64,000 bases of DNA from NCBI GenBank assembly GCA_022829145.1, contig CM040761.1, positions 312,768-376,767 on the forward strand. The letters run 5' to 3'. Every line of letters begins with the position of its first letter. Position 1 is the stretch's first letter. The stretch is from Albula goreensis. Its lineage: Eukaryota > Chordata > Actinopteri > Albuliformes > Albulidae. This document shows positions 1 to 64,000 of the stretch, one piece after another. Both the position numbers and the translations under genes were made by a program. Below the pieces are notes generated by a model. The model made no database searches. It saw only the letters and a list, made by a program, of their open reading frames with translations, and was not told the origin of the DNA.

Positions 1-1539
1 AATGGTTAAATGTATCAGAAGTTGTGGAAGGTTACCTGTTATTTTAGTCATTGTTGTACAATTTTCTTGATTAGCTTGTTTTGTTAGTCGCTAACGAACA
101 CTAGATGGAAATAGTCCTATTCTGCTAGTCAGCTGAGAAACTTTAGATGTTACTGGAATCATATAAGCCAGACAGCAATCGGTTATAGCAAGGCTAGTAG
201 TATCCAGCTAAGCTGTAATGATTTGTTGTTTGTTATAGCCACTTGAGCAACTGATAAGCTGGACACTATTTTAACGCAAAACAAATAGTAATACATCTGA
301 GCATGTTGCAGCACATTGCTGAAGTCAGCTGCTACACAGCTATCATTAGTTTAACTCATTTTAACAGTTGCAGTAGGGTACTTGGTAGTATTTTAATTAA
401 ACAAGCTATCACACAAGGTAGCAATATCGTCTACCATGTTAACATCAGTGAAAAGTGAAGCTGTAGCACAAATCAAAAGACAAAAATCATAAAAAGCATT
501 TTTAATTTAGGTGTTTTTGTTATGTGGAGGCATGTGTCCACATAAACTCTTCTGAATATAAAACTACATCCACATCACTGTGAGGAACCCTTCTGAGAGA
601 CTTTTTCTGAACAGGTGCATCCTGTACATAACCCATACTAGTCATTTGTAAAATTCTTTTGATTTTTTATGATTTTATTGCCCTTTTTCCCAGCCTGTAA
701 CAAAGAACTGCAATTCCATATAGCCTGAGGTGGTACTGTCTTTGATGAGCCTATGCCATTTACTTTTTTACAGTCACTTATAACGTCCTTGAATAATGTA
801 CCTATATTTAAATAGTGTTTGATAACTATTACTTTTAATTGTTGATATTTTGGCTCCTGAGATGTTAGAAAGCTCAACAGGGTAACAGCAATGGCAACAG
901 TGAAGTAAATTGTATTGAACATATGTGAAGTTCATTAGCACACAGCATACTTCATGCATACCCTTGTCAATTGGGGATAATACGGAGGTTGTTTTTGCTC
1001 TTTCGAAAGATATTGCTTCATATAAGGACACATGGTAGGATAGAAGTTTCATTGACCTCTTCTTTTTGAGAAAGTCATATTCAGAAAAATGTCTATGGGA
1101 AGATTACTTGGGGAAAGATACTTCCAGAGTCCAATTTCCACATGCCAATCCTCAGGGCAATAAGTGAAAGTTTTGCTGTACCAGAAGTAACTAACTTTAC
1201 AACTGACTAAATAGGCTTGGTAACCATGCATGGCTTCTCATGGAACCAACAACTTGCAGCAGCTTTCCCGGTGCATTGTGCTGATTAAGGTCCGGAGCCA
1301 CAGTTTCAGTGTCAAATGCAAGAAATTAACCAAGAGCAGCTCTTGTATTTGTAAAATTCTCCCTGCAGGAAAAACCCTGAGCTTGTAACCAGCTCAGCTC
1401 ATTCAGGTTGCATTCCATGGAAAGAAATGCATTCTTTAAAACCCAGATGTTCTTATGTCTGTTCCAGCACCCATCATGCTACAGCATACCCCCCCCGGCT
1501 TCACCAACCTTTCTCTCCCTGCTGTATTGTGCTGTGCAG
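1..1539 (+). other. PHGDH intron sequence, no exon seen
   Basis: AT-rich and without conserved coding similarity or recognisable repeats. By position it is intron upstream of the first visible PHGDH exon. The open frames here are short and have no family features. Confidence 0.6.
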
Positions 1540-1692
1540 GAGCCGCCCAAGGACTGGGCCCTGGTGAACCACCCCAATGTGATCAGCTGCCCCCACCTGG
1601 GAGCCAGCACCAAGGAGGCCCAGGCTCGCTGTGGGCGGGACATTGCCCTGCAGATCGTGGACATGCTGCAGGGCAAGGCGCTGGTGGGAGCG
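1540..1692 (+). CDS. phgdh: PHGDH coding exon with catalytic His
   Basis: Acceptor gctgtgcag, donor GTATGT, 51 whole codons (phase 0 at both ends). Encodes [20 protein letters not shown] and the following helix. The frame upstream is not preserved, so the preceding exon lies outside the window. Confidence 0.93.
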
Positions 1693-4600
1693 GTATGTAT
1701 CAGCTCCACTCTGTCAGCGATGAGCCTGTCCTGGGGAGGGCCCTGCCAGTACAACTAGAGCCAGTACAGGCCCCTCGCTCTGAGGGTGGAGCTATAGCCA
1801 GCACATGCCCCTCCCTCTGAAGGTGGAGCTAGAGGCCGTACAGGACCCTATCTGTGTGGGTGTAGCTACAGCCATTTCAGCTTTGCTGTATATAAAATGC
1901 TTTGGGGTTTCCCTGTAATTTTCGATAATATTTGGAAAACGTAGAAATATCTTCACCCTTATAAAATGTATGCCATTTCCAGGAAAATGTAGGGATGTAT
2001 ACTACGATGATCAACATCAGACTTGGGTATCCATATTCAATTGATGAATCATTGTCAGGATTTTACATGGGTGGAACTGTACATTGAATAGCTGTTACTG
2101 ACTCAGCCTGTGATGAAATGTAAAACATACAATTTGGTGATGTATATGAGATGGTTGGTATTTATTTATTTTTTTGGTACATATATTTATGAATACTGTT
2201 TTTGTATATGAATGCAGGTGAATGCCCAGGTGTTGGCCAGCACATTTTCTGCTGATTCTCACAAGTGGATCCAGCTGGGCGAGGCTCTGGGCTTGGTCCT
2301 GAGGTCCTGTTCTGCTTCTAAACAACCCTACAGTCAAGTGCAGATCACAACCATTGGTAAGGACCCAGACACACTAAAGGAACTAGTGTGCGATAGAATC
2401 AATCTGACAGACCGGGATCCAGACAGTATTTGTCTCAAACTTCTGCTCACAATGAAAAGGCAAAAGTTTGATGAATTTTGCTGTTTGAGGAACTCTGTAA
2501 ACTGTGTTTGTGAGGTCAAGACTGGGTCAATTGTTGCCCTGCTAATGCAGACCTATGGCTAAAGGCCAGTAATTGAGTGACTTTGAGTCCAACACCTGAT
2601 CGCAGGGTTAATTCTACAGCATGAGCCACCCGGAGGCCACGTGAATCGATGTAAAGGACGGATGCTGAATCCAGGCCTTGGTCTCTTGAAGGGCAAATAC
2701 TGTTCAACCTAACCCCTATTTTCTTAACAATTTATCGTAAGCACATAAAAGAAATCAAGGACAAGGAAGAACCTGAAGGCAGAAAAGTTTTGTTTTAAAA
2801 TAAACCATTTTCCTAACAGCATTGAACATAAAAATGAACTAACAACTTTTGTGGATATAGGGAGGTTTACTTCAATGATCATGACATAACTGAAAAATTT
2901 CTCATTCAGTGTTTTTGAGTGCAACAATCTCCTGAATGCACTGTTATGTGTCTTTCTGTTTTTGCTTAATCATGTCAGGTACAGTTGCATACCTCCGATC
3001 TTCACAGGTGAAATGCCTCCATGGGAAAAAACCATCACTTACATTCACTGAGCATTTTATTAGGTTCACTATACTAATACTGGGTAGAGCCTCCCCTTGC
3101 TCTCAAAACAGCCTCAATTCTTCATGGCATGTATTTCGCAAGATGTCGGAAATATTCCTGTGAAATTCTGGTCCATGTTGATATGATTGCATCACACAAT
3201 TCCTGCAGATCTGTCAGGTGCACTTTCATGCTGCGAATCTCCCATTCTGTTGCATTCAGATCCGGTGACTGGGAAGGCCACTGAAGAAGAATGAACTTAT
3301 TGTCATGTTCATGAAGCATTTGCAGCAGTTGGAGATGATTTTGCTTTGTGACATGATGTATTACCATGCTTGAAGTAGCTATTAGAAGATGTGTGTATTG
3401 TGGCCATGAAGGGATGCACATGGTCAGCAACAATACTCAAATAGACTGTAGCATTCAAGCGAAGAATTATTGGGATTAACAGGCCCAAAGTGTGCCAAGA
3501 AAACATTCCCCACACCATTACACCACTTTCACCAGTCTGGACTGTTAACACAAGGTGGGTTAGTTCCATGGATTCATGCTGTTGGTGCTAAATTCTTACC
3601 CCACCATCTGTGTGCCTCAACAGAAATCAAGATTCATTAGACCAAGCTATGTTTTTCCAGTCTTCCATTGTCCAGTTTTGATGAGCCTGTGCCCACTGCA
3701 GCCTCAGCTTTCTGTTCTTGACTGACAGAAGGGGAACCCGACATGGTCTTCTGCTGTTGTGCATTCTGAGATGCTTTTCTGCTCACCACAATTGTACAGA
3801 GTGGTTATTTGAGTTACCGAAGCCTTTCTGGCAGCTCGAACCAGTCTGGCCAGTCTGTTTTTTGCTCCATTCTGAGTAAACTCTAGAAAATGTTGTGTGT
3901 GAAAATCCCTAGAGATCAGCAGTTGACTGCCGACTGGCACCAACAATCATGCCATGGTCAATCACTGACATTTTTCCCCATTCTGATGGTTGATGTGAAA
4001 ATTACCTGAAGCTGCTGGGCTGTATCTGCATGATTTTATTCATTGCACTTCTGACACATGATTGGCTGATTAGATAATTGCATGAATGAGTAGGTGTACA
4101 GGTGTTCCTAATAAAGTGTTCAGTGAGTGTATATTTATTCAGTGTTGATTAAATTGCCCATTAATTTAAAATTTTCGTTGTTAGTCCTCAAGATGTGTTC
4201 TGATCTACCACATGGAAGCAGGACGGCCCTTTTGCTGATTGCCAGAGGCATGATCTAAGCTTTCTAAGCATTTTTATCCGTGTATTTATGTATTACTAGT
4301 ACGTATTGATTAAAAAGTCAGTTGTCAGTGGCCATCAAAAAATAAACTGAATGGTAATTGAGATTTAATTGCGTAGAATTGTCACTCGTTGGTACTGATC
4401 CAGTCCTATCCATGTGTTGAATGAAACCTGTAAAAGATTTGAGAGTAACATAAGTGTGCTGCTCAGGAGAGAGGCTGAAGAGCTGCGGTGGGCTGCTGGG
4501 CTCGGCGGTCATGGTGGGCCTGCTGAAGGACAGTGCCAGGAACCGCCCCAACCTGGTGAATGTGCTGAGCCTGGCTCAGGAGGCGGGCATCACGGTATGG

Positions 4601-6531
4601 CACCCTCTGCAGGTCTGGACGTTTATCTGTGCTGATGTTGGTGTTGAAATCACATTTCATTAATAAATGTAGTGATTAGCCCTTGCCATCTCCAAAGCTA
4701 TATCTCACTTAATGTATCCCTAAGCATTGTTTTTGACTGGACATTAGAAAGATTTGGATAAGTTCAAAAATGACAGAACATATGAGGACACACACCCACA
4801 ATAGTGCACATAACATGAGTTATATGTGCCCCTTCACATCTGCACAAGTGTTTTTTTTTTTTTTTTTTTTTTTTTTTAGTTTAAAGGTCCTAATACCCTG
4901 TTAACCTGATACCCTGCAGGTAACTACGGACAATATCTCTGACAGCGGAGACCAGGCATTGGCCCAAAGCATTTGTGTGGTGGAGATCTCAGCCAATGGG
5001 ACGAGTTGTAAGGCAATCGGCTCAGTCCATGGGGAGGCCCCTGTCCTACTGGAACTCAATGGCTGCCCCTTCCGACAGCCAGTCCCCCTCTCTGGCAACC
5101 TGCTGCTCTTCAGGGCCCCGGCCTCCCCCCAGAATCTGCCCAACATAGCCGGTGAGACCGCTTCTCTTCCTCTGGCCTCTGACCCCTGTCAGTCTCAGAG
5201 AGAATAATAGTGGCTTAGTCCATTGGGATGTGTGGTCTCATCACCATAGTGCCCTCTCCTGGCTGACCAAACATTTGAATAGATGCAGGAACTTTGTATG
5301 TGTGGGGAAAAAATATTTTGGGTTCTGAGATGACAGAAATTATGTAAATGGTGTTGTATCTGCTGCATGAAAAAGAAACTACAGCTAGTTGTCAAGTGAT
5401 TTAGAGTTAACACGTGTGCTCGGCTTCTTCCTCCAGAGTCTGGAAGAGCGCTCAGTGGACTGGTCTATGACAGCTCAAATCAGTTTAGGGGAAAAACCAG
5501 TTTGGGGCTAAAAGGAATATCTCTGAAGCTCTATAATAGTGCAATTTTTTTTTTTTTGATAGGTTTGGATAGTGTTGTTGAATTTCGTAAGAAGCCACCA
5601 AGTAGTTTGGCCAGGCATGAGAAGATTATTGGATGAGTACTAATCTAAAATGGCTTGGGAATATGTGAGGCAGTGAGCTTTAGAGTGCACATACTCGTTT
5701 CCAGTTTGAAATCGGCAGAGGAACTGTTTTTTTTATATTCATATTTGCAGAGCATGTCATGTGGTCCAGCATGAATCTGATTATAACTGATTATGTCCTG
5801 AATGCTGGAAAACCACACCAATGACAGTCTGGAAGAAGCCCAAACCAGGGAGAGCAAGCTGCTGTCTGCCATAATTGATAATGTTGCAGACACTGTAGCT
5901 GCAATAAGGAAGTCTGCCTGGTTATGGCTGCCCTGCTAATTTCATAGCCTTAGCTGGACTGGTCACTGCTACACTGTCAATGACGTAGCCTTAGCTGGAC
6001 TGGTTATGACTATGCTGCTAATGTCATAGATGTATCTGGGCTAGTACTCTGCTGGGCCTGTAAAGAAGATAGCTGTGGTGCATCACCAGGAAAGATACCC
6101 AGCACCTGGTGATGACTGTGGGTCCTGGACTTAAAGCAGTCATTGATTGCAAGGGATATGTGACCAAATATTAAATATGGTGACCTCTAGTTTAACTTGT
6201 CCTATTACTTAAGGTTCCCTTAAATTGAGGGACTATATGTGTGAGGCTGACATAATTAGAGTGGTGGAGTCTGGGCCTGACACAGTGCTGAATACTCTGT
6301 AGGCTGTAGGTAAATGTGACAATTCAATGGGCTGAATTGGCTGTTGTGCTGATGATGTTTCTCTCTTGTCTCTCAGGTGTTGTGGCAGCTGCTGGTGTGG
6401 GGGCAGAATGGTTCAGTGCCTCAGCGGCCTCTAGTGGTGATCAGTGGTACTGCGTGGGGATGTCCGCTCCCTTGGGGGACCTGGGCTCTGTGAAACGCTT
6501 GGTGAAAGAGGCCACACAACTCCATGTGTAG
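1540..6531 (+). CDS. phgdh: PHGDH, D-3-phosphoglycerate dehydrogenase, 3' part (five last coding exons)
   Basis: Oxidises 3-phosphoglycerate to 3-phosphohydroxypyruvate with NAD+, the first step of the cytosolic serine pathway. Coding exons: 1540-1692, 2218-2356, 4467-4594, 4920-5151 and 6377-6531. They join in frame (807 nt, 268 residues plus TAG) and every intron is GT-AG. The first exon carries the conserved stretch [10 protein letters not shown], whose His is the catalytic acid/base residue (His283 in human numbering, from memory). Later exons match the substrate-lobe end, the intervening regulatory domain (motif [11 protein letters not shown]) and the C-terminal ACT-like domain ([10 protein letters not shown]). 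Catalytic Arg and Glu and the Rossmann NAD site would be in exons left of the window; none was found in 1-1539. The C terminus ends a few residues short of the human form. Identification is confident from the collinear match across five exons. Confidence 0.95.
1741..1872 (+). repeat. Short tandem repeat in PHGDH intron
   Basis: About three degenerate units of roughly 46 bp, each containing a variant of GGTGGAGCTA and CCCCTC, just after the 1540-1692 exon. Confidence 0.5.
2218..2356 (+). CDS. phgdh: PHGDH coding exon, VNAQVLAS...
   Basis: Acceptor aatgcag, donor GTAAGG, 139 nt, ends after one base of a codon. Matches the human segment beginning VVNAQALTSAF. An open frame continues into the intron but loses all similarity after the donor. 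Confidence 0.92.
3042..4129 (-). mobile_element. Tc1/mariner-type transposon, decayed, in PHGDH intron
   Basis: 1,088 bp between TA dinucleotides (3040-3041 and 4130-4131). The ends are inverted repeats: CATTCACTGAGCATTTTATT on the left and the complement of AATAAAGTGTTCAGTGAGTG on the right. The minus strand carries broken pieces of a DDE transposase, including [16 protein letters not shown] (the DxNPIE-type block with the Glu changed) and VMVWGMFSW. Several frameshifts and stops make it non-functional. This family is common in fishes and frogs. Confidence 0.88.
4467..4594 (+). CDS. phgdh: PHGDH coding exon, [11 protein letters not shown]...
   Basis: Acceptor gctgctcag, donor GTATGG, 128 nt. 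It enters with two bases of a Gly codon and ends on a codon boundary. Corresponds to human SPAVIVGLLKEAS and the following helix. Confidence 0.92.
4920..5151 (+). CDS. phgdh: PHGDH coding exon, regulatory-domain part
   Basis: Acceptor accctgcag, donor GTGAGA, 232 nt (77 codons plus one base). Encodes [12 protein letters not shown] through LPNIAG, matching the human segment that ends in MLPTMIG. A 27-nt T run (4851-4877) lies about 40 bp upstream of the acceptor. Confidence 0.93.
5930..6035 (+). repeat. Tandem repeat of about two units in PHGDH intron
   Basis: The segment CATAGCCTTAGCTGGACTGG recurs about 55 bp later as GTAGCCTTAGCTGGACTGG, followed by a weaker third copy. The rest of this 1.2-kb intron shows nothing recognisable. 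Confidence 0.5.
6377..6531 (+). CDS. phgdh: PHGDH last coding exon with TAG stop
   Basis: Acceptor tctctcag. Encodes the ACT-like C terminus with [20 protein letters not shown] and ends LHV-TAG at 6529-6531. Human continues a few residues further (FQFHF). Confidence 0.93.
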
Positions 6532-6718
6532 ACACCTGAGAGGAGCTACCACTGCAGTCCCGAATATTAATTTTAGATTACACAACGTCTTGTCTATTAA
6601 CGATTACTGAATGAGCATTTATGTGGGGTTGACTTGTAGAACTTTAACGTCCTAACTGTAGAAGTCACTTTTTTTGCTTTCTTCAAGCCACTTAACATGT
6701 TAGTCTCAGTTCTGAGGT

Positions 6719-6724
6719 AATAAA
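6719..6724 (+). promoter_or_regulatory. Poly(A) signal of PHGDH
   Basis: AATAAA about 190 nt after the PHGDH stop codon, the first such hexamer in the 3' UTR. Confidence 0.6.
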
Positions 6725-7799
6725 ATCAAAATAACAAAGAAATGTGCTATCCTGTGATTGTATACTCATTATTTAAGAATTGAATTCCTTCAAGCAACAT
6801 GGATTTCGTAAATGTACAGCACTACACCTTCACACTGTCCAGCACCCAGGTATTGCTGACACAAGTTACTCCTCCTCCCACAGCTAGCCCAAGTTCCTAT
6901 GGTAATAATGACATATTTTGGACTGTTCCATTGACTTGACTGATCCATTGTGGTGTTTGTGTGGTGGGTTTTGACATGTGTATACTTTACTCAGAGGTGG
7001 AACTTTGAGGGTTAATTAAGAATCAGAAAACATGTTCGGGGAGAAATAATTCCTGTTATTGCTGTACCTTTGTAATTCACATTTGAATCCGTTTTGATAA
7101 GCTGGTTTTGACCCATATATCATTTTATTTGATCTCAGTTTATATACCGTGTACCTCGTAAAACAAAATACGCACATAATACGCTAAATAGAATTTATTC
7201 TTTGAGAAGTTTCATTTTTAGTATATTAGCATTTGTGTAATTTTCAGTTAATATAGCGTATATCTAGTTTTATTCCAATTACTTGCAGTCCCATGTTAGG
7301 TTATGCGGTGCATGTAATCCATAGTAGGATTAGATTGAGAACGTAAAGGGAAGCCTGGACACGGGTGAGTGCGAATCAATGTAGCGTAAGTGTTTCCAGC
7401 GCAGGTGCTTTCTTCGCAGAGTATCAGAGCTAACTCTTCTCAAATAAATGTGAGATTCCCGCGTGCCGCTGGACCTCTTCAAAATCCAGAATATCTGATG
7501 GAAGACACTAGAAGTGATTCGTAATGATCTGTTAGGTTGAGCCTCAATATGCGTTCCCGGATGTAGAACATGACAGTTGGTGTTGGTGTTGAGTCTACCC
7601 CGGACGGGCTATTAATATCTGAAAAGCTGTCGAAAATGAGCGGTACGAGTGACGGGTGAGACCTGCTTGTAACCATCAACCACTACAAAAATAGGACAGT
7701 GCTACCCACATTCAAAGAAAGCAACAGGACTGTGCTCTGGAAATTAGCAATCTGAACATTTGGACTGCAACGTGCTCTTTACGTTACTTAAGCGCTATA
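6725..7799. other. Intergenic PHGDH-KLHL23, no gene seen
   Basis: No conserved coding similarity. The stretch from about 7300 is richer in CpG than its surroundings and may be the KLHL23 promoter side, but no TATA box or other decisive element was seen. Confidence 0.4.
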
Positions 7800-7876
7800 C
7801 GTTTCTGTCCTCCGAAAAGTAGCCTATTGTTAGTTGTGGTCTTTGTACCTTATGTAGCCCGTACGGAGCAGAGCAG
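7800..7876 (+). other. klhl23: Candidate 5' noncoding exon of KLHL23 (3' end only)
   Basis: A strong donor, GAGCAG|GTGAGT, ends at 7876. It could splice to an acceptor, ggtttacag, at 8961-8969, 123 bp before the KLHL23 ATG. The left boundary is arbitrary. This rests on splice-site appearance only. Confidence 0.25.
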
Positions 7877-9092
7877 GTGAGTGTGGTTATTGACTGACAA
7901 AAGAGAATTCGTGTGTCTGTGTGTAGAGTAATTCTGAGATCATTTGTTATTATTATTTACAGTACCGACAAGGTTAAGGTTGTCAGATGAAGCTGTATGA
8001 ATCTAATACATATTCTGGATTAATTAAAAAATAAAACACTACAGACCTTTATGTCAACTGAAAAACAGTTGTAAATACCATAATATTACATTTTTGAAAC
8101 TTGCACACTCCGCTGACAGCAGTTTTGCACAGAGGGGTAAGAATCGTTTTTAACTGTACTTTTAAACTTCAATAGCCAGTAGCCCACAACTGTCTGAAGT
8201 GCGGCATTCTGCAGTAACAAACTGACTTACAATCTAATGGCATTGATAAGTAGCCTCGGGAAGTGTTCAGATAAGGTCAATGCTACTCAAAGACGTGCAA
8301 TCAGTTACTTAAGTTTCACATTCTTTTGCTGTCTAGAGTATGTAATGAGGGCTCATTCGGTTAAAATAAAAAATAAAATGTATGGTGATTGTATTTTTTT
8401 TTCTCTTTTGATTACATTCTCTCTTGTTTATGGCTTTGACAAAGATTTAATAGGATTTCAATCTAAAATAAATCAAAATACAGGTAATCCCTAAGGGGAT
8501 CCATTCTTTCACCCATAAGTGTGCTTCACTTTTTGTGATGGTTGTTTGAAAATAATGCATTCATTGTTCAAATGTGCAAATAATTTAATATTCTACGAGG
8601 AAGCCTGAGTTGTTCCATATGTATGCAACTAGAGGATAGTGGGTAGTCCTTTCATAATCCTCTTTGTTCTAAACCAATTTAGTTTTATATTATTTACAAA
8701 AAGAATTATCTACTTTTTTATACTTAGTGTAGACATAAGCCATTAGCATGGATGTTAGTGAAGTTAGCAAATTTGCATCAGTGATAAGTGAAAGCTTCAT
8801 AACTCATAACTGAGTTATGAACCCATTTTTTATGTTTTTTACCAAGAGACAGTGTGATTGCCTTTCAGATTAATGTTTGCCTTTTGCATTCAAACTAGAT
8901 ATTGAAAATGAAGTAGATGAATGTAATTCATGTAATTAGAATGCTACTTCTGCTTTGTTCGGTTTACAGGTCAGACTGTCACATGTTCTGCTGCATCATA
9001 ACACCCTAATTCTGAGATGAGGTTTCCAGTAACCACAGCATGTAAAGTATTCTGTTAGGCACTTATGACACAGAACAATTCTTGCAGCCACA

Positions 9093-10314
9093 ATGTCAGC
9101 AAAAGGACAGGAAAGCTACACATATGATTTCTGTGATACAAGCCACCCAGCAGAACTCCTGGCTGCCCTAAGGGGGTTCTACATGGAGGGGCTGTTTACA
9201 GATGTCACACTGCAGAGCGGAACAGGACGCACATTCTGCTGCCACAGAGCTGCGCTGGCTGCAGGCAGCCTGTACTTCAGGGTCATGTTCACTGCGGATA
9301 TGCGTGAGCGCTCAGACAGCCTGGTCCAGCTTACAGGGATGGATGGAGAGACTCTGTCTGCCTTGGTGGACTATGTCTACACGGGCCACGTGAACATCAC
9401 GCAGGCCAGCGTGCAGAATCTGCTGGAGGCTGCTGACCTTCTCCAGTTTGGCTCAGTTAAGCTGGCATGCGAGGAGTTTCTGGTCCGTTTCCTGGATGTG
9501 GACAACTGCCTGGGCATGCACTCCTTTGCCGAGATTCACCACTGCCCATTGCTGGAGCGTGAGGCTCGTAGGGTCATGCTGAGCAGCTTCAAGGAGCTCA
9601 CTGATCAGGAGGAGTTCCTCAATGTGGACCTCAAAAAGCTGCAGTCTATCCTGTCCATGGAGAGCATTGTCACATGGGCAGAGGAGGTTCTGCTGGAGGC
9701 TGTGGTTAAGTGGGTTAGCCATGATGTGCCAGCCCGCATCCACTGCATTCAGCACCTGCTGCCATGCATTCAGCTGGACTTTGATGAGAAGTACTTCAGG
9801 AAGGTCCTGGACAAGCAAGTGCAGAGCCTGCAGGGTTACACAGATGTGTGCTTACTGATCTTAAATTCTGTGAAATGCAACAGAAAGAACATCACAGAAA
9901 GTTGCAGGAAACTGGCATCCAGTATGTTCATAATTGGAGGATACTACTGGCACCCACTGTCAGAGGTTTACCAGTGGGATCCAGTCACCAGTACCTGGGA
10001 GAGTGGGCAGGACATGCCAGATCACACCAGGGAGAGCTACAGTGTCTCATTGCTGGGGCCAAATATTTATGTGACTGGAGGCTACAGAACAAACACTGTG
10101 GAGGCCTTGGACACAGTGTGGATTTACAACACGGAGTGTGGAGACTGGACAGAGGGCTGCCCGATGTTAAATGCCAGATACTACCACTGCTCAGTGGCCC
10201 TGCATGGCTGCATCTATGCTTTGGGGGGCTACAGGGGGGGCGCCCCTGCACAGGAAGCTGAGCTCTATGACCCTCTGAAAAGGAAATGGTTCCCTGTAGC
10301 CAATATGATCCAAG
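9093..10314 (+). CDS. klhl23: KLHL23 coding exon 1 (BTB, BACK, first Kelch repeats)
   Basis: Starts MSAKGQESYTYDF and ends NMIQ plus one base at donor GTATGA. The open frame runs on to 10436, but the residues after NMIQ lose kelch similarity, so the donor at 10315 is chosen. Confidence 0.95.
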
Positions 10315-13101
10315 GTATGACACTGTGTGATCCACTCCTTTTTTCCCTTTCTGGGGACAAAAGGAAAAAACAGAGGTTTCAAAAACAAAAGTGGCAGCAC
10401 AGCCAGGGATCAACCACAACCAAAGCCCAAAACTAACACTAAAGCTACATCCTGTCAGCCTTCAAGCCTGTGCATAAATAAGTGGCCTAAATGAAGGCAA
10501 GTGCTCACACCTGAGCTGATTAATAATCCCCCTCAGGTGAGCTTGCCTGTTAGTGAGGCTGCTGCTGGTACAGGTTCCTTTAGTCTCCCCAGACTGAGGG
10601 AGGGAACCAGGAACTGACATGAGTCCAAGAGGAGGAGCAGAAAAGCTTGCTCCTCCTTCCACCTTTCTCAGGACCACATTGAATAAAATAATGCTTAATT
10701 AAAAGTATGTACTGAATGTAGCATCAAATATTTAAAGGGAGAGACAAACTCTGCTGCTAGTCTCTTCATGAAAAGTCCTGCCAAACTGAATAATTTTTAC
10801 AGAGAAATAGGCATCTCCCATAGGTTTTAGTTTAGAATCTGGCACAGTTAGGACCATTCAGTTATGAATGGAGTTATATGGTCAATAATATAATTCAGAA
10901 TAATTTTTAATTGTTTTAATAATATTGATTAATAAAACAATTATTGTAGAGATGTGCTGTTGTTTGGATTGTTCCCTCTTTTGGTTCTCATATGGGCAAT
11001 GAAAAAAGCTTTATGATTTATCACATGAGAAACTAGAGTCTTTTTATAGATTTGTACAAAGAAACATGTATGAAATAATTTAATATAATGTTTAAAGAAA
11101 ATATGACAGGGAAAAATTTCCAACGAAAGAAAGAGGACCTTTCAGGTGGGGAAAAATGGTGGTTATAACTGAATGGACAGACAGTTCACTCTCCCACTGT
11201 CACAGAGTGGGAGAGTCCGGGTGCTGGCTCTAGAGACCTGGGGTGCAAAATATATATGAAGAAAAAGTCATGGACTTGGGGCACCATGCATCTGTTTACA
11301 CAATATTCAAAAACAGTCAGGTGACCATCGTGGTGCAACTAATGTTCTTCAGAAAAAAGTAAATAATTTCAGCAGAGTGGGTTTGGGTTAGGTTAGAAAA
11401 AATCTCCCTTTCCCAGGTCTCCATGAGGGCCACCTCTAGAAGAAAAACATGCACTCACCTGGATGTTTTGTACTGGAGGCTTTCAGTTGGCAGAATTTGG
11501 TCCCTCTATGAGGGCTGCCTGGGAGGGAAAAACATGCACTGATGTTCAGTGTACTGGAGGCTTTGAGTAGGCAGAATGTGGTTAATCTTCTCAGGGGTAG
11601 ATTTTTGTTAGGGTAAGGGGAGGGGAGGTTTTGTGGTTGGGAGGGAGGGGTTGGGGGTTAGGGGGATTAGGGTTAGGGTTTCTAGAATTATTTGGGTTAG
11701 GGTTTCTAGGGTAAGGGTTATTAGGGTTTAGGTTTAGGATTTGTAGGGTTGGGGTTATTAGGGTTTTAGGGTTATTAGGGTAAGGGTTATAAGGGTTTAG
11801 GGGTAGGGTCAGAGTTATCATTGATGTAGTTGTTGTGTTTTGTGGAGAGTGGATTCAGAAAATAATCTAGATATTCAATGATCCTGTACAATTCACTGTT
11901 GCAGTCTGAGACAATTGGTCTCCCTGCTGGGACCTCATAAGGTATTGGCCAGGATCCTGGTGGTTCATGTATTTTGGGGAGAACGTAAAAGATCCTCGGT
12001 CTTGGGTTGTCCTCCCCCTGAGATATAAACTTTGTTTTTTGTTAAATTCAACAATTTAGCTAACGAGCTAAGATTTCTAAGATAAGTAATTATGTGAATC
12101 TACTAGCCACCTCAGCAACTCTATTCTGTTGTCTGTTTCTGTTGATAAACTCATGTCACATTGAGACATTTTCATTTGATAGTTTTTCTCTCTTCAGGTG
12201 TGGGCAATGCCACTGCATGTGTCCTGCGTGACACCATTTATGTGACAGGGGGTCACTATGGTTTCAGAGGGAACTGCACATATGAAAAAATTCAAACCTA
12301 CAAGGTGGACCTCAATGAGTGGAGCATCATTACAGTTAGTCCTCATCCAGGTACATTCCATCCTACCTTTATTACAGAGGACTAGTTGGAAAATATGTGG
12401 GAGTGGGGGTGTAGGAGTGGGGGTGTGGTGATAGATGGGGGTTTGGGGGTGTAGGGTGTGGGTGGGGGTGTAGGAGTGGGGGTGAGGTGATAGATGGGGG
12501 TTTGGGGGTGTAGGGTGTGGGTGGGGTTGTAGGAGTGGGGGTGAGGTGATAGATGGGGGTTTAGGGGTGTAGGAGTGGGGGTGAGTTGATAGATGGGGGT
12601 TTGGGGGTGGGAGTTTGGCGTTGTGGGTGTGGGTTTGGAAAGCCTATGGAAAGCCCAGGGTTTCAGAGGCCCTTCAGAGATGTGCATGTGGGATGTTAAT
12701 GTACAGGCGAAAAGAAAGGCAGAACAAATAAGTGTAACTAATAACATAATGTACATGACTCCTCAAAGCTGTATGTTTTCACTCTGGTAGAGTATGGCCT
12801 TTGCTCGGTGGCACTGAATAACAGGCTGTATCTGGTGGGTGGGCAGACGACTGTGACCGACTGTTACGACCCCGACACAGATGAGTGGAGACAGCTGTCC
12901 GCTATGAAGGAACGGCGGATGGAGTGTGGAGCCTTGGTGATGAACGGCTGTATCTATGTGACAGGAGGGTACTCCTACTCCAGAGGCACATACCTACAGA
13001 GCATGGAGAAGTATGACCCTGAATCCGGCACCTGGGAGACAGTGGGAAATCTACCCAGCCCTGCGCGATCACATGGATGTGTGTGCATTACCAGAGTTTA
13101 G
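9093..13101 (+). CDS. klhl23: KLHL23, kelch-like protein 23 (BTB-BACK-Kelch)
   Basis: Complete coding region in three exons: 9093-10314, 12198-12350 and 12791-13101 (1,686 nt, 561 residues; human about 558). The start ATG has A at -3. Order of domains: BTB about residues 30-135 (GLFTDVTLQ...FHCHRA-like FCCHRAALAAGS), BACK about 140-240, then Kelch repeats from about 275 to the end, with repeated GG-Y and W motifs such as YIIGGYYWHPLSEV-like FIIGGYYWHPLSEV and YVTGGYSYSRGTYLQS. The match to human KLHL23 is collinear and ends with SHGCVC. BTB-BACK-Kelch proteins usually act as substrate adaptors for Cullin-3 ubiquitin ligases; the substrate of this one is not deducible. SSB lies downstream in the same orientation, as in human. 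Confidence 0.96.
10325..10678 (-). mobile_element. Diverged solo LTR in KLHL23 intron 1, related to the UBR3-intron LTR element
   Basis: Aligns by eye with the 437-bp LTRs at 56351 and 59382. Shared blocks include GGCAAGTGCTCACA, CTCAGGTGAGC, ACTGAGGGAGGGAACCAGGA (GCTGAGGGAGGGAACCAGGA in the young LTR) and an end in CCACA. The family orientation is minus. No internal region or second LTR is next to it, so it is probably an old solo LTR. The left boundary is approximate. Confidence 0.7.
10679..11590 (+). other. KLHL23 intron 1 sequence, nothing recognised
   Basis: AT-rich. Two segments around 11400-11580 repeat the phrases GAAAAACATGCACT and TACTGGAGGCTTT, a local duplication of about 70-110 bp. 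Confidence 0.45.
11596..11815 (+). repeat. Degenerate telomere-like (TTAGGG) repeat tract in KLHL23 intron 1
   Basis: Many TTAGGG and GTTAGGG words interspersed with variants (TAGGGTAAGGG, ATTAGGGTTT) over about 220 bp, all with the G-rich strand on +. It is interrupted and diverged, not a fresh telomere array. Confidence 0.75.
12198..12350 (+). CDS. klhl23: KLHL23 coding exon 2 (Kelch)
   Basis: Acceptor tctcttcag, donor GTACAT, 153 nt. It enters and leaves after one codon base. Encodes GVGNATACVLRDTIYVTGGH through SPHP, matching human GVGNATACVLHDVIYVIGGH. Confidence 0.94.
12385..12632 (+). repeat. G-rich minisatellite in KLHL23 intron 2
   Basis: Units of about 60 bp built from GATAGATGGGGGTTTGGGGG and GTAGGAGTGGGGGTGAGGT; GATAGATGGGGG recurs at about 12430, 12490, 12549 and 12588. 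Dense GGGG runs on + give strong G-quadruplex potential on the coding strand. Confidence 0.85.
12791..13101 (+). CDS. klhl23: KLHL23 last coding exon
   Basis: Acceptor ctctggtag; first residues EYGLCSVALNNRLYLVGGQT match human EYGLCSVPFENKLYLVGGQT. Ends SHGCVCITRV-TAG at 13099-13101. The last 20 bases of the exon already resemble the minisatellite unit that follows. Confidence 0.94.
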
Positions 13102-13636
13102 ACACACCTGTCTGTGTGTGTGTCTGTGTGTGTGTTTATAGAGCTCAATCACACATCCCACATCATGGTTGTGTGTGTGTGTATTTTATAGAGCTTAAAC
13201 ACACGTCCTACATCATGGCTGTGTGTGTGTGTGTTTGTGTGTATTTACAGAGCTTAGACACATGTCCCACATTATATTACATTACATTACAGTCATTTAA
13301 CTGACACTTTTATCCATAGTGACTTACAGTTGATTATGCTAACCAAGGGACAATCCCCCCTTGGAGTAATGTGAGGTTAAGAGCCTGGCTCAAGGGCTCA
13401 ACAGCAATGGCTATTGCTATGGCTAAACTGGGGCTTAAACCACCAACCCCTGGGGTCCCGGTCATGTACCCTATAGCCACTAGCCACTGCTCCCAGCCTA
13501 TAGTCTAGTCCCACATCATAGCTGTCTGTGTGAGAGTGTGTCTGTGTGTGTGTGTGCTTAGACACACCCCACATTATGGCTGGCTGTGTGTGTGTGTATT
13601 TATAGAGCTGAGACTCATGTCCCACATTGTGGCTGG

Positions 13637-13672
<36 letters not shown>

Positions 13673-14205
13673 AGATACACCCCACATTATGGCTGGCTGT
13701 GTGTGTGTGTATTTATAGAGCTGAGACTCATGTCCCACATTGTGGCTGGCTGTGTGTGTGTGTGTGTATTTATAGAGCTGAGACACACATCCCACATAAT
13801 GCCTGTCTGTGTGTGTGTATTTATAGAGCTTAGACACACTCCACATTATGGCTAGCTTTGTGTGTGTGTGTGTGTATTTACAGAGCTTAGACACACATCC
13901 CACATCATGGCTGGCTGTGTGTTTGTGTATTTATCAAGCTTAAACACACGTCCCACATCATAGCTGTGTGTGTGTGTATGTATCAATAGAGCTTAGACAC
14001 ACATCCAACATCATGGCTGTGTGTCAGTGTGTGTGTGTGTGTATTTATAGAGCTTAAACACATGTCCCATATCATGGCTGTGTGTGTGTGTGTATTTATC
14101 AAGCTTAAACACACGTCCCACATCATAGCTGTGTGTGTGTGTATGTATCAATAGAGCTTAGACACACATCCCACATCATGGCTGAGAGTGTGTGTGTGTG
14201 TTACA
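13085..14205 (+). repeat. TG-rich minisatellite starting at the KLHL23 stop codon
   Basis: Around 15 units of roughly 55-75 bp. Each has a form of AGAGCTTAGACACACATCCC, then ACATCATGGCTG, a (TG)n run and ATTTATAGAGCTT. The first unit overlaps the end of the KLHL23 coding exon (CCAGAGTTTAGACACACCTG), so the stop codon lies inside the array. The array is interrupted at 13262-13505 by a different repeat. Confidence 0.85.
13262..13505. repeat. Interspersed repeat inside the minisatellite
   Basis: Starts with ATTACATTACATTACAGTCA, then a CACTTTTATCC-type motif, and ends with GCCACTAGCCACTGCTCCC. This layout is typical of a short repeat found across fish genomes. The family is not named here. A shorter relative is at 22395-22480. 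Confidence 0.6.
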
Positions 14206-14330
14206 ACACAAATACACATGTCTATCAGTCAAGATTATATAAGCACAACTGCCCAAGCTGTATCCCGGGTATGAAGCATGTGTAATCTGCTTATTGTCAA
14301 AGTTGTATATGGATCTGCAATTTTTTTTCT

Positions 14331-14336
14331 AATAAA
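14331..14336 (+). promoter_or_regulatory. klhl23: Candidate KLHL23 poly(A) signal
   Basis: AATAAA about 1.2 kb after the stop codon, the first good hexamer after the minisatellite. If used, the whole array would be in the 3' UTR. Confidence 0.35.
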
Positions 14337-15232
14337 ATAGTGTAATACAGTTCATCCTCCCATATCGCAATTTCAATTTTTTGCAGGTCAGCAACAAACA
14401 GTTAAATGGGAATTTTTTGGGAGCTTTGTGACCTTGTGTGGGGAACCACGCTGCACTGCAGACAACGTGCATAGTAGATGAAGTAAAGAAAACATAAGTC
14501 ATAAATGGATAAAATATATGATTAATATTAATGTATTTTATCATTTAATACCATAAATATACACATTTTTTTAATGTGGGAGGGTCAACTGTACAGCATT
14601 TGCAGAGGTTGCTTTTCTGAATTTCTTATAAAGAATTTTCCCACTCAAACTATAAGCACAGGCTGGGTACTAGTCTGCATGTCAATAAACCTTTTTCTAT
14701 GATAGGAACTTGTTTATGAAGCATTCTTTAATACATTAATTTTAATCTTCTTTATAATACACCTTAATGGATTTAACAATAATATACAATGAGCTTTTAT
14801 ATAGCTCTTTTCATGCATATAATTCCAGGGCACTTTACAGGAAGAATAAATAAGTAAAATATAATAAACAGCCCAAGAAAACCAAACTAAGAGGAGTAGG
14901 CATGAGAACAAATAAGTCTTTAGACATAATTTAAGAGCGCTAATTGTAGCTGCACCTCAGATTTTTGCTCTGTAGGCATGGTGCAGAGCAGCTAATAAGC
15001 CTCTTGCATGTTTGATGTCATGGTTACTACCATGATTGTGGTTTATTTGCGATACTATTGTAATACTACTGTCTCCATGCATTGATGTCATGAAGAGGAG
15101 TTCCTTTCACATGACAAGTCCTTGGATCCATGAGCTTGTTATTTATTCTCAGAAATGAGAGGAAATATTAACTGAGGATGTTAATATGCAATGTGAAACT
15201 GCAATATTATGGATACCGAATTGCCAAACATA
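14337..15232. other. Intergenic, mostly unassigned
   Basis: No coding similarity. The segment 14780-14850, with CTTTTATATAGCTCTTTTCA and GGCACTTTACAG, resembles the 3' tail of an interspersed fish repeat. Confidence 0.35.
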
Positions 15233-16035
15233 CAGTGCCAATAGAAAACCGTCATACCCCTTTGAAATAGTTACTTTATTTGTCATACAGCCTGAAATCA
15301 AAACCCATTAAAAAAAATCTTTTTCCAGTTTTATTTACAAATTTAGCCATAGCAACATCAAAATAATGAAAAAAAGGCAATAGTTCTGAAAATTAATAAA
15401 AAATGAAAAACTAGAATAACAGGATTGGAAAAATCATCAGCCCCCTGATTTAATACTTTGTAGAGCTTTCTTTTGCTTTAATTACAGCCATCAATCTGTT
15501 TGGATATGTCTCTATTAGCTTTGCACACCTAGATTGGGGAATATTTGCCCATTCTTCCTTGCAGAATTGTTCAAGTCAAATTCTGTGGGGAACGGCGATG
15601 GACTGCTCTCTTCAAGTCAGTCCACAGATTTTCTATCGGATTTAAGACAGGGTTCTGACTTGGCCACTCAAGGACATTCACCTTCCTATCCTTAAGCCAC
15701 TGCTTTGTTCTTTTGGCAGTATGTTTAGGATCATTGTCGTGTTGGAAGGTGATTGACCTGCCCATCTTCAGCTGTCTAGCAGAGGGATGCAGGTTTTCCT
15801 CAAGAATTTGGGAGTACTTGGCAGCATTCATTTTCCCTTCGATCCTGACCAATTGCCCAGTACCCGCTGAAGAGAAACATCCCCACAACATAATGTTGCC
15901 CCCACCATGCTTCACAGTAGGTATGGTGTGTTTTGGGTGGTGTCCTGTGTTTGGTTTTCGCCAAACATAGCGCTTGGAGTTCAGTCCAAAAAGTTCAATC
16001 TTAGTCTCATCTGACCAATGTGGTAATACTTGCAT
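15233..16035 (-). mobile_element. Tc1-type transposon, truncated 3' half with catalytic domain
   Basis: The outer end CAGTGCCAATAGAAAACCGT follows a TA at 15231-15232. The minus strand encodes about 154 residues of a Tc1 DDE transposase (15571-16035). These include [33 protein letters not shown] (second Asp) and [12 protein letters not shown] (Glu), so all visible catalytic acids are present. The N-terminal DNA-binding half and the other inverted repeat are missing. It cannot move by itself. Confidence 0.88.
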
Positions 16036-16158
16036 TGATGTTTGTGTTGGGGGCCATAATAGCAGGTGCCAATAGAGGGTGCTGTAGGTTTTTTGGGTGC
16101 TTGGTTATGCCCCAGTGCGGTTGAAGAAGCGGTTGCTGGCCACTGATTGTCAAATGCT

Positions 16159-16962
16159 GGCTGCGTTCCAATACTCAAATTCGTCTCCTCCTTTCCTTCT
16201 TTCCTCCCCTCCTTTCCTCCGTGCCCCGGAAGCTGATTATGTGTCCTCCTTTCCTCCACTGTTCCAAAACGCAATCTCGCCTCCTCCTTTCCTCCTTTTT
16301 CGTCTCCTCCAAACGGAGGATACATCGATATATCCTACCGCGGAAGTCTTTTCACATTTCTGCGTGACATCACTGTGCTCACGACCAGTCAGATTAAATG
16401 ACCATCCCACAGAATATTTCACCATCGAAAAGTTTCTAAAACATGACAAGGGATTGACCAACACCTGAATATTAGTGCCAGAACAGTAAACAGTAATCGG
16501 GCAATTTACATTAAAGAGAAAACTTTTGTGTTTTCGAACATAACCACTTTGATGCGATATATTCATGTTTTTCAGATACAAATGGTCATTTTACCGAAGT
16601 AAAATTGAGCGAGTTCATGTTGCGGTAAATGTATGTATTCCTTGTAGAAATGCTTATCTTACATCATGAGCAGAATGCGAGAAACTGACATTCATATTTT
16701 AATGCAGGAACAGGGCTGGTGGTGTTAGAGAAGCGTGATTGGCGTTGGTATCCTCGGAGTCGTTCGAAATTATTACTTCATCAATAGCCGACGTCGACTT
16801 TGATGACGGGCGAATCGGATTAGCTGTTCCAACTTTTGATTCATTCCTCCTTTCCTCAACTCGTTTCCTCCCCTCCTTTCCTCCACATATTTCCGGCGTA
16901 TTTCCGGGGTAGGAAAGGAGGAGAGGAAAGGAGGAGACGAGAAAAAGTATTGGAACGCAGCC
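16159..16962. mobile_element. TIR element, GGCTGCGTTCCAAT family, 804-bp copy
   Basis: Begins GGCTGCGTTCCAATACTC and ends with the reverse complement, AGTATTGGAACGCAGCC. The ends contain repeated CTCCTTTCC. The interior shares the segments CGATTCGCCCGTCATCAAAG (opposite strand) and a CATCGAT motif with the copy at 18543. The flanking triplets do not match (GCT versus AAA), unlike the other copies, so recombination or decay is possible. Confidence 0.75.
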
Positions 16963-17299
16963 AAAGTCTGTCAGGTCATCAGACTCAAAAGTAAGCCCCA
17001 GAATGTTCCACTGGTCCATTAAACTAGGCTATAATTATGAAAACTAAAACTGAAATAAAAATGTATCAAAACGAAAAACAAATCTCTCTAAACTGAAACT
17101 TAAAACAGAAATAAAACTAAACTGATTTTCAAGGAAAAATTGAATAGAATACTGAAATAGAATATAATAAAACACAAAACTATAATGACCTTAGCATAGA
17201 CGCACAGTTTGATGTCATGACACGAGTTTTTTCAATGCGAAACTGTCAGAAAAACATGCCAGCATCGATAAAAGGAATTGATAACCTCGGAGGCAAAAG

Positions 17300-18072
17300 A
17301 TTCCGATGGATCAGACAATTTGGTACCGTTTCTCGAAATTATCTTAAATTTTTGACTCCTCAAAATAGCCCCCTATTGCTTTGATGACAGCATTGCAGGC
17401 TCCTGACATTCTTTCAACCAGCTTCCAGAGACAGCCACGTGGAATGCTTCTCCAGCAGTCCTGAAGGAGTTCCTACAAGTTCTGGGTACGAATTAATCTT
17501 ACTCTGGCTGCGTTCCAATACTCAAATTCGTCTCCTCCTTTCCTCCACATATTTCCGGCATACTTCCGGGGTAGGAAAGGAGGGGAGGAAAGGAGGAGAG
17601 GAAAGGAGGAGACGAGAAAAAGTATTGGAACGCAGCCTCTCTTAGCTCTATGGAGTTTAGGCTGGTTGCTTGCGGGGGCCCGGTCATCTGTTGCAGCACT
17701 CCATCTCTTTCCTTGTTTACAAGACAACTCTAACACAACCTTGAAATGTGCTCAGGGTCAGTAAAACAAATTTCTGAAAAACAAATGACAGTCCAACAAG
17801 GCACTGACCAGATGGGATGGCGTGTCGCAATCACTCTGTTTGATAATATTTTGGAATTATAACATATTTGATATTTAAAGCAGAACCACAAAACTGGGGT
17901 ACTGGCTCAAAGACATTTTTTTTTACAATAAAAACTTTGTTTTAGAAAAGCCTTTGTATGGACATAATGATGACTATTCATATTGATGTAAGAAACTAAT
18001 TTCTGTTATTTTAACATAAAATGGCTTTAAGAGAAATATGATTTTCAGTAGGTGTCCAAACTTTTGGCTGAT
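17300..18072 (-). mobile_element. Tc1/mariner relic, with a 122-bp MITE inside
   Basis: The left part, TTTTTGACTCCTCAAAATAG followed by TTGCTTTGATGACAGC, and the right end, GGTGTCCAAACTTTTGGCTG, are characteristic of a decayed Tc1-like fish element. It is interrupted at 17516-17637. No intact transposase remains. The left boundary is approximate. Confidence 0.6.
17516..17637. mobile_element. 122-bp MITE, GGCTGCGTTCCAAT family, TCT target duplication
   Basis: Perfect GGCTGCGTTCCAATACT ends in inverted orientation, flanked by TCT at 17513-17515 and 17638-17640. The interior consists of CTCCTTTCCTCC and its complement and would fold almost completely into a hairpin. Confidence 0.85.
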
Positions 18073-18415
18073 ATATACTATTTACAAGAGCTCAGCTCAG
18101 ATGGTGAGCTTGAATTTCGTTGTATTCACCAATAACAATGACAACAAAGAAATTCTGATTCTAATTCTGAGAAAATTAAAAACAAAAGTACCATCACTAC
18201 AAAGATAAAAAGAATGATGCAGCATGCTCACCGATTGTTTTACATGTTCACAGCGATGCTGAGCAGCTCAGCCCAATACTTCCTGTAACAAAGCTTACTA
18301 TGAAGTTACTCACTTCATTTGTTTCAAAAATGGCATTAACTCCAAAAAAAAAAAAAAAAAAAAAAGAAGCCATTTTTGCTTACCGTTGTGGACCAGAGAA
18401 TGCTTGCACTACTCA

Positions 18416-19067
18416 GGCTGCGTTCCAATACTCAATTTCGTCTCCTCCTTTCCTCCACTCGTTTCCTCCCCTCCTTTCCTCCATATATTTCCGGCATACT
18501 TCCGGGGTAGGAAAGGAGGAGAGGAAAGGAGGAGAAGAGAAAGGCTGCGTTCCAATACTTTTTCTCGTCTCCTCCTTTCCTCCCCTCCTTTCCTCCCCCG
18601 GAAGTATGCCGGAAATATATGGAGGAAAGGAGGGGAGGAAACGAGTGGAGGAAAGGAGGAAAGAGGAGATGAATCGAATATTGGAACAGCTAATCCGATT
18701 CGCCCGTCATCAAAGTCGACGTCGGCTATTGATGAAGTAATAATTTCGACTGACTCTGACGATACCAAAGCCAATCAAAATATTCAGTGGGATGGTCTTT
18801 TAATCTGACTGGTCGTGAGCACAATGATGTCACGCAGAAAGGTGAAAAGACTTCCGCGGTAGGATACATCGATGTATCCTCCGTTTGGAGGAAACGAAAA
18901 AGGAGGAAAGGAGGAAAGGAGGAGGCGAGATTGCACTTTGGAACAGTGGAGGAAAGGAGGACACATAATCAACTTCCGGGGCACGGAGGAAAGGAGGGGA
19001 GGAAAGGAGGAAAGGAGGAGACGAAATTGAGTATTGGAACGCAGCCAAAAAGTATTGGAACGCAGCC
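18416..19067. mobile_element. MITE of the same family, split by a second copy, TCA target duplication
   Basis: The outer copy starts GGCTGCGTTCCAATACTCAA and ends AAGTATTGGAACGCAGCC, flanked by TCA at 18413-18415 and 19068-19070. It is interrupted by the copy at 18543-19046. With that removed, the remaining ~145 bp resembles the 122-bp copy at 17516. Confidence 0.85.
18543..19046. mobile_element. 504-bp copy of the same family inserted in the outer MITE, AAA target duplication
   Basis: Starts GGCTGCGTTCCAATACTTTT and ends TTGAGTATTGGAACGCAGCC, flanked by AAA at 18540-18542 and 19047-19049. Internal sequence is shared with the 804-bp copy at 16159 in inverted orientation. No complete transposase frame is present. 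Confidence 0.85.
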
Positions 19068-19315
19068 TCAGCATGGATACCAGGGTGTGCACCTGCCCTC
19101 CTCCCTCAGGCGGAACCGAACGGTGTCGCCCTAAGGTTCCCACAGGTCCGACTTTATAGTCATATATCGCTAATAGCCTCTAGGTGCCCGGCTGTAAACT
19201 GTATCGGTAGTTTCTTATACCGGAAAATAAACTTTCAAAAGACCACCAACGCAATTTTATTTGGCCTTCGAAGCCGCATGATTTTCAAATTATTCCAGCC
19301 CAACGTATGAATATA

Positions 19316-19662
19316 CAGGGCTTCCTCAACTTACAAACGAGTTCCGTTCCTACAACTTGTTGTAAGCCGATTTTCGACGTAAGTCGGAATTTATACCTAT
19401 ATTATACCACAATTAACACCTTAAGTCACTCACATTGTACACACAACACATGAAGGACATATAAAATATAGTAATTAAATGAAACAGTAGTTAAAAAAAA
19501 AAAAAAAAAAAAAGACAGAACAATTCCTTACCTTCATTTCTGTGGTCGTATATACGAACCAAACCGCTTAAGTCGAAACTAGGTTTGGTAAGTAATTTAT
19601 GGGAGTGCCTCTTAACCACGAAATGACGTAACTCGAGACCGTCGTAACCCGAGGACCTCCTG
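19316..19662. mobile_element. Tigger/pogo-like MITE
   Basis: The left end CAGGGCTTCCTCAACTTAC and the reverse-complemented right end CAGGAGGTCCTCGGGTTACG are similar inverted repeats, with TA next to the left end. The interior contains GTAAGTCG-type motifs usual in this group. The right edge abuts the Tc1 copy at 19670. Confidence 0.6.
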
Positions 19663-19669
19663 GTATATA

Positions 19670-21249
19670 CACTGCTCAAAAAAATAAAGGGAACACTTAA
19701 TCAACACAATGTAACTCCAAGTCAATCACACTTCTGTAAAATCAAACTGTCCACATAGGAAGCAACACTGATTGACAATCAATTTCACATGCTGTTGTGC
19801 AAATGGAATAGACAACAGTTGGAAATTATAGGCAATTAGCAAGACACCCCCAATAAAGGAGTGGTTCTGCAGGTGGTGACCACAGGCCACTTCTCAGTTC
19901 CTATGCTTTCTGGCTGATGTTTTGGTCACTTTTGAATGTTAGCAGTGCTTTCACTCTAGTGGTAGCATGAGACGAAGTCTACAACCCACACAAGTGGCTC
20001 AGGTAGTGCAGCTCATCCAGGATGGCACATCAATGCGAGCTGTGGCAAGAAGATTTGCTGTGTCTGTCAGCGTAGTGTCCAGAGCATGGAAGCACAACCA
20101 GGAGACAGGCCAGTACATCAGGAGACGTGGAGGAGGCCGTAGGAGGGCAACAACTCAGCAGCAGGACCGCTACCTCCGCTTTTGTGCAGGGAGGAACAGG
20201 AGGAGCACTGACAGAGCCCTGCAAAATGACCTCCAGCAGGCCATAAATGTGCATGTGTCTGCTCAAACGGTCAGAAACAGACTCCATGAGGGTGGTATGA
20301 GGGCCTGATGTCCACAGGTGGGGGTTGTGCTTACAGCCCAACACCGTGCAGGATGTTTGGCATTTGCCAGAGAACACTAAGATTGGCAAATTCGCCACTG
20401 GCGCCCTGTGCTCTTCACAGATGAAAGCAAGTTCACACTGAGCACATGTGACCGACGTGGCAGAGTCTGGAGACGCCGTGGAGAACATTCTGCTGCCTGC
20501 AACATCCTCCAGCATGACCGGTTTGGCAGTGGGTCAGCAATGGTGTGGGGTGGCATTCCTTTGGGGGGCCGCACTGCCCTCCATGTGCTCGCCAGAGGTA
20601 GCCTGACTGCCATTAGGTACCGAGATGAGATCCTCAGACCCCTTGTGAGACCATATGCTGGTGCGGTTGGCCCTGGGTTCCTCCTAATGCAAGAAAATGC
20701 TAGACCTTATGTGGCTGCAGTGTGTCAGCACTTCCTGCAAGACGAAAGCATTGATGCTATGGACTGGCCCACCCGTTCCCCAGACCTGAATCCAATTGAG
20801 CACATCTGGGACATCATGTCTCGTTCCATCCACCAACGCCACTTTGCACCACAGACTGTCCAGGAGTTGGTGGATGCTTTAGTCCAGGTCTGGGAGGAGA
20901 TCCCTCAGGAGACCATCCACCACCTCATCAGGAGCATGCCCAGGCATTGTAGGGAGGTCATACAGGCACGTGGAGGCCACACATACTACTGAGCCTCATT
21001 TTGACCTGTTTTAAGGACATTACATCAAAGTTGGATCAGCCTGTAGTGTGTTTTTCCACTTTAATTTTGAGTGTGACTCCAAATCCAGATCTCCATGGGT
21101 TAATAAATTTGATTTACATTGATAATTTTGTGTGATTTTGTTGTCAGCACATTCAACTATGTAAAGAACAAAGTATTTAATAACAATATTTCATTCATTC
21201 AGATCTAGGATGTGTTATTTCAGTGTTCCCTTTATTGTTTTGAGCAGTG
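19670..21249 (+). mobile_element. Tc1-type transposon copy 1 (1,580 bp)
   Basis: Bounded by TA (19668-19669, 21250-21251) and by inverted ends CACTGCTCAAAAAAATAAAG and the complement of CTTTATTGTTTTGAGCAGTG. The transposase frame is in two blocks. 19967-20308 is the paired-type HTH region, starting [20 protein letters not shown]. 20408-20992 is the DDE domain, with [18 protein letters not shown] (the second Asp is Glu here) and SPDLNPIEHIWD. A TGA at about 20307 and other changes break the frame, so it is a pseudogene inside an otherwise full-length copy. Confidence 0.93.
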
Positions 21250-22657
21250 TATATACGAGGAAAATTTTTTTCCACGTGAATAACGTTCAAGGAACACGAA
21301 CCAAGCTGAAAAAATGTAGGTCCTAACGCTCTAAGAATGTTCTGGCAACGTGAAATTGTTAGCTGGAATGTCTGTTGCATGACAAAACATTTAAACTCCC
21401 GTTCAAACCAGACAAAATCATTTAAATTTGGAGAAAAATAAAACGTTCATTTTGGAACTCGATTTACCATCGTTACATTCCTTATTACAAACATATTCGG
21501 GTAATAATTATTTTGGGAAATGATGAAACTTTATGTAGTCTTACCAAATTGCGATGCGCTTACGATTTAACTTCACATACTGGTGTAATGCAATTTAGTT
21601 AGGCAATCCATGGAGAGCGTTTACTGTACTTATAAGTTTTTCTAATCCATTTTCGACACTAACGGAATGCCATCGGTTGGCTAAGTGCGATCTATGGTTG
21701 GCTGAGGGCTTTCTTACGATTGGAGCATTATGAGTCTTTCTGTCAGCGTAGTGCTGCGCAGCGTTATTCTCTTGAATTCGACATCCCTTTTGGTCCATAA
21801 CGTGCCCCGTAAAAACCGCACTGATTTCTGGGATAAGAGCTAGCTAACGCTAGAGAACGAGTTGTCTTGAATGCGAAAGAGTGGAAACAGTCTGTTTAAG
21901 TAAGTAGTCATCGCTTTCTTGGTGGTGCTGTACAGTGACTCTATTTCTCACATTATTCGTGTTTCGATGTTATTGTTTATAGTATGGTTTGTTGTTTGCC
22001 ACCTCAATAGTCTAGTAGCTTGCTAGCTTTGGTGCGTGTGAACTTTTACCAGTCAATGATGTTAATGTACTTTTTTTTTTATACTCAAACGTGTATTTAT
22101 ATTAATAAATACATACACGCATGTATTACTCTGAATGTGTTCTGATACATGGTAAAACACGCTAGACACTGCGATGTTAGCTGTATAGCATACCCAGAGG
22201 TCTTGAGGCAAGGGAACTGGCACGTGGGTTGCGGTATCTGTACCTCATGTTCTAGAGATCGCTAAGTGGCGTACATTGTGTTTCAGTTAAACTCATAATA
22301 CAGTATCAATAAGAAATTCTCTTAAGTATATTGAAACCGATTAAGAATTACACAATTTTCCGCAGCGATTGGAATTTTAATTGTACTTGAAGTTTATTGC
22401 ATTATATTACATCATAGGTATTTTGCAGACGCTCTTATCCAGAGCAACTTGCAGCTCAAAGGGCTAAGCATCAGACGTAAGAGATTGCTTCTATATTTCT
22501 AAAGAGGGCCATTCCTACTAACAACAACTTTCCACCTGATGAGTCGAATATCTTATTCCTAGCTACGTAGAACGGAAAGGTACCTTAGTAACCTAAATAT
22601 GTGCTTAGCATGTTGTGCTTCTATAAATGTCTATGTTTAAATGTCTCTACCCTTTAG
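21250..22657. other. Intergenic and probable SSB promoter region
   Basis: No other gene is seen. The segment 21600-21900 may include the SSB 5' noncoding exon: a donor-like TTTAA|GTAAGT is at 21899-21900. A fish interspersed-repeat fragment lies at 22395-22480 (TTATATTACAT then CAGACGCTCTTATCC). Confidence 0.35.
22395..22480. repeat. Fragment of interspersed fish repeat
   Basis: ATTATATTACATCATAGGTA followed by CAGACGCTCTTATCCAGAGC, the same arrangement as the repeat at 13262-13505. Confidence 0.5.
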
Positions 22658-22722
22658 ACGTTAAAATGGCAGGAACCCAAGAAGTCACTTCGCTTGAAAA
22701 GAAGGTGGCTGAACAAATTGAG
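22658..22722 (+). CDS. ssb: SSB exon with start codon
   Basis: Acceptor ccctttag at 22650-22657, then eight noncoding bases and ATG at 22666. Encodes [19 protein letters not shown], 19 whole codons. Donor GTAAAA. As in human, the start codon seems to lie in the second exon. Confidence 0.92.
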
Positions 22723-25700
22723 GTAAAAATCGATATCATAACGATATACACTACAGGCCAGAAGTTTGGGCCCACCCTCGGATTTTGAAAAATAAAAACA
22801 AATGATATATTGCTTTTTCAAAAATGTTCAAAATGTAACTGACTGGTTTTGAAGTGTAATATAAGAATATACATTTTAAGTGCAACTTAATGAATGCAAG
22901 TGCTTCTCTGTCTTCGCTTGAGTGTAGTAAGACATACTGGTTTGTCTCGTTCACAGTAATCTCAGCCCTCAAATCTCGAGCAGTCATCTTTATTCATATA
23001 ATCATATTCAGTCATCTAATCATATTCTGATTTCTTTTAAACGACAAAACGAAGTGTTGATCTTCAGCCTTTGATGCCACTTTCCTTACCCCAGACTGTT
23101 TCCAGTCACTGTTGCTTCTGTCAACCTTTTTCCTGTAAACAATAGGTCTCTCCATTTAACTTTCTGGCTATTTGAGAGAACCCTTCTTTATTCAAAATTT
23201 GAGCCCTCTGTTCAATTGTTAGCCTTTCTAGCCATTACAAACAAAAAATAAAATAAAAAAAATATCAATTTTGACTTAAGTTTTGATACAGATGCAAAGA
23301 TTCAAACGGGGGCAGACAGTGCACTAAACTTTTCACAAAATGATCTGAGACAAGGCAGACAGGTGGCTGTTGTTTAGTTAATTAAGACCCAATCAAGAGA
23401 GGCAAAGAGCAAATCAAGTTCTGACATTAATAAATAGAATTTCCAACACAACGTGAATATCAATGCACTAAAGACAGAACTGATATGTTGTCTTCAAAAA
23501 CAAATAGTTTGTGCCTTTGTGGCTAAATGATGTGTTACTGCAGGTGAAAATATTGAAAACCAGTCAGTTACATTTGTTTTAAGTATTTCTTATATTTTCT
23601 TAAAATTTTGAAAAAGCAGTGTATAGTTTTTTTTTTTTTTTTTTTTAAATCTGAGTGTGGCCCCAAACTTCTGGCCTGTAGTGTAAAACCAGAACAACAT
23701 AGCACAATATACTGAATTTCAGTGACTCCCTGGATAGGATTAAGTAAACACTGATGTTTGAATTTTACAATAATTTTTTTTTCTGAAGTTTATTCATTTC
23801 AGATATTCCTTTGGTGAACTTGCCAAACTTGGAAAAGTTGAAGTTGAGAGCTAATTTTTTTTTTTTTTAAAAAACATGTTCCCTGTCTCTCTATAGTATT
23901 ACTTTGGTGACCATAATCTTCCGAGAGACAAGTTCCTGAAAGAGCAGCTGCAGCTGGACGATGGCTGGGTGGCACTGGAAACCATGATTAAATTTAACAG
24001 GTACATAAAGGGAGCTGTGGATGATTGTGGAATGGCTGCTTCCTGACCAGCAATTTCATCGGAGAGCCAGCATAAGTTGTTGTTATAGCCTTACAAATGC
24101 ATGAAAGTGTTACTGGAAACAGATTAACTCACTGTGCAGTATCTCTTTTACAGACTAAAGTGCTTGACAACTGATTTCAACGTCATTATCGACTCACTGA
24201 AAAAATCCAAAACTGGCCTTTTGGAAATAAGCGAGGACAAGACGAAAATCAGAAGATCTCCTCTCAAGCCCCTTCCAGAATTTAATGATGAATACAAAGA
24301 TGCGCTCAAACACAAATCGGTCTATATTGTAAGTTGTAAGAGATTAAAATCGACTTAAAATGGCATGTTCAGGCACAGGTTGCATCTGTAGTGACTTAAA
24401 CAGAAAAATAATTTTATTTCCCACAGAAAGGCTTTCCAACAGAGACGACTTTGGATGAAATCCAGGAGTGGCTGAGTGGGAAAGGCAAGATTGAAAGCAT
24501 TCAGATGAGGAGAACTCTACAGAAGAATTTCAAAGTAAGTCTGCAGGCAAAGTGAGTCTTACCTTTGCAGGTATTTGTGTGGCTGCTGCTCATAAATGCT
24601 CTTCTGTCTCTGCAGGGTTCCATTTTTCTTGTTCTGGACTCTGAGGAATCTGCCAAGCAGTTTGTTTCACATCCTGACTTGAAATCCTTCAAAGACAATG
24701 AAATGATTGTCCTTTTAAAGTAGGAGCGCTTAAAACACTATTGGAAATGTAGATAGCCGCCTCTTAAAATTGAACCATCTGAAATACTTTTAAATATAAA
24801 TTACATTTTTCTTTGTTTTCAGAGATGCGTATCTTACAAAGAAAATTGAAGAAAGGAAGCAGGTCCGAGCAGAGGCTAAGGCCAAAGCAAAGCAGTAAGT
24901 ATCTTCCTGCATTGGCCGAAGTGACAGCAGTCGTAGTACTGCAGAAACAAGACATCTCTAGGGTATTTTAAGAATATTTCAGGCTTTAGTCAAAGGGGTG
25001 CGGGGTTGTTGAGCATGTTACGTTGTGTCTCCTCTAATTTAAATGAATGCCCCTCTCCCTGCACTTCTCTCCACATGGGAAATGAGTCCCCAATGACATA
25101 CTGCCTCTGCTGGGAGGGGAGCAAAAAGTCAGCATATACATAGCTGTCCTGCTTGCAGGTGCCTGGCTGGCCAGTAGAGGCTGCCAGAGAGTGATGAGAT
25201 GTAACCAGCTGAGGCGTTCTCTTTAGTGGTGAAGATGAGCCAGTTGTTGCATCACTAATGCAAACTTCCAGCCATAGCCTGTATGGGTGCAGCTGGGACT
25301 TGCCCTGTCATAGGGCTCACATGTGCACCATCAACCTCCTCCTCTACTGCACCACCTGGTGACCCTATCCTTCAACAGCACTGATGGGTTTAAAAAGGCG
25401 AGCTGGGTGCAGCAGCTTTGCATAGTGTTGAAAATTCTCTTTTGGCCCTTGGGTGGCCCACAGTACAACCTCATGGACATGGGGTAGCTTTGAGACCTGC
25501 CACTCAGGGCTCCTGTCTCTGCTTTGCCAGGATCTGCAATTGTGAAATTATGGGACTCAAACTGAACAGTTTCATAGATTCAATATTCATTCTAGTTCTT
25601 AACATTTGATATGGACCAAAGCTTCATCCCGATAATGTTTCAGACATGGAGAATCCAAATAAATGGTCAAACACCACCCATGTTTCCCCAAAACCCCACA

Positions 25701-28700
25701 CCATTCCCACCCTTACGGACAGTATAGAATTTCAGTGCCTCAGGTGGGACAAGATGTGTTAAGCAGTAAGCTGGAGTATTTAATGTTTGAGTTTAAGAAT
25801 ATACAGTAATTCCTCATCAACCACAGGTTCTCCAACCAGGGAAGCCGCTTATACATGTTTATATAGATGTATTCTAATTCACCAACCAGGGTCTGTGACT
25901 TGTGTATATGCGGTTTGTGGGGTTAGGGTAACCATAGCCAACCAAATGCATCCAAAACCAAACATTTTGCTGAATGTTTTGTACCCATTATGTCAAAGAG
26001 GAAAGTGGAAAACTGAGAAACCGATTATGGCATCACTTCTCAATCATCAGCCAACAACAACTCAGCAAAGGTAGTTTCTATATTCCACTTTCCCTTTCTT
26101 CATCATGGGTCCAAAACATTCAGCAAACAATGCTGGTGGTGACAAGCCAACGAAACTGCTAGGAATGTGTGAATTTTAAGGTAAACCAATGTCTACTTTT
26201 TGTTAATGGCAGTATTTGCTTGATTTTGTATGCATTTGGAAGAGTGTAGTGTGTAATGAAGTTTTAAAGAATATTACATATGGTTCCCCTAACCCTATTT
26301 CCCCCCATATAAATTAACAAACTGAGGATTCACCATCTGCTGTGTTTTTAGGAGTTTAACCCCTGGGTTGGCGGGGGATTGCTGTGTAACATACATAGGG
26401 TCAACACATGATATATGTAGAACAGCACCATCTAGTGACCAGATTCTGGTACTATCACAAACTAATGGGTCTTAAGATCAACACCTTCAGTGACTAATAT
26501 AAGTGGACCAGGTGAATGAGTGGTTATAATTTGTGATGCAATTCCGGATCGGGGTGGGGTAGCTGCAGCCTAATTCTGCACCAGAGCTATAATGTAATGT
26601 TGACTGAATCACAATAACAATAAATGTCCATTATTTATATATTTTAACCCAGCCTTTTTTCCCCAGTGAGAAGGAGGAGAAGCAGAAACGTGCAGAGGAT
26701 GAGGAGATGGTAAGATATTGGTATTACCCTGTTTGGATTTAGCATTTGCCTCTCTGGGACCCTGCAGTCACCCCTCTGTCTCTCTTCCCTGCAGAGGTCG
26801 CTGGACGAGCAGATGGGCTGCCTGCTGAGATTCGCTGGGGACCTGGAGCAGACCTCCAGAGAGGACTTCCATCAGCTCTTTGCTGGGCACGGTCAAATAA
26901 AGTGGATTGATTTTGTCAGGGGGGCCAAGGAGGTAAGACATCCATTCATACTGAATGAGGAAGTGATATTTTATGAAGCATACATGGTAAATGTGGCTGG
27001 AAGCAGCTGTTTGTGGGGAATATAGTGCCCTGTGCACAGCAGAACAGAGCCTCCACTCAGTGTTTGGGCCTGGCTCTGTGACAGCCTTTGAGTTATCAGC
27101 ATTATCTAACCAGTCAAGCTCACCATGTACATGTTCAGCAGTCTTTGGATAAATATGATTTCTGTGTGTGACTTTGATGGAGTTTAGCCTAGAGATGGCT
27201 TGGATCTGTCCCAAATTATATGTAAAGTGGAGCTCTCTAGTAGGTGGAACAGCATTTGTGTTTTAAATATTCAGTATGTTTGAAATCCAGTGTGGTCTTT
27301 GAGGGAAATTTTACACTTCATTGTGAAGCTGGTTTCATGTCTCTGGGTCAAATAGAGCAGGAGACTGAAATTTAAACTGACTGACAGCCTCACCAAAGTC
27401 CACACCAAAGTTTATATTAGGCCTTTGAGTGATAACCAGTATGCCATGTGACAAAAGAGCAAAGGGGGTCTGATCAATAAGATTAATAAACTGATCAATA
27501 CAAGACCAGAGTGAGCACATCCATTCTGCCCACTGTATCTACATTTACACATTCTGTATATAATGTAAGATTTCCGGTAAACGCTGGCCTCTAAGTGCCG
27601 GTCTCTTGTAAACTGCCTATTTTCTCTCACACCAGCGTCTTTCCCAGGACCAGAGATCATAAGCACACTATCTGGTCAGGCCTCTGCCCATTGGGTGGGG
27701 GTTCCATCCCCTCTCAATGTACACTTAAAGCCTTGTTATTGTCCATTTCTCTCTGCTTTATGGCAGTCTGTTAGCTGTGCGCCTTCATGCCCCAGAGACC
27801 AAAGCTGAGGACCTACCTTTCAGTAGGAGTCCATGATTATGGCCACATTGCTGCACCTAAGGAAGATGTCATAGATCAACAGATGATGTGCGTCCATGCC
27901 AGGGCAAAGCTCTGTCACATCACTTGGCAGGCGGTTTTGCTTTGTGTTTCAGTGGTGAAATTCTACTCTCTTGCAGGGGTCTCCTTGTTTTTAGTGCATC
28001 ATTTCCTCTAAACCTGGAAGTGAATTTGTGATGCAGCACATTAATTACTAAAGTATTTTGCATTGTGTGAATTTCACACTAAAACCTGCATGTTTAAAGA
28101 AACAAATTCACATTGTGGTGCAGGAAAACCCTGATTTGCCTGATATTTAATTCTTAATACAAAATGGCTTGGCCAGCTTTGATTTTATCCCCCCAAGACC
28201 ATGGCCTTTTTCCATAATGTTTGAGAACAAACATGTAATTCACTGAAGTGGATATCGGGATTAGATGAAATTGAGAAACTCTTCGTTTTTGTGTGTTTTG
28301 TCAGTTTTCTCAGTGCTGATACCCATTTTACTTTAATTCTTCCTCTATAGGGTACTATACTTTTCAAGTCAAATGCCAGGGAGGCGCTTGATAAAGCTAA
28401 AGCAGAAAATGGTGGAGACCTGAAAATAAACGGCAAGGATGTGAAGTGGGAGGTCCTGGAAGGGGATGTAGAAAAGGAGACGCTGAAGAAGATCATTGAG
28501 GACCAGCAGGACTCCCTGAACAAACGCAAAGGCAGAGGTCATTGCCCCTCTCTCATTGAAACTGATGTGAACTGACATCCAATCTGTTGACCTGTTGTCG
28601 GGTTTTTTGACAGTACTAATACTTTACCTGGCCACAGCTGAGTGTAGCCACAGAGCACAAAGCTACACAGCTAACTGGCCATAGTTGAGTGCAGCCACTG

Positions 28701-31662
28701 AATGCACAGCTACAACGCTAACTGGCTATATCTGAGCATAGCCACAGAGCACACAGCTACATTGCTAACTGGCTGCAGCTGAGTATAGCCGCAGAATGCA
28801 CAGCTGCTCCACTAAACTAGCTTCAGTTAAATTTTGGACTTGCCTTTTTGCCTTCTGTATGATGTACTCCAACTGCTTGTTGAAATTTCTTGTTTGTAGG
28901 TGGCCGGAAACCTGGAGGTCGAGGGCGAGGTGGCCGAAGGGACAGAGGAGGACGAGATCAGGGCAAAGTACAGTACCAGGGCAAGAAGACCACATTCGAT
29001 AGTGATGATGATGGTGATGAAGGTAAGGGTGAGAATCTGGTTTGTGTAAATCACAGTGCAAATTGTATTGGCTTTATGCTTCCAGAGACACTTTAGTACA
29101 TTTGTATTGCTGGACATTGTTACTGAAGGTGAAATGCATTTCTCAGCTGAACAATGCAGTGCCTATAACCAGTGACAGCTACAAGCCCAGCTCCGTAACC
29201 ATTATACTACACTGTAACCATCACAAAGCCTTGTTTTAATGAATTTAAATCATTCATAAACATTTAAAATACATTTTAAATACTCATTTACCAATGCTTA
29301 TTTCAGAATACAAGAGGAAAATGTGTTTGAATCAAACAGGCAATGTAATAAGTGAATAACAAAGCAAATGAACCAGGGGGACCAGAAGTGGCCCAGAAGT
29401 GTTTTGAAATATTTTAATATACAGCCATTCCCCGATTTACATCCTGTTCTGTTCTGACCAACCGGTTGTCTCGAAATGGACGTAAGTCAGACGTATATTA
29501 GCATGGTGTTGAGCGAGTACCATATTAAATACGTACTTAGTAAAGCTATATGGGATACTGTAGTGTACCTGTATTGACTAAATAGCCAAGATACTGTACA
29601 CATGCAGTACTGTATTTCAGCTAATGTATCTGGCAAGGGTTAAATAGGTTATGTCCGCTACGTCCTGTTCTCCGATCGGGATTTCTGAACTCTTATAACC
29701 TCATTGTTTGAACTTGAAAGTGTTTTAACTTTTTATTACGTGTACATGGTATATGCATCCGGGGGCTAAGAACAAAAACAGACGATCCAGAATTGCAAAC
29801 ATGGCCAGTAAAATTATTGGGAAAGAGCAGAAACAACAGGGATGTGTGTATATATAAAACACAGGTGAAACAAAAAGCCCGACAAATTTTTTTTTTTCCT
29901 GATACTGTTGATCCCGTTTTTAAAGAATTCATAAAACTGCCCTTGGCAAGATGCTATAGAGCCGTTACTGCAACCAAGAGCATTTACAAAAAGTCTTTCA
30001 TACCAAATGCAATAACTTTGCTAAATTCATAAACACCATTTACGTTGGGATCAGGTCTGTTATTGTTGTCTGTGCGATGCATGTTATTTATTATTGTATT
30101 TATTGTGATATACTGTGATGTGTTTAACCAACCTGTGAAGCCGAAGGCAAATTTCCACATTTGTGTGCACAGTAAAGATATTATTAGGCTATGCAGTCAG
30201 ACGTTGCCTGAACGGACTTTATGCGGCGCACACCTGTACAGTAGTTTATTTTTATTTTTTTATGTAATATATATGGACGATCATAAATTGCGTAGGTCAG
30301 GTGTGGAATTTTCCCCTTGTGGTGTCATGTCGGTGCTCAAAAGGTTTCAGATTTCGGATTAGGGATGCTCAAAACAACGTATAATGTTAAACAGTCTTTG
30401 TTTAAACACGACAGCTAAACACAGCATATCTTTTAATTGCTGTCAAGTTCATATAAATTGTTCAAACAATATATTTACACCACACACAGCATAGCTCTTA
30501 TAACGGTGACGGTATCGTTAGCAGAGCTAGCCTCACGGTGTTCTTCGTTCTGCACTGGGTGATGTGGTGAAATAAATTTGTGGTACTGCTACCTTTTGTT
30601 GCTGTATTTTTGGCATAATTTACACGAGAGAGAGAGAGCGTGCAAGTGAGAAAGTTTCTGCCTGTTAAATGCTGCTGACTTTTAAAAGAAACATGCAAAT
30701 GATTACACTGCGAACTATCCCTAATTCAGTATTACTATATGGCAACTTCTTGTAGGCTATCTTGTTAAAAAATTAAGTGTGTCGAATATATTCGCTTTTT
30801 TGCCCAGCCCTAGTGTGAATGCATTGCGTGTAAATACAATGATTTTTCTTATCCATTGCATTTCAGGCAGTGTTTATCGCACATGTTCATGTCGCAATGA
30901 CTATGAAAATACGATTTATCTGTTAGAACCACTACAGTCACATAATTTAAGTCCTGGCAGAGATTGAGTGCAGTGTAATGGTAAGAGGAAAACTGCCAGC
31001 TAGTTTGGTGTAACCATAGCTCAAACCTACTATAATCAATATTGTAGTGGTAAACAATCATAATTTCTCATAAACTGCTGGTAGCAAATGTGCTAGTACG
31101 TGTGTGTCTAGTGATGGGTTAATGGCAAGAAGTCTACTACTGCTGTGTCAAGGTTATCTCTTCCCAGTTTGTGATTCTGACTTGGAAGGTCATCCATGTA
31201 TAAAATACTGTTTTAATTCCAACACCACATTACTTCAGGGATGAACTCATTGAGTGTTAAAGAAACAGTAACAAAATTGATATATCATAGCAACACCTGA
31301 GAATATCTTCTCCACTACATTTTCCTCAACTAGACACCATTGAGATGTCATATGGTTAACTGGGTTTTATATTCATATTAACTGATGTTCCATAAATCTG
31401 TTTGAGTTGAATCCTGGAACAGAAACACTGTTACACCATTTTTTAGAACACAAAGAAAACTATCCTGTTCTGATTCTAATCCTTGGTTTCTAAAATGTGA
31501 ATTGTATTGAAATGTAAAACTGTCGGTGTTAAGTTTTAAGACCATTTACTTTCCCCATCAGAGCAACTGAGCCCAAAGAAGAGGGCTCTGGAAGAAACTG
31601 AGAAAGGGGCTGGAGAACCCACGGCAAAACAAGCGAAAACTGAAAATGGATCTGAAAAATGA
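22666..31662 (+). CDS. ssb: SSB, La autoantigen / La RNA-binding protein
   Basis: Nuclear protein that binds the 3' UUU-OH ends of new RNA polymerase III transcripts (pre-tRNA, 5S, U6) and protects and folds them. Complete coding region, 1,212 nt, 403 residues (human 408). Exons: 22666-22722, 23897-24000, 24154-24328, 24427-24534, 24616-24719, 24823-24894, 26667-26709, 26795-26932, 28351-28537, 28900-29022 and 31562-31662. The La motif (about 3-95) keeps the UUU-OH pocket residues Gln17, Tyr20, Tyr21, Asp30, Phe32 and Phe52, equivalent to human 20, 23, 24, 33, 35 and 55. RRM1 is about 108-182. A charged helix follows (190-222), then RRM2/xRRM (223-330) with [16 protein letters not shown]. The tail has a Gly/Arg segment, an acidic patch and a basic NLS-like end (SPKKRALEE). 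All introns are GT-AG. The upstream noncoding exon is uncertain. Confidence 0.97.
22749..23683 (-). mobile_element. Tc1/mariner element, decayed, in first SSB coding intron
   Basis: 935 bp between TA dinucleotides (22747-22748, 23684-23685), with ends CACTACAGGCCAGAAGTTTG in inverted orientation. The minus strand has a remnant of a helix-turn-helix, [18 protein letters not shown], followed by broken frame. Confidence 0.85.
23897..24000 (+). CDS. ssb: SSB coding exon, La motif
   Basis: [17 protein letters not shown]... to IKFNR; the Tyr-Tyr pair and Asp/Phe of the UUU-OH pocket are here. Donor GTACAT. Confidence 0.95.
24154..24328 (+). CDS. ssb: SSB coding exon, La motif end and RRM1 start
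   Basis: Encodes [11 protein letters not shown], then [19 protein letters not shown] and KSVYI. Acceptor cttttacag, donor GTAAGT. Confidence 0.95.
24427..24534 (+). CDS. ssb: SSB coding exon, RRM1
   Basis: [20 protein letters not shown] to KNFK, 36 codons, donor GTAAGT. Confidence 0.95.
24616..24719 (+). CDS. ssb: SSB coding exon, RRM1 RNP-like strand
   Basis: [16 protein letters not shown] to MIVLLK. Donor GTAGGA; the last Lys codon is split with the next exon. Confidence 0.94.
24823..24894 (+). CDS. ssb: SSB coding exon, charged linker
   Basis: [20 protein letters not shown] and onward. Donor GTAAGT inside a His codon. Confidence 0.93.
24895..25801 (+). other. SSB intron sequence, nothing recognised
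   Basis: No conserved frame or clear repeat in 24895-25801; GC content is moderate around 25060-25400. Confidence 0.4.
25802..26386. mobile_element. Tigger/pogo-like MITE in SSB intron
   Basis: Ends TACAGTAATTCCTC and, from the other strand, CACAGCAATCCCCCG, flanked by TA (25800-25801, 26387-26388). Near each end lie matching GGGGTTAGGG / CCCTAACCC-type words. No transposase. Confidence 0.7.
26667..26709 (+). CDS. ssb: SSB 43-nt coding exon
   Basis: [15 protein letters not shown], acceptor ttttccccag, donor GTAAGA. The frame stays consistent on both sides. Confidence 0.92.
26795..26932 (+). CDS. ssb: SSB coding exon, RRM2 first half
   Basis: [20 protein letters not shown] to [11 protein letters not shown], 46 codons, donor GTAAGA. 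Confidence 0.95.
26933..28350 (+). other. SSB intron sequence, nothing recognised
   Basis: 1.4-kb intron without recognisable exon or element. The segment 27560-27610 (GCCTCTAAGTGCCGG, TGTAAACTGCC) has weak similarity to 19170-19200. Confidence 0.4.
28351..28537 (+). CDS. ssb: SSB coding exon, RRM2 second half
   Basis: [17 protein letters not shown] to SLNKRKGRG. The donor GAG|GTCATT is weak, but it is the only one that joins the Gly/Arg exon in frame. Confidence 0.92.
28628..28816 (+). repeat. 47-bp tandem repeat, four units, in SSB intron
   Basis: Units begin CTGGCCACAGCTGAGTGTAG and CTGGCCATAGTTGAGTGCAG and contain CACAGCTACA and GCTAA. Identity between units is moderate. Confidence 0.8.
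28900..29022 (+). CDS. ssb: SSB coding exon, Gly/Arg-rich and acidic tail
   Basis: [20 protein letters not shown] then [12 protein letters not shown] and the acidic run DSDDDGDE. Human has the same KVQFQGKKTKF core. Confidence 0.93.
29424..30362. mobile_element. Tigger-like DNA transposon relic in SSB last intron
   Basis: Starts TACAGCCATTCCCCGATTTA and ends near TTTCAGATTTCGGATTAGGG, with GTGGAATTTTCCCC before it. This combination recalls Tigger-type elements. Short broken frames are present (for example 29793-30032), none diagnostic. The boundaries and single-element status are uncertain. Confidence 0.45.
30363..30960 (-). mobile_element. hAT-type relic (BED finger region) in SSB last intron
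   Basis: Collinear with 61480-62135 in UBR3. Shared words include CACAGCATATCTTTTAAT, GGTACTGCTACCTTTTGTTG, an (AG)n run and GTGTTTATCGC. The minus-strand frame 30498-30698 keeps [13 protein letters not shown] and part of the zinc-finger end. Much decayed. Confidence 0.65.
30961..31561 (+). other. SSB intron sequence, nothing recognised
   Basis: AT-rich; no conserved frame or repeat seen. Confidence 0.4.
31562..31662 (+). CDS. ssb: SSB last coding exon
   Basis: [16 protein letters not shown] to [14 protein letters not shown] (31660-31662). The end resembles human KQQKTENGAGDQ. Confidence 0.94.
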
Positions 31663-31990
31663 AGTTCAACCACATAATTTTCAACTTTTATTTGAAATGC
31701 AAAAAAGAAGCTTGAATCCATTCCAGTTCTGGGCTCATGAAATCGAACATTGTCCAACTTGATGTCAAACTACAATTCAAATGTAAAATTTGCTTAGTTT
31801 TCCCCATTTATTTTATGTGCATGTTACAATGCAAAATCTAAAATTCCTACCCCCAATATGCCAGATTTAATTTGTGGTATTTTGACTGAACTTTAGCTAT
31901 CTATAATGGCAGAAAGAGTGCTTTGAATTGGAAATTAGTCTTTTTGGGTGAACAAATTTTTCATTTTTTTTTCCTGGGCAAAAACATGTT

Positions 31991-31996
31991 AATAAA
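31991..31996 (+). promoter_or_regulatory. ssb: Poly(A) signal of SSB
   Basis: AATAAAGCC about 330 nt after the stop codon. A second AATAAA lies near 32125. Confidence 0.6.
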
Positions 31997-32633
31997 GCCT
32001 TTCATTTTAGCCCATCGCATCGTGGTGCTTTTGTTACTGTAAGTTTTCCAGAATGTGCCATTTTTTCCTATGTATGAATGTTTTAAACTACTATCTTGCT
32101 TTAAGAATACATTGTGTATAGCAAATAAAATACATTTTTTTAAATGACACAGTTTTTAAAATGGTCTTATGTATCATATTATAAAAGCAAACTTTTCCCT
32201 GTCCTGGGTGACCCCTGTGTATGCTTTTGTTTTATTATTCTAGCCATAAAAGTTCTTGTTCATCTTAAGATGCCAATGGTTAGACACTTGTAATATGTCC
32301 ATCATAATGTCATGTATCAGTGGATCACTTATTCAAGTTGCACTGAACCAATAACTCAATCGCTGAAGGACTTTTAACTGTTAGATCACAACTGTATTTA
32401 CAAAGCATCTCAGTGTTATCAGCTTTGCGCCAATAAAGCTCTTATGACTGAAAACACTTCCAGCGAAAGGCAGGACACGTAGGCTGTTTCTCGAGCTTCC
32501 TGAACTTACTCTCAGTGGGCAGTAGGATGTAGACTTGGGAGTAAAGCATAATGTGGATTCATGATGAGCAGTGATGCAAAGCAACAAATGCTTTTCACAT
32601 GTGGGGTTTTGGTAGAAGATAGTGCCCCTAGTA

Positions 32634-32830
32634 CAGGGGTGTCAAACTCCAGTCCTGGAGGGCCGCAGTGTCTGCGGGTTTTTGTTCTTTCCTGTCGATT
32701 GGCAGCCATTTTAGGCCTTGAAAACCAGGTGTGTGGCTCTTTAGCCAACCAGTGATTTTAATTAAGTGCTAAAACACACCAAAAACCAGCTACCACTGCG
32801 GCCCTCCAGGACTGCAGTTTGACACCCCTG
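32634..32830. mobile_element. 197-bp hAT MITE with perfect 8-bp target duplication
   Basis: Ends CAGGGGTGTCAAACTCCAGT and the complement of GCAGTTTGACACCCCTG, flanked by CCCTAGTA at 32626-32633 and 32831-32838. Internal words CCTGGAGGGCCGCAGTG and GCGGCCCTCCAGGACTG pair. Lies downstream of SSB. Confidence 0.95.
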
Positions 32831-33229
32831 CCCTAGTAGGTGAGCATTGTTGAAACTTCCTTTTGCTTGAAGAAATTTCATTAGCCATTTAACACCGTAG
32901 CCCATATACAAATATCTTTCTGGCAACAGCTAAATAGTGTAGCTGGCTTGCATTAGTTAATTGGTGATGTTATAAACCTAGCCAAAAGCAAGGTTTACAA
33001 AAGGCAAGCCAGCTCATATTTGCTACAGTAACATTTTATTGTGTCATTCAAACCAATATGTTTTCCTAATCAGGTCAAAGTTGGACGTTATAAAAGAATT
33101 TTTGTATGTACTCTTGACAGCGATTTTTGTCAGATATATTTTGTATGACATATTTATGAAACATTTTGTTTATAATACAATGTAAAAACTTGCATATGTA
33201 TTTTGTCTTGTATAAGACTTGAGAGATTT

Positions 33230-33545
33230 ATTTAAATAAAAAGATTACATTGTATATTAAAGTTCAGTAAGTTCATCCAGGTTTTGACTTGGTACTGCCA
33301 GCATGTAACTTTACTATGGAATGCTATTTAAATCAATATTAAATAAATGTGACTATGAAATAAATACATGAGGCTGTAAATATAAATATTGTAATATAAT
33401 ATAAAATGAATCAATATACCTCAGTAAATAGTTTTTTTTAAAATACATAAATATGCCTATGAAATAAATATGGCTAAGAAATAAATCCTGAAATAAATTA
33501 GGCAATAAATATATAAATGTAAATATAAATATACGAGTCAAAATA
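33230..33545. repeat. AT-rich AAATAAAT-type repeat
   Basis: Many AAATAAAT and ATAAATAT words in about 300 bp, immediately left of the inverted arm at 33570. Confidence 0.6.
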
Positions 33546-34029
33546 GTTAAATAGGGTTTTGTTTCAAAATGATGTTTTTCGAAGGACTATTTATTTATTT
33601 CAGGGGACTTTTATTTCATAATTCCACATTTAATACTCAGCTCTTTTTATTTCCATCTGTTATATTCAAATGAATGGGTGGGGTTATCTCACAGATTCAG
33701 ACCAAAGCAACACCACCAGAACAGCACTGAATCACTGAATATACAGCAGCACTGTACATATGAGAAGGCTGCAAAAATTTCTGGCATGTGGAAGGACAGT
33801 AGGCAGCATGATCGTTGTTCATTGTTCATCTGCGTGTGATGTGTAACCCTGTTTTATTGAGAGAGGTTGCCAACTGCCTCAATGGGATGGTGACGTGGCA
33901 GCCACCAGCTGCTGAAGTGGACACCCCAAGCCCATGAACCCTTGTTCCAGGTAGGTAATGTTAGCTAGGTACCAGTAATCCAAAGTTGGTGTTCTCCAGG
34001 TAAACGTAGCTATCAAGCTGACTTCCCGC

Positions 34030-34340
34030 CAGTGATGGGCAGTTCACGAATGAACAAATCTTTTTGGACGAATCTTTCAAATGAACGAACTGACCCGAGT
34101 CGTCTGTCACAGATTTGTTCATTTGGCTCTCTCCACAAGCCAGTATGTGTGAAGGCTGATAGGTTTACTGAAAAGCCAATCAAACAGCTGCAGATGAACA
34201 TACATACGTCAGCAGGGCATGTGAGCCAGTGAACGAGAAGTGAACATGAGCGAACGAAAGGAGCCAGTGAACGAAAGGATTCAGAGAGCCAGCGAACGAG
34301 AAAGCCATGAACTGGTCTGAACTGAAAGTTCAGTGCAGTA
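34030..34340. repeat. Interspersed repeat with hAT-like end CAGTGATGGGCAGTTC
   Basis: Starts CAGTGATGGGCAGTTCACGA exactly where the left inverted arm stops matching the right arm. Contains many GTGAACGA and AATGAACGAA words. Right end not defined. Confidence 0.5.
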
Positions 34341-34806
34341 CAGCCTGAATATAATGCCGTTAGTAGGCAGCACAGCGCACATTCCTTGGACTTGAGGAAT
34401 TGTTCGGCTATCACAAATAATATTTAGGTAAATTATGTTAGTCATTATAATTTTCTGTAGTCTAATACTGGAGCCAGTTATGTAATAACAGCAATTAAAA
34501 TAAATTCAAAAAGTGAAACTGTGTATCATATTAATTGCAATAATACTTTATTTCCTCATTCATTAAGTGTTTTAAAGCATTAATAAGAGAATTTAACATT
34601 ACATATTCTGTCATTTTGGTACATTTGAGTTTTCTATGCAAAACTTAAGCAAAATTTTCTTAAGAAACCAGAAATGAAGCTATGGACTACAAAACGTTTA
34701 GTAATGGTATAGCTGATGTTATAATATATGTTACTTAATAATGTTGTCTGTGACTGATATATGGCATGTACATAGAACATTATTTTTGTGTATAACACAT
34801 TTGAAG

Positions 34807-35030
34807 GGCCTTTATTCTGAAATTCCACTGTGAAATGTTCCAGACGTTTCTCTGCAGCTAACTGGGGTCCTCTGGAATGTGTCCGTAGTGGAGTTAGTGA
34901 TTGGAAACAGACAGTTTTCTTTTAGTAATTTTCTGAATAGAAAATTTTGTTTTAGAGCATAATAATTTCAAAGGGCCTTTATTCTGAAATTCCATAGTGA
35001 AATATTCGGTAACTTTTTGTGCAGCTACCT
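34807..35030 (+). repeat. About 168-bp tandem repeat (left part)
   Basis: GGCCTTTATTCTGAAATTCC at 34807 recurs at about 34975. The second unit is cut by the Harbinger-like element at 35031 and continues at 38704-38860. Confidence 0.7.
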
Positions 35031-35771
35031 GGGACCTCATTTATAAAACTTTGCGTACTTATCGTACATAATAGTTACATACGCCAAAACCTACGAGTTT
35101 GCGTACGCAAAAAAAAAAAAAAAAAAAAAAATCTAAATTATAAAATTGCGTACGTAACACATACGCATGTTTTTTGTTATAAATCACAAATAATATAAAT
35201 AATGTGTAGAACAGAGCGATACATTTTAAACGCAATAATGGCAGCGAACAGGGGAAAAAGAAGAAACTGCGAAAGAAGCTGCGAAATGGAAGCTTTAGTC
35301 TCCTAAACAGAAATTAGAAAAAATATAATTTCAGGTGGCGACAGCACCGGGGTAACAAATACAAAAAAACCTTGCATGACAGGAGGTTACCGTGGCTGTC
35401 AATTTTCAGGTATAGAGAGCCGCACGCAGATCAAAATTAATAAAAGGTGGTCCGACATCAAACTCGAGGCAAACAGGCCTCTACTTCCCCAACTGCCAGT
35501 GTATGGGCAACGGGCGGCGGTATGGAGGGTGCCACCACTGAGCTCCGTCGATAAGCTGACTACGATTATCGGAGTTGATTTCCAACTTTACTGATCATCA
35601 GAGTGAACGATACATGATCCTGGCCATCTGGCAACCACATGTGTCGGTATTATGTGTGCATCGAAAATCACTCGAACGTTTACCGAATGGAAATTCTTGT
35701 GATTTACTTACACCTATTTATCCACTGACAAACGTATCGTACCGGTACGCACATTTTCACGTCAAGAAGAA

Positions 35772-38606
35772 GGCTGCGTTCCAATCCGAAAAAATGCTTG
35801 CTTCTTCGTGCTCACTTCCCTTCAATCAAGGGGGGAATCCCCAAAAAGTCCCGTATGCAAGATGGCAAGATGCCACCGTGAGGGCGATTCCAATCCAGAT
35901 TTGTTGAGGGAAGGGCGAATTTTCATTTGCTCAAGCCCTCGGTTTCACTCCCTCCAACGGAGCCAACAAAAATCATCCCTCCAAGCGTTGATATTGCCTA
36001 GAATGCACGGCAATGCTTGCTCGCTTGCCCACGTGTTAAACTTTATTTGAATATTATGCTCTTGCTACCAAAGAACAAGCAAATTTAAAAACGTTTACCA
36101 AGTTCAAAGACCTCTGTTGCCGATCGATTATACAATCCATTCGCTAAAATGCTATGTTGTTGGTGGTGGTCGTTATTTAAATCTTACAGATTCAAAGGAA
36201 ATGCCCAACACTCAATAGCCGCTTATCAAGTTCATTGGTAGTCCAAAAAAATATACGTTTTGACCATGAAGTTTTAATCATAAGCTCTCATAACCTGGTG
36301 GAGGCATAGCTGCCGTAGCCATGCATTTTGTTAAGAATAACCTAAATTTTCTGAATCTTTAAATGTAACAGTTATGCTACCTTTAGCTTCAATCATTCGC
36401 ACAGCATGAAATAGAATCTTCTGTTGAGCACGAACTGTTTTTAAATCGCCATTTAAACATACTGGTATAATTGCCTATGTACACTGCTCAAAAAAATAAA
36501 GGGAACACTGAAATAACACATCCTAGATCTGAATGAATGAAATATTGTTATTAAATACTTTGTTCTTTACATAGTTGAATGTGCTGACAACAAAATCACA
36601 CAAAAATTATCAATGTAAATCTAATTTATTAACCCATGGAGGTCTGGATTTGGAGTCACACTCAAAATTGAAGTGGAAAAACACACTACAGGCTGATCCA
36701 ACTTTGATGTAATGCCCTTAAAACAAGTCAAAATGAGGCTCAGTAGTATGTGTGGCCTCCACGTGCCTGTATGACCTCCCTACAATGCCTGGGCATGCTC
36801 CTGATGAGGTGGTGGATGGTCTCCTGAGGGATCTCCTCCCAGACCTGGACTAAAGCATCCACCAACTCCTGGACAGTCTGTGGTGCAAAGTGGCGTTGGT
36901 GGATGGAACGAGACATGATGTCCCAGATGTGCTCAATTGGATTCAGGTCTGGGGAATGGGTGGGCCAGTCCATAGCATCAATGCCTTCGTCTTGCAGGAA
37001 GTGCTGACACACTGCAGCCACATAAGGTCTAGCATTTTCTTGCATTAGGAGGAACCCAGGGCCAACCGCACCAGCATATGGTCTCACAAGGGGTCTGAGG
37101 ATCTCATCTCTGTACCTAATGGCAGTCAGGCTACCTCTGGCGAGCACATGGAGGGCAGTGCGGCCCCCCAAAGAAATGCCACCCCACACCATTACTGACC
37201 CACTGCCAAACCGGTCATGCTGGAGGATGTTGCAGGCAGCAGAACGTTCTCCACGGCGTCTCCAGACTCTGTCACGTCTGTCACATGTGCTCAGTGTGAG
37301 CCTGCTTTCATCTGTGAAGAGCACAGGGCGCCAGTGGCGAATTTGCCAATATTAGTGTTCTCTGGCAAATGCCAAACATCCTGCACGGTGTTGGGCTGTA
37401 AGCATAACCCCCACCTGTGGATTTCGGGCCCTCATACCACCCTCATGGAGTCTGTTTCTGACTGTTTGAGCAGACACATGCACATTTCTGGCCTGCTGGG
37501 GTCATTTTGCAGGGCTCTGGCAGTGTTCCTCCTGTTCCTCCTTGCACAAAGACGGAGGTAGCGGTCCTGCTGCTGGGTTGTTGCCCTCCTACGGCCTCCT
37601 CCACGTCTCCTGATGTACTGGCCTGTCTCCTGGTAGCACCTCCATGCTCTGGACACTACGCTGACAGACACAGCAATCCTTCTTGCCACAGCTCGTATTG
37701 ATGTGCCATCCTGAATGAGCTGCACTACCTGGGCCACTTGTGTGGGTTGTAGACTTCGTCTCATGCTACCACTAGAGTGAAAGCACTGCTAACATTAAAA
37801 AGTGACCACAACATCAGCCAGAAAGCATAAGAACTGAGAAGTGGCCTGTGGTCACCACCTTCAGAACCACTCCTTTATTGGGGGTGTCTTGCTAATTGCC
37901 TATAATTTCCAACTGTTGTCTATTCCATTTGCACAACAGCATGTGAAATTGATTGTCAATCAGTGTTGCTTCCTAAGTGGACAGTTTGATTTTACAGAAG
38001 TGTGATTGACTTGGAGTTACATTGTGTTGTTTAAGTGTTCCCTTTATTTTTTTGAGCAGTGTATATCGTAGCATAATTCCGGGTTTATTCGTCTGATATT
38101 GATATTTATTTTTTGTTCATCATTTTACCTGTCTCTACACATATGTACTTTTAAACCCTGTTACACCTTACACTTATTTATCATTACTTGGTTACTGTTG
38201 CAGTTAGATACTGATCTGTTTTACCATATTTTATCGTTACCGATTTTATTAATTATCTGTACTTGTCTATGGGAATCACTTCGGGATTCACCCTGCTCAA
38301 AAGGTGTTACACAAATAATTATAGTAACTATTGTTATGATTGTGATAATTATTCAATATGATTATTAAATTGTGCATACAGATAAGTGGTTTCACATTGG
38401 AAAAGCTTGGCAACTTTATTGAAAATAACATCACATCTATTAATAGTAAATAAAAATGGAAAATATAAGGATTTTGGTATGGGGAATATGCTAGATATGT
38501 AGGCATATCTAGCTAACATGCATCTTCACTGCTACATCACTGGAGGGCTCACTCGATTTGAGGGAAGAAGTGAAGGGAGGATTTTATTTCGGATTGGAAC
38601 GCAGCC
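35772..38606. mobile_element. GGCTGCGTTCCAAT-family element, split by Tc1 copy 2, GAA target duplication
   Basis: Ends GGCTGCGTTCCAATCCGAAA inverted against TTTCGGATTGGAACGCAGCC, with GAA at 35769-35771 and 38607-38609. Without the Tc1 copy it is about 1.25 kb. The interior differs from the 16-19 kb copies. No transposase seen. Confidence 0.8.
36482..38061 (-). mobile_element. Tc1-type transposon copy 2 (1,580 bp)
   Basis: Same family and length as the copy at 19670, opposite strand, TA at 36480-36481 and 38062-38063. The N-terminal frame is 37432-37764 (shifted after QNDP) and the DDE frame is 36740-37324, with [18 protein letters not shown] and SPDLNPIEHIWD. A frameshift separates them, so it is a pseudogene. 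Confidence 0.93.
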
Positions 38607-38985
38607 GAAGTTTTACCAATCCCAAGCTTTCCCAAGCGTGGAAATCGGCGTACGCATGTTTTCGAGCGTTTTTTGTGCGTACGCAAGGTCTATAAATGAG
38701 GCCCCTGGGGTCTTCTTGAATCTGCCTGAAGTGGAATTAGTGATTGGAAACAGGCAGTTTTCTTTTCATACATTTCTGAGTAGGACGTCTTGTTTTGGTG
38801 TATAATATATTTTAAAGGCTTTTATTCAGATGTTCTACAGTGAATTGTTCTGATTTGGCGTTTAGAACAATAAATTGAAAATTAAAAAAAAAAAAAAAGC
38901 GATGGCAAACCGCTTTTGTCGACTAATTCAGTTCTTCAAAATGGAAAAAACTCAATACCGTAATAACACAAGTGTACGCACAACA

Positions 38986-39024
38986 GAAATAACGTGGCGG
39001 CTGGCTTGACCGCCACGTTATTTC
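38986..39024. repeat. Perfect 15-bp palindrome with 9-nt loop
   Basis: GAAATAACGTGGCGG (38986-39000), loop CTGGCTTGA, then its exact complement CCGCCACGTTATTTC (39010-39024). Lies between the 168-bp repeat remnant and the right inverted arm. Confidence 0.9.
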
Positions 39025-39178
39025 ATCAAATTTTTCAACCAAACGAACAATGTACTGTCATCTATACTGAATAAACACGAACATTAAACTAATTGTGTTT
39101 GCGGGCAGTCAGCTTGTTAGCTACGTTTACCTGGGGTACACGGACTTTGGGTTATCGGACCTAGCTAACATTACCTAC

Positions 39179-39300
39179 CTTGGATAGAGGTTCTTGGGTT
39201 CGGGGTGCCCAATTCGGTGTGGCTGTCGCATCACCATCCCCTCGAGACGGTTGGCAGCCTCTCTCAATAATTCTGAGATTTTTTGCTCAGAGTCCGACAT
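39179..39300 (-). pseudogene. Exon-like open frame in the right inverted arm
   Basis: From ATG at 39300 the minus strand reads MSDSEQKISELLREAANRLE and on to KNLYP, then a consensus donor AAG|GTAGGT. A degenerate copy is in the left arm (about 33840-33952). The product is not recognised. The predicted N terminus is helical. It could be the first exon of a transposon gene or a captured host fragment. Confidence 0.35.
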
Positions 39301-39565
39301 TGCATGCAGATGAACAACAATCATGTAGCATATTGTCCTTCAACTCGCCAGACATTTTCGCTGCCTTCTCGTATATTCACTGCTGCTGTATATTCAGTGA
39401 TTCAGTGCTGTTCTGATGTTGCTTTGGTCTGAATCTGTGAGATAACCACGCCCATTCATTTGAATATAACAGATGGAAATAAAAAGAGCTGAGAAATAAA
39501 TGTGGCGTTTGGAAATAAAAGTCCCTTGAAATATATAAAAGTAGTCCTTTGAAATACGTCCTAAT

Positions 39566-42500
39566 TTGATATGTATTAATTTTTATATTTTGCATTTATG
39601 CTGTACATGTAAAAATTGGTATTTGTCTTCTTTACTCATGAAGCACCAGATGAACCTACTATAATATGTGCCTTACTATAGGTAAGATACATTATGTGTT
39701 AGTACAGTAGCTGGGTACACATTCACATACCTTAGTTAAAGGCTACAGTCAGAAGGGGGAAGATAAACTGATCCCTACCCATCAAAACCAAACAAATGTT
39801 CAACATTAGTTGTAAGGTACCTTGGTTTTCCTGAAAACCACAAAATAAAAATAGTTACAGCCTCCCGCTCGGCGAGTAACCTGGGTGCCATCCTTGACGA
39901 CAAACTGGACTTAACACCTCCTGTACAGCACGGTCCTGTCATGTTCTTTTTTAAAAGCTTCGGCCAAATAAATAAGTGTAAATGTACATCAACACAGTTC
40001 TGAAAGTGTGATTTTATTAACCCTAGACTGCATTTTGTGAATCCAGTGTTTTTTCAGAAACATTCTATCTATGCAAATGTGTAAATGATCAAAGTCACAT
40101 TTTTATTGGACTAATATAAACTATAGGCTTTTTCCCTTGAAAGACCAGCAGCAGTCATATTTCTGTGCATTATAAGATGAAGAAAAACACTGGCAAATTG
40201 GCTGAATATGCTATGATTGTGACAATTTGAGGTTGAAACATTTCTGAATAAACCATTAAAAGGAGAATCCACTGTGCAGGTGTATTGAAATGATGAAAAA
40301 TAGGGCTAAAGACAGGTTTCATCAGAGGGGAGTCCATATATTTCAATACTACCTATTTGTTACCTCTCCTGCATATTGGCGATTATATAATCACAGATAC
40401 AAATAAGAAAGAAATGCAATTACCAACAAATACTTTCCACCATGAGCCAATAGTCAAAATTGTGAACTCTGATTCAATGATAATCAAGTACATATTCCTT
40501 TCCCCCAAAGCAAAATAGCTTCTCTTCAAAATTCTTACAGACATCCTATGTATTTTAACAGTAACATTGCATTTAATATTGATAGGAATAACTGCCAGTT
40601 TTGTAACTATGATATTGAAACCACAGAACTCATTTCTGTGTGTCCTCACAGTTTTCATTCTGAGAAAAATGCAAGATTGGCTTACTTCAAAAGACAGAAA
40701 TCAACTTACCAAACAACAATCATATTAAATGCTACTCAGCAGATAAAATTATTTTGGCCAAAACTTTTGCCATGCCAGATGCCATGTAAAGGGTCACCAA
40801 ACAAAATGAAATTTAGGAGTAGCTGTGAACTTGTAAAATGTTTTAAGTTAATAGAAATATGATTTTCCAAACCTCTGGCTGTTTATTTCATAATTGTAAT
40901 GTATCATTATATCATTATATCCCAACTATCTATAAGTTTGATTTTGAGTATTTTGCCTTTTAGATTATACACATCCCTTTGGTTTCAATAAAAATACACA
41001 GGGTGTTAAATGTACATTATTGCTGTCATCATACTGTTTTACATTTGAGAAGTACCCTCATAATTAGAGCCTGTCTCTAAGAGCTGGAGAACCTCAGCTA
41101 AATTTGTCTTTAGAATACTTATCTGTGGCGTCCTGTAAAGTGTTGTTTTTGTCATAAAAACCTCATATATTTAACTTTGGACTTTTTGTGGTCTGTAGAA
41201 ACAAGTCAACCTGTCCAGCTCTCAGCCAACTGTCAACATATGGGGTAGCTGTTATCTAATATTAGCTAATGGCCATAGCTTATTCAGAGGTAGTGTATTT
41301 GTATGTGATATATGGGGTTAAGTCCTGTTAAGGAGCCAGTTGGCTGATTAAAATTTATGGACCAGATAGCAAGCAAATTAGTAGCTGTGGGGATAATGAT
41401 ATCTTATGAATCAGTGGAATTGTTTGAGGTTCTATTATTATTATTAGATGTGGATCTTCAGATTTTGATCGCTGTTTGTCCTCTTAAAATGGTGCTGCAC
41501 TGATAGAATGTTCCAATGGAAATGCTGGCAAAGCTGCATCTGCAAGTCTGCTCTTGTAAGGACAGCTGACTGCAGTGGGGACACCTGAATACAGGTTGGC
41601 TTGCTATTCATAGCCATTTTATTAGAATTTTTATTGATAGTCTGAGTGCTCTTAAGTGTGTGTCTGTTAAATGTAGTATTGCTTAATGGTTTTATATCAC
41701 CCCCATTAGTTTTGCATATATTGGAAAAAGCAACAGATTTGTTGTTCTGCAGTGCTTTGAAATAACATCTTTGTCATTTCATGCTATAACAAGTAGCCTA
41801 TTATTTACACAGCAGCTTCACAATGCATTACAGTGACATCCTAATCGGTTGACAAGATCAGCCAAATTTAAAATGAATCTGCCCATTCCAATCATTCTGT
41901 TCTGTCTGAAAATCAGCTGATTCTGATCTTGGGCCAAATGATCAGTGTGACCCTTTAAATGTGTGAGTCAACAATATCGTTAGTGCATATTTCCAAGTAA
42001 AAAGCCCTCCTCAAGTATGTATTTCACTGTTTCACAAAATATCTTCTGTAACCTGCTTAGGTATGGGTACATACTGTTTGAAGCAATGGAAACCAGCATA
42101 GCGACAGTAGGATGCAGCAAGTAGCTTATCACACCAGTTTCTAGCTGTCCACCAGTCATTCTTAGCCACTAAATGATCATTTTAATAAAGGAAAAATAAG
42201 ACGGTTCCTGCCTTGGACCCCTAACAAGAACAATAGCATAGTAACATAGTAATAATGAAGGGTATATATTTGTAATATCAAGTGCAACTACTGAACAATA
42301 AGGATACAAACTGTTATGGTGGGCCTAAGAAGCATGCAGGCCAGAAGTCCAAACTTGTAAGTCTGGGCTAGTTTCTATTTGTTTCACCCAGTTATTGAGT
42401 TAACCTCATTTGTTTTTAAGGATAACAATTTATTACTGGCTGACTAGTAATAAATATGAAAGTACAATAACATTGTTTGCTATTCAAATGAAATTACCTC

Positions 42501-43495
42501 AAGTTTCAGCTCACATTAGAACCAGAATTGCTGAGGACAATACCTGGCTGTTCTTTCCATTGAATGCGACATTCCTGGCTTTTCCGCTGCTTTGATGGTT
42601 AAGTTGGTCGACCTTAAAAATGAACCACAAACACCCGTGACCCGAGTTACGTGCCCCATACAGTATCTGCATCCCTTGGTCAAAAATATTTCACGCATTT
42701 GGTTTACTACAATTTTACATCTATGTTTTATACGTCTAAACACAGAGGTTTGGTGACTATGGGTTAAATCGTTTTGCGGCAGTTTTCCTTTTGTGTTTTA
42801 TTGTAGCTAGGCTTGTCCTAATGAACAAATAAGGAGTAAAGCACTGGGCCGTTCCGATCCAATAAGTCTATGTTACTACAAAATGACAAACTACATTTAA
42901 ATACATGTCAATGTGTCTATTTATTTGTAGAATAGAGACGAATGCATGACTGGTATAACATAATCGTTATAACCGTCTATTCTCCTTGCGCATATCGCGC
43001 TCCATGGCAGTAGTAAAGGTGCCAGTGTATTGGAACAATAGGTAGGTATTTGGTGTTTTTGTGTGTATTTTTAAGTTGCACACTGCGACTGACAGTCAGA
43101 CACCATATCCTAATTTATAATGTTACAGGACGAACGCATTGGTCGTTGCTAGCCTATCTGAAATTAAGACAGCAGGTTGTACTACAGCTGGCTCGCTAGC
43201 TGACATGTCTCTAGCTTCTATCTGACATGGCAAGGGAGGAGCATATCATTAGCTGGCACCCGTGTGACAGGGCTCCAAAAATATAGCTGTTCATTCTTCG
43301 AAAAATGCTTCGTCACAGGAAACAGCGGAGCATGACTGTTCCGCGGACATGAAGGAACTCCGTGGCTTATTCTGAACTTGTATTTATTAGCTGCTAACAC
43401 ACATAGACCGACCCTCAAGCTGAGGTATCGCGAGAAAAGCCGAGAACATAGCAACAAGACAACAAAAATAAATTCTGGAAAACAATCCTGAGTGC
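39566..43495. other. Intergenic SSB-UBR3, no gene seen
   Basis: About 3.9 kb of AT-rich sequence. No METTL5 motif (such as the NPPF catalytic block) was found on either strand. 42950-43495, richer in CpG, is probably the UBR3 promoter and 5' UTR. Confidence 0.4.
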
Positions 43496-43929
43496 ATGAT
43501 GGCGGCGTCGCTGCTGCGCCGGGACAAGAAATCGACAGCCGCCCAATTGAAGGCCGACCTTAGCCGGACTGACAACACTTCGGGTGTCCGTCAACTACAA
43601 GAGCTATTGGACTGTGTTCTAAACCCAGAGAAGCCAGCAGGAGACACCGAGGCCTTAGACTGGTGCAAATACCTGCTAGCAGGAGGAGAAGGGTTCGAAG
43701 AGTTTTGCAAAACGGTCCGGTCCTATGACAACGCTACTTTGTGCGGCTTGGTATGGACTGCCAATTTTGTAGCGTACCGCTGTCGGACCTGTGGCATTTC
43801 CCCCTGCATGTCACTTTGCGCCGAGTGCTTTAACAACGGCGATCACTCGGGCCATGATTTCAATATGTTCCGGAGCCAGGCCGGTGGGGCCTGTGACTGT
43901 GGAGACAGTAATGTCATGCGTGAAAGTGG
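43496..43929 (+). CDS. ubr3: UBR3 coding exon 1 (UBR box)
   Basis: [20 protein letters not shown] to SNVMRESG; donor GTAAGT after two bases of a Gly codon. The sequence around it is GC- and CpG-rich compared with the introns. Confidence 0.95.
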
Positions 43930-46900
43930 GTAAGTAACGTTAACTAGCAACCGTGGTATTTAATTCTACGTAGAGGTACTTATTTACATCAGCTAGTAAC
44001 CCCACGGACAGGTCTTATCAACCAAGCAATTGGCTAGTTACCTAGGAGAGATGTCATGCTTACTGCTGACTCTCAGTTGGTGTATGGCCATGCGAATGTA
44101 ATGCTACGGTGGGTCAGGGTGTAGTTTATTTTTAACTCACAGCCACTGATCATGACTGACCAAGCCCTCAACTGTTTTGACAGCTCTTGTACTTGTAAAT
44201 GATCGTTTCGGTAGAAGGTGGTGTTCTCTTGGTGTCTGTAAGGCTCCGAGTGTTGACATGAATCATTTAGCGAGCTAATCTATGCGTTCAGATGTCATTG
44301 CTAGTTGTACTTTACCCTCACTAAGCGTGTTGCTCATCATAATTGAGAAAGTTGCTATTTTGTTAAATATGATTAGATAGCTATGTAGAAAACTGCTAGG
44401 TAGAATGGATAAACTAAGTTTTATACGCCTAATCAAGGTAGAGGATTACATAACTAGTAAACTTTCACAATTTGTCTGTGGCAGCTATCATAAATGGAGA
44501 ACGCAACATCAACAATCAACAAACACAAAAAGGATGTTCGAAATGGCATTTTTTGAGCGCAAATCAATACGTCAGCTTTCGGCGCTGTTGCAGGTGCGTC
44601 TTCTGATGAAGTCCGTATGTTGCTTAATCTACAAAGGAAAAGTTTATTTTATTAAAAATATGTTACCATGATGAAAGCCCTTTCTTGTAGTTGTCGGTGG
44701 AACGCAACGGTAGACAAAGTGAAGTTTGAAGAAACATCAGCTACACGAGGACTACACTGATTTAATGTTTGGCAGTGGATATAAAACGTATGTCCGTGTA
44801 CTGTATGTATTGCGTGTAAGCATGCTGATTTAAAAAAAATGTTATTTAGCCAGGAGTGAAGTCTCATTGAGATAAAAATCTCCAAGAAGGCAACATAAAA
44901 ACACACATTACAAAGACAATATAAAAACATCAACCTTTCCGTCACAATGGAACCATTCAAAAACAGCACTGGAATTATACAGTTTAATTGACAAATAAAA
45001 TTATGGACAAAAGCAATTACAGACAGTACTAGTATCCAGGTTTTTAATGACAGAAACTAATTCTCTGTAAGAAATCAGTTCTGGCAATTTCAAATCATTT
45101 TGTAGAGAGTTCCAAGTGTAGGGGGCAGCATACGTAAAAGCTTTTTTGCCCAGATCTATGTGAACACAAGGAACAAATGCAGAGCATCTTGAGGGTGCAG
45201 GCTGTAATGGCCTTGGCTTCTGGAAAGATATGTGCATAAGTTAGTGGGGACTAACCCAAGGAGAGTTCTGTAAATGAAACACAACCGGTACACGCCTGTG
45301 AACATACAGAGATGGCCACTCAGGCTTTGTGTACAATGTACAGTGGTGTGCGAGGTATTTACAGCCAGTGATGAATCGCAAGGCACATACAAAATATCAC
45401 AGGTATTGATACTGATAGCACATATTAAAAGCGGTCTTCACCAAATAGTGTAAATTGTCTGCCTATAGTTTTCAAAAGTAAGTTTGTGTTTTCAGTTTAG
45501 AAGAGTTATACATCTCATTGATATTAATTACATACTTTTCTCACATATAATATCATTCCTTAATGCAGATCAGGACAGAGAGAAGAAAATGCATTGACAG
45601 GTGTTACTTTCTGTTTTAGGTTTTTTGGGTTTTGGTGCATCACTGCTTCACGTTATAACTAAAACTGTCCTGTATGAATTAAAGTATTTTTTTTTACCAA
45701 AGACAACAGCCACATTTCATCATTTCACATTGGGCATTTCACACACAAGAAAAAGGAATATGAAAACGTTTTCTATTTTTACCTGCTCTGCACTGAGTTC
45801 AGAGCAGGAGTGCAATGTTGGGTCTTAAAGCATGTGTGCACGATTGCCCTGAACATGTTAACCCATTTTCAGTTCCCCCCACAACATTTGGGATGAAGAC
45901 GCATTATTTCTTGATCTGACTCTATTCCACAATTTTAGATTTGTAGTAAAACAATTCACATGTGGTTATTTTGCAGATTTTCTGCTTTTATTAACAGGTT
46001 ATCTTGCCACAGCACCTTTAATTCATAGTCCCTAAATTTCAGGGAACAATAGCAAATGTAAATTATGCAAATTAGTCGTTTAGTACTTTACTTGCATATC
46101 CTTTACATTCAACGACTGCTTGCAGTCTGTGACCCACAAAAATCACCCGGTGCTGAGTATCTTCTCGGTGATGCTCTGCCAGGCCTGTGCTGCAGCCATC
46201 TTCAGCTCCTGCTTGTTTCAGGGGCTAGTTGCCTTACATTTTTTCTTCAGCATATGAAATGCCTGTTCAGTTGAATTTGGATTGGGCGACTGACTTGGCC
46301 AGTTAAGAATTTCTGGATTTTGGCTTTGCAGGACTTCTTTTTGCTTTAGCAGTTTGCTGAGATCATGGCCTTGCTGTAGGATGACGTGCCATCTGGGCAG
46401 TTTGGGCCTTTTTCTTGAATTTGAGCAGATGTCTCTATAAGCTTCAGGATTTTTATGCTGTTGGCAGTTACCTAATCAATGAAGACAACTGAGCCAGTAC
46501 CTGTGGCAGCCATACATGCCTAAACCATAACACCCCCACCACCATGTTTCACAGATAAGGTCAGGATTTGGTTTGCCAGACATAATAACCATTGACTTGT
46601 TAGTACCCAGCAAGAGAGTAAGCAGTTTCTAGTGAAGCTGAATCAAAGGAGCTAAATCCATTTCTGTTCAAATATAAAATAGGGTAAATTGCTAAAAATT
46701 CCCTTCTGTATTTTATGATATTATCTGCTAGTGACGGCTTATTTAGCTCATATGTTCTGCTTCTGAGAGGGTTTTTCCTCTGTCTTTTCTTGTCTACCTC
46801 TTCACATTGCCTGCAATGGAATTTACATGTCCTTATCTGGTATATAGGGGCTGGTTTTGCTAATCACAGATTATTAATATTAAGATATTATTTATTCACC

Positions 46901-49900
46901 CTGTATACATTTTTTTACCTGAAGTTGTAGTTTGGATTATTTTGGCTTTAGATATACACTGTGAAATTTAAGGTTAAAATAAAAATTTCATTCAGACCAA
47001 TTGTTGCTCTCACTTTGAATAACGTTTGAAGACGTGGCTTGGTGCAGGGGATGGGGAAGAGTATAACATAAAGGGATACAAGGTGCTTAGAAAAGATAGA
47101 ACCAATAGAAGAGGAGGGGGCATAGCTCTGTATGTAAAGGATTATCTTAACATCCAGGAAATTCCAGGAATGGAGCCCCTTGGTGTTAGTGAGGACATAT
47201 GGATTAAAATACTGGGGGAAAATGAAAAGGGTCTGAATGTCGGAGTATGTTATAGGCCACCAGCCTCTGACAGCAGTGTCAACAGGATGATCTTTGATAA
47301 CATTACACATGGCATGTCAGGAGGGTGAGACAATAGTAATGGGTGACTTCAATTACCCCTCAATTAATTGGGAAACTGTGTCTGGTCAGGGTAAATGTGA
47401 GGAAGAGTTTCTGGATGTTGTAAATGATTGTTTTCTGAGACAGTCTGTTACTCAACCTACAAGAGAGAACACAATTCTAGACCTGGTTCTGTGTAATAAT
47501 CCTGATCGAATCTGCAGTACCGAGGTAGGGGAGCCACTTGGAACAAGTGACCATAGTGCAGTTACATTTGAAGTTTTTTGGCGAGTTAAGACTACATCCT
47601 TCAATGCTAGAATTTTCAACTTCAGACGAGCTGACTTGATTAAAATGCGGATTATACAAGAAATATAAACTGGGTAGCTCTTCTAGATGGTAGAACTGTA
47701 ACAGAAATGTGGAACATATTTAAAACGATTATTCTGGATGCCCAGCGTAAATTCATTCCGCAAATGCGAAAAGGGAAGCTGAAAAATAGGCATCCGCAGT
47801 GGATGAATAAGGCGTTACAAGATAGTTTGAAACATAAAAGGGAACTATTTAGAAAATTCAAATTAGACAGCTCAGAGACAAACAAGATAGAATACAGCAA
47901 AATGCATGCTGAAGTTAAGAAAGGAATAAGGGAAGCTAAAAGGGGTTTGGAAAGACAGATTGCGCTAGATGCAAAAACAACCCTAAACGCTTTTTCCAAT
48001 ACTACAATCGAAAAAAGGATACTTAAGGTTGAGATATGAGGTTTAAAAAACAAGGATGGACTTATGGTTTATGATAACAAGGCTATTGCTGATACCCTAA
48101 ACACCTACTTTGTGGAGAGTTTCACGAGGAGAATTCAGTCCTCAGAGTCTTATGGAGGAAATTGATTTAAATGACACACAAGTTCTGGATAAACTTTGAA
48201 AACTTAAAACAAATAAGGCAGCAGGTCCTGGTGGAATATTTCCAAGAGTCCTCAGGGAACTAGCGGAAGAGGTCTACAAACCGCTGACAGTTATTTTTAA
48301 GCAATCCCTTAAAACTGGAGAAATACCAGATGACTGGAAGCTAGGCAGTGCAGTACCTATCTACAAGAAAGGAGACCGGACTGATCCAGGAAATTATAGG
48401 CCTGTCAGCTTAACTTGTATCACATGTAAATTACTGGAATCCATCCTTTGGACAATTTGGAATTATTCTTAGAACAAAATGGTATCTTAAACGATAGCCA
48501 GCATGGTTTTTGCAGAGGAAGGTCATGCTTAACAAACCTCCTGGAGTTTTTTGAGGAAGCTACGGCATGTTTAGATGCAAACCAAGCTTATGACATTATC
48601 TATTTAGACTTCCAAAAGGCATTCGACAAAGTTCCGCATGATAAGCTCATACTGAAAATGAAATCTGCAGGAATATCAGGAGCTATCACTGAGTGGGTTT
48701 GAAGTTGGCTGACTGGTAGAAAGCAGAGTGTAACTGTTGGAGGAATTGTTTCAGAACAGGGTCCTGTAAGAAGTGGAGTCCCACAGGGATCGGTGTTGGG
48801 GCCTTTGCTTTTCCTTATTTACATAAATTATCTTGATGCAGGGGTTAGTAGTAAAATAGTAAAATTTGCCGCTGACACAAAACTGGGCGGTCTAGCCAAC
48901 AGTATAGAATCAACTAAGGTAATACAAGAAGACCTAAACAGCATCCATATGTGGGCAGATACCTGGCAGATGACATTTAACTTAACTAAATGTAAAGTCT
49001 TGCATGTGGGAAACAAGAACCTGAGACGAGACTACTTCATGGGAGGAAGTAAACTAGATTGTGCTCAATTTGAAAAAGACTTGGGAGTAATACACTGCTC
49101 AAAAAAATAAAGGGAACACTGAAATAACACATCCTAGATCTGAATGAATGAAATGTTGTTATTAAATACTTTGTTCTTTACATAGTTGAATGTGCTGACA
49201 ACAAAATCACACAAAAATTATCAATGTAAATCAAATTCACTAACCCATGGAGGTCTGGATTTGGAGTCACACTCAAAATTAAAGAGGAAAAACACACTAC
49301 AGGCTGATCCAACTTTGATGTAATGTCCTTAAAACAAGTCAAAATGAGGCTCAGTAGTATGTGTGGCCTCCACGTGCCTGTATGACCTCCCTACAATGCC
49401 TGGGCATGCTCCTGATGAGGTGGTGGATGGTCTCCTGAGGGATCTCCTCACAGACCTGGACTAAAGCATCCACCAACTCCTGGACAGTCTGTGGTGCAAC
49501 GTGGCATTGGTGGATGGAACGAGACATGATGTCCCAGATTCAGGTCTGGGGAACGGGTGGGCCAGTCCATAGCATCAGTGCCTTCGTCTTGCAGGAACTG
49601 CTGACACACTGCAGCCACATAAGGTCTAGCATTTTCTTGCATTAGGAGGAACCTAGGGCCATCCGCACCAGCATATGGTCTCACAAGGGGTCTGTCACAT
49701 GTGCTCAGTGTGAACCTGCTTTCATCTGTGAAGAGCACAGGGCGCCAGTGGCGAATTTGCCAATCTTAGTGTTCTCTGGCAAATGCCAAACGTCCTGCAC
49801 GGTGTTGGGCTGTAAGCACAACCCCCACCTGTGGACATCAGGCCCTCATACCACCCTCATGGAGTCTGTTTCTGATCGTTTGAGCAGACACATGCACATT

Positions 49901-52900
49901 TGTGGCCTGCTGGAGGTCATTTTGCAGGGTTCTGGCAGTGCTCCTCCTGTTCCTCCTTGCACAAAAGCGGAGGTAGCGGTCCTGCTGCTGGGTTGTTGCC
50001 CTCCTACGGCCTCCTCCACGTCTCCCGATGTACTGGCCTGTCTCCTGGTAGCACCTCCATGCTCTGGACACTACGCTGACAGACACAGCAAACCTTTTTG
50101 CCACAGCTCGCATTGATGTGCCATCCTGGATGAGCTGCACTACCTGAGCCACTTGTGTGGGTTGTAGACTTCGTCTCATGCTACCACGAGAGTGAAAGCA
50201 CTGCTAACATTCAAAAGTGACCAAAACATCAGCCAGAAAGCATAGGAACTGAGAAGTGGCCTGTGGTCACCACCTGCAGAACCACTCCTTTATTGGGGGT
50301 GTCTTGCTAATTGCCTATAATTTCCAACTGTTGTCTATTCCATTTGCACAACAGCATGTGAAATTGATTGTCAATCAGTGTTGCTTCCTAAGTGGACAGT
50401 TTGATTTTACAGAAGTGTGATTGACTTGGAGTTACATTGTGTTGTTTAAGTGTTCCCTTTATTTTTTTGAGCAGTGTAGTTGACCAAAGCCTAACAGGAT
50501 CTAGGCAGTGTGCTGTAGCAGTAAAAAAGGCTAACAGGATTGTAGGATACATAGCCAAATGTATTGATTATAAATCTAAGGAGGTTATATTAAAATTATA
50601 CAATGCTTTAGTTAGACCACACTTGGAATACTGTGTGCAGTTCTGGGCACCGCACTATAAGAAAGATATCGAGGCTCTTGAAAAAGTACAAAGGAGGGCA
50701 ACTAAACTAGTTCCTGGCAAGAAACCTATTTAGACTCAGCATGAGGAGACTAAGGGGTGATTTAGTAGAGGTTATTAAATTTATAAAGGGACTCAACAAG
50801 GTTAACTACGATACATTTTTTAAGGTGAGTTCAGTCTGTAGGACAAGGGGACATAAATGGAAACTAGTTAAGAGTAAGTTTCGCACTGATGTAAGGAAGT
50901 ATTGTTTCACACAAAGAGTTATCAATACATGGAATGGGTTGCCAGGTCATGTAGTTGAGGCAGAGACCCTTGCTGTGTTCAAGTCCAGACTTGATGCAGT
51001 TTTGGATACTCTTTAAATAATGTAATGGCAAGCTTTGTTGGGCCGAATGGCCTGTCCTTGTCATTATATGTTCTTATGTTCTTATGTATGTTTTAAAACT
51101 GGGTTTTCAAAGCACCATCAAGTATTTGAATGCATGCAAGTGCTTCATACGTCACTGCTTTCCTGTTTGATGATCAAATGCACAAAACGGGTAACAACAA
51201 GCATTATGATTTGATTAAAATTTTTAAAACTTTTTTTTTCATATTTAACATCCTTTCTCTGCTAAAATGATGCACTGAGCCCCTGCCTGGAGCAGAAATC
51301 CAAACACCGCAGCCCAGTCCTAGCTCATCTATCTTCCAGTCCTGCCCACCCCGCCCGTCCCACCCTCCCTTTGCCAAGAACTAGACCCTACTTCCATATT
51401 TACTGTTATACTGCAAATATGATTATTCTACCTAAATTGTTACAATCACTGTTATTGTAATTGTTCCTGTTATTATTTCAATTATCATTTGAGTGAGTAA
51501 GATTCATGTCAGCCATCTCCATTCTTCTGTTTACCCATTGCATTCCCTGTGCCAGCCAGAAGCAGATGGGCTCCTCCTCTGAGCCAGGTTCTGCTTAAGG
51601 TTTCCTCTTGTTGTCAGGGAGTTTTTCTTTGCCACTGTTGCCTTGGCTTGCTCCGAGGGGGTTTCAGGCCAGGGATCAATTGTAAAGCTGCTTTGTGACA
51701 ACTTGTTGTAAAAAGCGTGAGTCAAATAAAATTGAATTTAATTAAAATTAGATGCTCCAAGCAAGTAAATACAAACATGGTGTTGAAATGGCAGAGCAAG
51801 GAACCCCTACCATCCTCATGAGGTAATCACTGAAAATTGGGGCCTCCCATTGGCTCACAAGGCATTTGTCGGGGGCCTGAGGTTTGGTTTTCCGGCCTTG
51901 CCATTACTGGATTTGAGGTCCAGCCTGAGGTCTGCATTGGCAAGGTAACAATCGACTTGGCCTCGCTAGGGATGGCAGGGGTGTAGGCCGGTTAATTGCT
52001 AGTTCATCACTGTAGCAACCCCTCCTGGGTAGCTGAGCACCTGCAGTTACACAAACTAAATGTACGCTGACTGTGTAATCCTCTGATGACATTGGTAGTG
52101 TGAGATTGTGACACCTGCAGTAGGAAATTTGCCTGCAAGTTACCTTTAAAAACAAGAGATGAGAGTTTCTTAGTCATTGCTTTTTGGTTACACCTGGAAG
52201 AGGACGTTTTCTCCCATGTCCATGTGGAAAAGGATTTACAGCCAGTTAGTGCCACTGTTTGCCCCTTCACTCAGGGGTGGCTCAGTCACAGAGTAGCTCT
52301 GTTTGCCCACTCACTCAGGGGTGGCTCAGTCAGAGAGTAGCTCTGTTTTCCTCCTCACTGAGGGGTGGTTCAGTCACAGAGTAGCCCTGTTTTTCTCCTC
52401 ACTCATGGGAGGCTCAGTTATTGTATAGCTCTGTTTGCCTTCTCGCTCAAGGGTGGCTCAGTGCTGATCCTAGGGCAGTAGGCTGCAGTGTCACCTGGGC
52501 CTTTACTGATATTTGTAGTTATCTGTTAATAGAAGCTACTGAGACTAAAAGCACCTGTACAGTAGGCTTGCCACGGTAGTCGTGTCACCGGAGTTGCACG
52601 GTGTTCGGGCATACACCGATTACGTTACATTGGCCATCGCCCCCACCGTCGTTTTGCTTTTTTTTAATATAAATAAAACCCATTAAGTTCATGTTTAGTT
52701 GTGTTTTTCATTAAAAAATAATAATGAACCAGCCTTCTAAGCATTCATTTTGTTCAAAGTAAGAGGAAGATCTAAAGATCTAACGTTAAAGATCAAAGTA
52801 AGCTCTCTACAGATATTCAGCGTCACTGACACATATTTTTTTGTAAAATGTCTGGTGTAATCGATAATACCAGTGTTGTCACAAGTTTATGAACTGGTGG

Positions 52901-55900
52901 GAAAATTTCCTCACCGTGGCATCCCTACTATACAGCAGTTAAAAGGTGGGTAACTGCTTTTTCCCTTCTATTCCTCCTGGATGCATGTCATCACAGCCAC
53001 ATAAGAATTGCTTTTTGGTCATTTGGTAAAGCCTAAGCCATCCTCCAGTTAAATCCCTTGAATTCTTATTTGCGCTGCTTTATTTTGGAAGTCAAAATGA
53101 CTTTTAGTCTAGGTTTAGACTTTTAGAGTCTTACTGTGTGCAAACATAATAGAGTGTGCTTAACTGGAAAAGCGGTCCAACAGGGTCGACATAGAGGTCT
53201 TACCATGCACAGTCTCTGCCAGCTGTGTTCACAGAGTACTGAAACACTCTCAGGCATTCCACTTGGTGCTGCACCACCTCCAGCACCCCTGTTCTCTGTG
53301 GCTATGCTCAAATGTATGTGTTTAAGCTTAGTGCCAGGCTAATCCATCTTGTCTGCTTGTCTCCATGTTCTATCTCTTCGAACATCCCCTCTGTTAGTGT
53401 TCACATTCTACCTCTTCATTTATTTAAAAACATCTGCAACCTCCGAAAAACTGTAATCACTATCGCCTGGCGCCATAGTGTAATCTGCGAAGCATGGCAG
53501 AATGGTTGTGCTTTTTCGTCACACTGGGTGATAGCACATGCACCCTGCCTTATTGAGTGTCCACAGCTTTCTTGACAATGGGCTGCTGATTCGACCACTT
53601 TTAATCAAGATTGTAAAATAACTATACATATCAATTGAATAAATTTGATGTGAATGCCCAGTGATATAAATGCATCCAACTATTGAATATAAGCAGAATA
53701 TATATGTATCATTTTTAAGCTTTCTAAGTTTGAAGTCACAGTTCCACTGTTGTCAACCCTAATTTGTTTTTACTGTAGTATGTCTGTACCTGAGTTACTT
53801 TTTGCTGAGGTCCTGTGTGTGATAGAAAATAATGAAAAAATCCCATAATGCTTTTTCCTGTGTCTGGTTGCATTCACTTGAGTCTGGACTTGGCTTTTGG
53901 TGTTACAGGGTGTAACATTCTTTGGGGAATCCTTCAATCTATAATCCTTGACTAAAACCAGGAAGGATCAGTGAAGTGCCAGTTTGTCTTGGAGAGATAC
54001 CTAAACATTTTGGCAACTAAGCCCTGTCCTTCACTGCATTACAGTTGGCAATCTTCACAAGAAATGAATCTATGGGCTGCTTATGAAAATAAGAGCTTGC
54101 ACCAGCTGAATCTTTCAGTGAGATAGCCAGTAGGCTCTCAAGACAATGCAGTTAGTGCATGTTGCTTAGAGCCTTAGTGATTCCACCTATAAAAAAATTT
54201 CAAAAATGGAATATATTTAGTTTGCTGGAAAAGCCAACACCATTGCTGGAACCCTAATTCAGTGAAATGAAAGGGGATCAAAAATTAACATGAGATTAGC
54301 AGCAGTTGAACATTTTAAAGACCTCTTCATGGTACTCATAAGATATTGAATGTTCGATTTCATACTGGATTAGATGTTACAGCAGATTTGTGTTGCACAG
54401 GTTTTGCAGACGGCATCGGTTAAAAACCGGAGAGAACGTTCCGAGTGTCCCGAGTGACCTGCTGCTGATGTCAGAGCTGGTTCTCCCCCGTTTCATCGTC
54501 TGTATTATTCAGTACCTGAGAGATGGGTACACTGAACCAGGTGAGAATCAGCGCTGTGCGTTTACTGAACCAGGTGAGAAACAGAGCTGTGCGTTTACTG
54601 AACCAGATGAGAAACAGAGCTGTGAGTTCACTGGACCAGGTGAGAAGCAGCGCTGTGTTCACTGAACCAGGTGAGAAACAGTACTGTGTTCACTGAACCA
54701 GGTGAGAAACAGCACTGTGTTCACTGGACCAGGTGAGAAACAGTACTGTGTTCACTGAACCAGGTGAGAAACAGCACTGTGTTCACTGGACCAGGTGAGA
54801 AACAGTACTGTGTTCACTGAACCAGGTGAGAAACAGCACTGTGTTCACTGGACCAGGTGAGAAACAGCGCTGTGTTCACTGGACCAGGTGAGAAACAGCG
54901 CTGTGTTCACTGGACCAGGTGAGAAACAGCACTGTGTTCACTGGACCAGGTGAGAAACAGCGCTGTGTTCACTGGACCAGGTGAGAAACAGCGCTGTGTT
55001 CACTGAACCAGGTGAGAAACAGCGCTGTGTTCACTGGACCAGGTGAGAAACAGTACTGTGTTCACTGCACCAGGTGAGAAACAGCGCTGTGTTCACTGGA
55101 CCAGGTGAGAAACAGTACTGTGTTCACTGAACCAGGTGAGAAACAGCGCTGTGTTCACTGGACCAGGTGAGAAACAGCACTGTGTTCACTGAACCAGGTG
55201 AGAAACAGCACTGTGTTCACTGAACCAGGTGAGAAACAGCGCTGTGTTCACTGGACCAGGTGAGAAACAGTACTGTGTTCACTGCACCAGGTGAGAAACA
55301 GCGCTGTGTTCACTGGACCAGGTGAGAAACAGTACTGTGTTCACTGAACCAGGTGAGAAACAGCGCTGTGTTCACTGGACCAGGTGAGAAACAGTACTGT
55401 GTTCACTGGACCAGGTGAGAAACAGCACTGTGTTCACTGGACCAGGTGAGAAACAGCACTGTGTTCACTGGACCAGGTGAGAAACAGCACTGTGTTCACT
55501 GGACCAGGAGAAAAACAGCGCTGTGTTCACTGGACCAGGTGAGAAACAGAGCTGTGTCCACTGGACCAGGAGAGAAACAGCGCTGTGTTCACTGGACCAG
55601 GAGAGAATCTGAGAATGCTGCAGAAATCTGTTGCAGCCATTCTTAATCCTCAGTGTTGAATGCAGCTCAGTGAATCCAAAGCATTTGTAATATTTTCTGA
55701 TAAATCATTCAGATTTCATTATCAAAACATTATGCCGCACACTGTAACATTCCTGTCCCTCTCTGCTTGTTGATAACTTTTTTTAATGCAAGGATATAGT
55801 TTGACCATAGTTACCATCTCTGCTACCATCCTCAGATGGTCCTACAGACACACAGGCATATTAGTGTTTTCCCTCACACATAAACGGACACATATCAATG

Positions 55901-56040
55901 TGTTTTCCCTAACATACTCGCACACACCACACACACTTGCACACATGGTGTGCTTTTTCCCTTACACACACGCTCACACACGTACACATGCATGCACTCT
56001 CACACATACACACTCACACATGTCTGTGTATTTTCCCTCG

Positions 56041-56071
<31 letters not shown>

Positions 56072-59000
56072 CTCAGTGAGTTTCCCCTCTCTTGCAGACT
56101 CTTCCTCAGACCGGGATTTGCAGAAGGTCCTACAGCAGCTAGTGCCTCACATCTCCTTCCTGGAAGAGCTAACAAAGATGGGTGGAGCTATGCGAACCGT
56201 CCTGACAAAGATCTTAACCAATCAGCAGATCTTTAGAGACTTAAGCATGGGTATGTCCTCACAGCTGTATTTATGTGTTTATCATCCAGCAAACTTTATA
56301 AAAGGCTTTTTGGTTGATGGATGCTTCACTTTGTTACCATGTTTACATAGTGTGGCAAAGTGGCAGGGGTGGCCACTGTGCCGGGTGGTGAGTGGAAGGT
56401 AAAACACAACAAAAAGTTCAACTGAAAGGGCCGAAGGCCATTTATTAACCCCTTTTTGGGGAAAAGAAACCACCAACAAACAGGCTCAACACAAAACAGG
56501 GCAAAACACAAAAACCAGCACAGCCATCCAACACAAAAAGTCTAGCCGTTCAAAAAAGGTCCCTTCAGCCTCTTAGGCTGTGCTTAAATAGAAGGCCTAA
56601 TTGGAGGCAAGTGCTCACAGCTGAGTCGATTAGGAATCACTCTCAGGTGAGCCTGCCTGTTTGTGAGGCCTCTGCTGTTTCAGCTCCAGTTCCTCTTCAG
56701 GCTGAGGGAGGGAACCAGGAGACTGACAGCAGTACAGTGGGAGGAGCCGAGGCGCTCGCTCCTCCCTCCACCTCTCCCGGCGCCACATTCCCCCCCCCTA
56801 GCTTCAGACCGTAGGGAGGAGGCGGAAATACCTTCGCGCCGAGAGAGAGCATTTTGGGCCCATCAGGCCCCACCCCCAGGGTCAAAGACCAGGCAGGCCA
56901 TGAAGCCTGGCAGGCCCCCAGGGGAGGCCCAGAACCCCAGCCTGGCACAGTTTCCGGGCAACAGAGGGCAGGCTGGACCCTCTGGGACAGCAGGCGGAAA
57001 TCTGGCCAAGGGCTCGGGAAGGCCTGCCGGGTCAGCAGGCGGCGTCGAGCAGGCCACGTGCTCGGGAAGGCCTGCCGGGTCGGCAGGCGGCGTCGAGCAG
57101 GCCACGTGCTCGGGAAGGCCTGCCGGGTCGGCAGGCGGCGTCGAGCAGGCCACGTGCTCGGGAAGGCCTGCCGGGTCAGCAGGCGGCGTCGAGCAGGCCA
57201 CGTCCTCGGGAAGGCCTGCCGGGTCGGCAGGCGGCATCGAGCAGGCTACGTGCACAGGAAGGCCTGCCGGGTCGGCAGGCGGCATCGAGCAGGCCACGTG
57301 CTCGGGAAGGCCTGCCGGGTCGGCAGGCGGCGTCGAGCAGGACACGTGCTCGGGAAGGCCTGCCGGGTCGGCAGGCGGCGTCGAGCAGGCCGCGTGCTCG
57401 GGAAGGCCTGCCGGGTCGGCAGGCGGCGTCGAGCAGGCCGCGTGCTCGGGAAGGCCTGCCGGGTCAGCAGGCGGCGTCGAGCAGGCCGCGGGCTCGGGAA
57501 GGCCTGCCAGGTCAGCAGGCGGCGTCGAGCAGGCCGCGGGCTCGGGAAGGCCTGCCGGGTCAGCAGGCGGCGTCGAGCAGGCCGCGGGCTCGGGAAGGCC
57601 TGCCGGGTCAGCAGGCGGCGTCGAGCAGGCCGCGGGCTCGGGAAGGCCTGCCGGGTCAGCAGGCGGCGTCGAGCAGGCCGCGGGCTCGGGAAGGCCTGCC
57701 GGGTCAGCAGGCGGCATCGAGCAGGCCGCGGGCTCGGGAAGGCCCGCCGGGTCAGCAGGCGGCGGAGAGCAGGCCACGCACTCGAGCAGGCCACGCACTC
57801 GAGCAGGCCCACCGGGTCAGCAGGCGGCGGAGAGCAGGCCACGTCCTCGGGCAGGCCCACCGGGTCAGCAGGCGGCGGAGAGCAGGCCACGTCCTCGGGC
57901 AGGCCCGCCGGGTCATCAGGCGGCGGAGAGCAGGCCACGTCCTCGGGAAGGCCTGCTGGGTCATCAGGCGGCATCGAGCAGGCCACGTCCTCGGGAAGGC
58001 CTGCTGGGTCGGCAGGCGGCATCGAGCAGGCCACGTGCTCGGGAAGGCCTGCTGGGTCGGCAGGCGGCGTCGAGCAGGCCACGTGCTCGGGAAGGCCTGC
58101 TGGGTCGGCAGGCGGCATCGAGCAGGCCACGTGCTCGGGAAGGCCTGCTGGGTCGGCAGGCGGCATCGAGCAGGCCACGTGCTCGGGAAGGCCTGCTGGG
58201 TCGGCAGGCGGCATCGAGCAGGCCACGTGCTCGGGAAGGCCTGCTGGGTCGGCAGGCGGCATCGAGCTGGCCACGTGCTCGGGAAGGCCTGCTGGGTCGG
58301 CAGGCGGCATCGAGCTGGCCACGTGCTCGGGAAGGCCTGCTGGGTCGGCAGGCGGCATCGAGCTGGCCACGTGCTCGGGAAGGCCTGCTGGGTCAGCAGG
58401 TGAAGAGCAGGCCCCTCTCTCAAGCAGGCCCTCTGGGTCAGCAGGCAGTGGAGAGCAGGCCCGGCTCTCTGGAAGGCTCGCTAGGCCAGGGGGCGGCAGA
58501 GAGCAGTCTGGGCTCTCTGGAAGACCTGCCGGGTCAGCAGGTGGCAGAGAGCAGGCCCCGCCCTCACGCAGGCCCACCAGGTCAGCAGGCGGCGGAGAGT
58601 AGGTCTGGGTCTCAGGCAGGCCCACGGGGTTGGCGGGCGGTGGAGAGCAGACCAAGCTCTCTGGCCCCTGTGGTGACTGGGCAGGGACTGGTGATGGCTG
58701 GACGGCTGGGGTCAGTGGGTACACCTGGAAGGGCGTGAGTGCCCTTCTCTCCTCCTCCGTCCTACGGAGAAGGAAGTTGTGTATAGCCACGTTCTCAGGG
58801 TCCAGGCACTCACGCCAGTGATGGTCTTCGGCCCGGCCACAGCTCCCACAAAAGCCCGACCCCGGCTCTGGACACACCGACCAATGGTGGGGATCCCCGC
58901 ACCAGTCGCACCACGGGAAGGACCACTCCAGCCCCCCCCCAGGATCCACCTTGGGCCCCGCCGAAGGTCCAGGCTCCCCTCCTGGGGCAGACCAGTCCAT

Positions 59001-59229
59001 AGCTTCAAAAGGGTCCCTCCTGTCCATCAATGGGGCCGTGGGTAAGGCCTCCCCAGCTGCCAGACAAAGCAGCTCTGCCAGCAAGTCTGTTGGGCAGGCC
59101 TCCACATCCTCCCAGGTCACTCGCCTCTCCCAGCAGGGCCAGGAGCTGGGGCCCAGCAGTCTCTGGTGCTCCACCTGGCTCTTCCGCTTGGCCTTCTTCC
59201 TTCCCCGGGATGGCATTGTGCTTTTTTGT

Positions 59230-59263
<34 letters not shown>

Positions 59264-62200
59264 GAAGGGGAAAAAGGGAAAACCCCCAAAACCAAAACTG
59301 GGGGAAGGGAGAAAAAAAAAACCCGAACAAAAACTGCCTTCCACTCACGCACTGGGGCCTGGTGCCCGCATTCTCCACCAATGTGGCAAAGTGGCAGGGG
59401 TGGCCACTGTGCCGGGTGGTGAGTGGAAGGTAAAACACAACAAAAAGTTCAACTGAAAGGGCCGAAGGCCATTTATTAACCCCTTTTTGGGGAAAAGAAA
59501 CCACCAACAAACAGGCTCAACACAAAACAGGGCAAAACACAAAAACCAGCACAGCCATCCAACACAAAAAGTCTAGCCGTTCAAAAAAGGTCCCTTCAGC
59601 CTCTTAGGCTGTGCTTAAATAGAAGGCCTAATTGGAGGCAAGTGCTCACAGCTGAGTCGATTAGGAATCACTCTCAGGTGAGCCTGCCTGTTTGTGAGGC
59701 CTCTGCTGTTTCAGCTCCAGTTCCTCTTCAGGCTGAGGGAGGGAACCAGGAGACTGACAGCAGTACAGTGGGAGGAGCCGAGGCGCTCGCTCCTCCCTCC
59801 ACCTCTCCCGGCGCCACAATAGTCTCCATCAAACTGCTGTGGCATATTCATAAATTTGATTATGGGGATGCTTGTCTAGGCCACTGCAAATGAGCGCTGT
59901 TGTTTGACTCTGGCTCATGATTGGGTAATTAGGTTACTGCTTAGGTCATATTTGTTATTGAGGACCCATCATGGCTTTATGTTTCTGTAAGTCAAGCTGT
60001 CTAGTTTTCATAATGTTAATGAAGAACTGGGTGAAAAAAAGCTATTTTTGCATAAAATATGTGTTTCATGTTTCCATGTAGGACAAGAAGAGAATGTGTA
60101 TGCTCAGAAGAACTATGAGAAGTACCTTTCTGCATTGAAGGGCTCTGGTCTGGTGCCTGCAGAGGAGAAGGCTGTGGGAGGGGCAGGGCCAGGGGCGGCG
60201 GACCTGGCTTCCTCAGGGGCGGGGCCAGGGGCTGTCAGCTTACTGGGTGAGCACTGCTGGGAGAGAGCCATCCGCTGAGTATGGCAGGCACAATGGTTAC
60301 TCCATACATTTATGTGCATTTATGATGATCTATCTTAAACAAATCTACACCACAGTGGTCATGTTATTAAATGGGTGATAAAAACCGGGACTGGAGTTAT
60401 TTGCTGAAGTTGGAATACATAAGATAGGTTGGTTTTGAAAACACACTGTAATGGAATGCAAAGTTGTCCCTCTTTTTTATTAGCACTTTTCCCCCTTTTT
60501 TCCCCCTTTTCCCAGCCGAAGTAACTTGCCCTGTGTGAGCCTGCTGGAGCTGGATAGGGTTTCTTCTTTTAAACCAAGTGAAAGTTGGCAAATAGAGGAA
60601 GAGCTGAATGAGACAAAGCTGCTCCTTCCAGCCCGTTTCTCATTTTGTCTTTGGTGTGAATCTGATATTACATGATCAATGACAAAATTGATTTTAAAAC
60701 TGATTCTGATAGTATTTTTCTGTCATTTTCCATGCTCCTGTAACTGCTATTCTGATTGGTTTCTGGTTTTGTAACAGCTGTTCTGATTGTTTTGTGGTTC
60801 GCTCTAGGAGCAGCGGCTGCAGCCAATCCTGATGAGTCCAGTAAAGAGGTAGGTGTGTGGGCTGAGACATGCAGACTGCTAGGCCTGCACAATATGAGGA
60901 AAATCTGTGATGTGCAATAACATTGTTCAATATTGCGATTACGATATGACTTGCAAAACAAATATTGAAGTGTGCATATTAGCTAACAGTTCCTATTTCT
61001 TTCTTTTTTAATAGGTACACCACTAACATAGACACCAGAAATTGAATAGTCTATGCCCACTACATAAAGAAATAAATTATTTCAGACATGAAATATTATT
61101 GAACAAATTGCACATGGACACCCACCCAATTAAACAGAATATTTATATTCAATTTAAATAAGACCTTATAACTATAAGAAATTCAAGTTTAATTTCCCCT
61201 GCTCCCTTTAAAATATTTTCTTCCAAATTCAACAGAAACGTCTTTTGAAATAAAAAAAGGGGGGAAACAACTGAATAAATGTAAAATTAAACATGGCAAT
61301 TTAAAATAACTGTAATGTCTCCCATTACAATCATCAAGGCCCATATATCCAGGGCTCCATCTGATAGGTCAAATGTTTGCATGCTGAGTGTGAATTAGGG
61401 ATGGGCGATATGGTCTAAAAACAATAAAAACTGTATTCAGTATTTCAATATTTTATCTAAAACACTGAGTTGAAGTCAAAACCATGTATAATGTTAAATA
61501 ACAGTCTTTATTTGTTTAAAGACGACAACTGCGCACAGCATATCTTTTAATAATTGCTGTAAAGTTCATGTAAATCGTTCAAACAATATAAATACACCAC
61601 ACGCACAGCATATCTCTTATAACGGTAATGGTATCGTTACCAGAACTAGCCGTATGCTTTTTGACGGATTCGTAGTTCTGCACTGGGTGGTGTGATTTGA
61701 GGTGGTGCACTAAAGTTGTGGTACTGCTACCTTTTGTTGCTGTATTTTGGCATAATTTACACAAGACTGTACTCTGCGTGTCTTCCCTCCTGAATCCAAT
61801 ACACCTGCCACGATAACGGCCTGGGTACAGTGGAATGAGTGTCAGAGTTTCAGAGAGAGAGAGAGAGCACAACAGGCTTCTGCCTGTTAAATGCTGACGA
61901 CTTTCAAAAGAAACATGCAAATTATTACACTGCGAATCCTTATTTGATATTACAATATGGCAACTACTTGTATCTTATAAAGAATTATCAAGTATGTTGA
62001 ATATATTCGCTTTGTCACCCAGTCCTAGTGTGAATGCATGTATATGAAATGATTTTTCTCATTCATCGTGTTTCAGGCAGTGTTTATCGCGTATGTTCAT
62101 ATGGCGATGAAAATATGACTTTTTGTTCAGCACTACAGACTACTGACTGCAGTTTATTGTACTCTTGTGTGTATAGAACCTAGATATGCAGACTACTGAC

Positions 62201-63866
62201 TGCAGTATGTCCATCTGTCTCTGACTCCTTGCAGAGTTTTAAAAAATGATTCCCTTTCATCTCCTTGTTTTCACACAGTTCGTGGTTATGAGGGTTGCAA
62301 GGATTTGGTCCTCTGGCAAATCAACGTTAACATGATTTTACTGGAAAAATGTGCTGGGGAAATAGATTGCATTGCTATGGTTAAAACGTGTTGGTGATAT
62401 TGATAGCATTGTTATAGCTGTAATAAAGCATCTCTTTCACTGTCCCGTTGTGTTTACATTCGCAGGAGGAACAGGATGGAGGCCTAAATGTTGGAAAGAG
62501 AAAGAGAGTGAAGCTAAGCAGTAGTACCAAAGGTAGTAAACAAGCTTTTACACATAACTTACTGCTGAGGAATTTTTGAGCTGTCTTAAAGCATTTAGAT
62601 TTGAGTTAAAAAGAGAATGAGTTAAGAGTACAGACAATCAGCGTTTATTCATGGTATTTACATGTATATAAGTTTAACATTGTACAGAAACAGCAGATTT
62701 TGAGTTGAGTGACATTTTTAGCTGTGCAAAATTAAGTTAACAAATGACAGTTGCTCAGGTGTTTCATTTGGAATTTAATATTGAGCATAAAATGCAGTGA
62801 CTGTTTAGTCTGGGTTTTAGCCTATTTTTCATCTGTGGGGACTGCATTTGGAGTCATAGCTAATGCACCGTCATGAAGGTCTGAGAGCTACCTACAGTGG
62901 GAAAACAACTGATGTGTATCCTGGGAGTACAGAACAATTCATTAAGTATAATGGCACAGCAAATGTGTGTATTAAGCACAGTTTGGAAAGTCTTGAATAA
63001 GACAGAAAGCACTGGGGGAGTAAGGAATTCCAATCAGGTCAGCCAAGGGAAACAACCCCAGATGATGATGATAAATGGATCCTAAGAGCTTTGAAGAAAA
63101 ACCCTAAAGCAATGGTCACTGACATCACATGTTGCTCTCTGTTACAGAGCGTTCAGCTCCATTTGCTGCTCTCTGTTACAGAGCGTTCAGCTCCGTGCGC
63201 TGCTCTCTGTTACAGAGCGTTCAGCTCCGTGCGCTGCTCTCTGTTACAGAGCGTTCCGCTCTGTGTGCTGCTCTTTGTTACAGAGTGTTCAGCTTGGTGG
63301 GACTGCTCTCTGTTACAGAGTGTTCCGCTCCATGTGCTGCTCTCTGTTACAGAGCGTTCAGCTTGGTGGGACTGCTCTCTGTTACAGAGTGTTCAGCTCC
63401 GTGCACTGCTCTCTGTTACAGAGCGTTCAGTTCTGTGTACTGCTCTCTGTTAAAGAGCGTTCAGCTCCATGTGTTGCTCTCTGTTACAGAGCATTCAGCC
63501 ACACTGAACTCTGTGCTCACCTCAATCCAGCCCTCATCACCCGCAAAGGAGGATCATCAGGGATAATAATGTAAAATCAACTCCTCAGTTCTCCCCACTT
63601 GTGCACTTCTACCACCACTCTGAAGCACTAGTTTTACTGAAGTATAGAGAGTTATTGCAGTACTGCAGAAAGGGAGACCCAGTTCATGTGCTTGACCCAC
63701 TGTCTTACCTAATGGATTTCTGCTCTGTTTTCCAGATCCATCCATAATGGATACTCTGAAACACAAATGCTTTTTAGAGGAATTGCTTTTTTGGACAATA
63801 AAGTATGAGTTTCCACAGAAGATGGTTACCTTTTTGTTGAACATGCTGCCAGATCAAGACTATAAG
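43496..63866 (+). CDS. ubr3: UBR3, E3 ubiquitin ligase of the UBR family, first seven coding exons
   Basis: Large RING-type E3 with an N-terminal UBR box; mammalian UBR3 does not bind classical N-degrons. Exons: 43496-43929, 54401-54540, 56098-56250, 60082-60246, 60808-60848, 62466-62532 and 63736-63866, together 1,131 nt and 377 codons in one frame. The UBR box (about 81-152) has Cys83, 96, 99, 104, 108, 111, His117, His120, Cys133 and Cys135, completed by FCRRHR in exon 2. Then follow [35 protein letters not shown], the low-complexity exon 4, a basic KRKRVKLS segment and [20 protein letters not shown]. All align collinearly with human UBR3. ATG ATG opens the frame; either Met could start. 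The RING and most of the protein lie beyond the window. Confidence 0.96.
43930..44979 (+). other. UBR3 intron 1, left part, nothing recognised
   Basis: No exon or clear element between the first exon and the LINE fragment. Confidence 0.4.
44980..45395 (-). mobile_element. LINE ORF2 C-terminal fragment
   Basis: The minus strand encodes [20 protein letters not shown] and, in another frame, [19 protein letters not shown]. This is the usual C-terminal block of non-LTR retrotransposon ORF2 (rRNA-like KKAF-YAAP-WNSL motif). 5' truncated and frameshifted. Confidence 0.75.
45850..46620 (-). mobile_element. Tc1/mariner relic in UBR3 intron 1
   Basis: Contains the complement of the DDE-region phrase around ACACCCCCACCACCATGTTT and GGCGACTGACTTGGCCAGTT, both typical of Tc1-like elements in fishes. 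Heavily decayed; ends not defined. Confidence 0.55.
47020..51085 (+). mobile_element. CR1-like LINE, 5' truncated and decayed, split by a Tc1 copy
   Basis: Endonuclease part at 47030-47650: [36 protein letters not shown] and [10 protein letters not shown]. Reverse transcriptase part at 48190-49085: [61 protein letters not shown] and FAADTK, where the catalytic FADD is changed to FAAD. C-terminal part at 50480-51015: [20 protein letters not shown] and [11 protein letters not shown]. It ends with repeats of TGTTCTTA (51063-51085), as CR1-type elements do. Several stops and frameshifts. The Tc1 copy at 49093-50476 sits in the reverse transcriptase C-terminal part. Confidence 0.9.
49093..50476 (-). 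mobile_element. Tc1-type transposon copy 3, internally deleted (1,384 bp), inside the LINE
   Basis: Same ends and family as the copies at 19670 and 36482, TA at 49091-49092 and 50477-50478. The N-terminal frame (49838-50179) is intact to the same stop as copy 1. The DDE frame (49448-49738) lacks about 50 residues between TLSTCDR and PLVRPYAGA plus the NPIE region, so it is inactive. Confidence 0.93.
51500..51745 (+). repeat. 3' tail of a LINE-type interspersed fish repeat
   Basis: GGTTTCCTCTTGTTGTCAGG, GAGTTTTTCTTTGCCACTGT and TGCCTTGGCTTGCTC, then AAGCTGCTTTGTGACAAC and an ATAAAATTGAATTTAAT end. This order is common at the end of L2-type fish repeats. Confidence 0.6.
52262..52465 (+). repeat. 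About 45-bp tandem repeat, four to five units
   Basis: Units CACTCAGGGGTGGCTCAGTC followed by AGAGTAGCTCTGTTTGCC, with increasing divergence to the right. Confidence 0.85.
52563..52927. mobile_element. 365-bp hAT MITE in UBR3 intron 1
   Basis: Ends TAGGCTTGCCACGGTAG and, reversed, TAGGGATGCCACGGTGAG. Flanks CTGTACAG (52555-52562) and CTATACAG (52928-52935) form an 8-bp target duplication with one mismatch. Confidence 0.85.
52936..54400 (+). other. UBR3 intron 1, right part, nothing recognised
   Basis: No element or exon recognised. The open frames are short and without family features. Confidence 0.4.
54401..54540 (+). CDS. ubr3: UBR3 coding exon 2
   Basis: Acceptor tgttgcacag; [20 protein letters not shown] to YLRDGYTEP plus one base; donor CCAG|GTGAGAATC. 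The donor is the first unit of the minisatellite that follows. Confidence 0.94.
54527..55612 (+). repeat. 31-33-bp minisatellite made of the UBR3 exon 2 / intron 2 junction
   Basis: About 35 units. The first, ACACTGAACCAG|GTGAGAATC, is the real exon end and donor. The first three units are 33 bp and keep an open frame ([11 protein letters not shown] type); later ones are 31 bp, such as GTGAGAAACAGCGCTGTGTT then CACTGGACCAG. About 31 units keep CCAG|GTGAG, a consensus 5' splice site. About four have GATGAG or GGAGAG instead. Confidence 0.95.
55920..56071 (+). repeat. CA-rich microsatellite before UBR3 exon 3
   Basis: Imperfect CACACA tract ending with (CA)n at 56042-56070, 27 bp upstream of the exon 3 boundary, so it overlaps the expected branch-point region. 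Confidence 0.85.
56098..56250 (+). CDS. ubr3: UBR3 coding exon 3
   Basis: Acceptor ctctcttgcag; [20 protein letters not shown] to IFRDLSM; donor GTATGT. A (CA)n run ends about 27 bp before the exon. Confidence 0.95.
56351..56787 (-). repeat. 3' LTR of the element
   Basis: On minus: TATA-like TATTTAAG at 56583-56590 and AATAAA at 56441-56446, giving a plausible U3-R-U5 order. Confidence 0.9.
56788..56800 (-). promoter_or_regulatory. Polypurine tract
   Basis: Minus strand TAGGGGGGGGGAA ends exactly at the 3' LTR. Confidence 0.8.
57013..58400 (-). repeat. 48-bp tandem array, about 29 units
   Basis: Unit on +: CTCGGGAAGGCCTGCCGGGT, CGGCAGGCGGCGTCGAGCAG, GCCACGTG. As 48 is a multiple of three and the unit lacks stops in several frames, both strands have long open frames here; the + strand ones are taken as by-products. 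More degenerate units extend to about 58660. Confidence 0.93.
57246..59216 (-). CDS. Gag-like protein of the LTR element, zinc knuckles plus 16-residue repeats
   Basis: From ATG at 59216 ([12 protein letters not shown]) the frame is open for 656 residues. Order: basic N terminus; a helical part with [20 protein letters not shown]; two Cys/His knuckles, [13 protein letters not shown] and [15 protein letters not shown]; a Pro-rich part; then many copies of [15 protein letters not shown]. Near 57770-57810 a short out-of-register duplication shifts the reading, and the rest is translated in another frame ([16 protein letters not shown]). The original register continues in a separate frame to 56863. 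ATG is chosen because upstream in-frame sequence is LTR and a 32-nt poly(A) leader (59231-59262). Knuckles and position suggest RNA packaging, by inference. No similarity to a named family is claimed. Confidence 0.7.
   Translation of the reverse strand: MPSRGRKKAKRKSQVEHQRLLGPSSWPCWERRVTWEDVEACPTDLLAELLCLAAGEALPTAPLMDRRDPFEAMDWSAPGGEPGPSAGPKVDPGGGLEWSFPWCDWCGDPHHWSVCPEPGSGFCGSCGRAEDHHWRECLDPENVAIHNFLLRRTEEERRALTPFQVYPLTPAVQPSPVPAQSPQGPESLVCSPPPANPVGLPETQTYSPPPADLVGLREGGACSLPPADPAGLPESPDCSLPPPGLASLPESRACSPLPADPEGLLERGACSSPADPAGLPEHVASSMPPADPAGLPEHVASSMPPADPAGLPEHVASSMPPADPAGLPEHVACSMPPADPAGLPEHVACSMPPADPAGLPEHVACSMPPADPAGLPEHVACSTPPADPAGLPEHVACSMPPADPAGLPEDVACSMPPDDPAGLPEDVACSPPPDDPAGLPEDVACSPPPADPVGLPEDVACSPPPADPVGLLECVACSSAWPALRRLLTRRAFPSPRPARCRLLTRQAFPSPRPARRRLLTRQAFPSPRPARRRLLTRQAFPSPRPARRRLLTRQAFPSPRPARRRLLTWQAFPSPRPARRRLLTRQAFPSTRPARRRLPTRQAFPSTRPARRRLPTRQAFPSTCPARRRLPTRQAFPSTWPARCRLPTRQAFLCT
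59363..59380 (-). promoter_or_regulatory. Primer-binding site, tRNA-Ala type
   Basis: Minus strand TGGTGGAGAATGCGGGCA, one base from the 5' LTR. It is the complement of a vertebrate tRNA-Ala(AGC)-type 3' end (...GCCCGCATTCTCCA plus CCA), recalled from memory. Confidence 0.8.
59382..59818 (-). repeat. 5' LTR of the element
   Basis: Same length and sequence as the copy at 56351. Its AATAAA is at 59472-59477 on minus. Confidence 0.9.
59823..60081 (+). other. UBR3 intron 3 remainder
   Basis: No feature recognised between the LTR element and exon 4. Confidence 0.4.
60082..60246 (+). CDS. ubr3: UBR3 coding exon 4
   Basis: Acceptor tccatgtag; [20 protein letters not shown], then a Gly/Ala-rich stretch ([19 protein letters not shown]) that differs from human; donor GTGAGC. 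Confidence 0.92.
60808..60848 (+). CDS. ubr3: UBR3 41-nt coding exon 5
   Basis: Acceptor ttcgctctag; [14 protein letters not shown]; donor GTAGGT. Fits phase on both sides and the human VDSSDEEDQDG region. Confidence 0.85.
60880..61394. repeat. hAT-type interspersed repeat fragment in UBR3 intron 5
   Basis: Starts CTAGGCCTGCACAATATGAG, with TGCAATAACATTG and ATTGCGATTACGATATG, words typical of fish hAT MITEs. Right end unclear. Confidence 0.45.
61395..62140 (-). mobile_element. hAT transposon relic with BED zinc finger
   Basis: Starts TTAGGGATGGGCGATATGGT. Minus-strand frame 61579-61920 includes [20 protein letters not shown] and [10 protein letters not shown], the Cys-x2-Cys...His-x4-His layout of a BED finger. 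The catalytic part is absent. Paralogous to 30363-30960. Confidence 0.8.
62466..62532 (+). CDS. ubr3: UBR3 coding exon 6
   Basis: Acceptor acattcgcag; [20 protein letters not shown], a basic NLS-like stretch; donor GTAGTA. Confidence 0.93.
62533..63126 (+). other. UBR3 intron 6, left part, nothing recognised
   Basis: AT-rich; no exon or element recognised. Confidence 0.4.
63127..63500 (+). repeat. 34-bp minisatellite with acceptor-like units, before UBR3 exon 7
   Basis: About 11 units of TGCTCTCTGTTACAG then AGCGTTCAGCTCCGTG. Each has a pyrimidine tract plus CAG, as in a 3' splice site. The true acceptor (GCTCTGTTTTCCAG, 63722-63735) is about 235 bp further on and resembles the unit. Confidence 0.93.
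63736..63866 (+). CDS. ubr3: UBR3 coding exon 7, with GC donor
   Basis: Acceptor ctgttttccag; [20 protein letters not shown] to LPDQDYK. The sequence after Lys is GCATGT. Human continues VAFTKTF, whereas reading through here gives ACFENFS and a stop, so splicing with a GC donor at 63867 is the simplest reading. Confidence 0.85.
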
Positions 63867-64000
63867 GCATGTTTTGAAAATTTCTCATGAACTATAATTG
63901 AGATATGCTGGTATGCGGTTCTGGTTCAGTATGAGACAGGACCATGTGGGCAGTATGTGTCCTGGTACAAATGGCTAAAATGCAACCCCAGTCATTTGTT

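What the first reader, a model, noticed from the sequence alone, without database searches (positions are those of the whole stretch)
56347..59822. Young LTR element with Gag-like gene only and tRNA-Ala-type primer site
LTRs of the same 437-bp length with no difference seen, an exact 4-bp duplication, polypurine tract and primer site show a recent, properly retrotransposed insertion. It has no polymerase. The Gag-like frame with two unusual Cys/His knuckles suggests a family that keeps its own RNA-binding protein and borrows enzymes. The presumed primer, tRNA-Ala, is uncommon among vertebrate LTR elements as far as I know.
Basis: partly seen in the sequence, partly recalled or inferred. Interest (0 to 1): 0.78.

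Follow-up and report, generated by a model that had tools for sequence, protein, structure and literature searches.

The report
Polymerase-less LTR element keeping a protein
This is a young copy of a mobile element that has no copying enzymes of its own but still carries a small protein gene kept in working order by evolution, which raises the question why a borrower of enzymes would keep a protein.

Summary
At 56347-59822 lies a 3,468-bp LTR element read on the minus strand: two identical 437-bp LTRs, ATAG duplication, 18-nt primer site, polypurine tract, no polymerase. The host genome (932 Mb, unnamed; teleost by inference) holds relatives: nine units, this one included, share the order LTR, primer site, ORF, 48-bp array, polypurine tract, LTR; 7 of 10 LTR pairs have no substitution. 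The primer is tRNA-Ala(AGC): two host genes with the exact 3' end were read. The 209-aa ORF part is selected: against nine relatives (few independent) dN/dS is 0.30-0.40 in its frame and 0.88-1.49 in the others. 'Gag-like' is only partly supported: no Pfam, NCBIfam or PDB match of use, no capsid domain found, second Cys/His knuckle altered in the sister subfamily. The array is frameshifted in this copy. No enzyme gene lies in the nine units. A different LTR family shares the primer site and has an integrase match about 2 kb downstream at 3 of 10 places: a candidate helper only. One LTR copy (L061) has a SCAN-domain ORF 3.2 kb upstream, unresolved. Verdict: new variant of a known kind (Gag-only non-autonomous LTR elements such as BHIKHARI and TR-GAG).

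The parts
56347..56350 (.). target-site duplication ATAG, left
59819..59822 (.). target-site duplication ATAG, right
59382..59818 (-). 5' LTR (437 bp, TGTGGC..GCCACA); TATTTAA at 59621-59615 and AATAAA at 59477-59472
56351..56787 (-). 3' LTR, identical to the 5' LTR
59363..59380 (-). primer binding site, 18 nt complementary to the 3' end of tRNA-Ala(AGC) plus CCA
59416..59430 (-). 5' arm of a possible U5-leader stem that encloses the primer site
   Evidence: z -2.73; no support from covariation
59337..59352 (-). 3' arm of the possible U5-leader stem
59217..59381 (-). leader with a long A-rich tract (T run 59222-59262 on the + strand) just before the ORF
58590..59216 (-). selected first part of the ORF (209 aa, P0001)
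58872..58910 (-). Cys/His knuckle 1, CDWCGDPHHWSVC; Cys and His kept in both subfamilies
58806..58850 (-). Cys/His knuckle 2, CGSCGRAEDHHWREC; altered in the sister subfamily
57004..58593 (-). array of 48-bp (16-codon) repeats
57770..57803 (-). 17-bp tandem duplication that shifts the frame of the array
57246..59216 (-). whole open frame of this copy including the stop (656 aa; the end part is in the shifted frame)
56788..57003 (-). conserved 3' tail; polypurine tract at 56788-56799

Best explanation
A recently inserted copy of a non-autonomous LTR retrotransposon family. Inferred cycle: RNA is made from the LTR promoter; the ORF yields a small basic protein with a zinc-knuckle-like motif and a long Pro-rich repeat tail; this protein binds the RNA that encodes it and brings it into particles supplied by another LTR element; reverse transcription starts from tRNA-Ala(AGC) at the 18-nt site; the helper's integrase inserts the DNA with a 4-bp duplication. 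Shown: structure, copies, recent movement, primer match to host tRNA genes, purifying selection on the first 209 codons. Inferred: RNA binding, particle formation, helper identity, preference of the protein for its own RNA.
For: Identical LTRs, duplication, primer site and polypurine tract. Same order in nine units including the window's; in 10 LTR pairs 0 substitutions in 7, 1 in two, 19 in one, with gap columns in 6 of the 10. A 4-bp duplication in 7 of those 10 units, two of them inside AT runs; the other three lie in composite arrays. The tRNA-Ala 3' end at 7 places in the genome; 2 of 2 read are tRNA-Ala(AGC) by ARAGORN, one with a T-stem mismatch. dN/dS in the ORF frame 0.30-0.40 for nine relatives of the window ORF, other frames 0.88-1.49. 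The interiors of the nine units are taken up by leader, ORF, array and tail. 0 of 44 T-spacer primer sites has a listed integrase match downstream within 10 kb (compared by eye).
Against: No family match for the protein. Structure prediction uninformative (mean pLDDT 40). The frame of the array is not conserved and its units show no clear selection. No helper shown; the integrase search scored 150 of 581 candidates, and no reverse-transcriptase search was answered. The nine dN/dS comparisons are not independent; closer pairs give 0.41-0.49, several not significant. L061 has array, tail and LTR of this family and a SCAN-domain ORF 3.2 kb upstream on the same strand, which could belong to a longer relative. 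No expression data.
Confidence: 0.65

Rival explanations
1. The short copies are internal-deletion derivatives of an autonomous element whose gag begins with this ORF; the ORF is selected in that element, which is rare, missed by the search or absent from this assembly.
For: Selection on an ORF is simplest to explain in an element that moves itself. The integrase search was incomplete (150 of 581 candidates scored). 4 of 44 T-spacer primer sites have no listed ORF match in the same orientation. L061 has a SCAN-domain ORF (PF02023, E 3.9e-11) 3.2 kb upstream of array, tail and LTR, same strand, with no LTR of this family seen between; whether it is one element is unresolved.
Against: The nine units of the window's subfamily hold no room for pol, and the one sister-subfamily unit read with both LTRs (L075) is about 3.8 kb from LTR start to LTR end. 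40 of 44 T-spacer sites have a listed ORF match beside them and none a listed integrase. Of 9 long open frames tested at L059, L060, L061 and L062, none has an enzyme domain.
Confidence: 0.25
2. The ORF is a captured host gene fragment or a protein with another role (for example acting on host defence), not a nucleocapsid-like protein. This can be true together with non-autonomous movement.
For: No match to any Gag or zinc-knuckle family; knuckle spacing is not the retroviral one; knuckle 2 is altered in the sister subfamily; the three-sequence profile finds only unrelated PDB rows at E 1.1 and 1.3.
Against: Place right after the primer site in an LTR element; basic start; Cys and His of knuckle 1 kept in both subfamilies. 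The best of six PDB rows for the knuckle stretch alone is a nucleocapsid protein, but at E 0.48, not significant; the other five are HDAC6.
Confidence: 0.2
3. The frame is open only because the DNA is GC-rich.
For: Some frame is open in 467 of 5000 shuffles; long frames on both strands of the array.
Against: Frame-specific dN/dS of 0.30-0.40 and gaps in multiples of three in the five relatives. This argument does not cover the array.
Confidence: 0.02

Closest known systems
BHIKHARI-1 and -2 of zebrafish (PMC10996621; passages and section 5 read)
   Same: LTR family of a fish, recently active, one long ORF, no pol, presumed to be moved by a helper
   Different: Bik-1 encodes a 617-aa Gag with coiled coil, capsid domain and glycine-rich patch; here no capsid domain was found, but there are Cys/His knuckles and a 48-bp array
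TR-GAG elements of plants (PMC8704663, passages read; Chaparro 2015 seen only in its reference list)
   Same: two LTRs and a single ORF; one Arabidopsis TR-GAG (562-aa GAG) is reported to transpose without its own enzymes
   Different: TR-GAG is defined by a recognised GAG domain and described in plants; no GAG domain is recognised here
Gmr9/GmOgre soybean retrotransposons with minisatellites (PMC3305785; title and start of abstract in a listing)
   Same: tandem repeats in the 3' part of a retrotransposon
   Different: a retrotransposon of the soybean genome; here the array is 1,586 of 3,468 bp
TRIM / LARD elements (recalled)
   Same: LTRs, primer site and polypurine tract without enzymes
   Different: those lack a selected protein gene (recalled)

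Membership tests
LTR retrotransposon | paired LTRs with TG..CA ends, target duplication, primer site, polypurine tract | tested here: met
non-autonomous LTR element | no pol in the element and in its close copies | tested here: met
   interior is leader, ORF, array and tail in the window and 8 other units; a complete search of the genome for a pol-bearing relative was not possible
TR-GAG | single ORF with a recognised GAG domain | tested here: not met
   no Pfam or NCBIfam match at E 10 for the window protein; 1 of 3 aligned members has an unrelated Pfam row at E 3.2
BHIKHARI | Gag with a capsid domain, lokiretrovirus kinship | tested here: inconclusive
   no capsid domain seen by profile; single-sequence model at mean pLDDT 40; no pol for a tree
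retroviral or Gypsy nucleocapsid | C-x2-C-x4-H-x4-C knuckle | tested here: not met
   0 strict matches; 2 with other spacing
Ty3/Gypsy, ERV or Copia superfamily | reverse transcriptase phylogeny | not testable with these tools
   the element has no reverse transcriptase

The most novel reading that the evidence does not exclude
A vertebrate LTR parasite that has lost every enzyme and the capsid, yet is kept by selection for one RNA-binding protein that favours its own RNA: a nucleocapsid-only retroelement that loads itself into another family's particles, perhaps one that shares its tRNA-Ala primer.
Probability: 0.35. Interest if true: 0.75.

Novelty: new variant of a known kind. Interest (0 to 1): 0.5.

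Why it matters
Selection on a protein in an element without enzymes means that the protein should help mainly the RNA that encodes it. That makes the question of cis preference in borrowed retrotransposition directly testable with a small protein and a compact element, outside the known capsid-bearing cases. The exact 18-nt tRNA-Ala site also links it to control by 3' tRNA fragments; the same 18 letters are on record in a fish small-RNA study.

Tried and rejected
Tried without result: Pfam, NCBIfam and PDB searches of the protein; viral contigs with the protein (3 stretches matched a pattern, none confirmed) and with the primer site (1 stretch, not followed); bacterial and archaeal contigs with the primer site (26 stretches, taken as chance and not read); structure of the 209-aa part (mean pLDDT 40); covariation in the U5-leader stem and U5 hairpin (94.7% of 150 cells paired, 92.2% in the stem, against a shuffled mean of 94.9% overall; no compensatory change, so sequence conservation may explain it). 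Rejected: chance ORF; great age; another tRNA (17 of 18 for human Ala-AGC; no non-Ala tRNA of the 23 typed exceeds 12 of 18). Frames broken in near-identical copies were not taken as biology: 37 of 50 indels in 11 copies are single bases in runs of 3 or more, while such runs hold 22% of positions, which looks like assembly error; real indels are not excluded. The near-identical copies of that call have only 0-5 substitutions each and cannot test selection; L051a, L052b and L055 show nonsynonymous changes only (1, 3 and 3). Paper searches (listings only, except for the papers named) showed no report of this family; no library of repeat consensus sequences was on hand.
Full report
OBSERVATION. 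The element runs from 56351 to 59818 on the minus strand, inside a probable intron of a host gene on the plus strand (splice-like borders near 56099-56250 and 60082, read by eye). Its LTRs are identical over 437 bp, the target duplication is ATAG, the primer site follows the 5' LTR after one base, and the polypurine tract AGGGGGGGGGAA precedes the 3' LTR. The LTR has TATTTAA at position 198 and AATAAA at 342.

INTERIOR. After a leader with a long A-rich tract comes an ORF from ATG 59216. Its first 209 codons are mostly not repetitive; the rest is a 48-bp array. The array is open in several frames on both strands, so its openness says nothing. A 17-bp duplication at 57770-57803 moves the array into another frame in this copy. 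Codon-position counts in the array units give no clear sign of selection. Array length ranges from 1,561 to 3,441 bp in ten units.

COPIES. The LTR has 40 scored matches in the host genome, of 1,372 first-look candidates. I read all 40 with flanks: 10 regions and 18 regions of 10 kb (one place is in both), the window's own two apart. Nine units, the window's included, have the order LTR, leader, ORF, array, tail, LTR; one more unit lacks the leader. Of the 18 places, 14 show one LTR and none of our leader, ORF or tail within about 4.8 kb on either side (two of these have runs of N), 2 (L061, L069) show array and tail plus LTR, and 2 (L070, L075) show the ORF. LTR pairs have 0 substitutions in 7 of 10 units, 1 in two and 19 in L056; 6 of the 10 pairs have gap columns. 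In L075 the two LTRs differ by 0 substitutions and 3 gap columns, and in L070 a partial pair by 10 of 205. L075 has LTRs about 88% and an ORF about 76% identical to the window's (78% in the alignment). So a second subfamily also looks recently active, though L075 is a tandem and its identical LTRs could come from a recent tandem duplication. A worn partial LTR lies in the window itself at 10339-10678.

PRIMER. The 18-nt site is the exact complement of the 3' end of tRNA-Ala(AGC) plus CCA. The tRNA 3' end occurs at 7 places in the host genome, six in one cluster; reversed control 0. The two that I read are tRNA-Ala(AGC) by ARAGORN; the one from the cluster has a mismatch in its T stem. The site is unchanged in 7 of the 10 units and shifted by one base in an eighth (L052a); L056 differs at 2 of 18 and L052b has no leader. 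A grass-carp small RNA named cid-miRn-131 is the same 18 letters (PMC4698583, Table 1 passage); it looks like a 3' tRNA fragment. PMC7515703 (passages) describes 18-nt 3' fragments that block the primer site of LTR elements. The site may sit within a 15-pair U5-leader stem (MFE -49.1, z -2.73, 2 of 200 shuffles as good); in six sequences 92.2% of the stem's cells pair, without compensatory change, and shuffles do as well, so the alignment gives no independent support.

THE ORF IS SELECTED. Against the window copy, in the ORF frame, dN/dS is 0.38 (L056), 0.30 (L070), 0.39 and 0.38 (L075a, b) and 0.38, 0.38, 0.40, 0.32, 0.37 (L076-L080), with Fisher p from 0.0013 to 8e-8. In the other two frames it is 0.88 to 1.49. 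These nine are not independent: L075a, L075b and L076-L080 belong to one sister subfamily, and L056 and L070 are close to each other. Pairs among the relatives give 0.41 to 0.49: significant for L056-L075b, L070-L075b, L076-L079 and weakly L076-L077, not for L056-L070, L076-L078 and L078-L080; for L076-L079 one other frame also gives 0.50 (p 0.08); L075a and L075b have no substitution in the codons compared. I chose L076-L080 because one search lists them as long matches without stops, so they are biased toward undamaged copies; L056, L070 and L075 were reached through their LTRs. In L076-L080 all gaps against the window copy are multiples of three; L070 and L075 also have gaps that are not. 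L056 has one internal stop. The protein search reports 152 matches, 150 of 346 candidates scored; by my hand tally of the listed rows 33 span about 190 residues or more and 19 of these have no stop, at 55 to 100% identity.

IS IT A GAG? There is no match in Pfam or NCBIfam, nor in the PDB for the whole piece, at E 10. For the knuckle stretch alone six PDB rows appear, the best a nucleocapsid protein at E 0.48 and five of HDAC6; a profile of three relatives finds instead granzyme K and an EFR3 construct at E 1.1 and 1.3. The motif spacing is not the retroviral one. The Cys and His of knuckle 1 are kept in L056, L075b and L076-L080; in L070 the first half of it is out of frame. Knuckle 2 reads FCCCA(Q/H)SEDHHW in the sister subfamily and has lost C-x2-C. 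The structure model is of too low confidence to use. I therefore call it nucleocapsid-like at most.

HELPER OR LONGER RELATIVE. 54 places have CACA, one base and the exact primer site; reversed control 0. By eye, 40 of the 44 with T as the spacer have a listed ORF match beside them and none has a listed integrase match within 10 kb downstream; of the 10 with G as the spacer none has a listed ORF match and 3 (on C3, C8, C14) have an integrase match 2,006 to 2,017 bp downstream on the same strand (the lists of 131 and 142 are capped). That distance would suit the Copia gene order (recalled), which was not tested. In the 571 bases read at the C8 place the LTR is not similar to ours: the one strong match is the primer site itself, the rest are short. 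So a family with an integrase uses the same primer, but a helper role is a guess. Of nine long open frames at L059, L060, L061 and L062, two are olfactory receptors, one has a SCAN domain (L061, E 3.9e-11) and six have no Pfam match; open frames in L069, L070 and L075 were not searched there. In L061 the SCAN ORF lies 3.2 kb upstream of array, tail and LTR on the same strand, with no leader, ORF or LTR of our family seen between. SCAN domains are recalled to be related to Gag capsids, so L061 may be part of a longer relative or simply a neighbour; this is unresolved.

KNOWN KINDS. Gag-only LTR elements are known: BHIKHARI in zebrafish (PMC10996621, passages and section 5) and TR-GAG in plants (PMC8704663, passages). 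Ours works like them in having one selected ORF and no enzymes, but fails the test of a recognised GAG domain. It is a new variant of a known kind.

Noticed in passing
10339-10678 (-): Worn, truncated LTR of the same lineage just after a BTB-kelch exon (open frame 9069-10436).
   Followed up: partly
19665-21255, 36476-38066, 49090-50478: Three copies, pieces 96-98% alike, of a DDE transposon (PF13358, Tc1/mariner-like by recall); a 203-aa open frame in two of them.
   Followed up: partly
15571-16101 (-): Another DDE_3 transposase fragment.
   Followed up: no
54499-55700: Minisatellite of 31-bp units, upstream of the element.
   Followed up: no
63098-63533; 52239-52458; 13117-14217: Further tandem arrays of 34-bp, 44-bp and about 53-bp units.
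   Followed up: no
G000 C3:28109915, C8:38294755, C14:21682832: A different LTR family with the same tRNA-Ala primer site and an integrase match about 2 kb downstream.
   Followed up: partly
L061:1-981 (+): SCAN-domain open frame 3.2 kb upstream of array, tail and LTR of this family; one element or two is unresolved.
   Followed up: partly
G000 C14:33353478-33371607: Cluster of six places with the tRNA-Ala 3' end; one read and confirmed, with a T-stem mismatch.
   Followed up: partly
L048-L055: Near-identical copies differ mostly by single-base indels in homopolymers, which suggests unpolished repeats in the assembly.
   Followed up: partly
PMC4698583 Table 1: Grass-carp 'cid-miRn-131' is identical to the last 18 nt of tRNA-Ala with CCA, so it is probably a tRNA fragment and not a microRNA.
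   Followed up: no
59222-59262: Long A-rich tract in the sense strand between leader and ATG; origin and role unexplained.
   Followed up: no
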